Assembly (NCBI RefSeq): GCF_032921865.1
Contig: NZ_CP136684.1
Coordinates: 193,501 to 257,500, forward strand
DNA from: Thalassospira lucentensis
GTDB taxonomy: Bacteria; Pseudomonadota; Alphaproteobacteria; Rhodospirillales; Thalassospiraceae
Direction: 5' to 3'
Length of the DNA stretch: 64,000 nucleotides
Position numbers and translations under genes: made by a program
The notes under the pieces: generated by a model
What the model was told of the DNA's origin: nothing
Database searches by the model: none
The model's input: the letters and a program-made list of their open reading frames with translations, nothing else
Part shown: positions 1 to 64,000 of the stretch, piece after piece
How the letters are laid out: each line of letters opens with the position of its first letter
Numbering within the stretch: the stretch's first letter is position 1

Positions 1-35
1 GCCGCCATCTGCTGTGCTTTGGATTTCGCAGGCAT
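1..35 (-). CDS. DUF3008-type small protein, N-terminal fragment
   Basis: Reading leftward from an ATG at 33-35, the first residues are MPAKSKAQQMA, the characteristic opening of the short basic DUF3008 proteins of unknown function. Only about 11 codons lie in the window, so the rest cannot be seen. A purine-rich GGGACGAG stretch just upstream of the ATG can act as ribosome binding site. It lies immediately beside the large inverted repeat at 45-88. The call rests on N-terminal similarity recalled from family members, so the name is provisional. Confidence 0.6.
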   Translation of the reverse strand, partial: MPAKSKAQQMA

Positions 36-44
36 TGTCTCGTC

Positions 45-88
45 CCTGTTTTGGATGTTTGCCCTGATTGTCAAACATCCAAAACAGG
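45..88 (-). repeat. Perfect 17-bp inverted repeat in the leader of the DUF3008 gene
   Basis: Bases 45-61 and 72-88 are exact reverse complements (arm CCTGTTTTGGATGTTTG) separated by a 10-base loop. It is AT-rich for a terminator and has no T tract on either side. In the leftward direction the stem ends about nine bases before the DUF3008 ATG and touches the Shine-Dalgarno region. It could be a translational control hairpin, an operator, or the terminator-like remnant of an element; the sequence alone does not decide. Confidence 0.75.
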
Positions 89-675
89 CCGGAAGTTCCA
101 AAAAACGTTAAACCAGTTCATTGGAAAGGCCGTGATTTCAAATCGTCGGTACGACACCAATCTGTATGTACCACATCATATCACAGGAAGGTTTCCTCCA
201 TCGGGATGCCTTATTCGCTCGACGCACGACGATCCTTCGTTGCCGGTCACATTTCACGAATCGTACGCGCCGCACGCGACCATTTTGTTCTGGATCGATC
301 CGGCTGATCAATCTTCACCGGCAATTTGCCGGTCGGGCGATGTATATCCTGCCTTTTACCGAACCCGGTCATCAATAGATGCAAGTAATTCAATACTATA
401 CGTTTGGTGTTGGTATCGAAGGCCTACAGGGGATTCTGATAAAGATATTTAACGTTCTGGGGCTGACACAAACCCAACCTTTGGCTGCATTTTCATTTAT
501 TTAACATACAATTTTTCACGACAGTCTCTTGCAAAACAGGGCCGATCACGGCCATATTCTTTCAGATATGGTTGGGGGAAACAGCCAATTGTGATGCGGT
601 CGCGTGAATAACCTGGCGAACAGGAACACCAGGCCTGTCACAATATGGCGATAACAACGTTTGGAAGGTCAGACG
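89..675. other. Non-coding lead-in to the megasynthase operon
   Basis: No open frame here has convincing coding character: the frames overlap one another and have no good ribosome binding sites. The stretch should hold the promoters of the leftward DUF3008 gene and the rightward ttcA-like gene. A weak sigma-70 candidate for the latter is TTGCAA at 529-534 with CATATT at 553-558 (18-base spacer). I see no Fur-box-like sequence, which argues against iron control of the megasynthase. Confidence 0.5.
317..333. promoter_or_regulatory. 17-bp palindrome, possible operator
   Basis: ACCGGCAA-T-TTGCCGGT is a perfect hyphenated palindrome with 8-base arms and one central base, about 340 bases upstream of the first megasynthase start. 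The symmetry suits a dimeric regulator. There is no T tract after it, so it is not a good intrinsic terminator. No cognate regulator is identified in the window. Confidence 0.35.
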
Positions 676-3600
676 TTGCACAAGCAAGCAGACACGTTTG
701 CGCCGGGGACAGAACGGCAGGGAGCACCACTTACAACGCCGCAGGCAAGCATATGGCTTGACTGGGCCAAAGGGGATGATTGCGCAAATTACAATATTTG
801 CAGCGTCATTCGCTTTGACGGCGATCTTGATATTCCTGCCCTTCACAAGGCCATCGTCCAAACCGATCAGGAAAACGACGCCCTTCGCCTGCGCTTTGGA
901 TCCGAAGGCGGCAATCCCTTCCAGTTCTTCGCCGATACCTGCCGCGAAACCGATTTCAGCGTCACCGATTTAAGTTTTGCCGACGACCCGGTTCTGATCG
1001 CCCATCACGAAGTAGAAGAAATCCGCCGCCGTCCGCTTGATCCGGAAAACGGGCACCATTGCCGTCACCGTCTGTTGCAACTGGGCAAAGGGCGTTTCTG
1101 GTGGGTCCGGGTGTATCATCATCTTGTCTGCGACGGATATGCAGGCCATCTGATGGCAATGCGCGCAGCAGAAATATACAGTGCGCTTAAAACCGCTACC
1201 CCCGTGCCCGAAAGCACATTCGGGTCTTATCTCGATTTTATCACCGCCGATACGACCTATCCCGAAACACCGGCCTTCCAACGCGACCTTGCCTATTGGC
1301 AGGAACGCCTGAAAGACGATCACACAATTACGCGGTTTTCATCCGACAAACCGTCGGGAGAACTGGTTCAGGCCCGGCTTGAACAAACCCTGGATGGTCA
1401 GGAACTCGCCAGACTGACCCAGACAGCCAAAGCCTGCGGCACATCGCCGACCGCCATTGTCATGGCCGCCTATTTCATCCTGCTTGGTCAGATCACCCAT
1501 AACAAACACCCGACCGTCACCATGCCGCTTCTGAACCGGTTGGGACGGGCCGAACGCCAGACGCCGGGGGCATTTTCCTATATCGTGCCCTTCGATGCCG
1601 ATTTGGGTCAACATGCGCGGTTTTCAGATCTGGCCCGTGATATCTTTGCCCGGGCGCGGCGCGATGTCCGGCATATGCGCCTTGGTGCGCCGCGCATGCG
1701 CGCGGCACGGCTGGGAGCCAGGGGCCTGTCGGGCAATGGTGCCTTTTTCAACAGCCTGGACGGGGCAGAACCCTTATCTTTTGCCGGGCTCGATACACGC
1801 CGGGTCAATATCTATAACGGCCCGGTCACCGACCTTGGCCTGATCTATATGATGCAGGCCCTAAGCCCGGACAGGCAGGAAGCCGAAATCATCTGGCAAT
1901 ATGATACCGCTTGCCATGATGTTAAATCCGTTACCCGCATCGCCGAACGTTTCCGTTATTTCCTGTCCCGCGCACTGGACGACCCGGAACAGGATATCGC
2001 GGCCATCGCCGCACCGCCGATGAACGAGCTTGCCATTATCCGCACGCTTGAAACCGGCCCGACATTCACAAGGTCGGCTCCAGAACGGCTCATTCCCGAA
2101 CGCATCGATCATGCCATTGCATCACGCCCCGGCGATGTCGCGCTGATCACCGATGATGGCCGCGAAGTCACCTTTGCAACGCTGGGCCACATGGCCAATG
2201 CCGTTGCGCATCACCTGCACCAAAGCGGGATTGCAGCGGGTGACTTTGTCGGCATGAATGTTTCGCCGAGCGCGCAGCAAATTGCCACTGTGATCGGCAT
2301 CCTGAAATGCGGGGCAGTCTGCGTGCAGCTCGACCCGTTGCAGCCCGTCGCACGTAATGCGTCGATGACACGTCATCTTGATTGTCGACTGGTTTTAAGT
2401 GACAGCGCCGACGCATGGCGCGAGATCGGCAACACCACCATCACGGTGAAGGATATCAACGCCGTGCCGGGCATTGACGGCAGAACCGTCTTGGAAGATA
2501 TCCGTGCCGATATTTGCGGTGACGATATCGCCTTTGTCTTCCATACGTCGGGGTCAACCGGGCAACCAAAACCGGTTCCGGTTCATCACCAATCCCTTGC
2601 CGACAAGATCGACGTCGCCATTGCCCAATTCGGCATCGGATCACATGAAAACGGCAATCCTGAAACTATGGGACTTTTCCCATCGCTCGGATTTGATCCG
2701 TGGATGCATCAATTCTGTGTCGGATTGATCTGCGGCCATCGTATGTGGCTGATGACCCATGCGATACTCAGCGACGGGCATAAATTCTGGAACGGTGTAG
2801 CGCGACACCATGTCACCCACCTTATGTCGGTGCCATCATTTTATGAAAGTGTGATTGATGCCATTCCGGCAGATGACAATTTCAAATTGCGCCGAATAAT
2901 CATTGGCGGCGAGGTCCTGCAACCAACACTTTCCCGGCGGCTTCATTCCGTTTTCGAGTTTGCCGATATCTGGAACTGCTATGGCCCGACCGAAGCCACA
3001 ATCCATGCCACCACCCATCTGGTCCCAAGGGACATCAAAACCAAAAACATCCCGCTTGGCCACGTCGACAAGGGTTCGTTTATCCGGATACTTGATGAGG
3101 ACGGGAAACGGGTACCACTTGGCGTCCCGGGCGAGATTTACCTCGGCGGGACAGGACTTAATCGCGGCTATATCAATATGCCTGCTGTGACCGCCGAAAA
3201 ATTTGTCAAAGACCCGACCAGCGAAACGGATGAAACCTTCTATCGCAGTGGCGATCTGGCTTCCTGGGGCGAAGACGGGCTACTTTATTATCACGGGCGT
3301 ACCGACGAACAGGTCAAAATCCGCGGGCAGCGTATCGAAATCGGAGAAATCGAATACCAGCTTTCGCGCGTACCCGGCGTCGGGCAGGGTGCAGTCTTGT
3401 ACGTCAAAAACAATCATGGCGGCGAACTGATCGGCTATCTTTTGCCGGACGGAAGCCATTCGAAACGGCCTGATATCGCAACCGTGCGCAGCGAACTGGC
3501 GCGCCATCTGTCCGATGCGGCCGTTCCAACCCGCCTTGAGTGGGTGGAAACGCTTCCTTTGCTACCGTCTGGCAAAATCGACCGCAAGGCACTTGCCCAA

Positions 3601-6600
3601 TTTGCTCAGGCTCCGGGCGGCAAACAGCCTGTTGCACAAGAAACGCCGCTCCCCGCATCCCGCAAACCCGATCAGATGCGCATTCATCAAATGGCCGAAA
3701 AAATTGCCAAAATCTGGATGGATCTGATCGAAACCGACGAAATTGAATTCGATACCAACCTGTTTGAAGCTGGCGCCCATTCATTGCTGGTACCGCGTGC
3801 ACAGTTTGCCCTGTCAAAACTCGCCGGGCGCAACATTGCGTCTGTGGAAATATTCCAGCACCCGACGATCAATTCCTTTGCCCTTCACCTGTGTGCCGAT
3901 AACCAGACAGTTCCCGAAACCGCAAAGGCCGAACCGGTAAAGACCCAACGCAATGTGTCTGAAAATCATGACATTGCAATTATCGGCATGGCGATGCGCC
4001 TGCCCGGTGCGGATGACCGCGACACCTTCTGGTCGATGCTTGAAAACGGCGTTGATCAGATAAAGGACGTTGATATTTCCCGCCTGCGCACGCTGGGTGG
4101 TGATCCATCAGCACTGGAAGATGCCGATTTTGTCGCGCGCCACGGTATTCTTGACGATATCGATATGTTCGATCCCGCGCCCTTTGCCATGACTGCGGGC
4201 GAAACCATCGAAACCGATCCGCAGCAACGCCTGCTGCTTGAAGTCGCCCTTGGTGCCCTTGAAGACGGCTCTTGCGATCCGGCGCGTGATGGCGCGGTTG
4301 GGGCTTATGTCGGGGTTGGTTTCCCGACCTATCTGGTCGACAGCCTGCGTAATCGCCTGCGCGACCGCCCCGATGCGATCCGCTATGGCATGACACTCGG
4401 CAATGACAAGGATTTTGCCGCAACACGGCTTGCCTACAAGCTGAACCTGACCGGCCCTGCCATCGCATCCTCGACCGCCTGTTCGACCGGCCTTGTCAAT
4501 ATTGCGCTTGCCGTCGAAGCATTGCGATCCGGCCAGTGCCGTGTCGCCCTTGCCGGTGGTGCGGCCCTTGGGCTTAGCCCGGCCGGGGGATATTACTTCA
4601 CGCAGGGCGGCATCGGATCGCGAAGCGGTGTCTGTCGCCCGTTCGACAGCAAGGCAGACGGCGTTGTCGGCGGCAGCGGTGCGGCCATTGTCCTTCTGAA
4701 ACGTCTTGATGATGCCACCGCCGACAGGGACACCATCCATGCAGTGATCAAGGGCGTCGGCATGAACAATGACGGATCGGCGAAGGCTGCCTTTACCGCG
4801 CCTTCTGTCGATGGACAGGCAAAGGCCATTCAAACCGCCCTTAAGGATGCCCAAATCGATCCCGTCACCATCCGCTTTGTCGAAGGCCACGGAACCGCAA
4901 CCGCCCTTGGCGACCCGATAGAAATAGCCGCACTCAACAAGGCATATGCAAAAATCGGTACATCCCCAACGCATCCGATCTGGCTTGGTTCGGTCAAGGG
5001 CAATATCGGCCATCTGGACAGTGCCGCCGGAATTGCCGGTCTGATCAAGGCCGTACTGGCAATCCATCACCGGGCATTCCCGCCGACCTGCCATTTCAAT
5101 CAGCCAAATGAAAATCTTGGCCTGGATCAGGGACCATTTCGGGTGAACAGCATTGTTCAACCATTATCAAGTGGCGGCGATGAACCGCTGCGCGGTGGAA
5201 TCAGCAGTTTCGGGGTTGGCGGCACCAATGCACATATCATTATCGAAGAAGCCCCACGTACCGATAAACCGGCATCACCTACGCCCAAAAACGATATTCC
5301 CCACGTTCTGCCCTTCTCAGCGGCAAGCGAAGCCGCCTTGCAGAAGCTGCTGACCAATACCGCAAGCTGGCTTGAGCGAAACGGGTCAGGCATATCGATA
5401 TCCGATGTTGCAAACAGCCTATCACGGCGGCACGCTTACCGGTTTCGGACCGCGATCGTTGCCACAAACATCAACACGGCGATTTCGGCCTTGGCAAACC
5501 CGAAATCGCCCGCCCGTCATCAGGCCGTCGCCCAACGCAACACCCCGTCCATCACTTTCCTTTTCCCCGGTCAGGGATCACAACGACCGGGCATGGCCGC
5601 CGACCTTTATGAAGCGGATCAAACTTCGGCGGTGCTGATCCGCAATGCCTGCCAGCAGGTCGCAAAGATCGGCGGTCCTGACGATCTTCTTGAATTGCTG
5701 ACCGTTCCTGATGAAAGTCCGGCAACATCAAGCCGCATGGCACGTACCGAAATCGCCCAGCCCGCCCTGTTCATTTATGAATATGCACTGGCAAGCTGGC
5801 TGATCGAAAGCGGCATTTCACCCGCCGCGCTGGCCGGGCACAGCATTGGCGAATATGTCGCAGCCTGCATTGGCGGGGTCGTGTCCTTTGACGATGCGCT
5901 TCGCCTTGTGGTCACGCGCGGTCGTCTGATGGGACAAACCGAACCGGGATCAATGTTTGCCCTGTCCATGACCGAGGCCGAAGTCGGGGATCTGCTGGCG
6001 GCCTTTGGCCCCGATCTGTCGATGGCGGCTATCAACGGCCCGCGTCAATGCGTGGTGGCTGGCAGCAACGACTGCATCGACGCACTTGAACAACACATCA
6101 AATCACAGGGCAAATCCGGCCGTCGACTTGTGGTTTCGCATGCCTTCCATTCACGCATGATGGAACCGGTTCTGGACGAATTCCGCAATTTGGTCGCCAA
6201 AATCAGGCTGAACGTACCAACCGTTCCGATCCAGTCCAACCTGACAGGTAATTGGCTGACACCCGAAGACGCGACCAATCCCGATTACTGGGTTCAACAT
6301 CTGCGTAATGCGGTGCGCTTTGGCGATAACATCAAGGGACTTTTGGCCGGAATGCCCGAAACAATCATGGTCGAATGCGGTTTTGGCAACACGGCAAGCC
6401 GCCTTGCCATCGTCAACGGCACGCCGACCGGCAACAGCATTGCCCTGCAACCGGCCCCCGGTCCCGACACTGCCCGAAATGCAAATGCCACGATCACCGG
6501 ATCAAATGCATTGGCCGCGACGATCGCCCGGCTTTGGGTGATGGGAACCTCGCCCGACTGGGACCGGGTGAACCAAACCAAATATGCCCGCCGCATTCCG

Positions 6601-7041
6601 TTGCCAACCTATGCCTTTGACCGGCGCCGGTTCTGGCCGGACAAGGCAATCACCACGACCGCCGATCCGAAACCTTTCGCCGTTCCCGCCGCCCCGGCAG
6701 AGGCCACAATGCCCACGGCACAGAATGCGCCGGATATCCAATCCGACACACAGGCGCAATTCACCATCTTGGCGATCTGGCGCGATATGTTTGGCGATCC
6801 GGCAATCGGCCCGGACGACGATTTCTTTGAACTTGGCGGCGACTCATTATTTGCCGTGCGGATCGCGACACGTCTTTCCGAAGTCCTGAATGCCGAAATT
6901 CCCGCTGCCGTAATGTTTGAAGGCCGCACTGCTTCGGGTGTTGCCAACCTGATTGCATCCTTTGATAAAGATAGCGCGCCTACCAATACTCCGCCTGCGC
7001 CAGCAGCACCCCTTTCGACACGCGAACAGGGAGTGCTGTAA
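676..7041 (+). CDS. ttcA: Hybrid NRPS-PKS synthetase, C-A-PCP-KS-AT-ACP (thalassospiramide-type, first subunit)
   Basis: A 2121-aa assembly-line protein forming NRPS module 1 and PKS module 1. Seen in order: condensation domain with HHLVCDG near residue 148; adenylation domain with HTSGSTGQPK near 623; carrier with GAHS (Ser about 1036); ketosynthase from about 1099 with TACSTG (Cys about 1269) and both downstream His motifs; acyltransferase with GHSIG (Ser about 1723) and HAFHS, the malonyl-CoA signature; ACP with GGDS (Ser about 2057). There is no ketoreductase. An N-terminal C domain with no loading module fits lipo-initiation by a fatty acyl group. I chose TTG at 676 because GGAAGG sits 7 bases upstream; TTG at 661 is in frame but has a poorer site. 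The A-domain pocket reads roughly D-P-H-S-I-G-C-I-H, which I cannot assign. The stop overlaps the next ATG by one base. The symbol is the name I recall for thalassospiramide loci, inferred from architecture. Confidence 0.88.
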   Translation: MHKQADTFAPGTERQGAPLTTPQASIWLDWAKGDDCANYNICSVIRFDGDLDIPALHKAIVQTDQENDALRLRFGSEGGNPFQFFADTCRETDFSVTDLSFADDPVLIAHHEVEEIRRRPLDPENGHHCRHRLLQLGKGRFWWVRVYHHLVCDGYAGHLMAMRAAEIYSALKTATPVPESTFGSYLDFITADTTYPETPAFQRDLAYWQERLKDDHTITRFSSDKPSGELVQARLEQTLDGQELARLTQTAKACGTSPTAIVMAAYFILLGQITHNKHPTVTMPLLNRLGRAERQTPGAFSYIVPFDADLGQHARFSDLARDIFARARRDVRHMRLGAPRMRAARLGARGLSGNGAFFNSLDGAEPLSFAGLDTRRVNIYNGPVTDLGLIYMMQALSPDRQEAEIIWQYDTACHDVKSVTRIAERFRYFLSRALDDPEQDIAAIAAPPMNELAIIRTLETGPTFTRSAPERLIPERIDHAIASRPGDVALITDDGREVTFATLGHMANAVAHHLHQSGIAAGDFVGMNVSPSAQQIATVIGILKCGAVCVQLDPLQPVARNASMTRHLDCRLVLSDSADAWREIGNTTITVKDINAVPGIDGRTVLEDIRADICGDDIAFVFHTSGSTGQPKPVPVHHQSLADKIDVAIAQFGIGSHENGNPETMGLFPSLGFDPWMHQFCVGLICGHRMWLMTHAILSDGHKFWNGVARHHVTHLMSVPSFYESVIDAIPADDNFKLRRIIIGGEVLQPTLSRRLHSVFEFADIWNCYGPTEATIHATTHLVPRDIKTKNIPLGHVDKGSFIRILDEDGKRVPLGVPGEIYLGGTGLNRGYINMPAVTAEKFVKDPTSETDETFYRSGDLASWGEDGLLYYHGRTDEQVKIRGQRIEIGEIEYQLSRVPGVGQGAVLYVKNNHGGELIGYLLPDGSHSKRPDIATVRSELARHLSDAAVPTRLEWVETLPLLPSGKIDRKALAQFAQAPGGKQPVAQETPLPASRKPDQMRIHQMAEKIAKIWMDLIETDEIEFDTNLFEAGAHSLLVPRAQFALSKLAGRNIASVEIFQHPTINSFALHLCADNQTVPETAKAEPVKTQRNVSENHDIAIIGMAMRLPGADDRDTFWSMLENGVDQIKDVDISRLRTLGGDPSALEDADFVARHGILDDIDMFDPAPFAMTAGETIETDPQQRLLLEVALGALEDGSCDPARDGAVGAYVGVGFPTYLVDSLRNRLRDRPDAIRYGMTLGNDKDFAATRLAYKLNLTGPAIASSTACSTGLVNIALAVEALRSGQCRVALAGGAALGLSPAGGYYFTQGGIGSRSGVCRPFDSKADGVVGGSGAAIVLLKRLDDATADRDTIHAVIKGVGMNNDGSAKAAFTAPSVDGQAKAIQTALKDAQIDPVTIRFVEGHGTATALGDPIEIAALNKAYAKIGTSPTHPIWLGSVKGNIGHLDSAAGIAGLIKAVLAIHHRAFPPTCHFNQPNENLGLDQGPFRVNSIVQPLSSGGDEPLRGGISSFGVGGTNAHIIIEEAPRTDKPASPTPKNDIPHVLPFSAASEAALQKLLTNTASWLERNGSGISISDVANSLSRRHAYRFRTAIVATNINTAISALANPKSPARHQAVAQRNTPSITFLFPGQGSQRPGMAADLYEADQTSAVLIRNACQQVAKIGGPDDLLELLTVPDESPATSSRMARTEIAQPALFIYEYALASWLIESGISPAALAGHSIGEYVAACIGGVVSFDDALRLVVTRGRLMGQTEPGSMFALSMTEAEVGDLLAAFGPDLSMAAINGPRQCVVAGSNDCIDALEQHIKSQGKSGRRLVVSHAFHSRMMEPVLDEFRNLVAKIRLNVPTVPIQSNLTGNWLTPEDATNPDYWVQHLRNAVRFGDNIKGLLAGMPETIMVECGFGNTASRLAIVNGTPTGNSIALQPAPGPDTARNANATITGSNALAATIARLWVMGTSPDWDRVNQTKYARRIPLPTYAFDRRRFWPDKAITTTADPKPFAVPAAPAEATMPTAQNAPDIQSDTQAQFTILAIWRDMFGDPAIGPDDDFFELGGDSLFAVRIATRLSEVLNAEIPAAVMFEGRTASGVANLIASFDKDSAPTNTPPAPAAPLSTREQGVL

Positions 7042-10000
7042 TGAATACCGATCAGTTGTTACGCCGCACACAAACCGCACGCGACCTGCTTGATAAACTC
7101 CGTCAGCGCGACATCGTGCTAAGCCTGCATGCCAACGGGCGCGATCTTTGTTTTGATGCACCGACTGGTGCGTTTGACGATGACCTGAAATCCGAAACCC
7201 GTGACCTGAAGGCTGAAATCATCAGCTTGCTATGCGCACCAGTCGAACCGGAAAATAAGGGTACCTCGGCAGGACCGATCCTCAAATCCTTCCCGGCCCA
7301 TCCCGCCATCGAAGGCCAATGGATTGCAAGGCGCGATCAGCCGATAAACGCCAATTACCACATCGTTACCGGCTTCCCCCTCCCGGAAGGAACCGGTTTC
7401 AGCGCCGTCCGTGATGCGATTGACGCCATTGTGAAACGCCATGATGCCCTCCGGTCCACCTTTGTTGAACAGGACGGCCAACTGATCCAGCGTGTGCATG
7501 CCCACATGCCGGTAACGGTGCGCAAGATAGAAACTACCCGTGAAATCCGTCATGGTCTTTTTGATCTCGCAACCGGTCCTCTGGCCCGGTTTGGCTATAT
7601 CGAACAGGACGACGGACAAGCCCCGCAACTGATCATTGCAATTGATCATCTGTGCTTTGATGGCCAGTCGGTCATGTTGCTGCAAAAAGAGCTTCGTGGC
7701 ATTCTTGCCGGAGACACCCCCGGAAACATCCCCGATATCGAAGAACTTGTGCGCAATGCGCATCGTAATCTGGATCGGGAACGCGGCGAAATCGCACGGA
7801 AATTCTGGTCGGCACGAACCGATAGACTGCTATCCGCCGGGCTGCCTGATGACCCGTCAGCGGATCGGAACGGTGGTGGCAAACGGCTTTTGATCGAGCT
7901 GACAGGCGCTGACGCCGACGCTTTCGCAAAGCTTGCCAGCCATACCCGCAAAACGACCCAGACCACACTCTGGGCGTCGCTCACCATCGCCGTGATCGCC
8001 CGGCACAAGGAAAACGGCACAGCCATAATCGGGCTGCCCTTTGCCGGCCGCAGGGATAAGGAAACCATGCAGTCGATGGGCTGCTTTGTGAATGTCCTGC
8101 CCGTCGCGATCAAACCGGATATGGCAGATAACCTTGATGCCCTGACCAGACAGGTCGGGCACGAGGTCCTGTCCATACTCGATGTGCAGGATTATCCCCT
8201 GTCGCGTCTGGTGCACGATCTGACAAAGGCGGCACAGGGCCCGACCGGCCAGCCGTTCGATGCCGTCCACGTAATGGAAATCAGTGACAGCCCCTTCGTG
8301 ATCGAAGATCTCGACTTCGGGGCAGGCAAATTCCCCCTGATGGTCGGCATGACGAAAAACGGCGCGGAAACATCTTTGGCCGTCGAGTATCAAAGCAACA
8401 TCTATGGCGAAGCATGGATCGAACGTTTTGCAAAACGTTTCCTGACCTTTGCGCGTGCGCTTGCCCAAAACCCGGAAATGCCGCTTGGTCTTGTGGATAT
8501 TCTTCCCGAAGACGAACGCGATCAACTATCCATCTCGCTCAACGATACCGCATCGGATTACCCACGCGACTGCGGCCTTGGCGAATTGCTCGCCCGGCAG
8601 ATCACAAACCCGGCCAACGCGGGCAAGATCGCCCTGCAGGATCGCGATCAGAAAATCACCTATAGTGCTTTGGGGCAGCGGGTCGCCGCCATTTCTGCCG
8701 GGCTCGATGCTCTTGATGTTACGCCCGGCTCAATCGTCGCCCTTGCAGCGGATCGTTCGCTTGATGCGATTATCACCCTTCTTGGCATTGCCTGGCACGG
8801 TGTGGCTTATCTGCCGATTGATAAATCGCTGCCTGCCGATGCCATTGCGACCCTGATGGAAGAATGCGGTGCCAACGATCTTTTGTGTGACAACACCGAA
8901 TTTGATCGCCTGTCGGGCATTTCTGATCGCGTTCGCATCGCACATCTTCCCGACGCCAACGCAACATCAAATGCATCCTTTGCCAAACGTGCGGGCGATG
9001 ATCTGGCCTATGTCATGTTCACATCGGGCTCGACCGGTGCACCCAAAGGGGTGCTGATCCCCAACCGGGCTGTCGCCCGTCTGGCTGTGAACAATCGGGC
9101 GCTTGCATTTGATGACACCGATGTCATGGCACAGGCCGCATCGCTTGGTTTTGATGCCGCAACTCTTGAAATCTGGGCACCGCTTCTGAATGGCGGCAAA
9201 CTGGTTCTGATCGATAACGAAACCCTGTTTGATCCAGCCGCCCTTCGCAATGCCCTTGAAGATGGCGGTGTCACCACCATGTGGCTGACCGCAAGCCTGT
9301 TTAACCGTATCGCCGATGATGCCCCGGGTTGCTTTGCCCCGCTCAAAAGACTGCTTTCCGGGGGCGAGGCGCTAAGCCCCACCCACCTGCAAAAAGTCAT
9401 GACCGCCTGCCCGGACCTTGCCCTGATCAACGGCTATGGCCCGACGGAAAATACCACCTTCACCTGTATCCACCCGATCACGCCGCAGGATGTGAAATCG
9501 GCAAACATTCCGATTGGTCGGCCGATTGGCAATACGCGCACCTATATTCTTGATGCCGGCGGGCAACCGGTTCCGACCGGGGTCTGGGGTGAACTTTATG
9601 CCGCGGGCGACGGGCTGGCTCTCGGATATTCCGGCGCGCCCGAACGCACCGCCAAGGCATTCGTCACGTTCGATCATTTACCCGAAACCCGCCTTTACAA
9701 AACCGGCGACCGCGCGCGCTGGCGGGCGGATGGCATGATTGAATTTGGTGGCCGTCGTGACGGGCAAGTCAAAATTCGCGGGCACCGGATTGAAACCGCC
9801 GCCATTGAAAAACGACTGAGCCAGATTGATGGCATTCGCAATGCCTGCGTGATGCCGGTCGGCAGTGGTGCCGATGCCTTCGTTGGTGCCGCCATCGCCG
9901 CCGATCAGGATAACAGCAGTGTCTGGATGCAAATCCTTGGCCGCAATCTGCCCGATTACATGATCCCCGAACGGTTTGCCGTGCTGGATCATCTGCCGGT

Positions 10001-13000
10001 CAATGTGAATGGCAAGGTAGATCGCAAACAGCTTCTTGGTGCCCTGACCAATATGGCACCACTTGCTCCCCAAACCGGCACCGCCGCTACCAGCAACGAA
10101 CTGGAACAGATCGTCGCCAATCATTTCAAATCCCTGTTTGGCAACCGCGACATCACCGCATCGTCGGATTTCTTTACATTGGGCGGACACAGCCTTGTCG
10201 CCATGCGCCTTGCCGGGTTTCTCGAAAAATCCACCGGCATCCGCCCGAAACTTCAGGATATCTTTGTCGCCCGCACAGTCGGCGGGATCGCAACCCTGCT
10301 TGCCGACCATAAACAGGATGGCAGGCAATTCCTGATCCCCAAGGCAGACGGTCCGAAATTCCCGCTTTCAAGCGGACAGGCCCGTCTTTGGGTCCTGCAA
10401 CGCATGCAGCCCGACATGGCGGTTTATTCCGTCCCGGCCGCGTTTGAAATCAATGGGCCGATTGATGCCAATGCCCTGCAGGTCGCCCTGCACAAATTGG
10501 AAGAACGGCAACATGCGCTGCGTCTGCGTTTCAAATCCGATCCGCATCATCCCGATGGCGTCAGCCAGTATCTGGCACCTGCCGGTTCATGGATGCTTGG
10601 GCGCCACCAAATGGACGAAGGCCCCGCCCGCCTGTTCATCGCGCGCGAAACCGTCCGTCCCTTCGACCTTGAAAACAAACCATTGGCAAGGGCCGACCTG
10701 ATCACGCTCGCCCCCAACCGTCACTGGATGCTGGTTTCCCTGCATCATGCGATTTGCGATGGCTGGTCGATGCCGACATTGCTGCGCGATCTTGCCGCCC
10801 TTTATGCCGAAGAAACCGGAACAGCCACCCCTTCGTTGCCATTGCTTGATCGCCATTACGAGGATTTTGCAAGCTGGCAGCATGGCTATTTAAACTCAGC
10901 CGATGGCAAGGATTTGCTGGCCCGCTGGAAAAAACGGCTGTTGCCCCTGCCCGAACCGCTGGCCCTACCAACGGACCGACGCCGGCCAAAAATCCGTCGT
11001 TTCGCCGGTGATTTCCATGAAACGGCCTTTGGCGAAGACACCGCGCGTCTGATCAATGATGCGGCGGATCGGCGTGGTACAACCGCGTTTTCCATTCTGA
11101 CCGCCTTGGTCCAAATCCTGATGTACCGGCAATCCGGGCAGACAGATATCCCGCTTGGCATGCTGGTGGCGGGCCGTGAACAGACTGCCCTTGATGACGT
11201 GATTGGCTTCTTTGTGAACACCGTCGTTCTGCGTCAGAATGTCGATCCGGATGCCGGGTTTGACGACCATCTGACCCAAACCGGCAAAACCATCATTGAT
11301 GCCCTGTCCGATCAGGCCGCCCCGTTCGAGGATGTGGTTGCCGCCGTCAATGCCCCGCGCGATCCCGCACGCAATCCGCTGTTTGATGTTCTGGTCGCCT
11401 GGCAGGACAGCATCCCCGACCTTGGCAAGCTTGGCGATGCCGATCTCTCGCTTCTGAAAACCGAATTTCCGTTCTCGAAATTCGATCTTGCGTTCTATTT
11501 CAGCAAACGGAACGACGCCCTGCTGTGCCAGATCGAATTTGATACCGACCTGTTTGACAAATCCACCATTCAGGCAATTTTCAACCGGCTTGAAATCCTT
11601 GCCTGCGCCGCCCTGTCCAAACCATCGACAATCAAAATCGCCGAATTGCCAATCCTGCCGGCGGACGAACGCGCCCGGATCGATCAATTCAATGTCACCG
11701 ATCTTGACCTTGCGATTGAACGCAGCATTTCCGAACCGTTCCTTGATCAGGTCCGCGCCACGCCAACCACACCGGCGGTTATCGGAACATCTGAAACCCT
11801 AAGCTACGAACAATTCACCCGTCGTGCGGCCGGGATTGCCGCAAAACTGCGCGCGGCGTCAATTGGTCAGGGCGATGTGATCGGTGTTGCCGTGCGGCGG
11901 TCGGTCGATATGCTGGCCGCCATTCACGGGATACTTCTATGTGGTGCGGCATATAGCCCCCTTGACCCGGATCACCCCGAACAGCGCCGCAAGGATATGC
12001 TTGATGATCTTGGATATCCGCGTGTCATCACCACCGGCGATCTCGCCCATCTGTTTGACGTCGACAATGTCCTGATCATCGATGGCACCGAAGATGCCGA
12101 TATCCCTGATGCGATCAACGCACCCGATGACCTTGCCTATGTGCTGTTCACATCCGGCTCAACCGGTCGCCCGAAAGGTGTCGAAATCGCCCATCGCGGC
12201 GTTCTGAACCGTATCCTATGGATGCAGGACGCCTTCCCGATTGGCCCTGATGACGTCATTTTGCAGAAAACCCCGATCACATTCGATGTGTCGGTCTGGG
12301 AACTGTTCTGGTGGTCATGGACCGGCGCGCGCGTTGTCCTGCCCGATCCAGGCGTTGAACGTGATCCGCAACAACTGGCCCAAACCATTCGCGATCATGG
12401 TGTCACCACCATGCATTTCGTGCCTTCGATGCTGGCAAGTTTCCTGTTCTCGGTCGAACACGGGCTGGTCGATATCGAAAACCTTGGCAGCCTCAAACGC
12501 GTTTTCGCCAGTGGCGAGGCACTTGATCCCGCACTGGTAAAACGCTTCAACGATCTGCTGTTTGATCGCTTCGGGACCGAACTGCATAACCTTTACGGCC
12601 CGACCGAGGCGACGGTGGATGTCACCTGGCATGCCTGCTCGCCGCTTGATAATCCCGATATCGTTCCCATCGGCAAACCGATTGCCAACACCATCATTCG
12701 CATCCTTGATGACAAACTGGGCGACATGCCGATTGGCGTCACAGGTGAAATCGTGCTTGGCGGCCCACAGATCGCGCGCGGCTATCGCAACCGTCCGGAA
12801 CTGAGTGCCGAAAAGTTCCCCGATGATCCCCGCAATCCGGGCCATAAACTGTATCGCACTGGTGATCTGGGCCGCTTCCTTGCCGACGGGTCGGTCGAAT
12901 ATCTTGGCCGGATCGATCATCAGGTCAAAATTCGCGGCTTCCGCATCGAATGCGGCGAAGTCGAAACCACGATTGAAAGCCACGATCTGGTTGAACGCGC

Positions 13001-16000
13001 CCTGGTCAAGGCGGTGCGGGTTGGCGACCTTGATGAATTGCATGCCTTTGTACTGGGTGACGGTGAACTGACCATTGGTGTCCTGCGCGATCATCTGCGC
13101 ACCCGCCTGCCCGAATATATGATCCCGGCACGTTTCTTTGCCCTTGATCACCTGCCTCTCACCAGCAGCGGCAAGGTCGACCGAAAGGCCCTTTCGGGGA
13201 CACCGATGGCAGGGTCGCCAAAAGTCACCAACCGGAAACCAAAACCGGCTATCGCGGCAAAGTCGGATACCGACAACCATGACCTGGCAAATCTGGAACG
13301 CGTTCTGCAACGGCTGTGGCAGGAAATCCTGCCCGGTGTGATGGCGGATCGAGAAGACGGTTTCTTTGATGTCGGCGGCAATTCGCTTTTGCTCCTGCGC
13401 CTGCATGAAAAAATCAATACCCGCTGGCCCGGAAAGGTCAGCATCGCCGATCTGTTCGCCAGTGCCACCATCGCACGTCAGGCCGAACTTCTGGCCGGAC
13501 TTGATATCGCAACCGACGATCTTGCAACGGCACAAGGTGCCCAGCTTGCCACCGACGAACCGATTGCGGTGATCGGCATCGGTCTTCAGCTTGCCGGGTC
13601 GGACGATATCGAAACATTCTGGTCGGACGTCGCCCGCGGCACGGATCACGTGCGTCCGCTTCCGCCCGAACGCGATCATGAAACCCGCGACATGATGACC
13701 GCCATCGGCCGTCCTATTCCGAAAAACTTCCGCGAAGCCGCCTATCTTGACCGCATCTTTGACTTTGATCCGGGCCGTTTCCGCATGGCACCCGCAGATG
13801 CCGCCCTGATTGACCCGGAACAACGCCTGTTTATCGAAACCGCCCTGATGGCGATGGAAAATGCCGGTTATGGTGGGCAGGCCCTGCGCGGTAAAAAGGT
13901 CGGCATTTTTGCCGGTGGCGGGGCAAACCCGGCATGGCGCGTTGCCATGGAACATGTCGCACGTGACAGGGCCGAACAGGTCTTTGCCCTTAACGTGCCC
14001 TCGAACATGGTCACACGCCTGTCCTTCCTAAAAGACTGGCACGGTCCGGCAAATATCATCGATACCGCCTGCTCGTCATCCTTGGTCGCCGTCCATCAGG
14101 CCTGCCAGAATTTGCGAAGCGGCACATGCTCCATCGCCCTTGCCGGCGGTGCAAAACTGATCCCCTGCCCGCCCGATGCCGATGGTGGCTTTACGATTGA
14201 TTCTTCCACCGCACGCACCCGCGCCTTTGACGACGCCGCCGATGGCACCGGCATGGGCGAAGGCAGCGTTGTCTTTGTCCTCAAACCGCTTGGCAACGCC
14301 ATCGCCGATGGCGATCCCGTCCATGCCATCATCCGCGGCAGTGCCGTCAATCAGGACGGCGCCTCAAGCGGGGCGGCCGCCCCCAACCCGGCCATGCAGG
14401 CCGATGTCATCCGGCAGGCGGCCCGAACGGCCGACATCGAACTGGGATCACTATCGTATATCGAAGCCCATGGCACCGGCACGTCGCTTGGCGATCCGAT
14501 TGAAATTGATGGCCTGACCCGTGCCTTCGCCGGAAGCACGGATGAACATGGCTTCGCGCTAATCGGCTCAGCCAAGGGCAATTACGGGCATCTTGATGGT
14601 GCCGCAGGGGCGCTTGGTCTTGCACGCGCCATTATGGCATTGCGCTTTGATCAGGCCCCGCCACAACCCTTCTTTGAAACGCCCAACAGCCGGATTGATT
14701 TTACCCACGCCCCGGTGCGTCCGACCAACCGCCTTGAACCCTTGGCGGACCGTGGCGCACCAAGACGTGCCGGTGTCAGTTCCTTCGGGCTAAGTGGTAT
14801 CAACGCCCATGTGATCCTTGAAGCCGCCCCAAAACACGGGGCAAATGCACAAGATGAAACCGCGCAAAACGGGACCTTCATCCTTACCCTGTCTGCCGCC
14901 ACCGAGGCCGCATTAATCGATTATGCCACCAAGCTGCATCGCGCCATCGCCAAGGACACCGGCCTTGCTATTCGTGACATCTGCCACACGCTAGCAACCG
15001 GGCGCGACCAGCTAAGGCATCGCTTCGCCGTTGCCGTGTCGGATCGCGACAGCGTTCTTAACGCTCTTGCCGGATTGATCGCCGGTGACACAACCCATTG
15101 CGCGGCCCCCAAACCCGCCACCGGTGCATCATCCGTTTCTGCGGTTTCGGGCAATCTCGCCGATGCCATGGTCAATGCACGCCAATGGCTCGAAGGTGCC
15201 AATCTTGTCTGGCCCGACGACATTCACGCGCGCCGCCTATCCCTGCCCCACGCGCCATTTGCAAAAATCGTCTGCAAACCGGTCTTTGGCGGTAACCGGG
15301 CACCGGATATAGCCATCATGACCGGTCCGGTCGAAACCGAAAGAGGCCGCTGCTTTGCCATTCCGGTTGGCACGCCGTCCTTCTGGCCGACGGGCGAACA
15401 TCATCTGAACGGACAACCGACACTGGTCGGCATGGCTGTTCCTGCCATGATCGCCACCGCCATCCGCAATGGCACGGGCGATCCGGCTGTGCGGATTTCC
15501 GACCTGAAATGGCAAAAAACCCTTCTTCCCAATGCCCTGCCCGATGGTACGGCAACGCTTTTGCTTGGAAATGATGGTCTTGTCGAACTGGGTGGCCGCC
15601 TGAAAAACGGCAAATGGTCGGTCTTTGCCACCGCGTCCTGGGCCAATGATGCACCGGAAAGCAGTCATCACGATAATTTGCCGTCGCTCGACCATGCGCG
15701 CGCAAAATGTACCCTTGCGGCCAATATCGCCCCCTACGCCGCCCAGATCGGGCCGATCACGATCAGCGACCGTTGGGATTGCCGGGTGTCCATGCAATAC
15801 AGCGCGGACGAAACCATGGCGATGATGCATCTGAAACTGAAACCGCAATATCATGCCGACCTGCGTGACTGGGTCATTCATCCCGCCATGGCCGATATTG
15901 CATGCAGCATGATCCTGACGGCAGAGGATAATGGTTCCATTCCTGTCGGCGTTGACGAAATCACACTTCATGCGCCCTTTACCGACGACATCCTTGTCTG

Positions 16001-19000
16001 TACCGAACGCCATAAACCGGGACAGGCCGACTTCTCCTTCTTTGATGCCCAAAGCCAGAAGCTGCTTCTGACCATACGCGGCATCCGCTTCTCGCGGCAT
16101 GGCAGCGGCACGGCATCATCCACCGTATCCGCCATGCCGGAACTGCTCGAAATCGACTGGCTGCCGGAAAGCGTTGAAACGCAACCGGTTCCTGAAAACA
16201 CAATCATGATTGCCGATGGTGATTTCTGGCCAATGCCGGCTACCTGCCAGCGCACCCATCCCGACACCATCAGCAAGGATATGCTGGCAACGGCGCAAAA
16301 CGTCATTCTGGTCTTGCAACCAGGCGAAGATATCGCCCTTCGCACCGCCCGCTGCCTGCGCAATGTCCTGCGTGGCATGCGCGGACGGATGCGGCTTGTC
16401 GTGACCGGATGTGGCGCCTATCAGATCGATAGCGACACCATCCCCACCGATCCGGATCAAAGTGCCGCGGCCGGTGTTGCCATCGCCGCAAGCACGGAAG
16501 AACCCCGACTTGTCTTGAGCTTTGCCGATATCGCACCTACTGATTTCATCACGCTTATTGGTGGTGAACTGGCAGCCGAACCGCGCCGCGATCCGGTTTC
16601 GGTTTATCGTAATCAGATGCGTTATCGCCGCAAACTCCGCCCGGCTTCCGGTGCGGGCAATCTGGCAAAGGCCAACTGGCCCGATCACGGCGTCTGCGTC
16701 GTGACCGGCGGCACCGGCGGTTTTGCCATGGCCCTTGCCGAAGAAATGGCGATGGGTGGCAAACTCGCGCTCGCCCTTCTGGGACGTCGGGGCGAAACCG
16801 GCCTTGATGCGGTTGCGCAGTCAAAACTTGCCGACCTTGGCGCCAAGGGCATTAAGGTATCAATCCACGCATGCGACGTTGCCGATAAAAACGCCCTGTC
16901 CGATACGCTTGCCAAGATCCGAAATACCCTTGGCCCGATCACGGCCATCGCCCATGCCGCCGGGCTTGCCGATGGCGGATTCCTGGCCGTGCGGGACATG
17001 GACGCGTTCGAGGGCATCATGGCCGCCAAGATCAATGGTGCGCGTCATCTTGACGCCCTGACCCTGAACGACCCCGTGCAGGCCTTTGTCATGTTCGGCA
17101 GCCTGACGGCCATCGTCGGTGTGCCCGGTCAGGCCGCCTATAGTGCTGCCAACGCCTTCCTTGACGGTTTTGCCCGTTACCGCAGGTCACAGGGCCGCGC
17201 GGCCCTGACCATCGACTGGTGCGCCCTTGCCGAGCAGGGCATGGCCGCGCGTCATAATGTACCGCTTCAGGATGGGGCCAGCGTCACCCCGCAACAGGCC
17301 CCGATCTTCTGGCGCGATGCCATGCATAACACCGCGGCACAGCTTGTCGTTCTTGATCCCGCCCTTGCCGGTGAAACAACCGCACAACCGGCAAAGCCCG
17401 TTTCCGCACTGGTATCTCCATCCGTAGCGACACAGCCATCTGTACCGGCATCTGCACCGGCCTCCGCGCCGGATATCCCGCAAAGGATCGCCGCCATCTG
17501 GGCCGAAACGCTTGGTTATGATGCCGTCGCCCCGGATGATGACTTCTTTGCCCTTGGCGGCGATTTCATCACCGGCATGCAGATCGTCGACCGCATCAAT
17601 GCCGAACTGAAACTGTCACTGGCAATTTCGGACCTTTTTGCCGCACCGACGGTGTCCGACCTGTCCGCGCAATTTGCCCCGTCAATTGCGCAAACGCCAG
17701 ACCTTCATGAAACAGCCGGGGCAACACACACCCCGACAGACAGGATTGCAAAAATCTGGGCCGAAATCCTTGGCTATGACACCATCGACCCGGACGAGGA
17801 TTTCTATGCTTTGGGCGGGGATTCCATCACCGGCATGCAGATCGTTGATCGCATGAATGCCGAACTTGCCTGCAATATCGGTCTTGCCGATCTGTTTGAA
17901 ACCCCGACGATCACGGCACTGGCCACAAAGATATCGCCATCCGTTGAAACAGCGACACCATCGCCCGTTTCCCTGCCGCCGGCACCAGAACCGGCTCAGA
18001 CCAAAACCGAGGTCGAGGTCGAAACCGATCCGCGCCGCGCACCGGAAATGGAATTCTATCCGTTGGCCCCGGAACAGGTTTCGGTTCTGCATGCCGAACA
18101 AAGCGGCAATCTCGGCACGGCCTTTAACCTGCCGCATGCCTTCATGCTGGATGATAATGTTGATCTTGATCGCCTGCGCGATGCCATCACCCACCTGACC
18201 GAACGTCATGAAATCCTGCGCACCCGCTTGATCGCCAATGGCGATGACTGGGTCATGAAAATTCTGCCACTTAACGAAGCCCTGCCCGATCTGACGCTGA
18301 TCGAACTTGATGCTTCCGTATCGCTTGACGATGCCGGTGTAGAGCTTGTCATGCCGTTCGATCTGGCAACGGAAATTCCCGCGCGCTGGCGTCTGCTATG
18401 TGCGGCCGACGGTCAAAAGGCACTGTTCTTTGATATCCATCACACGGTTTGCGATGGCTTTACCATTGAAATGCTGCTCTCGGAATTGCTGGCGATTTAT
18501 CGCAGGCAGGCCTTGCCCCCGCTCCCCTATCAGCTTCGCGATTATGCGTACTGGAGCCAGCAACCCGAAAGCCTGAAGCGGCTTGAAACCGCACGTGATT
18601 ACTGGCTTTCCCTTTATCAGGGACCGCTTCCGAAACTGGATCTGCCGTCTGATCGCAGGCGCCCGGCCATCCACAGTTTCACCGGCGAAATCGTCGCGTT
18701 TGATATTGATCTAGCGGTGCTGAAATCGGCGCGCAAATTCGCATCCGACCAACGCGTCACCATGTTCTCGCTCATGATGGCGACGTGGTTTGCCGTGCTT
18801 GGCAGGATCACCGCAACCGACGATCTGGTGATCAGCGTCCCGGTCAATCAGCGCGATGGTGCTGGTTTCCGCAATGTGCCGGGCATGATGGTTTCCCTTC
18901 TGCCGCTCCGCATGCAGATTGCCGATGATGAAACTTTCGCATCCCTTCTGCACAAGGTGCAAAACCATCATATCGATGCCCTGCGCCATCGGGCCTATTT

Positions 19001-22000
19001 CCTTGATCTGCTGCTGGATGAACTTTCGCCACCGGCCGAGCCCGAACGCACCCTGCTATCGGAAGTATCCCTGTCTTACATGAACTATGCGCAGGGCGAT
19101 TACGGGCCGGATGATCAGGCCAAATCCATGCGCCCCATCGGCCTTGGACGGCAGCAATGCAAAAACGATCTGGCGATATTTGTCCGCGACCTGCCGGAAC
19201 GAATGGTCATCTCGTTTGACTATTATGCCGATATGTTCGATCGCGACCGCATGATCGAACTCGGTCACATCTTCACGAAAACCCTGCAAAAGCTGGTTGC
19301 GGCGGACACCGCAAGCACGGCCCCGATTGCGTCCCTTGATCTTCTGCCAGATGATCAGAAAACCAATATCAAAATCTGGGAACAGGGATCAGAACCCGAC
19401 ACCCGCCTTGATGCGGATGCGCATGCCGGGATCTTTGCGATATTCGCCAGACAGGCATCCATCACCCCCGATGCCCCTGCCATCCGCGATACCAACGGCA
19501 CATGGACCTTTGGGGAACTGCGTGCCAATGCGTGCGCCATTGCCCATTGCCTGCAAACCGCAGGGATCGAACCGGGTGATCTGGTTGCACTGCATATTGA
19601 ACGCGGTCGCCCGGCCATTGCCGCCATTCTAGGGATTACCGCCATCGGTGCGGGATATGTCCCGCTTGATCCGGCCTATCCGGCGGCACGCAATCAATTC
19701 ATCCTTGCCGACAGCGGTGCCAAACTGGTTCTGGTTGATGAAGCCGGTCATGACGCGCTGGGTGCGTTGGGTGCCTTGTCCGAAACCGGCACCTCATCCC
19801 CGCAACGGATCAATATCGCGGGCATCGCTCCGGCACCGGCGGACTTCACCCTGCCCGAACTGACCAACGCGGACAGTTTGCCTGCCTATATCATGTATAC
19901 CTCCGGCTCGACCGGAAAGCCCAAGGGGGTTCTGATCGAACAGGGTGCCGTGCGTCGGCTGGTACTTGGGGCGGATTACGCCAAAATCGTTGCCTCTGAT
20001 GCGGTGGCACAGGCGGGCCCGCTGGCATTTGATGCCTCGACCTTTGAAATCTGGGTGACCCTGCTGCGCGGTGCCGAAATCGCCGTCATTGATCGTAATG
20101 ATCTGCTTGATCCGGCCAGGCTCGGCGATGCCCTGTCGCAATTTGGCGTTACGAAAATGTTCATGAGTGTCGGCCTGTTTAACCGCCAGGTCGACCATGA
20201 TCCCCAAACCCTTGCCGGGCTTGATATCCTGATGATCGGCGGGGATGCGATCAGCAAACAGCATGTCAGAAACTTTATCAACGCCTGCCCGCACGTCACG
20301 GTTTTGAACGGTTATGGCCCGACCGAAAGCACGACCTTCGCCGTTGTCGGCCCGATCACCGAAAATGATCTGTCGGGTGATACCGATGCCACCATCATTG
20401 GCAAACCCATCGCCCATACCAAAACCCTGATCCTTGATCAGAACGGTCAACGCGCGCCCGTCGGGGTCTGGGGCGAATTGATGATTGGCGGGACGCGGCT
20501 GGCACGTGAATACTGGCAACGTCCCGACCTGACCGGCGAACGGTTCATCCCCGATCCCGATCAGCCCAGCCAACGGCTTTATCGCACCGGCGACCTTGCC
20601 CGCTGGACCCGCGATGGCCGGATCGAATTTGGCGGTCGCCATGACAATCAGATCAAATTGCGTGGCTTCCGCATCGAACTGGATGAAATCGAACAGCAGC
20701 TTCAATCCGCACCCGGCATCAAAAATGCCGTTGCCCTGTTTGATGCCAACGCGCCTGACGGCGGTACCATCATCGGCTGCATTCAGACGACACAGGATCA
20801 GGATGTCGATATCCCTGCCCTGATGACGTGGCTTGGCACACATCTGCCCGGCTACATGATCCCGGCGAAATGGCATATCGTCGATACCATCCCGATCACC
20901 GCCAATGGCAAGGTGGATCGCAGGGCGCTACTCGAAACGGTGCGCACGCAATCAAATGCGATGGCGCTTGACGGCGGCACCGACACCCCGCCCGCCAACC
21001 CGGCAGAAGAACTGGTTTGCGATGTCTTTACCGAGGTTTTCGCAACCCCAATTCGTAACCGACACGCCAGCTTCACCCAGCTTGGCGGTCACAGCCTGAT
21101 GGCGATCCGGATCGTAAACCGCCTTGCGGACCGGACCGGCAAACGCATCAGTATGGCCGACTTCTTTGCCGATCCCACGGTCATCGGGCTTGCCCGCCAT
21201 ATCGACAATGCCACCATCAATATCCACGCCACCGGCAATGGCCAAATCCCGGCCGCACCGGCAATGGAATATTACCCGGCCAGCCACGCGCAAAAGCGGC
21301 TTTATCTTCTTTCAAAAATGGATGGCAACAGCGGTGCCTATGGCATGCTTTATGTCTTCCGCTGCACCGGTGATTTGCGCGCCGATATCCTGCAATCGGC
21401 CCTGACCCGGCTGGTGGACCGTCATGAAACATTGCGTACCGGCTTTGCCGAGCATGACGGCACGATCACACAGAAAATCCACGCCACCACCCCGCCCGCC
21501 GTCACGTTTGATGATCTTGCGGATCATGCCGATCCGGCCCGCGAAGCCCTGCGCCTGACACGGCTTGAGGCCGCAACACCGATCATCCTTGATCAGCCGC
21601 CATTGATCCGCGGGCGTGTGATCCGGGTTGCCGCCAATGAAAGCCTGATGATCCTGATGACCCATCACATCGTCGGCGATGGCTGGTCTTCGCGCATCCT
21701 GATCAACGAACTTGGCGCGCTTTATGATGCCGTTCTTCATGAACGGAACAATGCCCTGCCACCACTTCCGATCACGTATAAGGATTTCGCCCATTGGCAA
21801 TCCGGGCAGGATTGGGCAGATGCCGCCGATTACTGGCGTCAGCAGCTTGCCAATGCCCCGGAACAGATCAATCTGCCAACCGATCGGCCGGTGCCCGAAA
21901 AACAATCCTTCCGCGGGGCGCATGTGCATCTTGCCCTGCCTGATGATGTTTTATCAGGCCTGCACCAGCTTGCCAGCCAGAACAAAACAACCCTGTCATC

Positions 22001-22601
22001 GGTGGGCCTGTCGCTGTTTTCCGCAATGCTCTATCGCCTGACGCGCCAACGCGACATGGTGATCGGCATGGGCGTTGCCGGGCGCGAACGCATCGAAACC
22101 GAAGGCCTGATCGGCTTCTTTGTCAATGTCCTGCCAATCCGTATGCAGCTTGACGACGATACCGATCTTGTCGATCTGATCCGTGCCACCCATGTCAATA
22201 TTGCCGATGCGCTGGACCGGCAGGATTTCCCGTTTGATGAACTGGTCCGGGCCGTCGCGCCAAAACGCAAATCCAACCGTCAGCCACTGGTCAATGTGGT
22301 GTTCGAATATCAGCGCTTCGAAGCCGTAAGCGGATTGGCGCAAAACGGCTGGGCTCAATCCGGCCTGCCGTTGCTTGCCCCCGATGCTGCGGGCATCCTG
22401 CCATCCAATATGGATGCCTTTGTCGATAACACGACGGCCAAACATGACATCATTCTGTTCCTGACCGAAGAAGCCGGTCAGGCGCGCTTTACGCTTGAAT
22501 ATGACACCGATCTGTTTGATGCGGAAACCATGCAGCGCTGGTTGGCCTTCCTTGGCAAATTCGCCGCTGCCGCCTCACAAAACGCCCAAAAGGACGCATA
22601 A
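7041..22601 (+). CDS. ttcB: Giant NRPS-PKS synthetase with four complete modules plus a terminal C domain (thalassospiramide-type, second subunit)
   Basis: A 5186-aa protein. It opens with a TubC-like docking domain (about 1-65). Then: C (HLCFDG near 203)-A-PCP (Ser1051); C (HHAICDG near 1235)-A-PCP (Ser2115); KS (Cys2344) with the linker typical of AT-less modules; DH (double His near 2787, later HPAMAD); KR (GGTGG near 3222, intact Ser/Tyr/Asn region near 3355-3380); two tandem ACPs; C (HHTVCDG near 3800)-A-PCP (Ser4685); and a final C (HHIVGDG near 4875) that must serve the A domain of the next protein. Pocket residues read about DALWLGGTF (valine-like), DVWHFSLVD (serine) and DAFFMGGTF (branched aliphatic). 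The first tandem ACP has GGDF instead of GGDS (Phe3509); the second keeps Ser3595. There is no epimerase domain. ATG overlaps the previous stop; GGGAG precedes it. Confidence 0.9.
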   Translation: MNTDQLLRRTQTARDLLDKLRQRDIVLSLHANGRDLCFDAPTGAFDDDLKSETRDLKAEIISLLCAPVEPENKGTSAGPILKSFPAHPAIEGQWIARRDQPINANYHIVTGFPLPEGTGFSAVRDAIDAIVKRHDALRSTFVEQDGQLIQRVHAHMPVTVRKIETTREIRHGLFDLATGPLARFGYIEQDDGQAPQLIIAIDHLCFDGQSVMLLQKELRGILAGDTPGNIPDIEELVRNAHRNLDRERGEIARKFWSARTDRLLSAGLPDDPSADRNGGGKRLLIELTGADADAFAKLASHTRKTTQTTLWASLTIAVIARHKENGTAIIGLPFAGRRDKETMQSMGCFVNVLPVAIKPDMADNLDALTRQVGHEVLSILDVQDYPLSRLVHDLTKAAQGPTGQPFDAVHVMEISDSPFVIEDLDFGAGKFPLMVGMTKNGAETSLAVEYQSNIYGEAWIERFAKRFLTFARALAQNPEMPLGLVDILPEDERDQLSISLNDTASDYPRDCGLGELLARQITNPANAGKIALQDRDQKITYSALGQRVAAISAGLDALDVTPGSIVALAADRSLDAIITLLGIAWHGVAYLPIDKSLPADAIATLMEECGANDLLCDNTEFDRLSGISDRVRIAHLPDANATSNASFAKRAGDDLAYVMFTSGSTGAPKGVLIPNRAVARLAVNNRALAFDDTDVMAQAASLGFDAATLEIWAPLLNGGKLVLIDNETLFDPAALRNALEDGGVTTMWLTASLFNRIADDAPGCFAPLKRLLSGGEALSPTHLQKVMTACPDLALINGYGPTENTTFTCIHPITPQDVKSANIPIGRPIGNTRTYILDAGGQPVPTGVWGELYAAGDGLALGYSGAPERTAKAFVTFDHLPETRLYKTGDRARWRADGMIEFGGRRDGQVKIRGHRIETAAIEKRLSQIDGIRNACVMPVGSGADAFVGAAIAADQDNSSVWMQILGRNLPDYMIPERFAVLDHLPVNVNGKVDRKQLLGALTNMAPLAPQTGTAATSNELEQIVANHFKSLFGNRDITASSDFFTLGGHSLVAMRLAGFLEKSTGIRPKLQDIFVARTVGGIATLLADHKQDGRQFLIPKADGPKFPLSSGQARLWVLQRMQPDMAVYSVPAAFEINGPIDANALQVALHKLEERQHALRLRFKSDPHHPDGVSQYLAPAGSWMLGRHQMDEGPARLFIARETVRPFDLENKPLARADLITLAPNRHWMLVSLHHAICDGWSMPTLLRDLAALYAEETGTATPSLPLLDRHYEDFASWQHGYLNSADGKDLLARWKKRLLPLPEPLALPTDRRRPKIRRFAGDFHETAFGEDTARLINDAADRRGTTAFSILTALVQILMYRQSGQTDIPLGMLVAGREQTALDDVIGFFVNTVVLRQNVDPDAGFDDHLTQTGKTIIDALSDQAAPFEDVVAAVNAPRDPARNPLFDVLVAWQDSIPDLGKLGDADLSLLKTEFPFSKFDLAFYFSKRNDALLCQIEFDTDLFDKSTIQAIFNRLEILACAALSKPSTIKIAELPILPADERARIDQFNVTDLDLAIERSISEPFLDQVRATPTTPAVIGTSETLSYEQFTRRAAGIAAKLRAASIGQGDVIGVAVRRSVDMLAAIHGILLCGAAYSPLDPDHPEQRRKDMLDDLGYPRVITTGDLAHLFDVDNVLIIDGTEDADIPDAINAPDDLAYVLFTSGSTGRPKGVEIAHRGVLNRILWMQDAFPIGPDDVILQKTPITFDVSVWELFWWSWTGARVVLPDPGVERDPQQLAQTIRDHGVTTMHFVPSMLASFLFSVEHGLVDIENLGSLKRVFASGEALDPALVKRFNDLLFDRFGTELHNLYGPTEATVDVTWHACSPLDNPDIVPIGKPIANTIIRILDDKLGDMPIGVTGEIVLGGPQIARGYRNRPELSAEKFPDDPRNPGHKLYRTGDLGRFLADGSVEYLGRIDHQVKIRGFRIECGEVETTIESHDLVERALVKAVRVGDLDELHAFVLGDGELTIGVLRDHLRTRLPEYMIPARFFALDHLPLTSSGKVDRKALSGTPMAGSPKVTNRKPKPAIAAKSDTDNHDLANLERVLQRLWQEILPGVMADREDGFFDVGGNSLLLLRLHEKINTRWPGKVSIADLFASATIARQAELLAGLDIATDDLATAQGAQLATDEPIAVIGIGLQLAGSDDIETFWSDVARGTDHVRPLPPERDHETRDMMTAIGRPIPKNFREAAYLDRIFDFDPGRFRMAPADAALIDPEQRLFIETALMAMENAGYGGQALRGKKVGIFAGGGANPAWRVAMEHVARDRAEQVFALNVPSNMVTRLSFLKDWHGPANIIDTACSSSLVAVHQACQNLRSGTCSIALAGGAKLIPCPPDADGGFTIDSSTARTRAFDDAADGTGMGEGSVVFVLKPLGNAIADGDPVHAIIRGSAVNQDGASSGAAAPNPAMQADVIRQAARTADIELGSLSYIEAHGTGTSLGDPIEIDGLTRAFAGSTDEHGFALIGSAKGNYGHLDGAAGALGLARAIMALRFDQAPPQPFFETPNSRIDFTHAPVRPTNRLEPLADRGAPRRAGVSSFGLSGINAHVILEAAPKHGANAQDETAQNGTFILTLSAATEAALIDYATKLHRAIAKDTGLAIRDICHTLATGRDQLRHRFAVAVSDRDSVLNALAGLIAGDTTHCAAPKPATGASSVSAVSGNLADAMVNARQWLEGANLVWPDDIHARRLSLPHAPFAKIVCKPVFGGNRAPDIAIMTGPVETERGRCFAIPVGTPSFWPTGEHHLNGQPTLVGMAVPAMIATAIRNGTGDPAVRISDLKWQKTLLPNALPDGTATLLLGNDGLVELGGRLKNGKWSVFATASWANDAPESSHHDNLPSLDHARAKCTLAANIAPYAAQIGPITISDRWDCRVSMQYSADETMAMMHLKLKPQYHADLRDWVIHPAMADIACSMILTAEDNGSIPVGVDEITLHAPFTDDILVCTERHKPGQADFSFFDAQSQKLLLTIRGIRFSRHGSGTASSTVSAMPELLEIDWLPESVETQPVPENTIMIADGDFWPMPATCQRTHPDTISKDMLATAQNVILVLQPGEDIALRTARCLRNVLRGMRGRMRLVVTGCGAYQIDSDTIPTDPDQSAAAGVAIAASTEEPRLVLSFADIAPTDFITLIGGELAAEPRRDPVSVYRNQMRYRRKLRPASGAGNLAKANWPDHGVCVVTGGTGGFAMALAEEMAMGGKLALALLGRRGETGLDAVAQSKLADLGAKGIKVSIHACDVADKNALSDTLAKIRNTLGPITAIAHAAGLADGGFLAVRDMDAFEGIMAAKINGARHLDALTLNDPVQAFVMFGSLTAIVGVPGQAAYSAANAFLDGFARYRRSQGRAALTIDWCALAEQGMAARHNVPLQDGASVTPQQAPIFWRDAMHNTAAQLVVLDPALAGETTAQPAKPVSALVSPSVATQPSVPASAPASAPDIPQRIAAIWAETLGYDAVAPDDDFFALGGDFITGMQIVDRINAELKLSLAISDLFAAPTVSDLSAQFAPSIAQTPDLHETAGATHTPTDRIAKIWAEILGYDTIDPDEDFYALGGDSITGMQIVDRMNAELACNIGLADLFETPTITALATKISPSVETATPSPVSLPPAPEPAQTKTEVEVETDPRRAPEMEFYPLAPEQVSVLHAEQSGNLGTAFNLPHAFMLDDNVDLDRLRDAITHLTERHEILRTRLIANGDDWVMKILPLNEALPDLTLIELDASVSLDDAGVELVMPFDLATEIPARWRLLCAADGQKALFFDIHHTVCDGFTIEMLLSELLAIYRRQALPPLPYQLRDYAYWSQQPESLKRLETARDYWLSLYQGPLPKLDLPSDRRRPAIHSFTGEIVAFDIDLAVLKSARKFASDQRVTMFSLMMATWFAVLGRITATDDLVISVPVNQRDGAGFRNVPGMMVSLLPLRMQIADDETFASLLHKVQNHHIDALRHRAYFLDLLLDELSPPAEPERTLLSEVSLSYMNYAQGDYGPDDQAKSMRPIGLGRQQCKNDLAIFVRDLPERMVISFDYYADMFDRDRMIELGHIFTKTLQKLVAADTASTAPIASLDLLPDDQKTNIKIWEQGSEPDTRLDADAHAGIFAIFARQASITPDAPAIRDTNGTWTFGELRANACAIAHCLQTAGIEPGDLVALHIERGRPAIAAILGITAIGAGYVPLDPAYPAARNQFILADSGAKLVLVDEAGHDALGALGALSETGTSSPQRINIAGIAPAPADFTLPELTNADSLPAYIMYTSGSTGKPKGVLIEQGAVRRLVLGADYAKIVASDAVAQAGPLAFDASTFEIWVTLLRGAEIAVIDRNDLLDPARLGDALSQFGVTKMFMSVGLFNRQVDHDPQTLAGLDILMIGGDAISKQHVRNFINACPHVTVLNGYGPTESTTFAVVGPITENDLSGDTDATIIGKPIAHTKTLILDQNGQRAPVGVWGELMIGGTRLAREYWQRPDLTGERFIPDPDQPSQRLYRTGDLARWTRDGRIEFGGRHDNQIKLRGFRIELDEIEQQLQSAPGIKNAVALFDANAPDGGTIIGCIQTTQDQDVDIPALMTWLGTHLPGYMIPAKWHIVDTIPITANGKVDRRALLETVRTQSNAMALDGGTDTPPANPAEELVCDVFTEVFATPIRNRHASFTQLGGHSLMAIRIVNRLADRTGKRISMADFFADPTVIGLARHIDNATINIHATGNGQIPAAPAMEYYPASHAQKRLYLLSKMDGNSGAYGMLYVFRCTGDLRADILQSALTRLVDRHETLRTGFAEHDGTITQKIHATTPPAVTFDDLADHADPAREALRLTRLEAATPIILDQPPLIRGRVIRVAANESLMILMTHHIVGDGWSSRILINELGALYDAVLHERNNALPPLPITYKDFAHWQSGQDWADAADYWRQQLANAPEQINLPTDRPVPEKQSFRGAHVHLALPDDVLSGLHQLASQNKTTLSSVGLSLFSAMLYRLTRQRDMVIGMGVAGRERIETEGLIGFFVNVLPIRMQLDDDTDLVDLIRATHVNIADALDRQDFPFDELVRAVAPKRKSNRQPLVNVVFEYQRFEAVSGLAQNGWAQSGLPLLAPDAAGILPSNMDAFVDNTTAKHDIILFLTEEAGQARFTLEYDTDLFDAETMQRWLAFLGKFAAAASQNAQKDA

Positions 22602-25600
22602 TGAAAATCGCCGATTTCGATTTTGAAACCCTCGATACGCCAACGCCCGGTATGGATGGCATACCCGATGTTCCGCCATCGGCAACAACCGGCAGCATCA
22701 TCGACCGGTTTGCGTCAATTGCGGCGTCTTACCCGCATCGCATCGCAACCCGCGATGAAACCGGCGAAATCAGCTATGCTGACCTTGATCGTCAAAGCAA
22801 TCGTATCGCGCATTTCATTGCCGGTCTCGCCCTGCAGACCGAATCTCTTGTCGGCGTGATGACCGGGCGTAACCGCCATTACATCGCGGCAAGCCTTGGC
22901 GTTCTCAAGGCCGGTCTTGCCTTTGTGCCGCTTGATCCGAATGTGCCGCTGATCCGGCGCACCACACTGGTCCGCAATGCCGCACTGCCACTGATCATTT
23001 CCGAAGCCACCCATATCGGTGATCTCCACCAGTTGCAGTGGCGCTGCAAAACCGTCACCAACATTCTGTGTCTTGACCGTGACGATATCGATACCCTGAC
23101 GGAAAATCACGGTTCCCTGATGTCGGTCGAACTGTGGGATCATCTGGCGGGTGACGATGCCGACAACATTCTGGCTGGCGGCTGGAAAAGTGCCTTTACC
23201 GGGCAACCGATTGCACAAAGTGCGATGGATGCCTTCGGGGCCAATGCGCGCAACAAGGTCGCCGATCTGGTATCGCGCAATGCCCGGGTGCTTGAAATCG
23301 GCTGCGCGTCCGGCTTCACCATGAAACACGTCGCCCCGGTGGTCGGCACCTATGTCGCGACCGATCTGTCGCGCCGTAACGTCGAACGGACCGAGGCCCT
23401 GGCGATCAATCTTGGCATGACGCATGTCATCGGTCGGCAGCTTGGCGCGCATGATATCGATGTTTACGAACCCGGTTCGTTCGATCTGATCATCATGAAC
23501 AGCGTCATCGAAAACTTCCCCGGTTACGGTTATCTGCGCACGGTCCTGACAAAGGCAAAAACCCTGCTCGCGCCGGGCGGGGCGATTTATCTTGGCAATG
23601 TATGGGATGCGGATCGCCGCGATGATTACCTTGCCGATCTAGCCCGGTTTGCCCGCGAGACGGTGGGCAAGGGTTACAACACCCGCCTTGATTTCCTCGA
23701 AGACCTGTTTGTCCCGCAATGCTTTCTTGAAGACTGGGCCCGCGAACAGGGCGGCTTTGCCGCCAGCCGATCCGCCATCAATGCCGACGGGTTTGATCCC
23801 GCGCCCTACACATTCGATTTCGTCCTGACATCGGATGCGGCAAAACACCCCGTCGCACCGAAGAAGCACCGCCACGATCTGGCTGCGCTCAACGCCGCAA
23901 ACGATCAACACCCTGCAACCGTGACATCGGCAAACGATCTTGCCTATGTCCTGTTCACCAGCGGCACCACCGGCACGCCCAAGGGGGTGATGATCGAACA
24001 TGGATCGGTTGTGAACCTCGCCCAGTCGGTACTTGATACGCAGTTAAAACAGATCGGTGCCGATGATCCCGACCGCGCCCTTAATCTGACCTGTATCGCG
24101 CCCTTTGCCTTTGACGGCTCCATCGTTCAGATTTTTGCGGCCATCCTGAACGGGCATTGCCTGAACATCACCGGATCGGCCACACGAAGCGACCCCGAAG
24201 CCCTGCATGACCTGATGGTCACCAACGCCATTGATCAGCTTGACGCAACGCCAAGCCTGTTTTCCCTGCTGCTGGATTACTGGGAAGAAAACCGGCTTTC
24301 CTGCCCGGCACGGATGGTGGTTCTGGGCGGCGAAGCTGTTTCCACCCGACTGGTCGAACGTTTCTTTGCCCTGCCCGGTCAGACCGACCGCAAACTGGTC
24401 AATGCCTATGGCCCGACGGAATGCTGCGTTTCATCGGCCCAGTATGTGATGACCGCCCACAACCACAAACAAATCCTGCCACCCCCGATTGGCCGCGCCA
24501 TTCAGGGTGTTTATCTGGAAATCTGCGATGATATGGGCCGCCCGTTGCCCGATGGTGTTCCGGGTGAAATCCGCATTGGCGGGGCCGGTGTTGCACGTGG
24601 TTATCTGAACGATCCGATCCTGACCGCGCAGAAATTTGTGACCGACCCCAACGGCAACCGTGTCTATCGCACTGGTGATATGGGGCGGCGGCGCAGTGAT
24701 GGCGAAATCATTTTCCTGGGCCGCGAAGACGGTCAGATCAAGGTTCGCGGCAACCGCATCGAACTGGGCGAAGTCGAACATGCCCTGCTGACACATCCCC
24801 ATATCCGCCGCGCGGCCGTGGTCGCCCATGACCGCCATCAGAACGGCAATGTTGTTCTGGTCGCTTACGTCGTCACCGATGACGATGCCCATGCCTGTTT
24901 CGACATATCTGCATGCAGGGCAAAACTTGAACAGGCCCTGCCGAACTATATGGTGCCCAGCCACCTGATCACGATGGATGACCTGCCGCTGACCGTAAAT
25001 GGCAAGATTGATCTTTCACGCCTTCCCGTCCCCGAAAACACCGATCAGGTCACAGGCGTCACTGCCAAGCCGCTTGGCAGTGACCATGAAAAAACCGTCG
25101 CCCGCCTGATGGGCGAAATCCTTGATTGCACCATCGATGACGCCACCGCCGATTTCTTTGAACTCGGCGGCCACAGCGTCCTTGCGGTTCAGTTCCTGTC
25201 AAAAATCAACAAACTCACCAACGTCAAAATCCCGCTGGGTGATCTGTTCACCTGCGCCTCGGTCGAAAAACTTGCGGCCCGCATCTCCGAGCGTGAAAAC
25301 GCCAGGCATGTCAAAAGCCCGATTGTCACCGTCAATGCATCGGGAACCAAACCGCCAATGGTCTGCTTCCATCCGGTCGGCGGCAATGTTCTGTGCTATC
25401 AAAACCTTGCCCGTGAATTCGGCCCCGATCAGCCACTTTACATGGTCGAGGCACAGGGCCTTGAAGAAGGCCAGAATTTGCAGCCCACGGTCGAGGAAAT
25501 GGTCGCCGCCTACATGCCCGCCATCCGTCAGACCGTCCCCGGCGGGCCAATCCATGTCATCGGCTGGAGCTTCGGCGGATTGCTGGCGTTCGAAGCCGCC

Positions 25601-26125
25601 TTCCGCATGCAGCAGGCCGGCATTGATGTGCGCAATATCATCCTGCTTGATGCGATTGCCGTGCCCGATGCGGTCCGCGCCATATTGCGCAAGGGCGAGG
25701 CCGAATATCTTGCCGATATATTTGCCGAACTGGGCCTGGTCACGGTTGACGAATTGCGTCCGTTAACCCCCGAAGAACGCATCGACCTGTTACTCGAACG
25801 CGGCAAGAATTGCGATCTTCTGCCCGACGAGGCAGATCGCGGTACCATGCGCCGCCTGCTTGCGGTGTTCCAGAATAACGCACTGGCCGCCGTCCATTAT
25901 GTCCCACCGAAAATTGACGGTATTGATGTCCTGCTGCTGCGTCCGACAACCGAAACCCGCGCCGCACCCAGCATCGAAGGCGATCAATATAGCGGCTGGC
26001 AAAGGGTCGCGGGTAATGCCCTGACCCTTGAATGGGTGGGCGGCACCCACGGCTCGATGATGTTCGATCCCCATGTGATCGAAGTCGCCGAACGCATTCG
26101 CCGACATCTTGAAAAATCGAAATGA
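22601..26125 (+). CDS. ttcC: NRPS terminal subunit, A domain interrupted by a methyltransferase, PCP, thioesterase
   Basis: A 1174-aa protein completing the module whose C domain ends the preceding subunit. The adenylation domain starts at once: A1-like ISYADL near 62 and A2-like LKAGLAFVPLD near 106. It is then broken by a SAM-dependent methyltransferase (about 170-410, motif VLEIGCASG near 230) before A3 resumes with FTSGTTGTPKG near 450. So the insertion is between A2 and A3, not the common A8/A9 site. A carrier (GGHS, Ser859) and a type I thioesterase (GWSFGG, Ser990) follow. In the thalassospiramide scheme this module would install N-methyl-tyrosine and the TE would form the 12-membered lactone. 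The pocket (about D-G-V-D-V-G-A-V-S) does not itself tell me tyrosine. ATG overlaps the previous TAA by one base. Confidence 0.88.
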   Translation: MKIADFDFETLDTPTPGMDGIPDVPPSATTGSIIDRFASIAASYPHRIATRDETGEISYADLDRQSNRIAHFIAGLALQTESLVGVMTGRNRHYIAASLGVLKAGLAFVPLDPNVPLIRRTTLVRNAALPLIISEATHIGDLHQLQWRCKTVTNILCLDRDDIDTLTENHGSLMSVELWDHLAGDDADNILAGGWKSAFTGQPIAQSAMDAFGANARNKVADLVSRNARVLEIGCASGFTMKHVAPVVGTYVATDLSRRNVERTEALAINLGMTHVIGRQLGAHDIDVYEPGSFDLIIMNSVIENFPGYGYLRTVLTKAKTLLAPGGAIYLGNVWDADRRDDYLADLARFARETVGKGYNTRLDFLEDLFVPQCFLEDWAREQGGFAASRSAINADGFDPAPYTFDFVLTSDAAKHPVAPKKHRHDLAALNAANDQHPATVTSANDLAYVLFTSGTTGTPKGVMIEHGSVVNLAQSVLDTQLKQIGADDPDRALNLTCIAPFAFDGSIVQIFAAILNGHCLNITGSATRSDPEALHDLMVTNAIDQLDATPSLFSLLLDYWEENRLSCPARMVVLGGEAVSTRLVERFFALPGQTDRKLVNAYGPTECCVSSAQYVMTAHNHKQILPPPIGRAIQGVYLEICDDMGRPLPDGVPGEIRIGGAGVARGYLNDPILTAQKFVTDPNGNRVYRTGDMGRRRSDGEIIFLGREDGQIKVRGNRIELGEVEHALLTHPHIRRAAVVAHDRHQNGNVVLVAYVVTDDDAHACFDISACRAKLEQALPNYMVPSHLITMDDLPLTVNGKIDLSRLPVPENTDQVTGVTAKPLGSDHEKTVARLMGEILDCTIDDATADFFELGGHSVLAVQFLSKINKLTNVKIPLGDLFTCASVEKLAARISERENARHVKSPIVTVNASGTKPPMVCFHPVGGNVLCYQNLAREFGPDQPLYMVEAQGLEEGQNLQPTVEEMVAAYMPAIRQTVPGGPIHVIGWSFGGLLAFEAAFRMQQAGIDVRNIILLDAIAVPDAVRAILRKGEAEYLADIFAELGLVTVDELRPLTPEERIDLLLERGKNCDLLPDEADRGTMRRLLAVFQNNALAAVHYVPPKIDGIDVLLLRPTTETRAAPSIEGDQYSGWQRVAGNALTLEWVGGTHGSMMFDPHVIEVAERIRRHLEKSK

Positions 26126-26137
26126 TGGACTGAAAAC

Positions 26138-26899
26138 TCAGTCCCAGGGCAGGCTTGCCGGATCGAACCGCGTTTGATCCGGCAATGTCAGGCCAAGCCA
26201 CCCCTGCGCACCGGGCCAGATGATGGTGCGATACTGCCCGAAATTGGCGTACCGCACCTCAAAGCAGCCCCGGTTACACTCGATTGATGACGGCGCGTAA
26301 AGTTCAAGCGGCGTCATCATCCCCGTGGTAATGGTCTTGGCAAGGCTTTCGCGCGCCACCCAAAGCAGGCAGGCCGCCCCATGATCATCCAAATCATGGG
26401 CGCGGATCATCGTCTGTATATCTGGCGCGATCCCGTCCAGAATTGCGGGCACATCCCTCATCACCGGCAGATCAACATCAATGCCCAGCGGATGGGCACG
26501 ATGAAACACAAGCGCCACCGCAAACCGGTCCGAATGCGACAGCGAAACCGACATGCCCTGCACATCTTCGCCGCCGCCAACAATCATTGGCTGATCAAAA
26601 ACCCCTGATCCGATTTCAATCAATTGCGGATCAATCCCCGGTAAATGGGCCGCCAACGCGGCCTTCGCCGCCAACCGCCCGCTGATAAAACTTTTCCGGC
26701 GGCGATCATGCCGAAACCCCGACAGCCGGGCTTTTTCGGCGGCATGCAACTGGCTTTCTGCCAGTTTGTTACACCCGGCATCGTCCATATCCCCAAGATC
26801 AAAAACCGCCAGCGTCGCCCGCAGGATATCGGACGACACAAATGTGCCGGTGCCCTTCGGGCGCTCGAACACAAGGCGATGGGTTTTGATCGGGGGCAT
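26138..26899 (-). CDS. Sfp-type 4'-phosphopantetheinyl transferase
   Basis: A 253-aa protein with the Sfp/EntD family hallmarks in order: SLSHSD, LGIDVD (Mg2+/CoA-binding aspartates) and a W..RES.AK helix. It transfers phosphopantetheine from CoA to carrier-protein serines, so it is the obvious activator of the eight intact carrier domains encoded next door. It faces the megasynthase operon tail-to-tail with a 12-bp gap, so it is transcribed separately. The ATG has AAGG 8 bases upstream. It could also serve other carriers in the cell. Confidence 0.9.
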   Translation of the reverse strand: MPPIKTHRLVFERPKGTGTFVSSDILRATLAVFDLGDMDDAGCNKLAESQLHAAEKARLSGFRHDRRRKSFISGRLAAKAALAAHLPGIDPQLIEIGSGVFDQPMIVGGGEDVQGMSVSLSHSDRFAVALVFHRAHPLGIDVDLPVMRDVPAILDGIAPDIQTMIRAHDLDDHGAACLLWVARESLAKTITTGMMTPLELYAPSSIECNRGCFEVRYANFGQYRTIIWPGAQGWLGLTLPDQTRFDPASLPWD

Positions 26900-26931
26900 G
26901 CGGTGGCCTTTTATGCGTCATTGCAAACAGA

Positions 26932-26965
26932 CAAAAAAGAATGCCCAAAGCATGCTTTGGGCATT
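26932..26965 (-). terminator. Intrinsic terminator of the DUF697 gene
   Basis: AATGCCCAAAGCATGCTTTGGGCATT (described by arms: AATGCCCAAAG at 26940-26950 and its exact complement at 26955-26965) is a perfect 26-base palindrome. Read leftward it is followed by CTTTTTTG. It lies 33 bases past the stop of the DUF697-like gene and upstream of the PPTase start. Confidence 0.8.
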
Positions 26966-26997
26966 CCCGAAATACAATCTGAAAACCTGATGATCAA

Positions 26998-27558
26998 TCA
27001 GGCCTTGGCGGTCGTCGCACCTGCTGCCGGTTTGGCAGTGGTTTTGCCGCCTTTGACAAATTCGGACGCCTTGCGTTTGCCGTCTTCGAATTCGTCCTTG
27101 AAACGACCTTTCATTTCATCGGCGTCGAAATCGGCAACCGTTCCGCCCTTGGCAAAGTGCCAGGCGAAAACACGACCCAACGCATAGGTGCAGGCACCGG
27201 CAAAGGTCGGCATGGCGACAACGCCAAAGATCGTGCCGACAACCGGAACCTTGCGCACCAGTGCCGCCGTTGCATAACCGACACCGGTCATCGGCAGAAC
27301 CGTTGCAACCAGGGTCGAAATCGAATTCTTGATCGCGTTCTCGGAGAACGGAACACCGTAAATGTCGCAAAGTTTTGCAAGCATCCGCAGCTGGATGGTG
27401 CTGCTGGTGGCCATTTCAAGGAACGGGATCGGAACAAGACCACCAACCGCAGCATAAACGCTATGGCGATGGATGCAGTCACGGGACTGGGCACGAATTT
27501 CATCCGCCTTCGCGACGGCCACTTCTTCAGTCTCTTCGATGGTTTCTGCTTCGCTCAT
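26998..27558 (-). CDS. DUF697-like membrane-associated protein, copy 1
   Basis: A 186-aa protein. After an acidic N-terminus (about 1-25) comes the segment ...GGLVPIPFLEMATSS and QLRMLAKLCDIYGV, then two hydrophobic helices (LVATVLPMTGVGYATAALV; VGTIFGVVAMPTFAGACTYALG), as in DUF697 proteins. The C-terminus is rich in Lys/Ala. Function unknown. I prefer the ATG at 27558 because AGAGG lies 5-6 bases upstream; an in-frame ATG at 27618 would add 20 residues with no good ribosome site. It is clearly paralogous to the product of 29346-29960: both share VPIP, a Q-L-(R/K)-M-LA-(K/E)-L-(C/S)-D-(I/V)-YGV stretch and an ALGRVF motif. Confidence 0.75.
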   Translation of the reverse strand: MSEAETIEETEEVAVAKADEIRAQSRDCIHRHSVYAAVGGLVPIPFLEMATSSTIQLRMLAKLCDIYGVPFSENAIKNSISTLVATVLPMTGVGYATAALVRKVPVVGTIFGVVAMPTFAGACTYALGRVFAWHFAKGGTVADFDADEMKGRFKDEFEDGKRKASEFVKGGKTTAKPAAGATTAKA

Positions 27559-27659
27559 TATCGCCTCTTGAATGTCTACCTTCAGGTTGATGATCTGCAC
27601 GCAAAATTTATTCTTCAACTTTACCTGAACTAACCCGAAGTAGCAACGTGCAACACCCT

Positions 27660-29045
27660 TTATTTGCTACCGGTTTTTGAAATTTCAGGCTGCCCTGCAC
27701 TCTCGTGTGTCGCGACCGGTTCCATGTCGCTCTGTTTAACGACACCGCCCCCGCTACCACTGGATTGATCAAAGACCGGCGCAATCGATTTCAAAACATC
27801 TCCGGCGGTTTTACCCGCTGTTGAAACATCTTCTGACGCCCCTGCTGCCGGGCCTGTCGGGGCGGCCGGTTTCGTCGGGGGTGTGACCGGCTGCGTGTTC
27901 GAATTTGCCGCCGCAGGCCGTGCGCGTTTGCCTGACGGATCAGCAGGTTCGCGAACGCCGGGCGAAATCGCATTTTGCGGCGCGATTTCCTGCGACCGCG
28001 CATTAAGCGCCCCGGCATTCGGCAGGCTTTCGGCCGTATCGTTCACAAGCTCCGCCCCCGAACCGGAATCCGCACTGCTGGCCGTCGGTGCATCCGCGGT
28101 ATTGAGGATCACGGGCAGGCCATCCTTGCCGCCAATGATGATCGTCTTGCTGTTTTTCGATGTCGCAAGCGTCATGGTCGCTTCGATACCGCGCAGGCGC
28201 AGATATTCCTCGGTGATCGTTTTGGCGACGATATCCTGGAATTCACGAATACCTTCCGCCTCGATCTTCTTGCGCTGCTTTTCCTTTTCCTCTCGCGCCA
28301 GACGGAAATCATATTCCAGCATCGCCTGATACTGTTCGGCCTTGCGTTCAATCGCATCCGCCACGCGTTCCGGCAGTGTCACGGACCGGATCAGAACGTC
28401 TTCAACCGTCACCAGCCGCCCCTGGAAGCTTTGATTGACCAGCGACGATCCAAGTTCGTTGACCATGCGTTCAAGGATTTCCGCCTGAATGAAGGCACGG
28501 GTTTCGGTATAAAGCTGTTCAGGGGTGTAACGCGAAATCAGTTCACGCGCGTGCGATCCGATTTCCGGATATACAAGGACTTCGGCATAATTCGGCCCGA
28601 CCAGCTTGTGCAGCATCCCGACCGCTTCGCGGTTGATGCGATAACGCACCGCGATGTCGACTTCCATCGACAGGCCATTCGATGAAATCGTGTCATAAAC
28701 GCGCGCCTGATTTTGCAGGCGGGCGTCATAGATATACATTTCATCCCACGGGAAGATCATGTGAATACCTTCGCCGTAGCTTTTATCAACGACCGTCCCG
28801 CCAAAGAACCGGTACCACATCACCGCAACATGCCCCGCAGGCACGGTAATGAAAATCTGCGGCGCCAACGCGAAAATCGCGACCAGCAGGAACAGAAGAC
28901 CGATCAGAAAAGCCGTGCGCAACCGCCGCAGGCGTACGCCAGCACTAATGAAAAAGCGCCGCCAAAAGATCGACCATCGCCCTCTTTTGCGGGCGGTTCC
29001 GTTTTCGTCTGGTGCACCGGGTGCGACTGTCGCGCTATCAACCAT
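27660..29045 (-). CDS. SPFH/band-7 (prohibitin-like) membrane protein
   Basis: A 461-aa protein. A cytoplasmic N-terminus (about 1-40) leads into one membrane segment (AFLIGLLFLLVAIFAL). A band-7 domain (about 65-260) follows, with VPAGHVAVMWYRFFGG, EGIHMIFPWDEM and a conserved TVEDVLIRSVTLPE. Next is a charged coiled coil (REEKEKQRKKIEAEG), and a low-complexity Pro/Ala/Ser tail of about 120 residues. Such proteins form membrane-anchored oligomers that scaffold proteases or microdomains. Here it is flanked by two DUF697-like genes and a 65-aa membrane protein, suggesting a shared membrane complex (inference). The exact SPFH subfamily is not resolved. Confidence 0.82.
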   Translation of the reverse strand: MVDSATVAPGAPDENGTARKRGRWSIFWRRFFISAGVRLRRLRTAFLIGLLFLLVAIFALAPQIFITVPAGHVAVMWYRFFGGTVVDKSYGEGIHMIFPWDEMYIYDARLQNQARVYDTISSNGLSMEVDIAVRYRINREAVGMLHKLVGPNYAEVLVYPEIGSHARELISRYTPEQLYTETRAFIQAEILERMVNELGSSLVNQSFQGRLVTVEDVLIRSVTLPERVADAIERKAEQYQAMLEYDFRLAREEKEKQRKKIEAEGIREFQDIVAKTITEEYLRLRGIEATMTLATSKNSKTIIIGGKDGLPVILNTADAPTASSADSGSGAELVNDTAESLPNAGALNARSQEIAPQNAISPGVREPADPSGKRARPAAANSNTQPVTPPTKPAAPTGPAAGASEDVSTAGKTAGDVLKSIAPVFDQSSGSGGGVVKQSDMEPVATHESAGQPEISKTGSK

Positions 29046-29103
29046 TCATCATCTCGTCGTCGGGTGTATCGTGACGCATGCTGATCGCCCGTCAGTCATC
29101 ATC

Positions 29104-29301
29104 TTAATCATAATCAAGGTCTTTAAGCTTTTCACGAAGCTCCCGCGACGGGCGCGCAACGATCTGAACCAGAAAATCGCCAATCGGGGTAATCACAATC
29201 GCCAGCAGGAAATGCCCCAGAAACCCGAACGATGTCCGGCGTCCCAGCATGCCGCAAACAATGCAGGCCAATAGATAAATTACAATCAAAATCAAATGCA
29301 T
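29104..29301 (-). CDS. Small membrane protein, unknown function
   Basis: A 65-aa protein with two likely membrane segments (LILIVIYLLACIVCGML; FLGHFLLAIVITPIGDFLV) and a charged tail ending ELREKLKDLDYD. GGGTGG lies a few bases upstream of the ATG. It sits between the SPFH gene and the second DUF697-like gene on the same strand with short gaps, so it is probably co-transcribed. The clean hydrophobic pattern and genomic fit make it likely real, but I do not recognise a family. Confidence 0.6.
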   Translation of the reverse strand: MHLILIVIYLLACIVCGMLGRRTSFGFLGHFLLAIVITPIGDFLVQIVARPSRELREKLKDLDYD

Positions 29302-29345
29302 CGTTTCGCCACCCGAATTCCTGTTATTGCGCGATTACGCGTTCT

Positions 29346-29960
29346 TCACGCCGTTTTCCCGTCCTGATCGAATTTCAGGCCATCCTTGAATTTCTGGCGG
29401 AACTCGGCCTCCGCCTTCTTGGCGTCAAAATCCGCCATCGTCCCGCCTGCGGCGTAATGCTGCTGAAAAACCCGGCCAAGCGCATAGGTAAATGCCGCAT
29501 TGAAACCCGGCATGGTCACGATGCTCAGTGCCGATCCGACAACCGGCATCACCTTGGCAAGATTGGCAAATATCCCCGTCCCCAAAAGAGCCCGCCCCAA
29601 AACGCCGCTGGTAATGCACGCCGTTAAGGCCGCGATCACGGATTTGCCGCTGCTCTTGTTGAACGCAACACCGTAAACATCGCTCAGTTCCGCCAGCATT
29701 TTAAGCTGCACGGCAACCGTGGCCGCAGAATCGACAACAGGGATTGGAACAAAACCGGTCGTGGCCGCCCAAAGGGTATTGCGTTGCACAACACCACTTG
29801 CAAGACGGTGCTGTTTGCGCCGTTTCAGCACTTCAAGCGTTTCAGCCCCCATCACGTCCCCCGGTTTATTGTCCCGCGGCAAATCATAATCGCTAACTAT
29901 CGGCACTGCAAACCGAATCAAGGTTTTATACAGCCTTGACCCAACCCCCGATGCAATCAA
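29346..29960 (-). CDS. DUF697-like membrane-associated protein, copy 2
   Basis: Up to 204 aa, paralogous to the product of 26998-27558: TTGFVPIPVVDSAATVAVQ, MLAELSDVYGV, a hydrophobic stretch (IFANLAKVMPVVGSALSIVTM) and YALGRVFQQHYAAGGTMADFDAKKAE. The two copies even share the GGT-(V/M)-ADFDA motif near the C-terminus. The frame opens at a TTG (29958-29960) with a weak ribosome site. An ATG at 29852 preceded by GGGGGA is a credible shorter start (168 aa). Function unknown. Confidence 0.7.
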   Translation of the reverse strand: MIASGVGSRLYKTLIRFAVPIVSDYDLPRDNKPGDVMGAETLEVLKRRKQHRLASGVVQRNTLWAATTGFVPIPVVDSAATVAVQLKMLAELSDVYGVAFNKSSGKSVIAALTACITSGVLGRALLGTGIFANLAKVMPVVGSALSIVTMPGFNAAFTYALGRVFQQHYAAGGTMADFDAKKAEAEFRQKFKDGLKFDQDGKTA

Positions 29961-30058
29961 CCATATGGTTTGTGAAAGCGGGTTTCTGAGGATATAACCG
30001 GCTTAACAGGACTGTGTTTTGAAAATATTTTGAAAATATATGTCGCCGGAGACACGTT

Positions 30059-30841
30059 TTGAAGCTGTCTACCAAGATCGGGCTGGCCCTTTTCCTTGTG
30101 CTTGCAAGCGCCCTAAGCATGACCACGGTCCTGAACTATCTGCGATTCGACCAGACCCTGCACACCCTTCTGGCCCAGCGGATGACCGTGATCCTCAATG
30201 AAACCAGTCAGGATATCGTGGCCGGTATCGATCTGGGTTTGCGGCTGGAAAACATGGAAAACCTGCAACCAATCCTGAACCGGCGTCTGGATATGTCCAA
30301 CGATATCCGCAATGTCGCCGTTCTTGATTGTGATGGCACCATCATCAGCAACGCCGCGCGATCCCCCAATGATCAGGCGCTCTCTGGCGCGGCAATCGCC
30401 CAACAGGCCCGCGATGAGTGGATCGATTTCACACCGGGCATCGCCACCGCCGGGCAGGTCCTGCGCGACAGCCTCGGCCAATGCGCAGGGCAGGTCGTCA
30501 TTACGGCAAGCGCCGAAACCTCCGAAGCCAAGCTTGCCAATGCCTTCTCCGAAATGTGGAAATCGGCGGCCTTGGGCATGGGCATGATTATCCCCATTCT
30601 TGGCGTTCTGTTCATTCTTATGCGCCGCCGCCATCGCGTTTTCGAAGAACTGCACGAAGATCTGGCGCGCGCGGTTGCGGGCAAGGCCCCCAATATCCGC
30701 CCCCATGATGGCGATGTCCTGACCCAAAGCGAAATCGAACTGATTTCCCTGTACCGCGAAATCCGCGATCAGTTGCCGCACGAAACAAAAAAGGGCAGCA
30801 CCAGACGCCAATCGGAAACCTCGGCGGAGCCGCTGAAATGA
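30059..30841 (+). CDS. Two-TM sensor-like membrane protein
   Basis: A 260-aa protein. One membrane segment at about 7-27, an extracytoplasmic region of about 140 residues with two cysteines, a second membrane segment at about 177-194, then a short HAMP-like cytoplasmic tail with no kinase, GGDEF or methyl-accepting domain. The layout is that of a chemoreceptor or kinase sensor module without an output. TTG start with GGAG about 8 bases upstream. It overlaps the next gene by ATGA. It resembles the N-terminal third of that neighbour in topology, so the pair may form a heteromeric sensor (inference). Confidence 0.65.
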   Translation: MKLSTKIGLALFLVLASALSMTTVLNYLRFDQTLHTLLAQRMTVILNETSQDIVAGIDLGLRLENMENLQPILNRRLDMSNDIRNVAVLDCDGTIISNAARSPNDQALSGAAIAQQARDEWIDFTPGIATAGQVLRDSLGQCAGQVVITASAETSEAKLANAFSEMWKSAALGMGMIIPILGVLFILMRRRHRVFEELHEDLARAVAGKAPNIRPHDGDVLTQSEIELISLYREIRDQLPHETKKGSTRRQSETSAEPLK

Positions 30842-32844
30842 CCCTCTCTGCCAATCCCGATACCAAACCTGACACTCCGACCTCCCCTCATGGTGGCAAT
30901 ATCCGAAGCCGCCTGTTCCCCAAGGGCACGATCTGGATTCTGCTGCTGTTCAGCACAATCTCGCTTTGCATCGCACTGGTCGGGATTTCGTGGCGCGCCG
31001 CCGAGCTGGCGCGCGCCGATCTGCAAACCGAAATCCGTGAAAAGGCCGGGATCGAAGCCCGGGTTCTTGGCGAAAAGATCGAAAACGCCCTGCGACTTGG
31101 CATTCCGCTGCGCGAAATTGTCGGTTTTGAAACCGTGGTCTACCAGCTTCGCAATGGCGATCCCGATCTGGTTTTTGCCGCCATCACCGACAAGGCCGGC
31201 GACATCCTGCATGCAGGCGGTCTGTCATCGGATGAAATCGCCACCGCCCTTAAGGCACCGTCGGGCAATGATACCGCCTATATCGTCACCCGTCTGGACC
31301 TGCCCCGCGCCGAAGGGCAGGACGATATCGAAGTCGTCCTTGGGCATGCCCGTGCGGCCCTGATGCGCCCGGTGACGGATAATCTTTATGACATTGCGAT
31401 CATTTTCATCATCACGCTCGCCCTGTCGTTCGAGCTGATGTTGCTGGTGTTAACCGTCAATGTCGCCCTGCCGGTAAGGGTCGCGCGCAAGGTTCTGGAC
31501 AATGTGCGCGACCGCAAATTCACCCTGCTGCATGGCCAAAGCACCCATGACGAAATCGGCCAGTTCATGGAACGGATCAATTCCCTGATCAACACCACCG
31601 CCAAAAAGGTCGGAACCCATCCCCAGCGCGAACGCGAGGTAAAGCTGATCGGTGTCCGCATGCTGGCCTTCATGTTCGTCCTTGCCGAAGAACTGGCCCG
31701 GCCAATCATGCCCGCCTTCTTTAGCCAGGTCACATCCCACAGCATCGACGGGCAGCTTGGTGCTGGCGTGGTCATGGCGGTTCATCTTCTGATGGTTGCC
31801 CTTGCCATGCCGATCTGCAGCCTGTTTCAGGAACAGGTCGGGTCACTTCGCATGTATCTGTGCGGCGCGTTTCTGGCGACACTTGGCCTGATCGGTACCG
31901 CCTTTGCCGGGGGCATATGGGATCTTGTACTGTGGCGGGCATTGTCGGGGATCGGTTACGCCACCACCTTTGTCGCCTGTCAGTCCTATGTCCTTGATGC
32001 CACCAATGACAGCAACCGCACACAGGGTACTGCCATGATGGTCAGCGGCATCATGCTGGCCGATATCTGCGGCCCGGCAATTGGCGGGATTGTTGCGGGC
32101 CATTTCGGGCCGGACATGACCTTTATCGCCGGTGCGACCATTGCGTTTCTCGCAGTCCTTCTGGCCTTCTTCCTGATGGATAACATGGTGCGCGGCAAAA
32201 CCCCGCCACCGATCCCCACACGTGCCGCCCTTCGCGCCATGCTCGGCAATCGCCGTTTGCAGGTCCTGATCCTGTTCGCCGCCATTCCCGCCAAACTGAT
32301 CCTCAGCGGCTTTTTATATTACCTGACCCCGATGATCCTGCTGCAATCGGGTGCGACCACGGCTGAAACCGGGCGGGTGATCATGCTTTATGGGCTGGTC
32401 GCGATCCTGACCGGCTGGGCAGCGGCAAAATGGACCGACAAGAACCAGAACGAAACCCGCGCGGTCGGCATTGGTGGCGGGCTAACAGCAGCAGGCTTGT
32501 TGCTGGCGGGCTGGCTTCCGGAATATGCCCTGTTTGCGGTTGCCGTCGCCCTGCTTGGTCTGGCGCAGGCGACCTCAATCCCCGCACAGCTTTCCGCCAG
32601 CTTGAAACTCAGCAAGGATTTCACCAAGGATCACGGCACCGGCCCGGTTCTTGCCGTCCTGCGTCTTGCCGAACGGCTGGGCGGGGCTGCAGGTCCGTTG
32701 CTTGCCGCCGGTCTGACCCTTCTGGTCGGAACAACACACGCGGTTCTGATCTTCGGGGCCTTTGCTGCTGTTTCGGTTCTGTGCTTTGAACTTCTGATCG
32801 GCCATGTGCCCCCAGAACAGAAAAACGAGGGAGGAACGAAATGA
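30838..32844 (+). CDS. Fusion of a periplasmic sensor module with an MFS transporter
   Basis: A 668-aa protein. Residues about 30-52 are a membrane segment; about 53-180 a periplasmic domain with AAITDKAGDILHAGG, typical of Cache-like sensors; about 183-208 a second membrane segment. A HAMP-like linker follows (about 209-265, ending DEIGQFMERINSLI). From about 270 to 660 there is a complete major facilitator domain: about 12 hydrophobic segments and MFS-like WRALSGIGYATTFVACQSYV. No kinase or other output domain is present. It is translationally coupled on both sides (ATGA at 30838 and 32841). A transporter whose gating or assembly responds to a periplasmic ligand is the simplest reading, but that is inference. 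Confidence 0.75.
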   Translation: MTLSANPDTKPDTPTSPHGGNIRSRLFPKGTIWILLLFSTISLCIALVGISWRAAELARADLQTEIREKAGIEARVLGEKIENALRLGIPLREIVGFETVVYQLRNGDPDLVFAAITDKAGDILHAGGLSSDEIATALKAPSGNDTAYIVTRLDLPRAEGQDDIEVVLGHARAALMRPVTDNLYDIAIIFIITLALSFELMLLVLTVNVALPVRVARKVLDNVRDRKFTLLHGQSTHDEIGQFMERINSLINTTAKKVGTHPQREREVKLIGVRMLAFMFVLAEELARPIMPAFFSQVTSHSIDGQLGAGVVMAVHLLMVALAMPICSLFQEQVGSLRMYLCGAFLATLGLIGTAFAGGIWDLVLWRALSGIGYATTFVACQSYVLDATNDSNRTQGTAMMVSGIMLADICGPAIGGIVAGHFGPDMTFIAGATIAFLAVLLAFFLMDNMVRGKTPPPIPTRAALRAMLGNRRLQVLILFAAIPAKLILSGFLYYLTPMILLQSGATTAETGRVIMLYGLVAILTGWAAAKWTDKNQNETRAVGIGGGLTAAGLLLAGWLPEYALFAVAVALLGLAQATSIPAQLSASLKLSKDFTKDHGTGPVLAVLRLAERLGGAAGPLLAAGLTLLVGTTHAVLIFGAFAAVSVLCFELLIGHVPPEQKNEGGTK

Positions 32845-33857
32845 CCTTTTCCCTTCTCCCCGCCTTTCGTCTGTTGGGCATTCTTGTGGCCATCGCCGTC
32901 TCAATCTTTGCTCCGGCGGCATATGCACAATCGCAACCGGACCCGCTTAAAATCGCCATGGTCCTGTGGCGCGGCGAAACCAATGTCGAACAGGGATTTC
33001 GCGCCTATTTCGATGAAAACAGCATTGCCGTCGACCTGACCATTTATGACACTGCGCGCGATCTGTCGCGCGTGCCTGCCATCATCGATCAGATCCGTAA
33101 AGACCCGCCCGATCTGGTTTACACATGGGGCACCGGGATCACGTCAGCTGTGGTTGGCAAATATGATGCCGTCGATCCGGTACAAAACATTACCGATCTG
33201 CCGGTGGTTTATGTGATGGTTTCATCGCCATGGAAAACCGGCATTGCCGCCCCTGCGGGCCAAAGCCGCCCCAATGTCACGGGTGCCGCCCACATCGCCC
33301 CGCTTCCCGCTCAGATCAATGCCATCCGCGCCTATCGCCCGATGGACAAACTTGGTGTGGTCTATAACAGCCGCGAAGACAATTCCGTTTCCAACGTCGC
33401 CGATCTGACCGAACTGGGCCGCGAAATGGGCTTCGAAGTCCTGGCCGCTCCGCTCGGCAGCAATGGCGAACCCTCACAGGATGACATTCCCCCTGCCGTC
33501 GCCGAACTCGCCCGCAAGGGGGCCGACATCCTGTATATCGGACCGGACAATTTCATCGGCAATTATCGCGATACCCTGACCGATGCCGGTTTTGCCAACG
33601 GGCTTGCCGCCTTTAGCGCGACCGAACTTGAAGTCCGCGACGGCCACGCCATGCTGGGCCTTGTCAGCCGTTATGAACTTGTCGGCCGCCTTGCCGCCAG
33701 CAAGGTCGAACAGATCCTGATCGATGGCATATCGCCGGCTGATATCCCGGTCGAAACGCTTGACCGGTTTTCCTATCTGATCCGGCTGTCATCGGCGCGC
33801 AAGCTTAAACTCTATCCGCCGCTGTCGCTGCTTGATTACGCGGAAGTCATCGAATGA
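32841..33857 (+). CDS. ABC-type substrate-binding protein (ABC_sub_bind/TrpX-like)
   Basis: A 338-aa protein with a signal peptide (hydrophobic 11-30, AYAQ cleavage). The mature part matches the periplasmic binding proteins of the ABC_sub_bind type: DPLKIAMVLWRGETNVEQGF, DLVYTWGTGIT, a central LGVVYNSREDNSV and a late ADIPVETLDRFSYLI. No ABC permease or ATPase is nearby. It is instead coupled by ATGA overlaps to the sensor-MFS fusion and a GNAT gene. It may therefore present a ligand to the periplasmic sensor domains rather than feed an ABC importer (inference). Confidence 0.75.
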   Translation: MTFSLLPAFRLLGILVAIAVSIFAPAAYAQSQPDPLKIAMVLWRGETNVEQGFRAYFDENSIAVDLTIYDTARDLSRVPAIIDQIRKDPPDLVYTWGTGITSAVVGKYDAVDPVQNITDLPVVYVMVSSPWKTGIAAPAGQSRPNVTGAAHIAPLPAQINAIRAYRPMDKLGVVYNSREDNSVSNVADLTELGREMGFEVLAAPLGSNGEPSQDDIPPAVAELARKGADILYIGPDNFIGNYRDTLTDAGFANGLAAFSATELEVRDGHAMLGLVSRYELVGRLAASKVEQILIDGISPADIPVETLDRFSYLIRLSSARKLKLYPPLSLLDYAEVIE

Positions 33858-34525
33858 GCACCCTGACCCGGCTTGATCCATCCCACCTTCCGGCCATCAT
33901 CGCCCTGCATCACAGGGTGATCGCCGATCTGCCGCCGGGCAATGCCGCCACCGAAACCGATCAGTTCTTTGCCGATCATCTTGATGCCTGCGGGCAAATC
34001 TTTGGCGTCTTTGACGATGATCGTCTGATGGCCTATTGCGTGCTGGGATTGCCGCGTGATGGTGATCCCAATTTCGGCACCGACCATCACCTGCCCCCCG
34101 ATCTGCTGGGCCAGGTCGCCCATATCGACGGGGTCGCCGTTGATCCAAATTGGCGCGGACAGGGATGGCAACGCAAAATGGTTGAATACCGGATCGAAAT
34201 GGCCCGGAAATTCGGACGAACCATCGCGCTCAGCACCGTCGCCCCGACCAATTTTCCAAGCCTGATCAGCACCGTATCAACCGGCCTTGCCATTCATGGC
34301 TTGATCGCAAAATTTGGCGGAAACCGGTTCTTGCTGCGACGGGATATCGGCCCCGATCAGGATGCAAAATCCGCCCGCGCCCCTGATACAGCCATCTGGT
34401 GCGCCAGCGACGATCTTGCGACCTGTCGAAAATTGCTTGATGACGGGTTTATCGGCCAGTTTTGCCAGTCATCGGGCCGCGGAACCGCCCCGCGCATCGG
34501 CTGGGCGCCGCTTCCGTCCGCTTAA
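33854..34525 (+). CDS. GNAT-family N-acetyltransferase
   Basis: A 223-aa cytoplasmic protein. The GNAT acetyl-CoA loop is visible as HIDGVAVDPNWRGQGWQRKMVEYRI (the core RGQGW lies near residue 100), with the preceding beta-strand region GVFDDDRLMAYCVLG. Substrate unknown. It is the last gene of the coupled four-gene set, with ATG overlapping the TGA of the binding-protein gene. It ends 9 bases before the convergent TAXI gene. Confidence 0.75.
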   Translation: MSTLTRLDPSHLPAIIALHHRVIADLPPGNAATETDQFFADHLDACGQIFGVFDDDRLMAYCVLGLPRDGDPNFGTDHHLPPDLLGQVAHIDGVAVDPNWRGQGWQRKMVEYRIEMARKFGRTIALSTVAPTNFPSLISTVSTGLAIHGLIAKFGGNRFLLRRDIGPDQDAKSARAPDTAIWCASDDLATCRKLLDDGFIGQFCQSSGRGTAPRIGWAPLPSA

Positions 34526-34534
34526 TATCGCGGC

Positions 34535-35800
34535 TTACTGCTGATAGGTATAATTCCATTTGCGCTGCCCTTTCGGGTCGGCCTGCTGATAATAGGGCTG
34601 CCAGTCGCAGGCATGCGCATCGGTTTCCCAATAACACGCCGCCCCCTTATGGAACGGCAGGAAATTGCCCTTTTTGAACATGTCATCAGCAACGACACTC
34701 CGGAATGTCGGATACATTTCCTTCATCCGGTCGATATTTTCATGCACGATCCGCGTGATCCAGTACACCACATACGGATCAGCCGGTTCATAGGCAATCA
34801 GCGACGCCTTGAAGCCATAGGATGAAATCGCTTCTTCCTGTGCACTATATGTCTTTGCTGGCAAAACCTGATTAAAGAAATACTGGTTTGCCTTGACCAT
34901 TTCATCGGTCAAAGGCCCGCCCATGCCAACAACCCGCGCCCCGCAGCCAAGCGTATCTTCGATCAGCGACGCCGGATGCCCGATCCAAAGACCGAACGCA
35001 TCGATATAATTCTCGCAGATGCCAAGCTCGTTATAATCCTGCGCAACGCCGTAAACCGTATCAAGATCGTCCAGCGTCAATTTGTATCGCGACAGAAGTT
35101 CAAGCCACAATTCCCGCGATGCCGATCCTTCCGGTCCGATATTGATGCGTTTGCCGCGCAGATCGGCGATCGATTCAATATCGGAATCATTGCGCACCAC
35201 CAGCAATCCCATTTCGTCATGCAACGACATCACCGACCGCGCACCGGGGATCGGCGCAATGCCTTTCTGCGCTTCCCAATTATTGTTCGACTGCACGATG
35301 GCAAGCTGCACCCGCCCTTCTTTCATCAGGCGGATATTGCTGCCGACCCCCTGGGATCGCAACGGCACGCAATGCACCCGATGGCGTTCAAAGGTCCGGC
35401 TCATCATGTCGCAAATCTGGGCGGCAACCTTGAAATACACGCCACTCGTACTGCCGCTGTAAATGGCCGCGTAATAGGATCGTTCCGTCTGGCCATCACC
35501 GGCAATCACATCGACATTGCTTAACGCCGCCAGACTTTCCGGGTCGGTTGCGCGGCGGCGATACTGCGACAGCGGAATGGCATCGGGCTTGTAAATCAGG
35601 CCGTCGATCAGATCGGGATTGGTTTTTGCCGGGTCGATGATGGCATCGTCATAAGTATCGACATCGATATCAGGCAGGACATCAACCGGGGACATATCGG
35701 CATTTGCGTCCTCGGCAACGGTACCGCTTCCCTGTGCATGGGCACCCACGGCCCCCGCTGACAACAGCATCGCCAGCATACCGGTCGCAATCATTCTCAT
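34535..35800 (-). CDS. TAXI-family TRAP solute-binding protein
   Basis: About 421 aa. A signal peptide (MRMIATGMLAMLLSAGAVG, cut near AHAQ) is followed by an acidic spacer. Then comes the TAXI core: AAIYSGSTSGVYFKVAAQIC, VHCVPLRSQGVGSNIRLM, QLAIVQSNNNW, INIGPEGSASRELW and a late DPYVVYWITRIV. TAXI proteins deliver small organic acids or amino acids to TRAP permeases, but no permease is adjacent, so this is an orphan. I use the ATG at 35800; a TTG at 35818 is also open. The N-terminal extension of about 80 residues before the core is longer than usual for the family. Confidence 0.8.
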   Translation of the reverse strand: MRMIATGMLAMLLSAGAVGAHAQGSGTVAEDANADMSPVDVLPDIDVDTYDDAIIDPAKTNPDLIDGLIYKPDAIPLSQYRRRATDPESLAALSNVDVIAGDGQTERSYYAAIYSGSTSGVYFKVAAQICDMMSRTFERHRVHCVPLRSQGVGSNIRLMKEGRVQLAIVQSNNNWEAQKGIAPIPGARSVMSLHDEMGLLVVRNDSDIESIADLRGKRINIGPEGSASRELWLELLSRYKLTLDDLDTVYGVAQDYNELGICENYIDAFGLWIGHPASLIEDTLGCGARVVGMGGPLTDEMVKANQYFFNQVLPAKTYSAQEEAISSYGFKASLIAYEPADPYVVYWITRIVHENIDRMKEMYPTFRSVVADDMFKKGNFLPFHKGAACYWETDAHACDWQPYYQQADPKGQRKWNYTYQQ

Positions 35801-35991
35801 GCCGAGCTCAAAACGCAAAACCGTCCACTCATCGTTAGTGATGAATCAATCCCCGCATCCCAATGACCATATCCTAATGGATCATCGGGAAACCCGTCGA
35901 GAGCGAAGATGAATTAATATCCCTATTCTCAGCGATTTAACACAATCATCTTCACGACAACCCTGCACGATCGTTGATATTCAGATTGTGT

Positions 35992-36020
35992 TTGACGCAA
36001 CATCATACGCCCCTCATAAA
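35992..36020 (+). promoter_or_regulatory. Candidate sigma-70 promoter
   Basis: TTGACG (35992-35997) and CATAAA (36015-36020) are separated by 17 bases, about 54 bases before the ATG of the ammonia-lyase-like gene. It may drive that gene and, by read-through, the two exporters. The rest of the 35801-36073 gap shows no gene. Confidence 0.4.
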
Positions 36021-36073
36021 CCAGAAGAACATATAACAGAAAACCGGACCACGGCCAGATTTCGGAGAAATCG

Positions 36074-37156
36074 ATGACGTCCATCATCGCCCTTGATCCC
36101 GGGCGCAACGATATTTATCAGGCGTTCGACCTGATATCCTCCTGGCCGGAATATCGCCAAAGCCCGCTGATCCGCGCCAACGGCCTTGCCCGCGAACTGG
36201 GTCTTGGGACCGTCTGGATCAAGGATGAAAGCAAACGGTTCGGTCTGGGCGGGGTCAAGGCCCTTGGCGCCCCCTATGGCCTGAAACAGCAGCTTTTGAA
36301 ACGCGGCCTGACACCCGGAAGCCCCCAATGCGCGGACTATACCGCCGTTGCCGCAACCGATGGCAATCACGGCCTTGCCGTTGCATGGGCGGCCCGGAAA
36401 TTCGGCTGTCACGCGCGGATTTATGTCGGATCCGAAGTCGATCAGGCCCGCATCACGCGCATCATTGATAACGGCGCTGAAATCGTCCGGATCGACGGCA
36501 CCTATGATGATGCGGTCCTTGCCGCCGAACATGCCGCGCAATCGCCCGATATCCTTCTGATCACCGATACCGACTATGGTCACGAACTCGACGTCACCCG
36601 CGACATCATGGCGGGTTACGCGGTTCTGGGGATCGAATGCGCCCGGCAGCTTCAGGCTGAAAACATCACCCCCGATCATGTTTTCCTGCAATGCGGGGTT
36701 GGCGGCATGGCGGCGGGTTGCGCCATCGGGCTCTGGCATGAAAGCGGCCAGAAACCGAATGTCTGCACGGTCGAGGCAACAAACGCCGCCTGCATTCAGG
36801 CAAGCCTCGCAACCGGCGAACTGACATCGGTTCCGGGCAAACTCCTGACCCGCATGATCGGGCTGTCGTGTGGCAAACCGAGTCTCCCGGCATTTGAAAT
36901 CCTGCGCGAAGTCTCCACCCAAAGCATCGCGATTGACGATGATGTCGCCCTTATCGTTCAGAACGCGCTTTCCGCCGGGATCAATGGCGACGCCCCGCTT
37001 GAAACATGGGATACCGGCATTGCCGGAATTGCCGGGCTTTGGCATGTCGCAAAAAACAACGATCTTCGTGCCCGTTTTGGTCTGAATGCCCAAAGCAACG
37101 TGCTTGTGATCAACAGCGAAGGCCCCATTCCGCTGCCCTACCGCGCAACGATCTGA
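36074..37156 (+). CDS. Diaminopropionate ammonia-lyase-like PLP enzyme
   Basis: A 360-aa fold-type II PLP protein. The PLP lysine lies in GGVKALGAPY (Lys62) after KDESKRFGLGG. ATDGNHGLAVAWAA is close to the DpaL motif, and CGVGGMAAGCAIG is the phosphate-binding glycine loop. DpaL converts 2,3-diaminopropionate to pyruvate and ammonia; related enzymes act on serine-, threonine- or hydroxyaspartate-type substrates. It is shorter than typical DpaL (about 400 aa), so the true substrate is open. It stands alone between an orphan binding protein and the peptide exporters. It may be a housekeeping amino-acid catabolic gene or a tailoring/supply enzyme; neither is shown. ATG with GGAG 7 bases upstream. 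Confidence 0.75.
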   Translation: MTSIIALDPGRNDIYQAFDLISSWPEYRQSPLIRANGLARELGLGTVWIKDESKRFGLGGVKALGAPYGLKQQLLKRGLTPGSPQCADYTAVAATDGNHGLAVAWAARKFGCHARIYVGSEVDQARITRIIDNGAEIVRIDGTYDDAVLAAEHAAQSPDILLITDTDYGHELDVTRDIMAGYAVLGIECARQLQAENITPDHVFLQCGVGGMAAGCAIGLWHESGQKPNVCTVEATNAACIQASLATGELTSVPGKLLTRMIGLSCGKPSLPAFEILREVSTQSIAIDDDVALIVQNALSAGINGDAPLETWDTGIAGIAGLWHVAKNNDLRARFGLNAQSNVLVINSEGPIPLPYRATI

Positions 37157-37281
37157 ATTCTTTCGACGCGAAAAAGGCTTTCGGTTATGCCCCCAACTGG
37201 ACAGCGACTGGACAGCCCTGCCGGGCACCGGTACAGTCGCGGACAAACACCCGCGTCGGGTTCTATGGGGACTGCAAACAG

Positions 37282-38931
37282 ATGAAATTGCTCGAACTGT
37301 TGTCTTGGGGAGATAACAGACTGATGGCCCGGCTTGCCTTTGCCGGTGCGCTATCGGGTGCGGGCAGTGCGGTCCTGCTGGGGCTCGTCAATACCGCCGC
37401 CGAAGGCATCGCCGAAAACGGCGTGGACCGGGTTGACTGGCTTCTGGCAGGCGGCTTCATCGCCCTTGCCGTGGTCTATTTCCTGGCCGAAGTTTTCCTG
37501 CTTGCCAATATCTCGACCCAGATCGAACAGGGCATAGACAAGGTGCGTCACAAACTTCTGGGTCAGATTGCGCATGCCGACTTCGCCCAGCTTGAAACCT
37601 TTGGTCAGGCCCGCCTGTTTGACAGCATAACCCAAAGCACACAGGTCATTTCGCAAAACTCGCACATGATCGGCATGTCGTTCCGATCCCTTCTGCTGGT
37701 TGTTGCGGTGATGTGCTATGTTTTCTGGCTCTCCACGCTGGCCTTTTTCCTGATCGTGCTGGTGATCGGGGCCGGGATCGTCATTTACCTGCGCATGGGC
37801 AAAGAGCTCGGCATGTGGTTTGGCAAACTCCATCACGCCGAAAATGCCCTGTTTGGCAAGATCGCCGATCTGTTTTCCGGCATCCGCGAAGTCCGGATGT
37901 GGTCGTCGCGCAGCAGCACCCTTTTCAATGCCTTTTCGGCAAATTCACTGCAAAAGGAACAGATCACCACTGAAACCCACAGCCTCATGTTCCGGCAGAT
38001 GATCATGGGTATGACGGCCTTTTATGTCCTGCTGGCCGTGATCGTCTTTATCGTGCCGGTCTATACCGATAATTTTGGCTCCACGGTTTCCAAGGTCAGC
38101 ACCGCCGTCCTGTTCATGATCGGCCCGATCAGCACGGTGGTGCAGGCAATGGCGGTACTGGGTTCGGCGGAACAGGCTGCTGCGCGTATGGTCACCCTGT
38201 CACAGGATTTGCGCGCGATTGCCGAACCGGTTGAAGAAAACGGCACCACACTGCCCGATACATTTTCAAACATCGCGTTCGAGGATGTCTGCTTTACCTA
38301 TCCCAACCGCGACCCGCGCCACGGCTTCATGCTTGGCCCGATCAGCCTCTCGGTCAAAAAGGGCGAACTGATCTTTATTACCGGCGGCAACGGGGCGGGA
38401 AAATCGACCCTGATCAAGCTTCTGACAGCCCTTTATCGGCCGGTATCCGGAGCCATCCGGTTTGATGATATCCAGCTTGGCGCGCAAACCATCGCCTCCT
38501 TCCGTCACAAGATCGCCACCGTGTTTTCCGATTTCCACCTGTTTTCCGAATTGCACGGATCGGCCGAAATTGATCCCGACGAAGCCACCCACTGGCTGAA
38601 CCTGTTTGAGCTGTCACATGTGACGGGCATTCGCGATGGCAAATTCGTTTCCACCGCCCTGTCGGCCGGGCAACGCAAACGGCTGGGCCTGATCACCGCC
38701 CTGCTCGAACATCGCCCGATCCTTGTTCTCGATGAATGGGCCGCCGATCAGGACCCGTATTTCCGTAAAAAATTCTATTACGAAATCCTGCCACAGATAA
38801 AGGCACGCGGTACGACCATCATCGCCGTCACCCATGACGACCATTATTTCGATGCTGCCGACCGCCGCCTGCATCTCGAAGCTGGCACCCTGCACGAAAT
38901 TGACCGCAACGACCCGCGTGGAAGGATCTGA
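37282..38931 (+). CDS. SyrD/PvdE-type peptide exporter, half 1 (ABC transporter TMD-NBD)
   Basis: A 549-aa protein. A six-helix membrane domain fills about 1-310. The ATPase domain has Walker A GGNGAGKST near 369, signature LSAGQRKR and the Walker B region LVLDEWAADQDP. The DEWAADQDP form is typical of exporters for non-ribosomal peptides. The frame is open well upstream, but the ATG at 37282 gives a normal family length and has GGGG upstream. The second half-transporter begins 3 bases after the stop, so the pair probably forms a heterodimer exporting the lipopeptide (inference). Confidence 0.85.
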   Translation: MKLLELLSWGDNRLMARLAFAGALSGAGSAVLLGLVNTAAEGIAENGVDRVDWLLAGGFIALAVVYFLAEVFLLANISTQIEQGIDKVRHKLLGQIAHADFAQLETFGQARLFDSITQSTQVISQNSHMIGMSFRSLLLVVAVMCYVFWLSTLAFFLIVLVIGAGIVIYLRMGKELGMWFGKLHHAENALFGKIADLFSGIREVRMWSSRSSTLFNAFSANSLQKEQITTETHSLMFRQMIMGMTAFYVLLAVIVFIVPVYTDNFGSTVSKVSTAVLFMIGPISTVVQAMAVLGSAEQAAARMVTLSQDLRAIAEPVEENGTTLPDTFSNIAFEDVCFTYPNRDPRHGFMLGPISLSVKKGELIFITGGNGAGKSTLIKLLTALYRPVSGAIRFDDIQLGAQTIASFRHKIATVFSDFHLFSELHGSAEIDPDEATHWLNLFELSHVTGIRDGKFVSTALSAGQRKRLGLITALLEHRPILVLDEWAADQDPYFRKKFYYEILPQIKARGTTIIAVTHDDHYFDAADRRLHLEAGTLHEIDRNDPRGRI

Positions 38932-38933
38932 TC

Positions 38934-40607
38934 ATGCTGCTTATTGATCTTCTGCGATCCCGAACCCGCATCGATCTGCGGCTTGCCGTTGGCCTACTGT
39001 CACTGGCATCGATTGCCACCACCATGGTGCTGATCATCGTCAACCTGGCCGCCGAACAGGCCGAAGACGGCGTTGCCAGCATGCGCTATCTCGGCATGAT
39101 GGGCCTGTCGCTGATCGGCTATATCTGGGCCCAGAAGAAATCCAGCGACATGATCGCCGCCGAGGTCGAACACATCCTCCATCAGCTCCGCCTTGGCATG
39201 TTTGATCGCGTGCGAAAAGCCGCCCCCGATACCCTGTCCAGGGTCGGACAGGGTGCGGTTCAAACCGCGCTGACCCAGGAAATGCAAACCGTATCCGCCG
39301 CCCTGCCCCTGATGCTGAACGGCGTGCAGCAGGTGGTCCTGATCATCTGTGTCGCGGCCTATCTTGCGTGGCTGTCGACCTTTGCCTTTGTGATGATTTC
39401 GGTTCTCGCCATCGTGGTTTCGACCATCCACCTGCAACGCATCCGTAAAATCAACGATGCGACCCGGGATGCGATTGATGATGAAAACCTGCTGTTTGGC
39501 GGGTTGTCCGATCTGCTGCATGGCTTCAAGGAAGTCAAAATGAACAGTCGGCGTCGTGCCGCACTTCTGGGTGCGCTCAATGACCGATCCATTCGGGCAC
39601 GCGATACCAAATCCGTGGTCAAGGCCCAGTGGTCACGCGAATTCGCCCTGATCCAGTTGGCCTTCTACGGCATGATGGCGGCCATGGTGTTCATCGTTCC
39701 GATCTTCACATCGGACTATCATGACGTTGCCGTGCAAACCACGACCGCGGCCCTGTTCATGATCGGCCCGATCGGGGCGGTGGTTGCCGCCGTGCCCAGC
39801 TTTACTGATTCCGATGTGGCGCTCCGCAAGATCAAGGATATCGATGATCAGCTCGAAGACGCCCTTGACGCCCAGCACGCTCAGGAGGCCACGAACGGCA
39901 CATCATCGCCCGAAACCCTTGAAAAATTCCAGGATGCCCTTGGCAATATCGCCGAAATCAGCCTGCGTGACGTTCGTTTCTCCTATCCCGGCACATCGGA
40001 CAGTCCGGGTTTTGCCGTCGGCCCGATCAATGCCACCTTCAAAAAGGGTGAAATCACCTTCATTACCGGTGGCAATGGGGCGGGAAAATCGACGATCATC
40101 GCCGTTCTGACCGGCCTTCGCCCGGCGGCAGGCGGATCAATCATGGTCAATGACTGCCCCGTGCCGACCGACGCCCTGCAGCTTTATCGCGATCATTTCG
40201 CGACCGTGCTTTCAGACTATCACCTGTTTCGCGAACTCTACGGCATTGATGATATCGACCCGAAGCGGGTCGAAACACTGCTCAAACAGATGGAAATCGA
40301 CGACAAGGTCGAACTGGATGATAACGCCTTTTCAACGACCTCGCTGTCACAGGGGCAACGCAAACGCCTTGCCCTGATCGCGGCTCTGCTCGAAGAAAAG
40401 CCGGTTCTTGTCCTTGATGAATGGGCCGCCGATCAGGACCCGCATTTCCGCTCGGTCTTCTATGAAAAAATCCTGCCCTCCTTACGCAAACAGGGCAAGA
40501 TCATCATCTGTGTGACCCATGATGATCGTTGGTTTGATACCGCCGATACGATCTATCATGTCCGCGATGGCGAATTTGTCGACGGACGTCAAACCACCCA
40601 AGCCTGA
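38934..40607 (+). CDS. SyrD/PvdE-type peptide exporter, half 2 (ABC transporter TMD-NBD)
   Basis: A 557-aa paralogue of the preceding gene: six membrane segments in about 1-310, Walker A GGNGAGKST near 379, signature LSQGQRKR, LVLDEWAADQDP and a final VTHDDRWFD switch. Both nucleotide sites look intact, so neither half is obviously non-catalytic. It starts 3 bases after the first half ends, indicating translational coupling. The product converges with the type II thioesterase gene (4-bp gap). Confidence 0.85.
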   Translation: MLLIDLLRSRTRIDLRLAVGLLSLASIATTMVLIIVNLAAEQAEDGVASMRYLGMMGLSLIGYIWAQKKSSDMIAAEVEHILHQLRLGMFDRVRKAAPDTLSRVGQGAVQTALTQEMQTVSAALPLMLNGVQQVVLIICVAAYLAWLSTFAFVMISVLAIVVSTIHLQRIRKINDATRDAIDDENLLFGGLSDLLHGFKEVKMNSRRRAALLGALNDRSIRARDTKSVVKAQWSREFALIQLAFYGMMAAMVFIVPIFTSDYHDVAVQTTTAALFMIGPIGAVVAAVPSFTDSDVALRKIKDIDDQLEDALDAQHAQEATNGTSSPETLEKFQDALGNIAEISLRDVRFSYPGTSDSPGFAVGPINATFKKGEITFITGGNGAGKSTIIAVLTGLRPAAGGSIMVNDCPVPTDALQLYRDHFATVLSDYHLFRELYGIDDIDPKRVETLLKQMEIDDKVELDDNAFSTTSLSQGQRKRLALIAALLEEKPVLVLDEWAADQDPHFRSVFYEKILPSLRKQGKIIICVTHDDRWFDTADTIYHVRDGEFVDGRQTTQA

Positions 40608-40611
40608 TCCA

Positions 40612-41346
40612 TCACGCAATCAGCGCATCCTTGACCACGCGCACGATATCATCCCCGGCATCACGCAGGAAAAAATGCCCGCCGGGCAAAACATGCTTGG
40701 CAAAGTCTCCCGTGGTTGCCGCCCCCCAGTCATCCAGTTCATCCGGCACCGGGTTCGGATCATCCGCCCCGCCAAAGGCGGTAATCGGGCAGGACAGTTT
40801 GGGCAATCCGGTCGAAACCGCGGTTTCCGACAATCTGAAATCCGCCCTAAGGCTGGGCTCAAACAGGGCGCGATATTCCGCATTTTCCAGAATTTCCGCA
40901 GGCGTCCCGCCATAATTGGCAATCCCCCGCCAGAACTCATCCGATGACAGATGATGCAACGGCGCCCGATGCCCGGCCACATTCGGCCCCCGCCTTGCGG
41001 CAACAAACAGATGAAACGGCACAGCCATCCCCGCCTGTTGCAGATGACACGCCAGATGATGGGAAATCAGCGCCCCCATCGAATAACCGAAAAACGCAAA
41101 CGGCTGATCCATAAAGGGCTTTAATCCCGCGGCGACGGCCTCAACCATCGCCGGAAGATCATCAATCACCGGATCACCAAACCGCTGCTCACGCCCCGGC
41201 AGATTGACCGGCACCACATCGATATCATCGGGGAATTGTGTCAGCCATGGCCGATAGGCCAACGCCCCACCCCCGGCAAACGGAAAACAGAACAGCCGCA
41301 ACCGGGCACCAGCGGTTGCATGATCATTGACCCAAACGTTTCGCAC
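40612..41346 (-). CDS. Type II thioesterase (assembly-line proofreading)
   Basis: A 244-aa alpha/beta hydrolase of the TEII/GrsT type: FCFPFAGGGALAYRPW, VNLPGREQRFG, the nucleophile elbow GYSMGA and a late GGHFFLRD with the catalytic His. These enzymes hydrolyse stalled or mis-primed acyl groups from carrier proteins, so it most likely services the megasynthase upstream although 14 kb lies between. It is on the opposite strand to all other biosynthetic genes except the PPTase. GTG start with GGGAA 7 bases upstream. Confidence 0.88.
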   Translation of the reverse strand: MRNVWVNDHATAGARLRLFCFPFAGGGALAYRPWLTQFPDDIDVVPVNLPGREQRFGDPVIDDLPAMVEAVAAGLKPFMDQPFAFFGYSMGALISHHLACHLQQAGMAVPFHLFVAARRGPNVAGHRAPLHHLSSDEFWRGIANYGGTPAEILENAEYRALFEPSLRADFRLSETAVSTGLPKLSCPITAFGGADDPNPVPDELDDWGAATTGDFAKHVLPGGHFFLRDAGDDIVRVVKDALIA

Positions 41347-41577
41347 AATATTTCCCGATATTCAGCCATCTCAAACACATGTCGGCTTCCCGACCGATGC
41401 AGGTTACGGGGCGAATGAATAATGTGCAACTTCCGACAAATCCGGAATTTCGTCCCGCAACCAATATATTATCCAAGGTTTTTGGATATCCAGGCAGATA
41501 GCCCCCCCAACTATCTGGCTAAAAAATCCAGTCTTTCCGCTAACCACAAAATATCCCAAAATCTTCACCAATATAAG

Positions 41578-41645
41578 AAAGCCGGAACAGCATTTCTGCT
41601 ATTCCGGCTTTCATCATTCAGGAGCCGACGGGAGGTCTCGGCTCC
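41578..41645 (-). terminator. Double-hairpin terminator of the uronate gene pair
   Basis: Read leftward from the 822-aa gene there are two stems: GGAGCCGA (41638-41645) with 41621-41628, then AAAGCCGGAA (41602-41611) with 41578-41587. The second is followed by a T-rich CTTATATT. Together they make a plausible terminator. The remainder of 41347-41577, between this and the thioesterase start, is AT-rich and should carry that gene's promoter; no gene is evident. Confidence 0.65.
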
Positions 41646-41646
41646 C

Positions 41647-44115
41647 TCACTGACTAATCGGCAATTCCGCCCGGTCGCCCTTAAGCGTCCAGTCCATCGG
41701 ATCAAGCGTCCTGCCTTCGGCCGTGATAACGCCGCTCTGATGGAACGACACCGTGCCATATTGCGTATCTTCGATACGATATGTGCCATCGGTATCAACA
41801 TGAACATCAAGCGCATGGCTATCGGCAAATTTCGCCAAATCACGGCTATGGCCCAGCCGGACAACCCAGATGCTATCGCGTCCGGAAAGACGCAATTCAT
41901 GCCCGGCAGAGCCGCCTGTTTGCACAAGCTCCAGCGGACCGGAAGCTGATACAATCAACGCCCCCTCGCCCGAACGTGCCCACGCCCGATATCCATCGAC
42001 ATGCCATTCATCAAACGCCAATGTCGGGAACCATGCATGGGTAAAGTCAGGTTGCGGCGCCACACCTTCAAACCGGACAATCGCAAGATCGCGATATTGT
42101 TGAACGCGCGGAACACTCGCCGACCCGCCCCAGAATGACGGGCGCCCGAAACCGGACTGGACGATCTCACCAGGGTGGTTGATGAATATCTGTGCGCCCG
42201 GTTCGCGACCGATCCGCGCCTGAAGAAGCGTTTCCTGATATCCCCAGTCCCGCCACCGGTAAAGTGCGGCACTTCCCATCGCGGTTTCACTGGTTTTGTA
42301 ATGATACAGTCGGCAAAACGCATTTTCGCCTTGCCAGAAAGTCCATTCCTGCGCGGTATCGCGTTTCTCCCAGCAGGCAATGTCGGCAAGATCAGGCAAT
42401 TCAAGCCCATGATCACGCAACGCCAAAGCCATCTGGGCCAAGCAATTCACATGTGCGCCAAACTGGCCTTTGCCCCACAACAATCTGGCAAGACCGTTCA
42501 GTTCCAATGTGTCGGCAACGCAAAGTGAATGTTCGTAGCTACGGCCCTGCGCCCCGGTAATAACGCCATGATGCGCCGAATTGGCAATCATGGTGATCAG
42601 TCGGATAATGGCCCCAGATGCCCGCTTTCGAATGACTTCGTCGGGTGCAAGCGCAAACAGGGCCGCCAAACCTTTAAGATCAATCGGGAAATAGGTGCCA
42701 GAATTGAATTCCGCCATTTCGGCTGCTTCGAAATGATCGAACCACGCCATCAGGCGCTCATAACCGGCCTGCTTCTGGGCGATGCCATTACGATCTGCGC
42801 GTCGGAAATGTGACTGCGGCAACAGGTTTCCGGCCAGATAGGCAGAAGTATGGAACAACAATGCATGGTTTTCCGAGAAATACCATTGAACATCGTTGCC
42901 CGGCTCATCCATCCAGTAACGGAATTCCAGAATGGCCGCATCGATACGCGCGACCAAAGATACCGTGAGCCGATCCGCAAACACAATGCGTGTCCACAAA
43001 AGCGGAACCAGCGCAAAATCAGCACAGTCATAACACTGCTCGATCCCCGGCAAAGCCGTGTTGATGATTGCCTCGGCACGTGCCAAGGCCTCCTCATTTC
43101 CGACGGCCGCACAGGCAAGTGCGGTTTCGGTATCGGTTTCACCGTTCTTTGCAATCCATGCAAGGCTTTCGGCAATGCGCGCCTCAAGACTTTCCGGTGC
43201 TGGCCCGGTTACAGAACGCCAACTGACCTCCGCGCCAAGCCGCGCTTCGGTTGCAAAATCACCGCACTCGAACGTAAATCCGAAATACCGGTAATCTGCG
43301 GGAAAATCATTCGAAGACGCCAGCCGCACGCGATCGGCACCCGCAGGAATTTCAAAAACCACATCATCATGGTCATGCGACATGAAATGACCGGCAACCC
43401 GGATCCGGCCACTAACCTTGTCCGGAAACGGCACAGGCATGACAAGCCAGATATCATCACTGTCATAGAATTTACGATCAAGATGCATGGCATCAACAGC
43501 CGCCTCGACCGCATATACGCTCTCAGGTTCCGCCGGAAAACAATTCCCCGCATCTGCCTTTGGGCCGTCAATCCAGACAAGCGCAATACGGATAACCGCA
43601 TCACGCTCGCACAGATCTTCAAACTGGACGGTAACCTCATTGTGGCCCTGTTTCAGATTGGCCTCAAACTCGACCTCGTCCATGGCGTTGCGGGTCGCGG
43701 GCGAAAGCCACGCAACCGCCCGCCCGTTCACATACACACGCGCGGCACCACAAATGCCCAATCGCAACCGCGCTGGGCCTGCATCCACGGCATGGATCGC
43801 CGTTCTCGCCCACCCCTGAATATGGGTTGCCCGGAACCAGAACCCCGAAAGATCAAGAAACGGTGATCCACCTGGCAAAATATTTCTTGCCTTCCGCCAG
43901 TCAGGGAACGGTAGTTCGGCAATTTCTTTGCCCCGGCGTTCGGCAATATAGGCTGTCCGGCAGGGATAGGTATGCGGGATGAAATTCTTTTCCTTTGTCA
44001 GGAAAAAGGTTGAATCCATCTCGCCTTCCATCGGCATATCCGCCACATCATATGCCCGTTCTTCAAGCGACGTGACCTGCCAGTAAGGAACGGATGCTCC
44101 GGATTTAAGCAGCAT
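41647..44115 (-). CDS. Large cytoplasmic putative glycan-active enzyme, family not recognised
   Basis: An 822-aa protein with no signal peptide. About residues 100-210 look like a beta-sandwich carbohydrate module (ARLRLGICGAARVYVNGRAV). The middle (about 310-620) is helical, with YDCADFALVPLLWTRI, VQWYFSENHALLFHTSAY and AEFNSGTYFP, recalling (alpha/alpha)6 toroid hydrolases and polysaccharide lyases. The last 200 residues appear beta-rich. It begins 3 bases after the kduI stop, so it is in the uronate operon and probably acts on imported uronic-acid oligosaccharides. I cannot name a GH or PL family. SEN-H and the nearby Tyr are candidates for catalytic residues. Confidence 0.7.
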   Translation of the reverse strand: MLLKSGASVPYWQVTSLEERAYDVADMPMEGEMDSTFFLTKEKNFIPHTYPCRTAYIAERRGKEIAELPFPDWRKARNILPGGSPFLDLSGFWFRATHIQGWARTAIHAVDAGPARLRLGICGAARVYVNGRAVAWLSPATRNAMDEVEFEANLKQGHNEVTVQFEDLCERDAVIRIALVWIDGPKADAGNCFPAEPESVYAVEAAVDAMHLDRKFYDSDDIWLVMPVPFPDKVSGRIRVAGHFMSHDHDDVVFEIPAGADRVRLASSNDFPADYRYFGFTFECGDFATEARLGAEVSWRSVTGPAPESLEARIAESLAWIAKNGETDTETALACAAVGNEEALARAEAIINTALPGIEQCYDCADFALVPLLWTRIVFADRLTVSLVARIDAAILEFRYWMDEPGNDVQWYFSENHALLFHTSAYLAGNLLPQSHFRRADRNGIAQKQAGYERLMAWFDHFEAAEMAEFNSGTYFPIDLKGLAALFALAPDEVIRKRASGAIIRLITMIANSAHHGVITGAQGRSYEHSLCVADTLELNGLARLLWGKGQFGAHVNCLAQMALALRDHGLELPDLADIACWEKRDTAQEWTFWQGENAFCRLYHYKTSETAMGSAALYRWRDWGYQETLLQARIGREPGAQIFINHPGEIVQSGFGRPSFWGGSASVPRVQQYRDLAIVRFEGVAPQPDFTHAWFPTLAFDEWHVDGYRAWARSGEGALIVSASGPLELVQTGGSAGHELRLSGRDSIWVVRLGHSRDLAKFADSHALDVHVDTDGTYRIEDTQYGTVSFHQSGVITAEGRTLDPMDWTLKGDRAELPISQ

Positions 44116-44118
44116 GAC

Positions 44119-44955
44119 TTAACGCAGCTCCTTAATGGCAACCGGCGAAACATCGGTATATTCCTGATTTTCCCCGGTCATGCCCCACACAAAACCATAC
44201 GGCCCGGTACCGGCCCCCATATGAATGGACCAGGCTGGCGACAGGACGACATCGCCATTTGCCACAACCAGATGGCGGGTATTGTCCGGGCGCCCCATGA
44301 AATGCATAACCCGGTCTTCATCCGAAAGATCGAAATAGCAATAGGCCTCCATGCGGCGCTCATGCAGGTGCGGCGGCATGGTGTTCCAGACAGAACCTTT
44401 CGCCGGATCGGTAATCCCCATCAACAACAGACAGGATGGCGCGACCTCTGGATGAATATACATCGCCAGGGAACGGCGATTGCTTTTCTCGGCATCTCCC
44501 ATCTCAAGGATTTTCGATTCCGCACGCGTGATCAGACGCGTCGGCACGGAATGCCCCGCCGGAACAGAATTCATATAAAACCGTGCCGGGCTTTTGGCAT
44601 CATCACTGCCCAGCGAAACGGTTTTAGCACCACGGCCGATATAGAGAACATCGCGGTTTGCAAGCTCATACCGCGTTCCGTCCACCTCGATCCAGCCCGC
44701 ACCGCCAAGGTTTGCAACACCCATTTCACGTGCATCAAAGAACAGGTTCGTCCCGACATCTTTGCCATCACCAAAGCCAAGTGCCTTTTCTCCGGGTACG
44801 GCACCACCGACAATCATCCGATCAAAATGAGTATACGCAAAGCTGATCTGACCCGGCGTAAATAGCCCTTCGACCATAAAATTCTCGCGCAACTGCGAGG
44901 TGTTCATTCCATCGATCTGATCGGGACCGGCACCATAGCGTTGTTCCATAGCCAC
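44119..44955 (-). CDS. kduI: 5-keto-4-deoxyuronate isomerase
   Basis: A 278-aa cupin-like isomerase converting 5-keto-4-deoxyuronate to 3-deoxy-D-glycero-2,5-hexodiulosonate, downstream of unsaturated uronyl hydrolases. Recognisable blocks are PDQIDGMNTSQLRENF, FTHFD-like YTHFDRMIVGG, MPPHLHERRMEAYCYFD (metal-binding His) and SPAWSIHMGAGT. The GTG at 44955 gives the exact family length and has AGGAGA 6 bases upstream. An ATG two codons later is possible; the longer open frame upstream is not. Divergent from the LacI regulator. Confidence 0.93.
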   Translation of the reverse strand: MAMEQRYGAGPDQIDGMNTSQLRENFMVEGLFTPGQISFAYTHFDRMIVGGAVPGEKALGFGDGKDVGTNLFFDAREMGVANLGGAGWIEVDGTRYELANRDVLYIGRGAKTVSLGSDDAKSPARFYMNSVPAGHSVPTRLITRAESKILEMGDAEKSNRRSLAMYIHPEVAPSCLLLMGITDPAKGSVWNTMPPHLHERRMEAYCYFDLSDEDRVMHFMGRPDNTRHLVVANGDVVLSPAWSIHMGAGTGPYGFVWGMTGENQEYTDVSPVAIKELR

Positions 44956-45141
44956 GGGATATCTCCTAAGGATTTTCCTGCACGTTCCGCCACCGTTTTT
45001 GCCGGTGACACACTTTATAAATTCGCAGAAGCAGGAAGATGGCTTCCCCTTCCGCACAAGAAAAAACATCACACCAAGAAATTTTTCGTGCAATATGTAA
45101 ATAAATTCCACAAACTGACGAGAATCAGGAAAGGGAAAAAC

Positions 45142-46164
45142 ATGGCAGTAAGCGGACGCACGAAGATAAGCGACATCGCCTCGCGTCTTGGGGTTTCTAC
45201 GGCAACCGTATCACGCGCCCTAAGCGGCAATGGTTATGTCCGGGAACATCTCGCCTCCAGAATCCGGGCTGCGGCCATTGAAATGAACTACGCCGTTTCA
45301 AGCACCACTGCCGGGCAAAAGGTCCTGATTGTTTCCTCGCAAGAGGCCATGATCGACTTCAAACGCAGCCAGTTCACCATGTATGTTCTTGAAGGGGTTC
45401 GCGAACGCGCCGAAAGCCGCGACATCCGGATAGAATCTTACATCTATCAGCCCAATCAGCCCTTCGAAGACCTCTATAAAGCAGCACAGACACCCGATTT
45501 GATTGGGCTGCTGCTTGTTTCTGTCGATGATGCAACACTTGATTTTGTGCGCACCTCGGACATGCCTGCCGTCCTGGTCAATGGTGACGATCCGGAAATG
45601 CAGCTAAGCTCGGTCACGCCATGCAACCGGTCTGCGGCCTCCTTGGCGACCAAACATCTGATCAATCAGGGACACCGCCATATCCTGTTTCTCAATCGCC
45701 CCGGCAGGCGCACAATTAAGCGCCGCCTCGAAGGATGGCGTGACGCGATGGACGGACATTACAATCCCGACTATGTGATTGATATCGACGACTGGACAGC
45801 CGAAGCCGCAAGCCAGCGCATCACCGAGGTCATCGAAAGCAACCTTTCTTTCAGCGCCATTGTCGCTGCTGGCGATATCCTGGCTGTGGGTGCTGTTTCC
45901 GCACTACAGGCAAAGGGCTATAACGTTCCAAAAGATGTTTCTGTGGTCGGCATTGATGGTCTGCCCCAGGGCCAATACATGTCGCCAGCGCTGACATCGG
46001 TCAAAATCCCGATGCAGACAGTCGGCGCGCTGTCGCTGGATCTGCTGATTGAAACCTGCCGACTGACCAATGCCGATATTGAAATGCCCGCACGCCGGAT
46101 CGAATTGGCGTGCGAGCTGATTAGCCGTGAAAGCGTCTGTCCGCCACCGAAAAAGCTACGCTGA
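45142..46164 (+). CDS. LacI-family regulator of the uronate cluster
   Basis: A 340-aa repressor: N-terminal helix-turn-helix KISDIASRLGVSTATVSRAL followed by a periplasmic-binding-protein-like sugar domain (IVSSQEAMIDFKRSQFTMYV ... VSVVGIDGLPQGQYMSPALTSV). It is divergent from kduI and convergent with kduD, so it most likely senses a uronate intermediate and controls both arms. The ATG at 45142 is preceded by AGGAAAGGG. Candidate operator sequences lie in the kduI-lacI gap (half-site CGGTGACA near 45003) and before dctP. Confidence 0.88.
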   Translation: MAVSGRTKISDIASRLGVSTATVSRALSGNGYVREHLASRIRAAAIEMNYAVSSTTAGQKVLIVSSQEAMIDFKRSQFTMYVLEGVRERAESRDIRIESYIYQPNQPFEDLYKAAQTPDLIGLLLVSVDDATLDFVRTSDMPAVLVNGDDPEMQLSSVTPCNRSAASLATKHLINQGHRHILFLNRPGRRTIKRRLEGWRDAMDGHYNPDYVIDIDDWTAEAASQRITEVIESNLSFSAIVAAGDILAVGAVSALQAKGYNVPKDVSVVGIDGLPQGQYMSPALTSVKIPMQTVGALSLDLLIETCRLTNADIEMPARRIELACELISRESVCPPPKKLR

Positions 46165-46201
46165 TGGATGGGGAACCTTCATCACAGGTCCCGCACCGGC
46201 C

Positions 46202-46942
46202 CTATCGTGCAAGCCAGCCGCCATCGACATTCAGGATTGCACCCGAAACATAATCAGATGCGGGCGCTGCCAGATAAACCGCCGTTTCCGCAATATCATC
46301 TGGCCGTCCCCAACGACCCGCCGGAATACGATCCAGAATGGCAGCCGACCGATCAGGATCATCACGCAACGCCTGTGTATTGCTTGTCGCGATATAACCC
46401 GGCGCAATCGCATTCACATTGATGCCGCGTGCCGTCCACTCGTTTGCCAGAATACGGGTCAAACCGGCCACACCATGCTTGGACGTGGTATAGGACGGAA
46501 CCCGGATGCCGCCCTGAAACGATAAAAGCGACGCGATATTCACAATCTTGCCCTGCCCGCCGCGCGCAAAGACCCCCTTGGCGAATGCCTGCGAGGTAAA
46601 GAACACCGCCTTGGCATTCACATCCATGACAGCGTCCCAGTCTTCCTCGGTAAAATCGATACAATCAGCGCGGCGGATAATCCCCGCATTATTGACCAGA
46701 ATGTCGATATTGGCCCCTTCAAACAGGGACGCCCCCGCCATCGGATCAGCAAAATCAACAATGACTTCGCCTGCGACACCGCCCGCATCACCGATCATTG
46801 CAACCGTTTCGCCACAGCTTCGCCGTCCGGCACAGACAACTTCCGCACCTGCGCGTGCCATGGCGACAGCAATAGCCTGCCCTATTCCGGCATTGGCACC
46901 GGTTACCAAAGCTTTTCGACCGCTCAGCGAGAACGCATTCAT
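46202..46942 (-). CDS. kduD: 2-deoxy-D-gluconate/2,5-diketo-3-deoxygluconate dehydrogenase
   Basis: A 246-aa classical SDR: nucleotide site TGANAGIGQAIA, NNAG, catalytic Ser-Tyr-Lys region ending PSYTTSKHGVAGL, and C-terminal SGAILNVDGGWLAR. With KduI next door, the likely step is NAD(P)H reduction of 3-deoxy-D-glycero-2,5-hexodiulosonate to KDG. KDG kinase and aldolase are not in the window. Third gene of a leftward dctQ-dctM-kduD set. ATG with GGAG 8 bases upstream. Confidence 0.9.
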   Translation of the reverse strand: MNAFSLSGRKALVTGANAGIGQAIAVAMARAGAEVVCAGRRSCGETVAMIGDAGGVAGEVIVDFADPMAGASLFEGANIDILVNNAGIIRRADCIDFTEEDWDAVMDVNAKAVFFTSQAFAKGVFARGGQGKIVNIASLLSFQGGIRVPSYTTSKHGVAGLTRILANEWTARGINVNAIAPGYIATSNTQALRDDPDRSAAILDRIPAGRWGRPDDIAETAVYLAAPASDYVSGAILNVDGGWLAR

Positions 46943-46982
46943 GATATAACTCCGCTTGGATAGGTTTAGGTATGGGTGAACG

Positions 46983-48305
46983 TCACATCAGTCCGAGGAA
47001 ACGCGGCAATGCCAGCGTGATCCAAGGGACATAAGTGGTCAGAAGCAAGGCCACCGATGTCGCAAAGAAGAACGGCAATATCGGCCTTACCACCTGATCA
47101 ATGCGCAGATTGGCAACCGCACACCCGACAAAAAGGACACTCCCGACAGGTGGTGTCATCGACCCGACCCCAAGGTTAAAGATCATGATGATCCCCAAAT
47201 GCACCGGATGAATGCCGATCTCGGTCGCAATCGGCAAAAAGATCGGGGTGAAAATCAATACTGCCGGCGTCAGATCCATGAAAAACCCGATGATCAGCAG
47301 GCAGACATTCATCACCAGCAAAATCACAATGGGATTGTCAAAGGTCAGAATGGTCTCGGCAATCACATCGGGAATACCGGCAATCGTCATGACATAGGAC
47401 ATGATGCCCGATGCCGCGATCAGAAACAGGATCGAACAACTGGTAACCGCCGAGGATTTCAAAGCTTCCAGATATTCCTGCAAGCTCGCCATCCGGTACA
47501 TCAACGACAAAACAAATGAATACAGAACGGCAACCGCCGCCCCTTCGGTCGCGGTAAACGCCCCGATCGCAATGCCGCCGATAACCAGAATAATCATCAA
47601 TAAAGGCGGCAAAGCCTGCCATATCACATGCAGCACTTCCGACCAGCCGACACTACCTTCGGTGCGATAGCCGCGGCGCACGGCAAAAAAGGTAATGACC
47701 ATCATGACCGATAGCCCCATCAGGATGCCCGGAAGATACCCTCCAAGGAACAGGGCCGAAATCGACGTCCCACCCGATACCAGCGAAAACAGGATTAACG
47801 GTCCGCTCGGCGGGATCAGAATGCCAGTTGGCGCCGATGCAATATTCACCGCCGCTGAAAATGCGGGATCATACCCCTCTTTGCGCTGCAACGGCCCCAT
47901 AACGCCACCAACAGCAGCGGCGGCGGCAATTGATGACCCGGAAATCGATCCAAACAGCATATTGGCCAGCACATTGGTATGCGCCAAGGCACCGGGCATA
48001 CGCCCGCCCAGCAATTTCGCCAGATTGATCAGGCGGATTGCGATGCCGCCCTTGTTCATGATGTTCCCCGCCAGCACAAAAAACGGGATGGCCAAAAGTG
48101 TAAAACTGTCGATGCCCGAAAACATCTTTTGGGCGCTGACAAAACTGATAACCTGTGAAGGCAGATAGGCAAAGCCCGTCACAACCGAAGAAACACCAAT
48201 CGCAATCGAAATCGGCGTTCCCAGGGCCAGAAGGCCGAAAAACAGTGCAAAAAGCACTACTGCCGCACCGGCAGGATCAAGCATGAAATCAATAATCACA
48301 TCCAT
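46983..48305 (-). CDS. TRAP transporter large permease (DctM type)
   Basis: A 440-aa polytopic membrane protein of the DctM/UehC type, with about 12 hydrophobic segments. Family motifs: ANMLFGSISGSSIAAAAAVG, SAPTGILIPPSGPLI, FTATEGAAVAVLYSFVLSL and SMTPPVGSVLFVG. It is the ion-coupled translocation subunit, working with the DctQ and DctP proteins here to import a uronate or unsaturated uronide (inferred from context). ATG at 48305 follows the dctQ stop by one base with AGGAG 10 bases upstream. Confidence 0.92.
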   Translation of the reverse strand: MDVIIDFMLDPAGAAVVLFALFFGLLALGTPISIAIGVSSVVTGFAYLPSQVISFVSAQKMFSGIDSFTLLAIPFFVLAGNIMNKGGIAIRLINLAKLLGGRMPGALAHTNVLANMLFGSISGSSIAAAAAVGGVMGPLQRKEGYDPAFSAAVNIASAPTGILIPPSGPLILFSLVSGGTSISALFLGGYLPGILMGLSVMMVITFFAVRRGYRTEGSVGWSEVLHVIWQALPPLLMIILVIGGIAIGAFTATEGAAVAVLYSFVLSLMYRMASLQEYLEALKSSAVTSCSILFLIAASGIMSYVMTIAGIPDVIAETILTFDNPIVILLVMNVCLLIIGFFMDLTPAVLIFTPIFLPIATEIGIHPVHLGIIMIFNLGVGSMTPPVGSVLFVGCAVANLRIDQVVRPILPFFFATSVALLLTTYVPWITLALPRFLGLM

Positions 48306-48306
48306 T

Positions 48307-48810
48307 TCAGGCTGTCTCCTGCACTTCTTCAACCGGTGCCAACTGCCCCAGACCAATCAGGATAATATTAAGAGCCTGTAACAGAATGATCAGGCCTGCC
48401 GACACCGGAACCGCAAGGTAAACCATCCCCATCGGGATCTGCATGATCGGCGAAAGCTGCGCCATTGCCGACATGCTCGCCCCCCAGCCACCGATCAGCA
48501 TCGTAAAGCTGGCAAATGCGATGGAAATAACCCCGTTCAGCATCGCCAGCCCTTTGCGCCACCATATCGGACCCAGAAAAACCAGCAGATCAAGCGACAG
48601 ATGTTTACGGCTGCCAAAACAGTAAGCCGACCCCAGAAGCGCCATCCAGATCATCGTGAATCGAAGCGTTTCTTCCGTGAACAAGGCAGGCGTTGCCAGC
48701 ACATAGCGGGTAAAAACCTGCCACAGCATCAGGACCACCATGCCGCACAAAGTGATTGAAATAATCACCAGCAGCAGGCGCTCTATGCCATGCTTGAGAG
48801 ATTGCAACAC
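48307..48810 (-). CDS. TRAP transporter small permease (DctQ type)
   Basis: A 167-aa protein with four membrane segments. Typical DctQ features: VFTRYVLATPALFTEETLRF in the first half, then SRKHLSLDLL. It partners the adjacent DctM. I chose GTG at 48810 because GGAGG lies 9 bases upstream; a further in-frame ATG at 48843 would overlap that ribosome site. Divergent from dctP across a 443-base gap. Confidence 0.88.
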   Translation of the reverse strand: MLQSLKHGIERLLLVIISITLCGMVVLMLWQVFTRYVLATPALFTEETLRFTMIWMALLGSAYCFGSRKHLSLDLLVFLGPIWWRKGLAMLNGVISIAFASFTMLIGGWGASMSAMAQLSPIMQIPMGMVYLAVPVSAGLIILLQALNIILIGLGQLAPVEEVQETA

Positions 48811-49253
48811 TTCGCGTTTCCTCCGTCGAAGTCGCCCGGCCAAATTCAGGCATTATTTTTATGTCGATTGTCCTCAGACCATGCGATGTGCAAACAATAT
48901 CTGCAATCTGAAAATTATTTTCACAAACAATTCACAGTCGGCCTCACACATTAAAACCGGCTGATGCAACCGGTTCCACGAAACCAAACTGTGCTCCATC
49001 ACATTCAAAATATTATGGAACCTGCCCGACGCTGTAGCCTCAAAGATATCGGCGTGCAATTGCCCCAAAGCCAGATGCAGGCGGCCCTTGCAGGCGGCTT
49101 CAACATGCTCGCTTCGATACTCGGGAATGAAAATTTATTACATATAGAAATTTTATTTTCACAATGACAGTTTTATCCACATGTCATCGATGAAATGCGG
49201 TGACATTTTCGTCACCGCCATTCGGGCGGAAAGAAATCCAAGGGAGGAAAACA
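48811..49253. other. Divergent regulatory region between dctQM-kduD and dctP
   Basis: No gene is evident. The stretch is AT-rich and must carry two divergent promoters. TTATTTTCACAA occurs at 48915-48926 and again, same orientation, at 49153-49164. AATTTATTACATAT near 49131-49144 resembles the complement of a sequence in the lacI leader (AATTTATTTACATAT, about 45095-45110). These may be binding sites of the LacI regulator, but they are short and AT-rich, so chance is possible. Confidence 0.4.
49197..49218. promoter_or_regulatory. Inverted repeat in the dctP leader, candidate operator
   Basis: GCGGTGAC (49197-49204) and GTCACCGC (49211-49218) are exact inverted arms around six bases, 36 bases before the dctP ATG. 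The half-site CGGTGACA recurs in the kduI-lacI gap at about 45003. That suits a LacI-type dimer acting on both, though an mRNA leader hairpin is an alternative. Confidence 0.45.
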
Positions 49254-50228
49254 ATGAAATATCAGAAACTTGCCTTGACCTTAACAGCAATAGCCGCCCT
49301 TACGGTCGGCCAGGCAGAGGCGAAAACACGTTTGACTCTGGCCAACTCGCTGTCAGCAGACCACCCGACCAGTACAGCCTTGCAGCAATTCGCTGATGAA
49401 GTGAAAGAACGCACAGACGGCGAAGTTACCATTCAGCTGTTCTTAAATGCGGTTCTGGGGTCCGAGCGCGAAGTCCTCGAACAGCTTCAGAACGGTGCGG
49501 TTGACATGACCCGTGTGAGCGCAGGCAACCTCGAAAACTTTGATCCGGTATTCAAGGCATTCACCCTGCCTTATATCTTCAAGGGCGAAGACCATTTCTA
49601 TCGCGTCATGACCGGACCGGTCGCAGACGAGGTCTATAACGCCACAGAAGGCAGCGGCTTCGTCGGCCTGACCTTCTTCGACAGCGGCGCACGTTCGTTC
49701 TATACCACCGATAAACCGATCAATACGCCAGAAGATCTTGCAGGCCAGAAAATCCGGGTTCTGAACTCCAACAGCTCGATCCGCATGGTCGAAATGATGG
49801 GGGGCTCCCCGACCCCGATGCCCTACGCCGAAATCTATACGGCCCTGCAAATGGGCGTGATTGATGGTGCGGAAAACAACGTCACGGCTTTGACCATCGG
49901 CCGTCACGGCGAAGTCGCCAAATTCTATTCACAGGACGAACATCTTCGCATTCCGGATTTCCTCGTGATCTCCAACGCAGCCACTGAAAAACTCACCGAC
50001 GAACAGAACACCATTCTCAAGGAAGCTGCCCTGCATGCGACTGAATCCTTCCGCGCGCTTTGGGACCAAGCCGTCAAGGATTCGACCACCGAAGCAGAAA
50101 AGATGGGCGTGACTTTTGTCTCCCCGGATCAGGCACCTTTCCGCGAAAAAGTCATGCCGCTGCTTGACGAGTATCGTAACGATCCGGATTTCGGCGGTCT
50201 CCTGACCCAGATCCTCGAAACCGAATAA
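49254..50228 (+). CDS. TRAP transporter solute-binding protein (DctP family)
   Basis: A 324-aa periplasmic protein. Signal peptide MKYQKLALTLTAIAALTVG with cleavage near AEAK. The DctP fold shows in LTLANSLSADHPTSTALQQF, GEVTIQLFLNAVLGSEREVL, the arginine helix region GQKIRVLNSNSSIRMVEMMG and the PMPYAEIYTALQMGVIDGAENN motif. It binds the acidic sugar for the DctQM permease across the divergent promoter. ATG at 49254 with GGGAGG ideally placed. The GH105 gene follows on the same strand after 51 bases. Confidence 0.93.
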   Translation: MKYQKLALTLTAIAALTVGQAEAKTRLTLANSLSADHPTSTALQQFADEVKERTDGEVTIQLFLNAVLGSEREVLEQLQNGAVDMTRVSAGNLENFDPVFKAFTLPYIFKGEDHFYRVMTGPVADEVYNATEGSGFVGLTFFDSGARSFYTTDKPINTPEDLAGQKIRVLNSNSSIRMVEMMGGSPTPMPYAEIYTALQMGVIDGAENNVTALTIGRHGEVAKFYSQDEHLRIPDFLVISNAATEKLTDEQNTILKEAALHATESFRALWDQAVKDSTTEAEKMGVTFVSPDQAPFREKVMPLLDEYRNDPDFGGLLTQILETE

Positions 50229-50279
50229 TTTTCCGCTCCGCGCCGACCAAATTCCTCAAAAAAACAGCGAGACACAATA

Positions 50280-51377
50280 ATGGGAACCGATACCGTCAGC
50301 CTTCGCGACGAATTGAAAGAGAAAATCTCTCAGATAGTGACAGGCTTGCGTAACCTGCGAGACGAAGGACAGTTCAACGAGCCGAACCTTGATGGAACAG
50401 CCGGTGATTATGTCAGTTTCGATAGTTGGGAATGGCCACAGGGTGTCGGTCTATACGGAATTGCGCAACTCTGGCTCCAGACCGGAGACGCAGAAGCGCG
50501 GAGCATTCTGGAAAACTGGTACGAAAAACAACTTTCCCTGGGTCTACCGTCCCAGAATGTGAACACGACAGCCCCCATGCTGGCGCTTTCCATTCTGTGG
50601 CAGCAGACCCGGGATCCTCGCTGGGAACCTGTTCTTGACGATTGGGCAAACCGCCTGATCGCAGACGCCCCGCGCACCACGTCCGGCGGGTTCCAGCACG
50701 ATGTTTCAGACAAGATCAATAACGGCGAACTGTGGGACGATACCCTGTTCATGCTCGCCCTGTTTCTGGCATCGTACGGTCAGGCTTCCGGCCGAAAAGA
50801 CCTGATCGAAGAAGCCAAATTCCAGTTTCTGGTGCACACCCACTATCTTTGCGAACCCGAAACCGGCCTGTGGTTTCATGGCTGGACCTTCGATGGTCAT
50901 CACAATTTCGCCCGTGCACGCTGGGCCCGTGGCAACTCATGGATTTCGGCCGGAATACTCGATCTGATTGAACTTGCCGATCTTGATGCCGCCACACGCC
51001 GCTATCTGCTGTGGGTGGTCAAGGCACAGCTATCAAGCCTGATTGACTATCAGACCCAAAACGGCACATGGCACACACTGGTCGATGACCCGACCTCTTA
51101 CGAGGAAATCTCGGCCACCTCTGCAATCGGCTATGCCCTGCTCAAAGGATATCGCCTGGGCCTTGGACCGGAAAGCTGGAAAACGGCTGGTCAGAAAGCT
51201 TTGCATGCGGTGCTCGGCAACATCGACAGTAATGGTGTCGTGCAACAGGTTTCCTACGGCACCCGCATGGGACATGATCTTGAATTCTACAAGAACATCC
51301 CCCTGCACCCAACCGGCTATGGCCAATCCATGGCGCTTCTATGCCTTGTCGAAGCCCTCAATCACATAAACGAATAG
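50280..51377 (+). CDS. GH105 unsaturated uronyl hydrolase (YteR/YesR type)
   Basis: A 365-aa (alpha/alpha)6-barrel protein. GH105 features: WEWPQGVGLYGI, WDDTLFMLALFLA (the general-acid Asp), WFHGWTFDGHHNFARARWARGN and HPTGYGQSMALL. These enzymes hydrate the double bond of delta-4,5-unsaturated uronides left by polysaccharide lyases, releasing 5-keto-4-deoxyuronate, the KduI substrate. With no signal peptide it works in the cytoplasm on imported disaccharides. Whether the natural substrate is rhamnogalacturonan-, ulvan- or other uronide-derived is not shown. Confidence 0.9.
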   Translation: MGTDTVSLRDELKEKISQIVTGLRNLRDEGQFNEPNLDGTAGDYVSFDSWEWPQGVGLYGIAQLWLQTGDAEARSILENWYEKQLSLGLPSQNVNTTAPMLALSILWQQTRDPRWEPVLDDWANRLIADAPRTTSGGFQHDVSDKINNGELWDDTLFMLALFLASYGQASGRKDLIEEAKFQFLVHTHYLCEPETGLWFHGWTFDGHHNFARARWARGNSWISAGILDLIELADLDAATRRYLLWVVKAQLSSLIDYQTQNGTWHTLVDDPTSYEEISATSAIGYALLKGYRLGLGPESWKTAGQKALHAVLGNIDSNGVVQQVSYGTRMGHDLEFYKNIPLHPTGYGQSMALLCLVEALNHINE

Positions 51378-51403
51378 AATTGCGCTTCAACTGAAGCTTC
51401 GAA

Positions 51404-51437
51404 AGCCCCTGTCCGCATTGCGACAGGGGCTCTTTTT
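51404..51437 (+). terminator. Intrinsic terminator after the GH105 gene
   Basis: AGCCCCTGTC (51404-51413) pairs exactly with 51422-51431 over an 8-base loop and is followed by CTTTTTAT. It ends the dctP-GH105 transcript. It lies just beyond the stop of the leftward dehydrogenase gene, so it may work in both directions. Confidence 0.88.
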
Positions 51438-51445
51438 ATAAGTTT

Positions 51446-52504
51446 TCAACGAAGCCTATCGACCAAGACCGAACCAAAATCACTACAAGACAATGATCCG
51501 GCAAGGTCTGCTGTTCGTGTGTCCGGACTTTTGAGCATTTCAGCAATTGCCATATCAAGTCGGTTCGCCGCCTGCTGCAAGTCGTTGCGTCCAGTTTCTG
51601 CCCCCTTCCAATCCAGAAGCAAAACGGTCGACAGCAAGAGAGACACGGGATTGGCAATGTTTTTACCCGCGATATCAGGTGCGGAACCATGCGATGCCTG
51701 CGCAATCGCATTTTCATCCCCGACATTAAGCGATCCGGAAAGCCCAAGGCCACCGGCCAGCTCCGCCGCCTCATTCGAAAGGATGTCACCAAACATGTTG
51801 GTCGTTACAATCACGTCAAACGCATCTGGCGTTCTGACCAGAAGTGATGCCATCGCATCAACATGTTCTTCGCGAACCGTAAGTCCGCCCTGCTCGGCTG
51901 CGGCTTTCTCTGCTTCGGATAAAAACAGACCGTCGCTAAGCTTTAAAACATTAGCCTTGTGCACAATGGTCAGATGCCCGCGACGTTTGGCCGCAAGACG
52001 TGCAGCAAATGCCGACACCCGATAACTTCCCTGGCGCGTCACCTTGCGCATCGCCAGCGCAAGATCAGGAGTTGGCATCACCTCGCCGGTGCCTGCATAC
52101 ATGGTGCGATCGGCATAAAAACCTTCTGTATTTTCACGCACAATCACCAGATCCATATTTCGGGCCAAAGCAGGAAGACCTTCAAACACCTTCGAAGGCC
52201 TTACATTGGCATACAGATCAAGATTGATGCGCAATGCCGCAGAAGGATTGATCCCACCCTGATCTGCCGGAGGATAATGCGCGGTATCAACCGGTCCCAG
52301 AATGGCCAGATCAGCCTTGCGGGCACGCTCGATCAATTCCGGGGTAATGGTGGCACCGTACTTTTCCAATGATGCAAATCCGACGTCTTCGCTGCTAAAT
52401 TTTAATCCCAGCGAAAATGAACGATCCAATGCCTCAAGCACATTGCGGGTGACAGCCGTAATTTCCGGTCCGATCCCGTCGCCCGGCAATAAAAGAACAT
52501 CCAC
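51446..52504 (-). CDS. Isopropylmalate/isocitrate/tartrate dehydrogenase family protein
   Basis: A 352-aa beta-decarboxylating dehydrogenase. Seen: LLPGDGIGPEI at the start, RINLDLYANVRPSK, VIVRENTEGFYADR, HKANVLKLSDGLF, DVIVTTNMFGDILSNEAAEL and GSAPDIAGKNIANP. The family oxidises 2-hydroxy-tricarboxylates or tartrate with NAD(P). Within a tricarballylate/aconitate-type cluster it probably handles a related hydroxy acid rather than leucine precursors (inference from context). GTG start; GGAGG overlaps the end of the upstream gene, giving translational coupling. Confidence 0.85.
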   Translation of the reverse strand: MDVLLLPGDGIGPEITAVTRNVLEALDRSFSLGLKFSSEDVGFASLEKYGATITPELIERARKADLAILGPVDTAHYPPADQGGINPSAALRINLDLYANVRPSKVFEGLPALARNMDLVIVRENTEGFYADRTMYAGTGEVMPTPDLALAMRKVTRQGSYRVSAFAARLAAKRRGHLTIVHKANVLKLSDGLFLSEAEKAAAEQGGLTVREEHVDAMASLLVRTPDAFDVIVTTNMFGDILSNEAAELAGGLGLSGSLNVGDENAIAQASHGSAPDIAGKNIANPVSLLLSTVLLLDWKGAETGRNDLQQAANRLDMAIAEMLKSPDTRTADLAGSLSCSDFGSVLVDRLR

Positions 52505-52508
52505 GACC

Positions 52509-53621
52509 CTAAACCTCCGTCAGAATATTTTCAGGAACAAGAACCCGACCTTCAAATAACCGGCGTGCGGTGCGGATCACCCCGCCGGAAATCACCGAAA
52601 GATTTGGTCCTGATCCCTCAATGGTAAGTTCCACCGCAATCATGCCACTCGGATGTTCAATCTGAATCCACTGTTGCGGCAAGGCCTTGAGACTGATCAT
52701 ACCATCAACGATGCTTCCTGAAAGTGATGCGCAACTGGCAACACAAATCGCACCGGTCACCGCATGGGTCGCATGGCAATTATGCGGCACAAAATAGCGC
52801 GATGTAATATCGCCACCTTTTGTCGGCTCGGACAGAATGGCCATTTTCGGAACAACCTTGCCGGTACAGTCGCCAAGCCCCATCAGTTCCGATGCTTTGC
52901 GGCGCACGGCTTCCATCCGCGCAATCAGTTCTGCATTGCCGTCAAGCTGCGCCTTTGTTTCGTTCCCCGTTATTCCAAGATCGCGGGCGCGAAACATCAC
53001 CATCGGAACCGCCACATCAATACAGGTCACTTCAAGCCCGTCGATATAGTTGATCGGTTTCCCCGTTGGCAGGAGCCGACCGGTTTTGCTGCCCATGATA
53101 TCCTTGAACCGCAATATCAGCGGGGACGCCGTCCCGGGCACGCCATCAATCGCCGCATCCCCGCTATAGGTCACCTTTCCGCCGGGTGTCGCGACCAGAA
53201 CGTCAACCAATGCACCGACATTTTTATTGTAAATGCGGACCAGCGTTTGATCCCCTGTAACCGGCACCAAACCGGCCTCAATCGCAAACGGGGCAACGGC
53301 TGCGGTCATGTTCCCGCAATTCGGATTAACATCAACCTCTGCCCTGTCGATGGCGACCTGGGCAAACAGGAACTCGACATCTGCATCCGGTCGGCTGGAC
53401 GGCGCAACAATGCATGATTTGCTGGTTAACGTATCGGCACCGCCAATTCCATCAATCTGACGTTTGTCTGGCGACCCCATCGCCGCAAGCAAAAGACGAT
53501 CACGCGCGGCAACGTCTTCGGGCAAATCACTGGCCAAAAAGATCGGCCCTTTTGATGTCCCGCCGCGCATCATCACGCAGGGAACGGCATGTTGGTCATT
53601 CACAATCACGGTATTTTTCAT
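52509..53621 (-). CDS. PrpF/GalD-type (DUF453) isomerase or tautomerase
   Basis: A 370-aa diaminopimelate-epimerase-fold protein. Motifs: VMMRGGTSKGPIFLASDLP, IDGIGGADTLTSKSCIV, NPNCGNMTAAVAPFA and HNCHATHAVTGAICVA. Relatives interconvert aconitate or methylaconitate isomers, or tautomerise 4-oxalomesaconate, by moving a proton next to a carboxylate. In this cluster an aconitate isomerase role fits, since TcuA would form cis-aconitate (inference). ATG at 53621 lies 6 bases downstream of the TctAB stop region, with GGGGTGA as ribosome site; a GTG at 53630 is less likely. Confidence 0.85.
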   Translation of the reverse strand: MKNTVIVNDQHAVPCVMMRGGTSKGPIFLASDLPEDVAARDRLLLAAMGSPDKRQIDGIGGADTLTSKSCIVAPSSRPDADVEFLFAQVAIDRAEVDVNPNCGNMTAAVAPFAIEAGLVPVTGDQTLVRIYNKNVGALVDVLVATPGGKVTYSGDAAIDGVPGTASPLILRFKDIMGSKTGRLLPTGKPINYIDGLEVTCIDVAVPMVMFRARDLGITGNETKAQLDGNAELIARMEAVRRKASELMGLGDCTGKVVPKMAILSEPTKGGDITSRYFVPHNCHATHAVTGAICVASCASLSGSIVDGMISLKALPQQWIQIEHPSGMIAVELTIEGSGPNLSVISGGVIRTARRLFEGRVLVPENILTEV

Positions 53622-53626
53622 GTCGA

Positions 53627-55606
53627 TCACCCCAGCGGCCAGGGAAGTTCAATCAGGTCCTGAAGCATCCCGGCCGGGAAATCGAGAACCAGTGACCACG
53701 CAAGAACACAAAGCCCGCCAATCGCAAGCCCGGTTAAAAGCAACGTCCGAAGCCACGATGCCTTTGCCTTGACCCGAAGGAAGGCAATGAAGAACCCGGT
53801 AATCGCAATCAGGAACCCAAACACGGCGGTTGCGGCCACCATTCCGGCAACCCAAAGAACGTAGTGCCAAAGACCTGCAGTCGGCTTCACGTCCTGATGT
53901 TCAAGGTCAAATTCATGATCAAAATTGGCCGCATGCGACGGTGGCGATACAATCAATTGCCAGATCAAAATCGCCGAAACGACAAACATCACGACCGAAA
54001 CCGCACCGGTAAAGACACTGCCAAGGAAGGAATGCTGCGTTGCATCCCAAATTCCGAACGCAAAGAACGCCAGAAGCACGCCCGCAAACAGGATTTGCGG
54101 CCAGCGTTTCGGATTGTGGGAATGGCTGCTTTCCTCTTCTTCAACCGGATTTACCGGGTGTTTGCGCATCCCCATCAGAACGGAAATGACTGTCAGAGCC
54201 GCGATAATTACCACACCTGGACGGGTCAGGAATTCCCAGTTGTAGAATTGCAGCGCCTGATAAAGGTAGGTTTCCGTGTTGGATGCGAGCACAAAACCAA
54301 TCAGAAACGCTGGGCGAGGCCAGCCAAAACGTTTCATCAGAACACCAAGAACACCAAGCACCAACAAGGCGATCATATCGGAAAGGGAACGCGTCGCCTG
54401 AAACGCGGCAAAGCAGATCACCGTAATCATGAACGGCGCAAGGTAACCGTATTTGATTGTCGTCAGGCGCGAGACGAAAGGCGAAATCAGCAATGCACCG
54501 CCAGCACCAACCACATTGGCAATCGCAAGCGACCAGATGATCGTGTAGGTGATATCAAGATCGCGCCCAACCATTGCTGGGCCGGCTTCAAGACCAATCA
54601 GGACCATACCGCCAAGGAAAACAGCCATGCTGCCCGATCCGGGAATACCAAACAGCAAGGTGGGAACGAGCCCGCCGCCCTCCTTGGCATTGTTTGCGCT
54701 TTCCGGTGCCAGAACACCGCGAATGTCGCCCTTGCCGAATTGCGATTTGTCTTTTGCGGTCTGGACGACATGGCCATAGGCGATCCAGTCGACAACACTT
54801 CCGCCAAGCCCGGGCAGCGCCCCGACAATACTGCCAAGACCGGCACAACGCAGGCACAACCATTTGTGACGGATCATATCCCGAACGCCGTCGCGCCATC
54901 CCAGACCAAGGGTGCCCTTATCAGAAATAGATCGATTTTGCCGACACAGGTCGATGATTTCAGGGAATGCAAACATGCCCAGCCCGACAATGACGAGTGG
55001 CAGACCATCCATCAGATAAACAGAGTCAAAGCTCATGCGGAGTTCGCCGGTGGCCGGAGCCGCACCAAGCGCACCCAGCAGCAAGCCTAGGCCCGCAGCA
55101 ATCACGCCTTTAGGCAGGCTTTTACCGGCAAGAACGCCGACCATCGACAGACCAAGAACAGCGAGCATAAAGAGTTCGGCCGAACCAAATGCCAGGATCA
55201 GTGGCCGCGCGATCACGACAAAGCCGGTCAGGATAACAGCCCCCACCAGTCCCCCGACCAAGGATGCTGAAAATGCAGCCCCCAGCGCACGGGCACCATG
55301 GCCTTTTTTGGCCAAAGGAAAACCATCAAGAACTGTTGCTTGTGATGCACTTGATCCCGGTATCCCCATCAAGACAGATGTAAATGTATCCGAGGTCGGG
55401 ATAACAGCAACAAGACCGATCAACATGGCAAGTGCCGAAATCTGGTCCATGCCATAAATGAAAGGTAACAGAAGAGACAGCCCGACAATTCCGCCCAGAC
55501 CGGGCAGAATGCCAACAATCATGCCCATTCCAACCCCCAGCAAAAGATAGATCAGATGGGTTGGCTGCGCGAAATGAGACAGTGCCGTCATCATTGCATC
55601 AAGCAT
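53627..55606 (-). CDS. Tripartite tricarboxylate transporter permease, TctA-TctB fusion
   Basis: A 659-aa membrane protein. Residues about 1-495 are a full TctA: GILPGLGGIVGLSLLLPF, IPGSSASQATVLDGFP, a second repeat ALPGLGGSVVDWIAYGH and LFGIPGSGSMAVFLGG. After a His/Glu/Ser-rich linker (about 496-515) there are four more hydrophobic segments of TctB type. The two permease subunits are usually separate proteins (about 500 and 150 aa). ATG with GGAG 7 bases upstream. It follows tctC after a terminator-like hairpin and is closely followed by the isomerase gene. Confidence 0.9.
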   Translation of the reverse strand: MLDAMMTALSHFAQPTHLIYLLLGVGMGMIVGILPGLGGIVGLSLLLPFIYGMDQISALAMLIGLVAVIPTSDTFTSVLMGIPGSSASQATVLDGFPLAKKGHGARALGAAFSASLVGGLVGAVILTGFVVIARPLILAFGSAELFMLAVLGLSMVGVLAGKSLPKGVIAAGLGLLLGALGAAPATGELRMSFDSVYLMDGLPLVIVGLGMFAFPEIIDLCRQNRSISDKGTLGLGWRDGVRDMIRHKWLCLRCAGLGSIVGALPGLGGSVVDWIAYGHVVQTAKDKSQFGKGDIRGVLAPESANNAKEGGGLVPTLLFGIPGSGSMAVFLGGMVLIGLEAGPAMVGRDLDITYTIIWSLAIANVVGAGGALLISPFVSRLTTIKYGYLAPFMITVICFAAFQATRSLSDMIALLVLGVLGVLMKRFGWPRPAFLIGFVLASNTETYLYQALQFYNWEFLTRPGVVIIAALTVISVLMGMRKHPVNPVEEEESSHSHNPKRWPQILFAGVLLAFFAFGIWDATQHSFLGSVFTGAVSVVMFVVSAILIWQLIVSPPSHAANFDHEFDLEHQDVKPTAGLWHYVLWVAGMVAATAVFGFLIAITGFFIAFLRVKAKASWLRTLLLTGLAIGGLCVLAWSLVLDFPAGMLQDLIELPWPLG

Positions 55607-55672
55607 CAGGAAACTCCGTCAAAAGACAAAGTTCGCCCGTTCCCTTGAAACGACCAGACAGTCGCAGGGTGA

Positions 55673-55700
55673 AAAAAGCGGGGTGGACAAGGCCACCCCG
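55673..55700 (-). terminator. Hairpin between tctC and tctAB
   Basis: CGGGGTGG (55679-55686) pairs with CCACCCCG (55693-55700) over six bases. Leftward it is followed by CTTTTTTC. As it lies inside the transporter operon it probably causes partial termination or protects the 3' end, giving more binding protein than permease. Confidence 0.8.
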
Positions 55701-55730
55701 ATCAGGAAACGGGAGACTTCAGATTTTCAG

Positions 55731-56831
55731 TTAGAACTGAACCGAGTATTTATCGGTCAGCCATTTTTGTACCCACTCACGGGCCTCTTCTGGAACGTTC
55801 ACAGCCGTGCGGAAAATACGCTCTGCAGGCTCGCCAACGATCTGTTTGTATTCGCCAAGCGTTGCCTGTCGATCCGCGACAAAGCTTTCATCTTCGGTTG
55901 CGGCCTGTGCCGCTTCACGATAGGCCTGAACGATTTCCTCAGGCGTATCTTTTGGCAGGAAGACCATTTTCTGAGCCGGGAAACCGGCAATGAAAAAGGC
56001 TTTGTAAGCATCCCAGGCGGGACCTGAAGGTTTTTCACCCTTCATCATCTCGTATGCTTCCGGGAAACTTGGCAGCTCGGGGAAGGAAGGATCACGCACG
56101 ATATTGCCGTCATCGTCGATCGCCCCCCACGAGAACAGCGGAACAGCGCTGCCGATATCAACAAGTGGTGTAACGTTGTTAATAAAAGCCGACGAAGTCT
56201 GGTAATCAATGTTGACCTCGCCACGCTCAAACGCAAGACGACCGGCCCCGCGGCCTTTCATGCCAAACACGGCATCGACATCAAGTCCCAGCAGCTCAAA
56301 CGCTAGCAACGGAACCAGATCAAGGGACGTCGCGCCCTGACTACCATAACGCAACTTGACGGTTTCAAGTGCTTTCATGTCAGCAGCCGACTTAAGACCC
56401 AGATCGGAATTCACATAAACAACACCACCCGTCGGCGAAGCCAAAACCACGCGCCAGTCACGCATTTCGTATTGCACGCGTTTGTCGCGCAACAGATACG
56501 GAAACTGGGTTGAGCCGGAAGTTCCGATAGCGGTCAATCCATCAGGTTTGGCGCGGGCTTCAAACTGGTTGGCACCCGAAGTCGAACCGCCGCCCGGAAT
56601 GTTCTTGACGACAACGGTCGGGTTTCCCGGCAGAAAGACACTGAAATACGGTGCCCAGAACCGGCCCCAGGTATCAGTCCCCCCACCTTCACCAAACGGA
56701 ATAATCAGTTCGACACGATCCCCGGCAAAGTCGGCATCCTGTGCGGTTGCTGTACCGGCAAAGCCAAAAGCAATTGCCGCAGCCGCACATGCGGTTTTGA
56801 ATGATTGATTAACGGTTTTTCCCCATGACAT
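55731..56831 (-). CDS. tctC: TctC-family tricarboxylate-binding protein
   Basis: A 366-aa periplasmic protein with signal peptide (about 1-30, cut near ATAQ). The core has VELIIPFGEGGGTDTWGRFW, VVVKNIPGGGSTSGANQF, LRYGSQGATSLDLVP and a late TEDESFVADRQATLGEY. It delivers di/tricarboxylates to TctAB. It is somewhat longer than the usual about 320 aa. The ATG at 56831 has GGAGGG well placed; upstream frame extension is not used. Divergent from the two-component genes. Confidence 0.9.
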   Translation of the reverse strand: MSWGKTVNQSFKTACAAAAIAFGFAGTATAQDADFAGDRVELIIPFGEGGGTDTWGRFWAPYFSVFLPGNPTVVVKNIPGGGSTSGANQFEARAKPDGLTAIGTSGSTQFPYLLRDKRVQYEMRDWRVVLASPTGGVVYVNSDLGLKSAADMKALETVKLRYGSQGATSLDLVPLLAFELLGLDVDAVFGMKGRGAGRLAFERGEVNIDYQTSSAFINNVTPLVDIGSAVPLFSWGAIDDDGNIVRDPSFPELPSFPEAYEMMKGEKPSGPAWDAYKAFFIAGFPAQKMVFLPKDTPEEIVQAYREAAQAATEDESFVADRQATLGEYKQIVGEPAERIFRTAVNVPEEAREWVQKWLTDKYSVQF

Positions 56832-57038
56832 TGGGCTTTCCCTCCATAACGGTTGTTTTCTCTCGAACGGAAGGAAGAAGCGCGTGACGCACAGACATGC
56901 ATCAAGTGTCGATTTCCTCCCATTCAGGCTTTCGGCTGTTATTGTTCTTCTGACCGGTCGTTGCCGGGAGTGCCGTTTGCCTATGACGCAAAATCTAAAC
57001 GAAAAAGCTGTCAGTTTGCTGTCTAGGGTCAAATTTTT

Positions 57039-57058
57039 CATTTTCGAAGTCATTTTCG
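57039..57058 (+). repeat. Tandem direct repeat, candidate response-regulator site
   Basis: CATTTTCG occurs at 57039-57046 and 57051-57058, a 12-base period, 17 bases before the tctD-like ATG. OmpR-family regulators bind direct repeats about one helical turn apart, so this may be an autoregulatory site. It is close to the start codon and could instead lie in the leader. Confidence 0.4.
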
Positions 57059-57074
57059 GTGTTATTTAGGCAGA

Positions 57075-57737
57075 ATGCGTATCCTGATCGTAGAAGATAA
57101 CCTTGTTCTGGCTGACAAAATCGCTGCTGCCCTACGGCAGACCGATCATGCTGTCGATCTGGTTCATGATGGCGAAGATGCTCTTCGACTTGTTCTGCAG
57201 GAAACCTTCGATCTTCTGATTCTCGATTTATCGCTTCCGGGACTGGACGGGATTGAAATTCTGAAAACCGTACGCGCACGCAAAATCAATTTGCCCGTCA
57301 TGATCCTGACCGCACGCGGCAATCTGGATGAACGTGTCGCCGGTCTGGATGCCGGGGCAGACGATTATATGGTCAAACCGTTCGAGCTGTCGGAACTCGA
57401 AGCCCGTGCCCGCGCACTTTTGCGGCGCAATATCGGGCAGCGTAATCCCGCCATTACGGTTGGAAAACTGACATTCAACTCGGTGGACCGGTCCGTCACG
57501 ATTGATGGACAGCCCGTTTTGCTAACACCGCGCGAACGTGGTGTGCTGGAAATCCTGCTGCTGAACGTAAGCCAGGTGATCAGCAAGGAAAAAATCGCCC
57601 TGCATCTGTTCGGTTTTGATGATGAGGCCAGCGTAAAATCCATCGAACTTTACATCAGTCGCCTGCGCAAAAAAATTGCATCCGGTGATGTCGAAGTCCG
57701 GACTATTCGCGGACTTGGCTATATGATTGACGAATGA
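57075..57737 (+). CDS. tctD: OmpR-family response regulator (TctD-like)
   Basis: A 220-aa regulator. Receiver domain (about 1-115): MRILIVEDNLVLADKI, phospho-acceptor Asp51 in LLILDLSLPG, Lys in DDYMVKPFELSEL. Winged-helix output (about 125-220): LTPRERGVLEILLLN and VYISRLRKKI-like ELYISRLRKKIA. Divergent from tctC and coupled by ATGA to the kinase gene, as in TctDE systems that switch on tricarboxylate uptake. The start has AGG-CAG upstream. Confidence 0.88.
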   Translation: MRILIVEDNLVLADKIAAALRQTDHAVDLVHDGEDALRLVLQETFDLLILDLSLPGLDGIEILKTVRARKINLPVMILTARGNLDERVAGLDAGADDYMVKPFELSELEARARALLRRNIGQRNPAITVGKLTFNSVDRSVTIDGQPVLLTPRERGVLEILLLNVSQVISKEKIALHLFGFDDEASVKSIELYISRLRKKIASGDVEVRTIRGLGYMIDE

Positions 57738-59143
57738 CCGAAAACGCTACCGCCATATCAACATCATTGCGCGCAAGGCTCCTGCGCTGGCTTTTGCTGC
57801 CTGGATTAATGCTGGCATTCGGGCTGTTGGCCAAAAACTATCTGACCGTCAGCGAAATGGCCAACCGTATTCAGGACCGGCTTCTGGTCGCCCTGGCGGT
57901 AACGATTTCCGAACACGCAATCAATTCGAGGGGCGATTTGCTATCGCGTGATATCGAGTTGCTGCTCGAGCAGTTCACCCGCGAAAACACATATTACCGG
58001 GTGCAGGGTCCGGACGGGGCGTTTGTGACGGGGGATTCTGGTCTGCCTCGACTGCCCGATGGTGTTACGCTGGAACCGGGTGTCCCCCATTTCTATAACG
58101 CACACTATCGCAACGAGGACGTACGCGCGGTAACCATGAAATATCTGGTTTCCAATCCGTCGTCGAACATCTATGGCTGGGTCACCATTGATGTCAGCCA
58201 GACCCGTCGTGAACGCGACAATCTGATTTATGATGAACTTCTGGGATCGACCACTGATTTTCTGGTTTTGATGTTTCTCGGCGGCGTTTTCGCGTGGATC
58301 GGCGTTTCACGCGGACTTGCCCCCTTAAGACGCCTTCAACAGGCAATCCGCCGCAGATCAACTGATGATTTGCGGCCAATTCGCCATGCCATGCCCAAGG
58401 AGGTCACTGAGGTCGTCAGATCTCTCAATGCACTTTTGGCGCGTCTGGAAAGCTCAATCACGGCCAATCAGCGTTTCATCGCCGATGCATCACACCAACT
58501 ACGTACCCCGCTTGCGACAGTACAGGCCGAAGCCGAATGGGCTTTGCGCAATGCCAGCGACCAACAAGACCGTCAAGCTCTTGAACGTATCGTCAGTCAA
58601 ACCCGTCAGACGGCCAGACTTGCCAACCAGCTTCTGAACCTCGCGCGGGTGTCACCGGAAGGCCGAAAGGCTGTCCGCTACGAGAAGACCGACCTCTTGG
58701 CCCTTGCCGCCTCGGTGACATCCGGGATGGTTCGCTATGCGATCCGCCACGACATTGATCTTGGTTTCGACGATCAAAGCGAGGGCATGAACTGTGAAAT
58801 TGAAACAGGAAACGAAGTTCTGCTTCAGGAAATGCTTGGCAACCTGATCGAGAATGCCATTTTATATGGCACTCCCGGCACGATTGTGACGGTTCGTGTC
58901 ATTGGTCGCGGCGTTGCAGTAGGTCCGGTTCTGGAGGTTGAAGACAACGGCCCCGGTATCCCGGAAAAAGACCGCGATACGGTTCTGGAACGGTTCGTGC
59001 GCCTTGATGAGCAAAACGGGCAAGGATGTGGCCTTGGACTGGCTATTGTCAAAGAAGTTGCCAACGCACATCAGGCAGTTATGTCCCTTGAAGACGGCAA
59101 AGACGGTGTGGGCCTCAAGGTGCGGATTGCATTCCCGCGCTAA
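57734..59143 (+). CDS. tctE: Sensor histidine kinase (TctE-like)
   Basis: A 469-aa kinase. Two membrane segments (about 13-30 and 172-192) frame a periplasmic domain of about 140 residues. HAMP-like linker, then HisKA with ADASHQLRTPLATVQAEAEW (His254), N box NLIENAILYGTPG, G1 VEDNGPGIPEKDR and G2 GCGLGLAIVKEVA. It probably senses tricarboxylates in the periplasm and phosphorylates the adjacent regulator. It overlaps the regulator gene by ATGA. Confidence 0.9.
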   Translation: MTENATAISTSLRARLLRWLLLPGLMLAFGLLAKNYLTVSEMANRIQDRLLVALAVTISEHAINSRGDLLSRDIELLLEQFTRENTYYRVQGPDGAFVTGDSGLPRLPDGVTLEPGVPHFYNAHYRNEDVRAVTMKYLVSNPSSNIYGWVTIDVSQTRRERDNLIYDELLGSTTDFLVLMFLGGVFAWIGVSRGLAPLRRLQQAIRRRSTDDLRPIRHAMPKEVTEVVRSLNALLARLESSITANQRFIADASHQLRTPLATVQAEAEWALRNASDQQDRQALERIVSQTRQTARLANQLLNLARVSPEGRKAVRYEKTDLLALAASVTSGMVRYAIRHDIDLGFDDQSEGMNCEIETGNEVLLQEMLGNLIENAILYGTPGTIVTVRVIGRGVAVGPVLEVEDNGPGIPEKDRDTVLERFVRLDEQNGQGCGLGLAIVKEVANAHQAVMSLEDGKDGVGLKVRIAFPR

Positions 59144-59166
59144 CCGGTTTTATCTGTCTCGTTGCA

Positions 59167-59203
59167 GACAAAAGACCGGCACGTCGCGCGCCGGTCTTTT
59201 GTC
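59167..59203 (+). terminator. Terminator between tctE and tcuB (bidirectional)
   Basis: GACAAAAGACCGGC (59167-59180) pairs exactly with 59190-59203. The arm ends in TCTTTTGTC and is followed by TTTTG. The A/T-flanked stem can end transcripts from both the rightward kinase gene and the leftward tcuB. Confidence 0.85.
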
Positions 59204-59212
59204 TTTTGACGT

Positions 59213-60343
59213 TCAGGCCGCTTTCTTGTCCGGACAAACGCCGACTACCTGCTTGTGATCGTTCTTTTCGACCGCAAATACAATCAGCGCGATCAGGCGA
59301 TAAAAACCATGCACAAACTTGCCATATGGCATGGACAGAAACAGCGTCATCACAACACCAAGATGGATGCTTAACATCACCCCGACATATTGCGTATCAC
59401 GCACAAACATCAGGCAAAGTCCGGTCAGACTTGTCAAAAACAGCAGAACCAGAAAACTGACATCCATACCCTTGTTCGTTTTGCCTTTCGGGGCGGCATC
59501 TGCCCTGGCCTTCAGGATCAGCAGCCCCGCCGGCCCCACAGTAAGACCAAGTCCTCCCAGAATGCCAAACAGTTTGGGCAGGCTCAAATACCTGTAAGGT
59601 GCGGGAAGATCGAAGCCATAATGCAAGACCGTGGCCGACGATGTGGCCGCAAAGCACAGCATGAAGCCCCAGAATGTCATCTGATGGAACCAACGCCTTG
59701 CCATGGAGGGCGTTTCGCTTGGATACGAGCATCCCTGCCCGTTGCCACCATCCAGATATTTCAGCGAAAGAGCATCTTTGATCCCCTGCATGACGCGGGG
59801 ATAATCAAGTCTGAAAGGACTTGGCAAATTCATTGTCCGCCAGAATTTAACAATCGAAACCAGCAGCGCAAGCAGCACAAATCCACCGACCGCGCCAAAC
59901 ATTGCGGCCAGGACATCATGCGAAATCACGCCGTAAAATGCGTTTTCGTGCGCTGAAAAGAAATCATCCCAGGTTAAAATGGCCGTTCCGCACAGAAAAA
60001 GCGTGATCACAACGATTGACAGAAAACTGACCCAAAGACCGTTATTGGCAAACAGCTTGCCCATAAAGCCCGGCCACGCATAAACGCCATAGTTTTCCTG
60101 CCTGAGCTCTGCCATCGCGGCCGGAACGTTAAGCTGAAATTCGTGCGGTGGCGCATATTGGCAATTGTGATAACAGGCCCCGCAGTTATGGCAAAGGTTT
60201 GCCAGATAATCGAGCGTATCGGAATTGAATTCCAACCGCAGTTCCATCGCTTGGAAAACGGCACAATGTCCCTCGCAATAACGGCAGGCATTGCAGATCG
60301 ACATAACGCGGGCGGCTTCGGTTGTTTTATCGGTTGAGCGCAT
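59213..60343 (-). CDS. tcuB: TcuB, iron-sulfur/cytochrome b-like partner of tricarballylate dehydrogenase
   Basis: A 376-aa protein. The N-terminus carries two cysteine clusters of ferredoxin type (CNACRYCEGHCAVF near 18-31; CHNCGACYHNCQYAPP near 53-68). About six membrane segments with conserved His follow. TcuB reoxidises the FADH2 of TcuA and passes electrons to the quinone pool. Length matches the family. The ATG at 60343 has GGGAGG upstream and lies inside the end of tcuA (17-base overlap), so the two are translationally coupled. Confidence 0.92.
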   Translation of the reverse strand: MRSTDKTTEAARVMSICNACRYCEGHCAVFQAMELRLEFNSDTLDYLANLCHNCGACYHNCQYAPPHEFQLNVPAAMAELRQENYGVYAWPGFMGKLFANNGLWVSFLSIVVITLFLCGTAILTWDDFFSAHENAFYGVISHDVLAAMFGAVGGFVLLALLVSIVKFWRTMNLPSPFRLDYPRVMQGIKDALSLKYLDGGNGQGCSYPSETPSMARRWFHQMTFWGFMLCFAATSSATVLHYGFDLPAPYRYLSLPKLFGILGGLGLTVGPAGLLILKARADAAPKGKTNKGMDVSFLVLLFLTSLTGLCLMFVRDTQYVGVMLSIHLGVVMTLFLSMPYGKFVHGFYRLIALIVFAVEKNDHKQVVGVCPDKKAA

Positions 60344-61715
60344 AATCGGCAGCCTCCCTTCCTGCAATTCGTCCAAACACATTTCCAATCGTCATGCCAA
60401 TCCCGGCAAGATATCCTTGGCCCAGAACGTTTCCGGCCATAATTTCACCCGCAGCAAAGATGTTCGGGCTTTCGGTCCCGTCGGCCATCTGCATCTGCGC
60501 CTTTTCGCTGACTTCCACCCCGAGATAGGTGAATGTGATGCCCGGCCGCAGGCAATAGGCGCTATAGGGAGGATGATCGAGTGTCCGCGCCCAGTTGGTC
60601 TTGTTCACCGCAAGCCCGCTGGTATGAACCCCATCCAGTTCGGTATGATCAAATTTTCCCGGTTGAACCGCCGCGTTATAGTCGGCAACGGTTTTCTCAA
60701 GCGTCGCGGGATCCAGACCGATCTTTTGGGCCAATTCGCCAATCGTATCGGCGACCACGGCCGGGAAAACGGGGGGCATAAAGGCACCACGCGCCTTCTG
60801 GTCAATAATTACATGGGCCACCTGATCAGGTTGGTCCGCAACAAGGCGGCCCCAGATCGCGTATCGCTTTGGCCAGAAATCCTCGCCTTCATCATAAAAT
60901 CGCTCGGCATTCCTGTTCACCACAATGCCAAGCGACACGCAGTCAACCCGCGTGCAGATTCCGCCGTCAAACTTTGGCGCGCGTCCGTCAATTGCCACCG
61001 CATGGCACTGATTGGGTTCCCCGGTCTGCCGGGCCCCGGCATCAAGCAGCATGCGCAGCAAATCACCACGATTATAGGGCGTCCCCCGGATCAGGAAATT
61101 TTCGGCAATATCGCCCCATGCCTCTTTCAGCCACTCGATATTCGCCTCAAATCCGCCGGCTGCCGCAACGAACGCATTTGCCGAAATGGTGTGATGACCA
61201 ACCTGAAGGCTTTTAAATCTTCCTTCCGAAATCTCTACGGATGTGACCATCGCATCGTAATGAACTTCAACGCCAAGCTTATCGGCATGCCGATAAAGGG
61301 CGTTTAACAGTTGCTTGCCCCCGCCCATGAAGAACGCATTCGTTCGGCCCAAATGCAGGGTTCCACCAAGTGGCGGCTGGAACTGCACACCGCGCGCCTC
61401 GAGCCAGTCAACGGCTTCTGTCGATTGGCGCAGGGTCATGCGGGCGAGTGTTTCGTTGGTTTTCCCCTTGGTCACCCGCATCAGGTCATCCCAGTATTCC
61501 GCCTCGTCATAAGTGCCGCTTAAAACCGACAAGGGGCCAATATGCATGGGTCGCAAATTGCGGGTATGGCGGGTATTCCCGCCGCGATGGGTTCTGGGTG
61601 CCCCTTCCAGCAGACAGACGCGCGCGCCTTTTTCCGCAGCGACGATCGCGGCAATCAGCCCCGCCTGCCCGCCGCCCGCGACAAGGACATCATAATGATC
61701 GGATTCAGTTTTCAC
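60327..61715 (-). CDS. tcuA: TcuA, FAD-dependent tricarballylate dehydrogenase
   Basis: A 462-aa flavoprotein of the fumarate reductase/succinate dehydrogenase fold. FAD site DVLVAGGGQAGLIAAIVAAEKG, TRGGNT-like HRGGNTRHTRN, FMGGGKQLLNALY, AFVAAAGGFEANIEWL and C-terminal IFAAGEIMAGNVLGQGYLAG. It oxidises tricarballylate to cis-aconitate. The usual TcuC permease is absent; the TctABC system may replace it. A GntR regulator is divergent, with a palindromic operator candidate between them. Confidence 0.92.
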   Translation of the reverse strand: MKTESDHYDVLVAGGGQAGLIAAIVAAEKGARVCLLEGAPRTHRGGNTRHTRNLRPMHIGPLSVLSGTYDEAEYWDDLMRVTKGKTNETLARMTLRQSTEAVDWLEARGVQFQPPLGGTLHLGRTNAFFMGGGKQLLNALYRHADKLGVEVHYDAMVTSVEISEGRFKSLQVGHHTISANAFVAAAGGFEANIEWLKEAWGDIAENFLIRGTPYNRGDLLRMLLDAGARQTGEPNQCHAVAIDGRAPKFDGGICTRVDCVSLGIVVNRNAERFYDEGEDFWPKRYAIWGRLVADQPDQVAHVIIDQKARGAFMPPVFPAVVADTIGELAQKIGLDPATLEKTVADYNAAVQPGKFDHTELDGVHTSGLAVNKTNWARTLDHPPYSAYCLRPGITFTYLGVEVSEKAQMQMADGTESPNIFAAGEIMAGNVLGQGYLAGIGMTIGNVFGRIAGREAADYALNR

Positions 61716-61752
61716 GGCGTCTCCACCTTTTTTCGTATTTCAATGGATACTC

Positions 61753-61762
61753 TTGTATACAA
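61753..61762. promoter_or_regulatory. GntR/FCD-type operator candidate
   Basis: TTGTATACAA is a perfect palindrome in the tcuA-gntR gap, 38 bases from the tcuA start and 74 bases from the gntR start. The form fits the TNGTNNACNA-type sites of FadR/VanR-group GntR regulators. It is well placed for control of tcuAB and autoregulation. Confidence 0.65.
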
Positions 61763-61836
61763 TTGTCTCCAAACTTGAGATTTCAGCATGCTTGTGTCAA
61801 GTTAAAAACCAGACAGAACAAAGCAGGTGCCTTCTC

Positions 61837-62487
61837 ATGAGCCCAGATTCCGCCGATCACCAGCCCCGTGGGGAAGTTGCCTATCAAAAGCTTCTGGCAG
61901 CCATCCAGCATGGCGAACTCAAGCCGGGAACCCGAATCCGCGAGGTAGAAGTTGCTGAAAGGTTTGGAATCAGCCGCACCCCGGTGCGCGATGCCATTCG
62001 GCGTCTGGAAAGTGATGGGCTGCTGATCCACATGCCGCGACACGGGGCCGTCATCAAGGAACTCGATCATCGCGAAGTGATCGAGCTGTATGAAATTCGC
62101 GAAGTTTTGGAAGGAACAGCCGCCCGCTATGCCGCGCGCCACGCATCAGAGCTTGAAATCGCCGAACTGGAAGATCTGAATGAACTGATGCTGAAAAACG
62201 GGCAGGACCCGGTGAAAGTTGCAGAAACAAACCGGCTCTTTCATCAGGCGCTGTATAGAACGGCGAACAATCGCTATCTTATTGATGCACTTAATTCTTT
62301 ATCGAATTCAATGGCGCTTCTGGGCGGTACGACGCTTCAATATGACGGCCGCCCCGAAAGTGCCTATCAGGAACATAAGAACATTATCGACAGCATCCGG
62401 TCCGGCAACGCCGATCAGGCCGATACCGATGCAAGACATCACATCCGAAGCGCTCAAAGGCTGCGGATCAAGCTATTGCGTGAGTAA
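61837..62487 (+). CDS. GntR-family regulator, FCD subgroup
   Basis: A 216-aa protein. N-terminal winged helix (about 15-80): VAYQKLLAAIQHGELKPG, REVEVAERFGISRTPVRDAI and DGLLIHMPRHGAVIKEL. All-helical FCD effector domain (about 90-210) with the metal-ligand residues spread through LYEIREVLEGTAARYA, ETNRLFHQALYRTANN and EHKNIIDSI. It replaces the LysR-type TcuR known from enteric tcu loci. I start at ATG 61837 with AGGTG 9 bases upstream; the frame is open further upstream but overlaps the operator. Confidence 0.88.
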   Translation: MSPDSADHQPRGEVAYQKLLAAIQHGELKPGTRIREVEVAERFGISRTPVRDAIRRLESDGLLIHMPRHGAVIKELDHREVIELYEIREVLEGTAARYAARHASELEIAELEDLNELMLKNGQDPVKVAETNRLFHQALYRTANNRYLIDALNSLSNSMALLGGTTLQYDGRPESAYQEHKNIIDSIRSGNADQADTDARHHIRSAQRLRIKLLRE

Positions 62488-62561
62488 GATGATATTTTTA
62501 TTTGGGATGATCGTTTCGCTATCTATCCAAATAATCATACTCTAATGCGGTAGTCGTAAAG

Positions 62562-62735
62562 TTAGATATCAAAGTTGGTGGGCAATACGATCATATCCCG
62601 GATCGTCACCGTACGCGGGCACGACAGCATGTAAATCACCGCATCTGATACTTCCTCGGGATCAAGCAGCGCGCCATTTTCCTTGGCCTTACGCAGATTC
62701 TCTTGGGGCCAGTCTGCCAAAAGGGCCGAAACGAC
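62562..62735 (-). pseudogene. C-terminal remnant of a short-chain dehydrogenase
   Basis: About 57 codons match the tail of an SDR: LLADWPQENLRKAKENG, then LLDPEEVSDAVIYMLSCPR, TVTIRDMIVLPTNFDI and a stop. The Rossmann fold and the catalytic Ser-Tyr-Lys are missing upstream, where the frame runs into unrelated sequence, so this is the end of a truncated gene. Its neighbour is the regulator of the tricarballylate locus. Confidence 0.6.
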
Positions 62736-63300
62736 CTGTCCACCACCGACGGCCACAACCCAATGCTGCCAATGCTGCCACTGCTACCTTCGCTGCCGCT
62801 TCCGGCAAATTCGGGGTCCGTTCCCCGACAAGACGCACCTCTCCCGTCATGACAAATGATCGAGTTAGTCCCCCAGCCCTAATCCTCGGGTAGAACGCCG
62901 CCATAATGACTCCGCCAGCCGCCGGTCAATATCCTGAGAATCACCCCGCCGCCCTGTCTGTATCTTTGTCCCTGCATCCTGATCACCTCTTTCATCCGGC
63001 CCCAAACGCAAAAACCCGCAGAGCCTAAAAGGCCTTGCGGGTTTCGGTCCGGGTGCATTTCTCCCGTTGATTTTTTCACTTATGCCACAAACAAAAGAAC
63101 AAATCAAGAACTTTTTCACAAAATGCATGGGGTAGCAGGCACCGGATAGGATGCAGGATGGGGCTTCACGCAATCTGCGCGCGGGCTCACCCCCATGCCC
63201 GACTTTCGGCTTAAAACGTGCCACTGGCACCTTTTCTTGGCGCTCTCAGCACCATCTCTCGATCCGCGAAAATATCGGTTTTGTGAAAATTTCCCCCGCC
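62736..63300. other. Gene-poor stretch after the SDR remnant
   Basis: No frame shows convincing coding features. Near 62760-62800 there is a short degenerate 9-base tandem repeat (CCAATGCTG twice, then variants). A leftward terminator-like hairpin lies at 63012-63044. The part near 63120-63240 is GC-rich with several short stems, but I find no tRNA signature. The stretch looks like a rearrangement or decay zone. Confidence 0.5.
63012..63044 (-). terminator. Terminator-like hairpin
   Basis: AAACCCGCA (63012-63020) pairs with TGCGGGTTT (63036-63044), with a small inner GGCC/GGC stem in the loop. Leftward it runs into TTTTTGCGTTT. No gene feeding it is recognisable, so it may be the leftover end of a lost gene or small RNA. 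Confidence 0.5.
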
Positions 63301-63312
63301 CCCATTTCGCGA

Positions 63313-63339
63313 TTGACAATCATTATTAATATCATTAGC
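63313..63339 (+). promoter_or_regulatory. Fur-box-like site overlapping a promoter
   Basis: On the minus strand 63321-63339 reads GCTAATGATATTAATAATG, matching 14 of 19 positions of the classical Fur box GATAATGATAATCATTATC. TTGACA at 63313-63318 could be a -35 element, with a weak -10 17 bases on (TAGCGT). It lies about 155 bases upstream of the siderophore synthetase start, as expected for iron-repressed expression. Alphaproteobacteria may use Fur, RirA or Irr, so the regulator is inferred. Confidence 0.6.
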
Positions 63340-63492
63340 GTGCCCGCAATAAATGAGCCATAAAACATTACAACAACCTTAAATATAAACCACATCTCTA
63401 ACTGACAGAAGAATGTCAAACAGAGATATGCACTTAGCCGGGAAAGACAGGTGACGAATTTCTATTCAGCAATAGAAACAAGGACATAGACC

Positions 63493-64000
63493 ATGGCTGG
63501 AATCACGATCCAAAAAGAAGAGCAAACCCTGCAACCGCCCCTGTCAAAATCTGGTGCAAGACCGTCAACACTTGCACAATCGCCACCAGCGCACGCGCTT
63601 TTCAATTGTCTGGTCAAGGAATTTGCCCTGCCCCAGGGTCTGATCCGCTATCAATGGCCCAAGGATCGTGATCGTCTTCCGGTCGAGATTACACATGCAT
63701 CCGGTCACATTGTTCCGATGCATGTCTTCATGCCCGACCAATCCGAGTTCTTTGTGCTCGTTGACCGGAAATCCGGCATGGGAAGTCAATATTACCTGTC
63801 GCATATCTACGGCAAGCTGCCCGGCGGACGATGGAAACAGCTCGACCCGGAACTGCTTGCCGCCCGCCTTCTGTCAAGCTGTGCAGCGCCAGAGACACCG
63901 GTCAATGGCGAGCTGCTAAAACAAATTCAGTCCAGCATCACGCTGAGCGAAGAAATCGCCCTGCATGCCGAAATCCTAAAACCCGATCCCTTCCGCGACT
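63493..64000 (+). CDS. IucA/IucC-family siderophore synthetase, N-terminal part
   Basis: The first 169 residues of a gene cut by the window end. After a Pro/Ser-rich start, ALFNCLVKEFALPQGLIRY and the following beta-rich segment resemble the N-terminal region of NRPS-independent siderophore synthetases. The last part (SEEIALHAEILKPDPFRD) would precede the HPTPKSR-type ATP-binding motif that lies beyond the edge. These enzymes condense citrate or related carboxylates with amines or amino alcohols using ATP. ATG at 63493 with AAGGAC 8 bases upstream. The upstream Fur-like box supports the call; the family diagnosis is not complete without the missing motifs. Confidence 0.72.
   Translation, partial: MAGITIQKEEQTLQPPLSKSGARPSTLAQSPPAHALFNCLVKEFALPQGLIRYQWPKDRDRLPVEITHASGHIVPMHVFMPDQSEFFVLVDRKSGMGSQYYLSHIYGKLPGGRWKQLDPELLAARLLSSCAAPETPVNGELLKQIQSSITLSEEIALHAEILKPDPFRD

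Follow-up and report, generated by a model that had tools for sequence, protein, structure and literature searches.

In the UhpC/UhpB/UhpA system, the MFS-shaped receptor UhpC works with a histidine kinase. Partner-switching systems of the RsbU/RsbV/RsbW type include the Btr control of T3SS, and we know of no described partner-switching system that has an upstream sensing module with an MFS protein and a binding protein. Binding proteins of the PF04392/TrpX type normally serve ABC importers. A transporter and a sensor are also joined in CbrA, in which an SLC5 transporter domain and a sensor kinase are described as one fusion (PMC7096432).

The locus described here lies on a Thalassospira chromosome, in a window (the whole stretch of DNA that was analysed) of 64,000 nucleotides. 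Four genes of the + strand occupy positions 30059-34525: gene 1 (S1; 30059..30841, 260 aa, with a TTG start), gene 2, a sensor-HAMP-MFS fusion (30838..32844, 668 aa), gene 3, a periplasmic substrate-binding protein (32841..33857, 338 aa; PF04392/TrpX-like), and gene 4, a GNAT acetyltransferase (33854..34525, 223 aa). The four open reading frames with ATGA overlaps that an earlier note had described in this DNA are all present as described, each junction being a 4-base overlap. The interpretation offered in that note survives in part: the conserved set, the architecture of the fusion and the gap in the literature are upheld, and the proposed import followed by acetylation is not.

Gene content and conservation of the module

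Gene 1 consists, in order, of a TM segment, a Cache-like ectodomain, a second TM segment and a short cytoplasmic tail. It had been regarded as a sensor without output; no output domain is indeed present, but the protein is no unrelated sensor: it is paralogous to the front half of gene 2 (hhalign against the profile of the fusion, probability 98.5, E 2.8e-15, 232 columns). It matches no Pfam family at E<=0.01, and within its family sCache_3_2 is found in 1/31 members and dCache_1 in 2/31, neither of them in the window protein itself. A profile search of the PDB with gene 1 gave nothing meaningful and no Cache structure among the matches, and a weak NCBIfam match covers an early stretch of the ZraS kinase profile (positions 21-117 of 460, E 0.0084), short of the kinase part. 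HisKA and HATPase_c domains are absent from both gene 1 and gene 2 (Pfam, E<=1), neither of which therefore qualifies as a two-component sensor kinase.

The fusion comprises a sensor at about residues 50-185, a HAMP-like stretch at about residues 205-260 and an MFS domain at about residues 270-660. Among 34 fusions scanned with Pfam, HAMP was found in 11 and sCache_3_2 in 6, Cache and HAMP scores being below threshold in genes 1 and 2 of the window; a histidine-kinase structure was matched over the HAMP stretch of the fusion (whole-sequence E 4.3e-6, with no single stretch passing alone). Profile matches, family domain counts and conserved residues agree with the fusion as first noted, a receptor-type head and HAMP followed by a full MFS transporter, and to judge from the profile similarity, the gene 1 protein and this head are homologous Cache-like receptors.

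Gene 3, noted earlier as an ABC-type binding protein, matches ABC_sub_bind (PF04392, Pfam 6.9e-21), and its solved relatives are 3lft, 6hni and 3lkv. By eye it has a signal peptide, and near its N-terminus is a WRG motif that is lost in some relatives and absent from the genome's other PF04392 protein. No import-type ABC partner of gene 3 was recognised in the window's gene list, which was read through and domain-scanned in part. Gene 4 matches Acetyltransf_1 (Pfam 2.1e-9).

The four-gene arrangement is beyond chance, because the 4-base overlap between gene 1 and the fusion recurs in 35 of 47 pairs at related loci (with our own gene caller; 12 of the 35 are Thalassospira orthologs) and because the between-locus distances of genes 1, 2 and 3 correlate (Spearman 0.36-0.59, reached by 0 to 10 of 2000 permutations, for 27 loci, namely 26 and the window, or 21 without close relatives, with species relatedness remaining in the statistic). 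At 36 loci outside the ortholog group of the window, chosen by presence of the fusion, which is therefore left out of the counts, the gene-1 sensor is found in 34 and the binding protein in 34. Gene 1 and the fusion form one chain, with two sensor domains before the MFS, at six of the 36 (L054, L105, L107, L110, L111, L112). The GNAT subfamily of gene 4 recurs with the module at 10 and is absent from 26 (records L034, L038, L055 and L056 were dropped from this count as duplicates). Loci L069 and L102 end at contig edges, and L106 is a 4.6-kb contig. The idea of a set that travels as a unit thus stands for genes 1-3, which stay together, and the GNAT subfamily is with them at those 10 loci. On the evidence of these comparisons, the four genes are a copy of a real, widespread bacterial module. 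Two named related loci came from plasmid records, unannotated.

The MFS domain and the signalling neighbours

The MFS half of the fusion is matched by MFS_1 (Pfam 2.7e-35, best stretch residues 276-589), and in a profile search the solved structures nearest to it are mostly exporters (VMAT, NorA, EmrB, VAChT). The top NCBIfam family for the fusion is a multidrug resistance superfamily, which scores below its cut-off; the uptake-type PgtP is second among the NCBIfam scores (2.3e-13), a galactonate transporter is also among the structure profile matches, and LacY_symp scored in 9/34 fusions. In MFS proteins, motif C and a TM1 Glu/TM4 Arg pair are antiporter-type features. The window fusion has this pair, and with it both elements of the DHA-type sequence definition (motif C, and a TM1 acid with a TM4 Arg). 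Across the 34 fusions, E285 and R367 are each conserved in 33, and R609, E612 and R613 in all 34; the acidic position of motif A holds Asp in just 10 (Glu or Gly in the 10 rows of the window clade), and the motif-C Pro is retained in 20, the window clade having an antiporter-type motif C. By these matches and motifs the MFS half, nearest mostly to exporters, appears exporter-like and of the proton-antiport type. Its transport competence is uncertain because the motif-A Asp and the motif-C Pro are patchy among the fusions, and the case between import and export falls short of closed because uptake families also score, lower down.

Many relatives of the module adjoin genes for SpoIIE phosphatase, STAS and HATPase_c_2 proteins, with T3SS genes in two cases, and others adjoin T6SS, T3SS, kinase or cyclase genes. 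A SpoIIE domain is encoded within the fetched stretch of 14/34 genomes (12 genera), compared with 0.30 expected from the SpoIIE count of each genome. At L098 and L099 a paralogous sensor is fused to SpoIIE. L104, which counts among the SpoIIE cases and has a histidine kinase, has an MFS protein that lacks the sensor head. A near-copy of the fusion precedes an output-type enzyme at six loci (L091, L094, L096, L097, L101, L112); the MFS profile of the main copies does not match these six near-copies, that of L091 still being matched by Pfam MFS_1 (1.7e-8), and the neighbour at L091 is a cyclase with dCache-HAMP. A tblastn assignment of L091 and L094 as SpoIIE neighbours was not retained; the L091 protein is this cyclase, and both loci stand outside the 14/34. 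Signalling and secretion neighbours are so frequent that regulation is indicated at least as much as transport.

The window contains no SpoIIE, for which reason a window-borne partner-switching system was dropped, and no output-type signalling gene was recognised beside its copy of the module. The only SpoIIE of the genome lies at C2:2884764, about 2.66 Mb along the contig; by reading it combines a SpoIIE part with ATPase-like and receiver-like ones and is accompanied by a STAS gene. It is not supported as a private partner of the module, since a SpoIIE match in a frame of roughly this length occurs in 28/28 of the Thalassospira genomes searched, whether the module is present or not.

The neighbourhoods raise the question of whether the module is purely a receptor, whose MFS domain has the shape of a transporter but no longer transports, as in UhpC, and together with the binding protein governs an output enzyme encoded apart from it. 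Output enzymes adjoining the module at many loci, the six sensor-headed near-copies whose membrane part is unmatched by the main MFS profile (with MFS_1 retained in L091) and the motif-A Asp missing from the window clade are all consistent with such a role, but a receptor of this kind would not need the E285 and R367 kept in 33/34 main copies, and no output gene was recognised beside the window copy; we consider it doubtful.

The Thalassospira block and the NRPS/PKS cluster

The conserved block in Thalassospira includes, on the - strand before gene 1, what we take, by reading, to be a DUF697-type membrane protein (26998..27618) and an SPFH/band-7 protein (27660..29045). Next to them, in a conserved flank and divergent from gene 1, is a second protein of DUF697 type by reading (29346..29960, -). 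After gene 4, the conserved flanks hold a TAXI-type binding protein, named by reading (34535..35818, -), and a PLP-dependent enzyme that reads as diaminopropionate ammonia-lyase-like (36074..37156, +; PALP 2e-50). Two ABC genes of the conserved flank follow on the + strand (37282-38931 and 38934-40607, together 37282-40607). By reading, both are of cyclic-peptide exporter type and look like exporter half-transporters, and a domain scan of the first gave ABC_tran 3.5e-29. At L100 an NMT1_3 (TAXI-like) protein likewise comes after the binding protein.

Around the block is an NRPS/PKS cluster, which is absent from the earlier note. A domain scan, in which some carrier domains went unscored, placed its genes at 661-7041, 7041-22601 and 22601-26125 (661..26125, +), with seven modules, as judged by the number of condensation/adenylation and ketosynthase domains, a terminal A-MT-T-TE and an AT domain in the first gene. 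The thalassospiramide cluster is described as having seven modules; the legend of its scheme lists MT and TE and no AT, and the accompanying text speaks of trans-AT (PMC5577590). Both clusters have seven modules with MT and TE, whereas an AT is seen in the first gene of the window cluster. On its domain composition the cluster of the window is of thalassospiramide type, with a predicted product.

The last NRPS gene is present in 11/14 module-bearing Thalassospira species, adjacent to the module in ten and on another contig in one (G015), and the table of co-occurrence between the module and this gene (11/3 and 1/13) gives a Fisher p of 3.4e-4, shared descent being uncorrected. Three genomes (G018, G020, G021) carry the block and have no NRPS3 match at E<=1e-60, which speaks against strict dependence of the module on the NRPS. 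Outside the core cluster, strains that do not produce thalassospiramide are described as missing genes of amino acid metabolism, efflux and signal transduction (PMC5577590). The co-occurrence, with descent uncorrected, and these missing genes would both fit an ordinary export and self-protection part of a thalassospiramide-type cluster, in which the lipopeptide leaves through the MFS and ABC proteins, tailoring or protection falls to the GNAT or to the PLP enzyme, and the binding protein serves for recapture. However, the core genes and the GNAT subfamily are also found beside T3SS/SpoIIE genes and in Azospirillum, and the same three genomes have the block apart from any NRPS3 match; such an assignment seems unlikely.

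Proposed mechanism and known systems

The mechanism of the earlier note, in which the binding protein hands its ligand to the MFS for import and cytoplasmic acetylation then follows, accommodates an operon that holds a binding protein, a transporter and a GNAT together and the uptake families scoring on the MFS half, but was placed last and is very improbable, since most matches of the MFS profile are exporters, the window clade has an antiporter-type motif C, the TM1 Glu/TM4 Arg pair is retained, PF04392 proteins normally serve ABC importers, and the window-type GNAT is missing from 26/36 outside loci.

We give about even chances to the reading that these genes form a transferable membrane module coupling extracellular ligand sensing to an export-type MFS and tied to export and antagonism systems. 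From the gene structure, homologies, conservation and neighbourhoods seen in the sequence, we infer a pairing, a ligand class, a direction of export, a role for the GNAT and an output. The most likely arrangement is a membrane-spanning heterodimer of gene 1 with the fusion's sensor half, in which one HAMP-type rod of this sensor pair would control, or read, one MFS domain. The orphan binding protein would present the ligand, whose class we guess to be amino-acid-like, to the sensor pair in the periplasm; the MFS domain would export the ligand-class compound, and the GNAT, most likely a cytoplasmic enzyme working on that class too, would make or disarm the ligand. Many of the related loci probably relay the complex's state to an output enzyme, which would be a dCache-HAMP-SpoIIE phosphatase (partner switching), a cyclase or else a histidine kinase; these output enzymes would probably act in turn on T3SS, T6SS or other functions. 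The module of the window would probably tune the export of, or the response to, a compound connected with the block.

More tentatively, and at well short of even chances, the module may represent a new class of signalling unit, in which a Cache-like heterodimer with a HAMP rod ending in an MFS domain is loaded by a free binding protein, so that an outside ligand opens the exporter or the cell reads the flux of the pump, and which is placed before partner switching, cyclases, kinases, T3SS, T6SS or a lipopeptide cluster. The enzymes adjoining the module are variable (GNAT, KPHMT-like, ATP-grasp, formyltransferase-like), and by extension of the signalling-unit reading the adjacent enzyme might make the exported molecule and the binding protein then sense it, in a self-contained loop.

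If the proposal is true, a direct wiring of receptor head through HAMP to transporter joins the few known transporter-sensors, weapons and export systems as unlike as T3SS, T6SS and lipopeptide export share one front end, and the module becomes a concrete candidate for the efflux and signal-transduction genes that thalassospiramide non-producers are described as lacking; simple predictions would follow for Thalassospira or Azospirillum brasilense Sp7.

Literature searches at the level of titles and abstracts found no description of the fusion or of the set, in agreement with the earlier statement that no described system has this composition. The likeness to UhpC is that of an MFS protein thought to be a receptor in a membrane signalling complex, but the MFS of the module carries a sensor head and HAMP of its own, resembles exporters, is accompanied by an orphan binding protein and has no recognised adjacent kinase. 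The likeness to RsbU/RsbV/RsbW systems lies in the SpoIIE phosphatase, STAS and HATPase_c_2 genes that adjoin many relatives, although the window has no nearby SpoIIE. NorA, EmrB and VMAT, of DHA type, are among the solved structures nearest to the MFS half, yet unlike the fusion module they are not known to come with a sensor head, a HAMP or a binding protein. TrpX/PF04392 proteins are normally parts of ABC importers, whereas gene 3, which has a WRG motif, seems to be an orphan. The output of CbrA is a kinase at its end, whereas the fusion begins with the sensor, has the transporter as its last domain and contains no kinase. With CbrA it shares the union of sensor and transporter parts in one polypeptide (PMC7096432).

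The four genes and their sensor and transporter parts

The window is part of a Thalassospira chromosome (G000:C2:193501-257500), and its fusion of a sensor and HAMP-like linker to an MFS transporter (gene 2) is 99.7 percent identical to the fusion of T. lucentensis MCCC 1A02072. The earlier note had described four genes coupled by 4-base ATGA overlaps, and checking of the ORFs and junctions found all four where it had placed them. Pfam recognises an MFS domain in gene 2, a PF04392 binding protein in gene 3 and a GNAT in gene 4; the separate sensor (gene 1) has no convincing family in the Pfam scan and only weak matches in NCBIfam, one of which covers the front part of ZraS, a sensor kinase (E 0.0084). 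Profiles built from 33 gene-1 proteins and from 36 fusions could be aligned across 232 columns (probability 98.5 and E 2.8e-15 in hhalign), and gene 1 is therefore regarded as paralogous to the front half of gene 2.

When 34 fusions were scanned singly at E<=0.01, HAMP scored in 11 and sCache_3_2 in six; among 31 gene-1 proteins, sCache_3_2 was found in one and dCache_1 in two. Because the Cache and HAMP scores of the window's own gene 1 and fusion fail E 0.01, these names rest on relatives, on a P...DEIG pattern in the fusion alignment that we take to be HAMP-like, and on a histidine-kinase structure that the fusion profile hits over the HAMP stretch, with E 4.3e-6 for the whole sequence and no single stretch that passes by itself. 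No Cache structure came up when gene 1 was used in a profile search of the PDB. In six of 36 module loci beyond the window's ortholog group (L054, L105, L107, L110, L111, L112), a single chain carries both sensors together with the MFS domain, which argues for a physical complex that the two sensors and the MFS part would form.

The MFS profile matched 38 solved sequences at E<=1e-5, most of them from exporters (vesicular transporters of amines and of acetylcholine, NorA, EmrB, QacA-type and EfpA), with a galactonate transporter also among the matches. The best NCBIfam score went to a multidrug resistance superfamily and the next to the PgtP uptake family, neither of them reaching the cut-off. 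E285 (TM1) and R367 (TM4) are each kept in 33 of 34 fusions, R609, E612 and R613 in all 34; within motif C, all 34 have G416, 32 have G412 and 20 have P413. At the position of the motif-A acid, Asp occurs in 10 of the 34, none from the window clade, which has Glu or Gly there. Judged from these sequences, the MFS half is taken to be of exporter type and probably works, with some doubt.

Distribution of the module

Besides the window's own genome, 27 Thalassospira genomes were searched, and 13 of them encode a full-length fusion at >60 percent identity, which makes 14 of 28 in all; two Thalassospira genomes (G006, G007) encode a distant second fusion type. With a maximum of two candidates scored per genome, and with the own genome and G006 counted in both tallies, fusion matches at E<=1e-60 were found in 24 of 385 genomes in a class-wide sample and in 9 of 398 in a phylum-wide one, five of the nine being outside the class.

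The 36 outside loci, chosen via the fusion, comprise 34 genomic loci (L048-L054, L069, L087-L112) plus one each on named plasmids of Azospirillum brasilense Sp7 (L118) and Vibrio sp. THAF190c (L119). The gene-1 sensor, separate or fused, is present in 34 of these (the misses being L104, where the MFS has no sensor head, and L106, a short contig), as is the binding protein (missing from L069 and L102, both cut). The module is real, and wider than could be seen from the window. The window-type GNAT is found in 10 outside loci (L048, L052, L053, L088, L091, L094, L097, L101, L112, L118), and GNATs of another type at L087 and L092; the four-gene order is identical in A. brasilense Sp7.

Gene neighbourhoods of the window and its relatives

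Upstream of the module are three NRPS/PKS genes of thalassospiramide type (661-26125), with seven modules by tally of condensation/adenylation and ketosynthase domains, ending A-MT-T-TE. By reading, a PPTase-like gene lies at 26138-26899, and 40612-41262 encodes a free thioesterase. In section 2.2 of PMC5577590 the thalassospiramide cluster has seven modules and is trans-AT; the window cluster fits it except for the AT domain, which in the window lies in the first gene. The module sits in a block ordered DUF697 - SPFH - DUF697 - module - TAXI - PLP enzyme - two ABC genes, which is kept across Thalassospira orthologs with small changes and also in a genome of another family (G037), where no NRPS adjoins within the 20 kb read and NRPS matches lie on other contigs. 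The last gene of the cluster, NRPS3, is nearly complete in 11 of the 14 Thalassospira genomes that have the module, beside the block on the same contig in 10 and on a different contig in G015; G018, G020 and G021 keep the block and gave no NRPS3 match. Among the 14 other Thalassospira genomes, NRPS3 occurs in one that lacks the module (G023; L120, 2813-9381), where by reading its 3' part is truncated and transposase- and resolvase-like genes adjoin it; four more genomes give no more than partial matches at 32 percent. The co-occurrence has a Fisher p of 3.4e-4, kinship not corrected. Outside the core cluster, strains that do not make thalassospiramides are reported in PMC5577590 to lack efflux, signal-transduction and amino-acid-metabolism genes, and one might guess that the block would fit these missing accessory genes.

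Extra binding proteins of other families recur beside the module, in the window (34535-35818) and L051 (18147-19397) by reading, and in L100 (6889-7866) and L110 (6583-7305) by Pfam.

Of the 34 genomes, 14 (from 12 genera) have a SpoIIE match (PF07228) within the stretch that was fetched, with 0.30 expected when each genome's SpoIIE genes are placed randomly and positions compared with the fetched stretches; the 14 include the two genomes with the least typical modules (G404, G074). A SpoIIE match was found in all 28 Thalassospira genomes searched, and that of the window's own genome (L117, G000:C2:2884764-2885339) has, by reading, ATPase-like and receiver-like parts and an adjoining STAS-like gene. 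RsbW-like genes were found by tblastn in 10 loci, a count that includes the two query loci; those of L096 and L101 were checked by Pfam, which also named STAS genes at L089 and L096. SpoIIE is fused to a paralogous sensor at L098 and L099. Six loci (L091, L094, L096, L097, L101, L112) have a second pair, consisting of a gene-1-like protein and a longer sensor-headed protein, followed by an output-type enzyme, whose place is occupied at L091 by a cyclase. The membrane part of the longer partner is unmatched by the main MFS profile at all six; it matches Pfam MFS_1 at L091 (1.7e-8), and gave no MFS_1 score at E<=0.01 at L096, L097, L101 and L112. L104 has a histidine kinase, with relatives at L054 and L107.

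Secretion genes are further neighbours. VgrG-type and DUF6931 genes come after the L108 module, the L110 module lies amid ClpB-type AAA+, TssG and T6SS-FHA genes, and L109, L111 and L119 resemble this setting by gene order alone. The distant second module type of G006 and G007 (L052, L053) adjoins T3SS genes by reading, and L053 also has a confirmed CesT-type chaperone and a patatin-like gene. Enzymes near the module include a KPHMT-like (ketopantoate hydroxymethyltransferase-like) enzyme adjoining the binding protein at L089 (5677-6663), L090 (6949-7914) and, by eye only, L049 (6549-7478), ATP-grasp type enzymes (L098, L107, L118), a formyltransferase-like enzyme (L095) and an alanine racemase (L101).

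Readings of the module

The favoured reading is a sensing complex that would control or read an exporter, the signal passing from the binding protein to the sensor pair, the HAMP part and the MFS; many loci would add an output enzyme to this chain. An amino-acid-like ligand may be indicated by the relation of the binding protein to TrpX, by the weak relation of the GNAT to amino-acid-type acetyltransferases, and by amino-acid enzymes encoded nearby. The module may instead serve as a receptor only, or carry out plain export; import through the MFS, which the model of the earlier note with its cytoplasmic acetylation of the substrate would imply, is the least likely of the readings weighed. The earlier note knew no described system with this four-gene set, and no description of the fusion or of the set was found in the literature searched. 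The module is rated as a putative new variant of transporter-coupled sensing.
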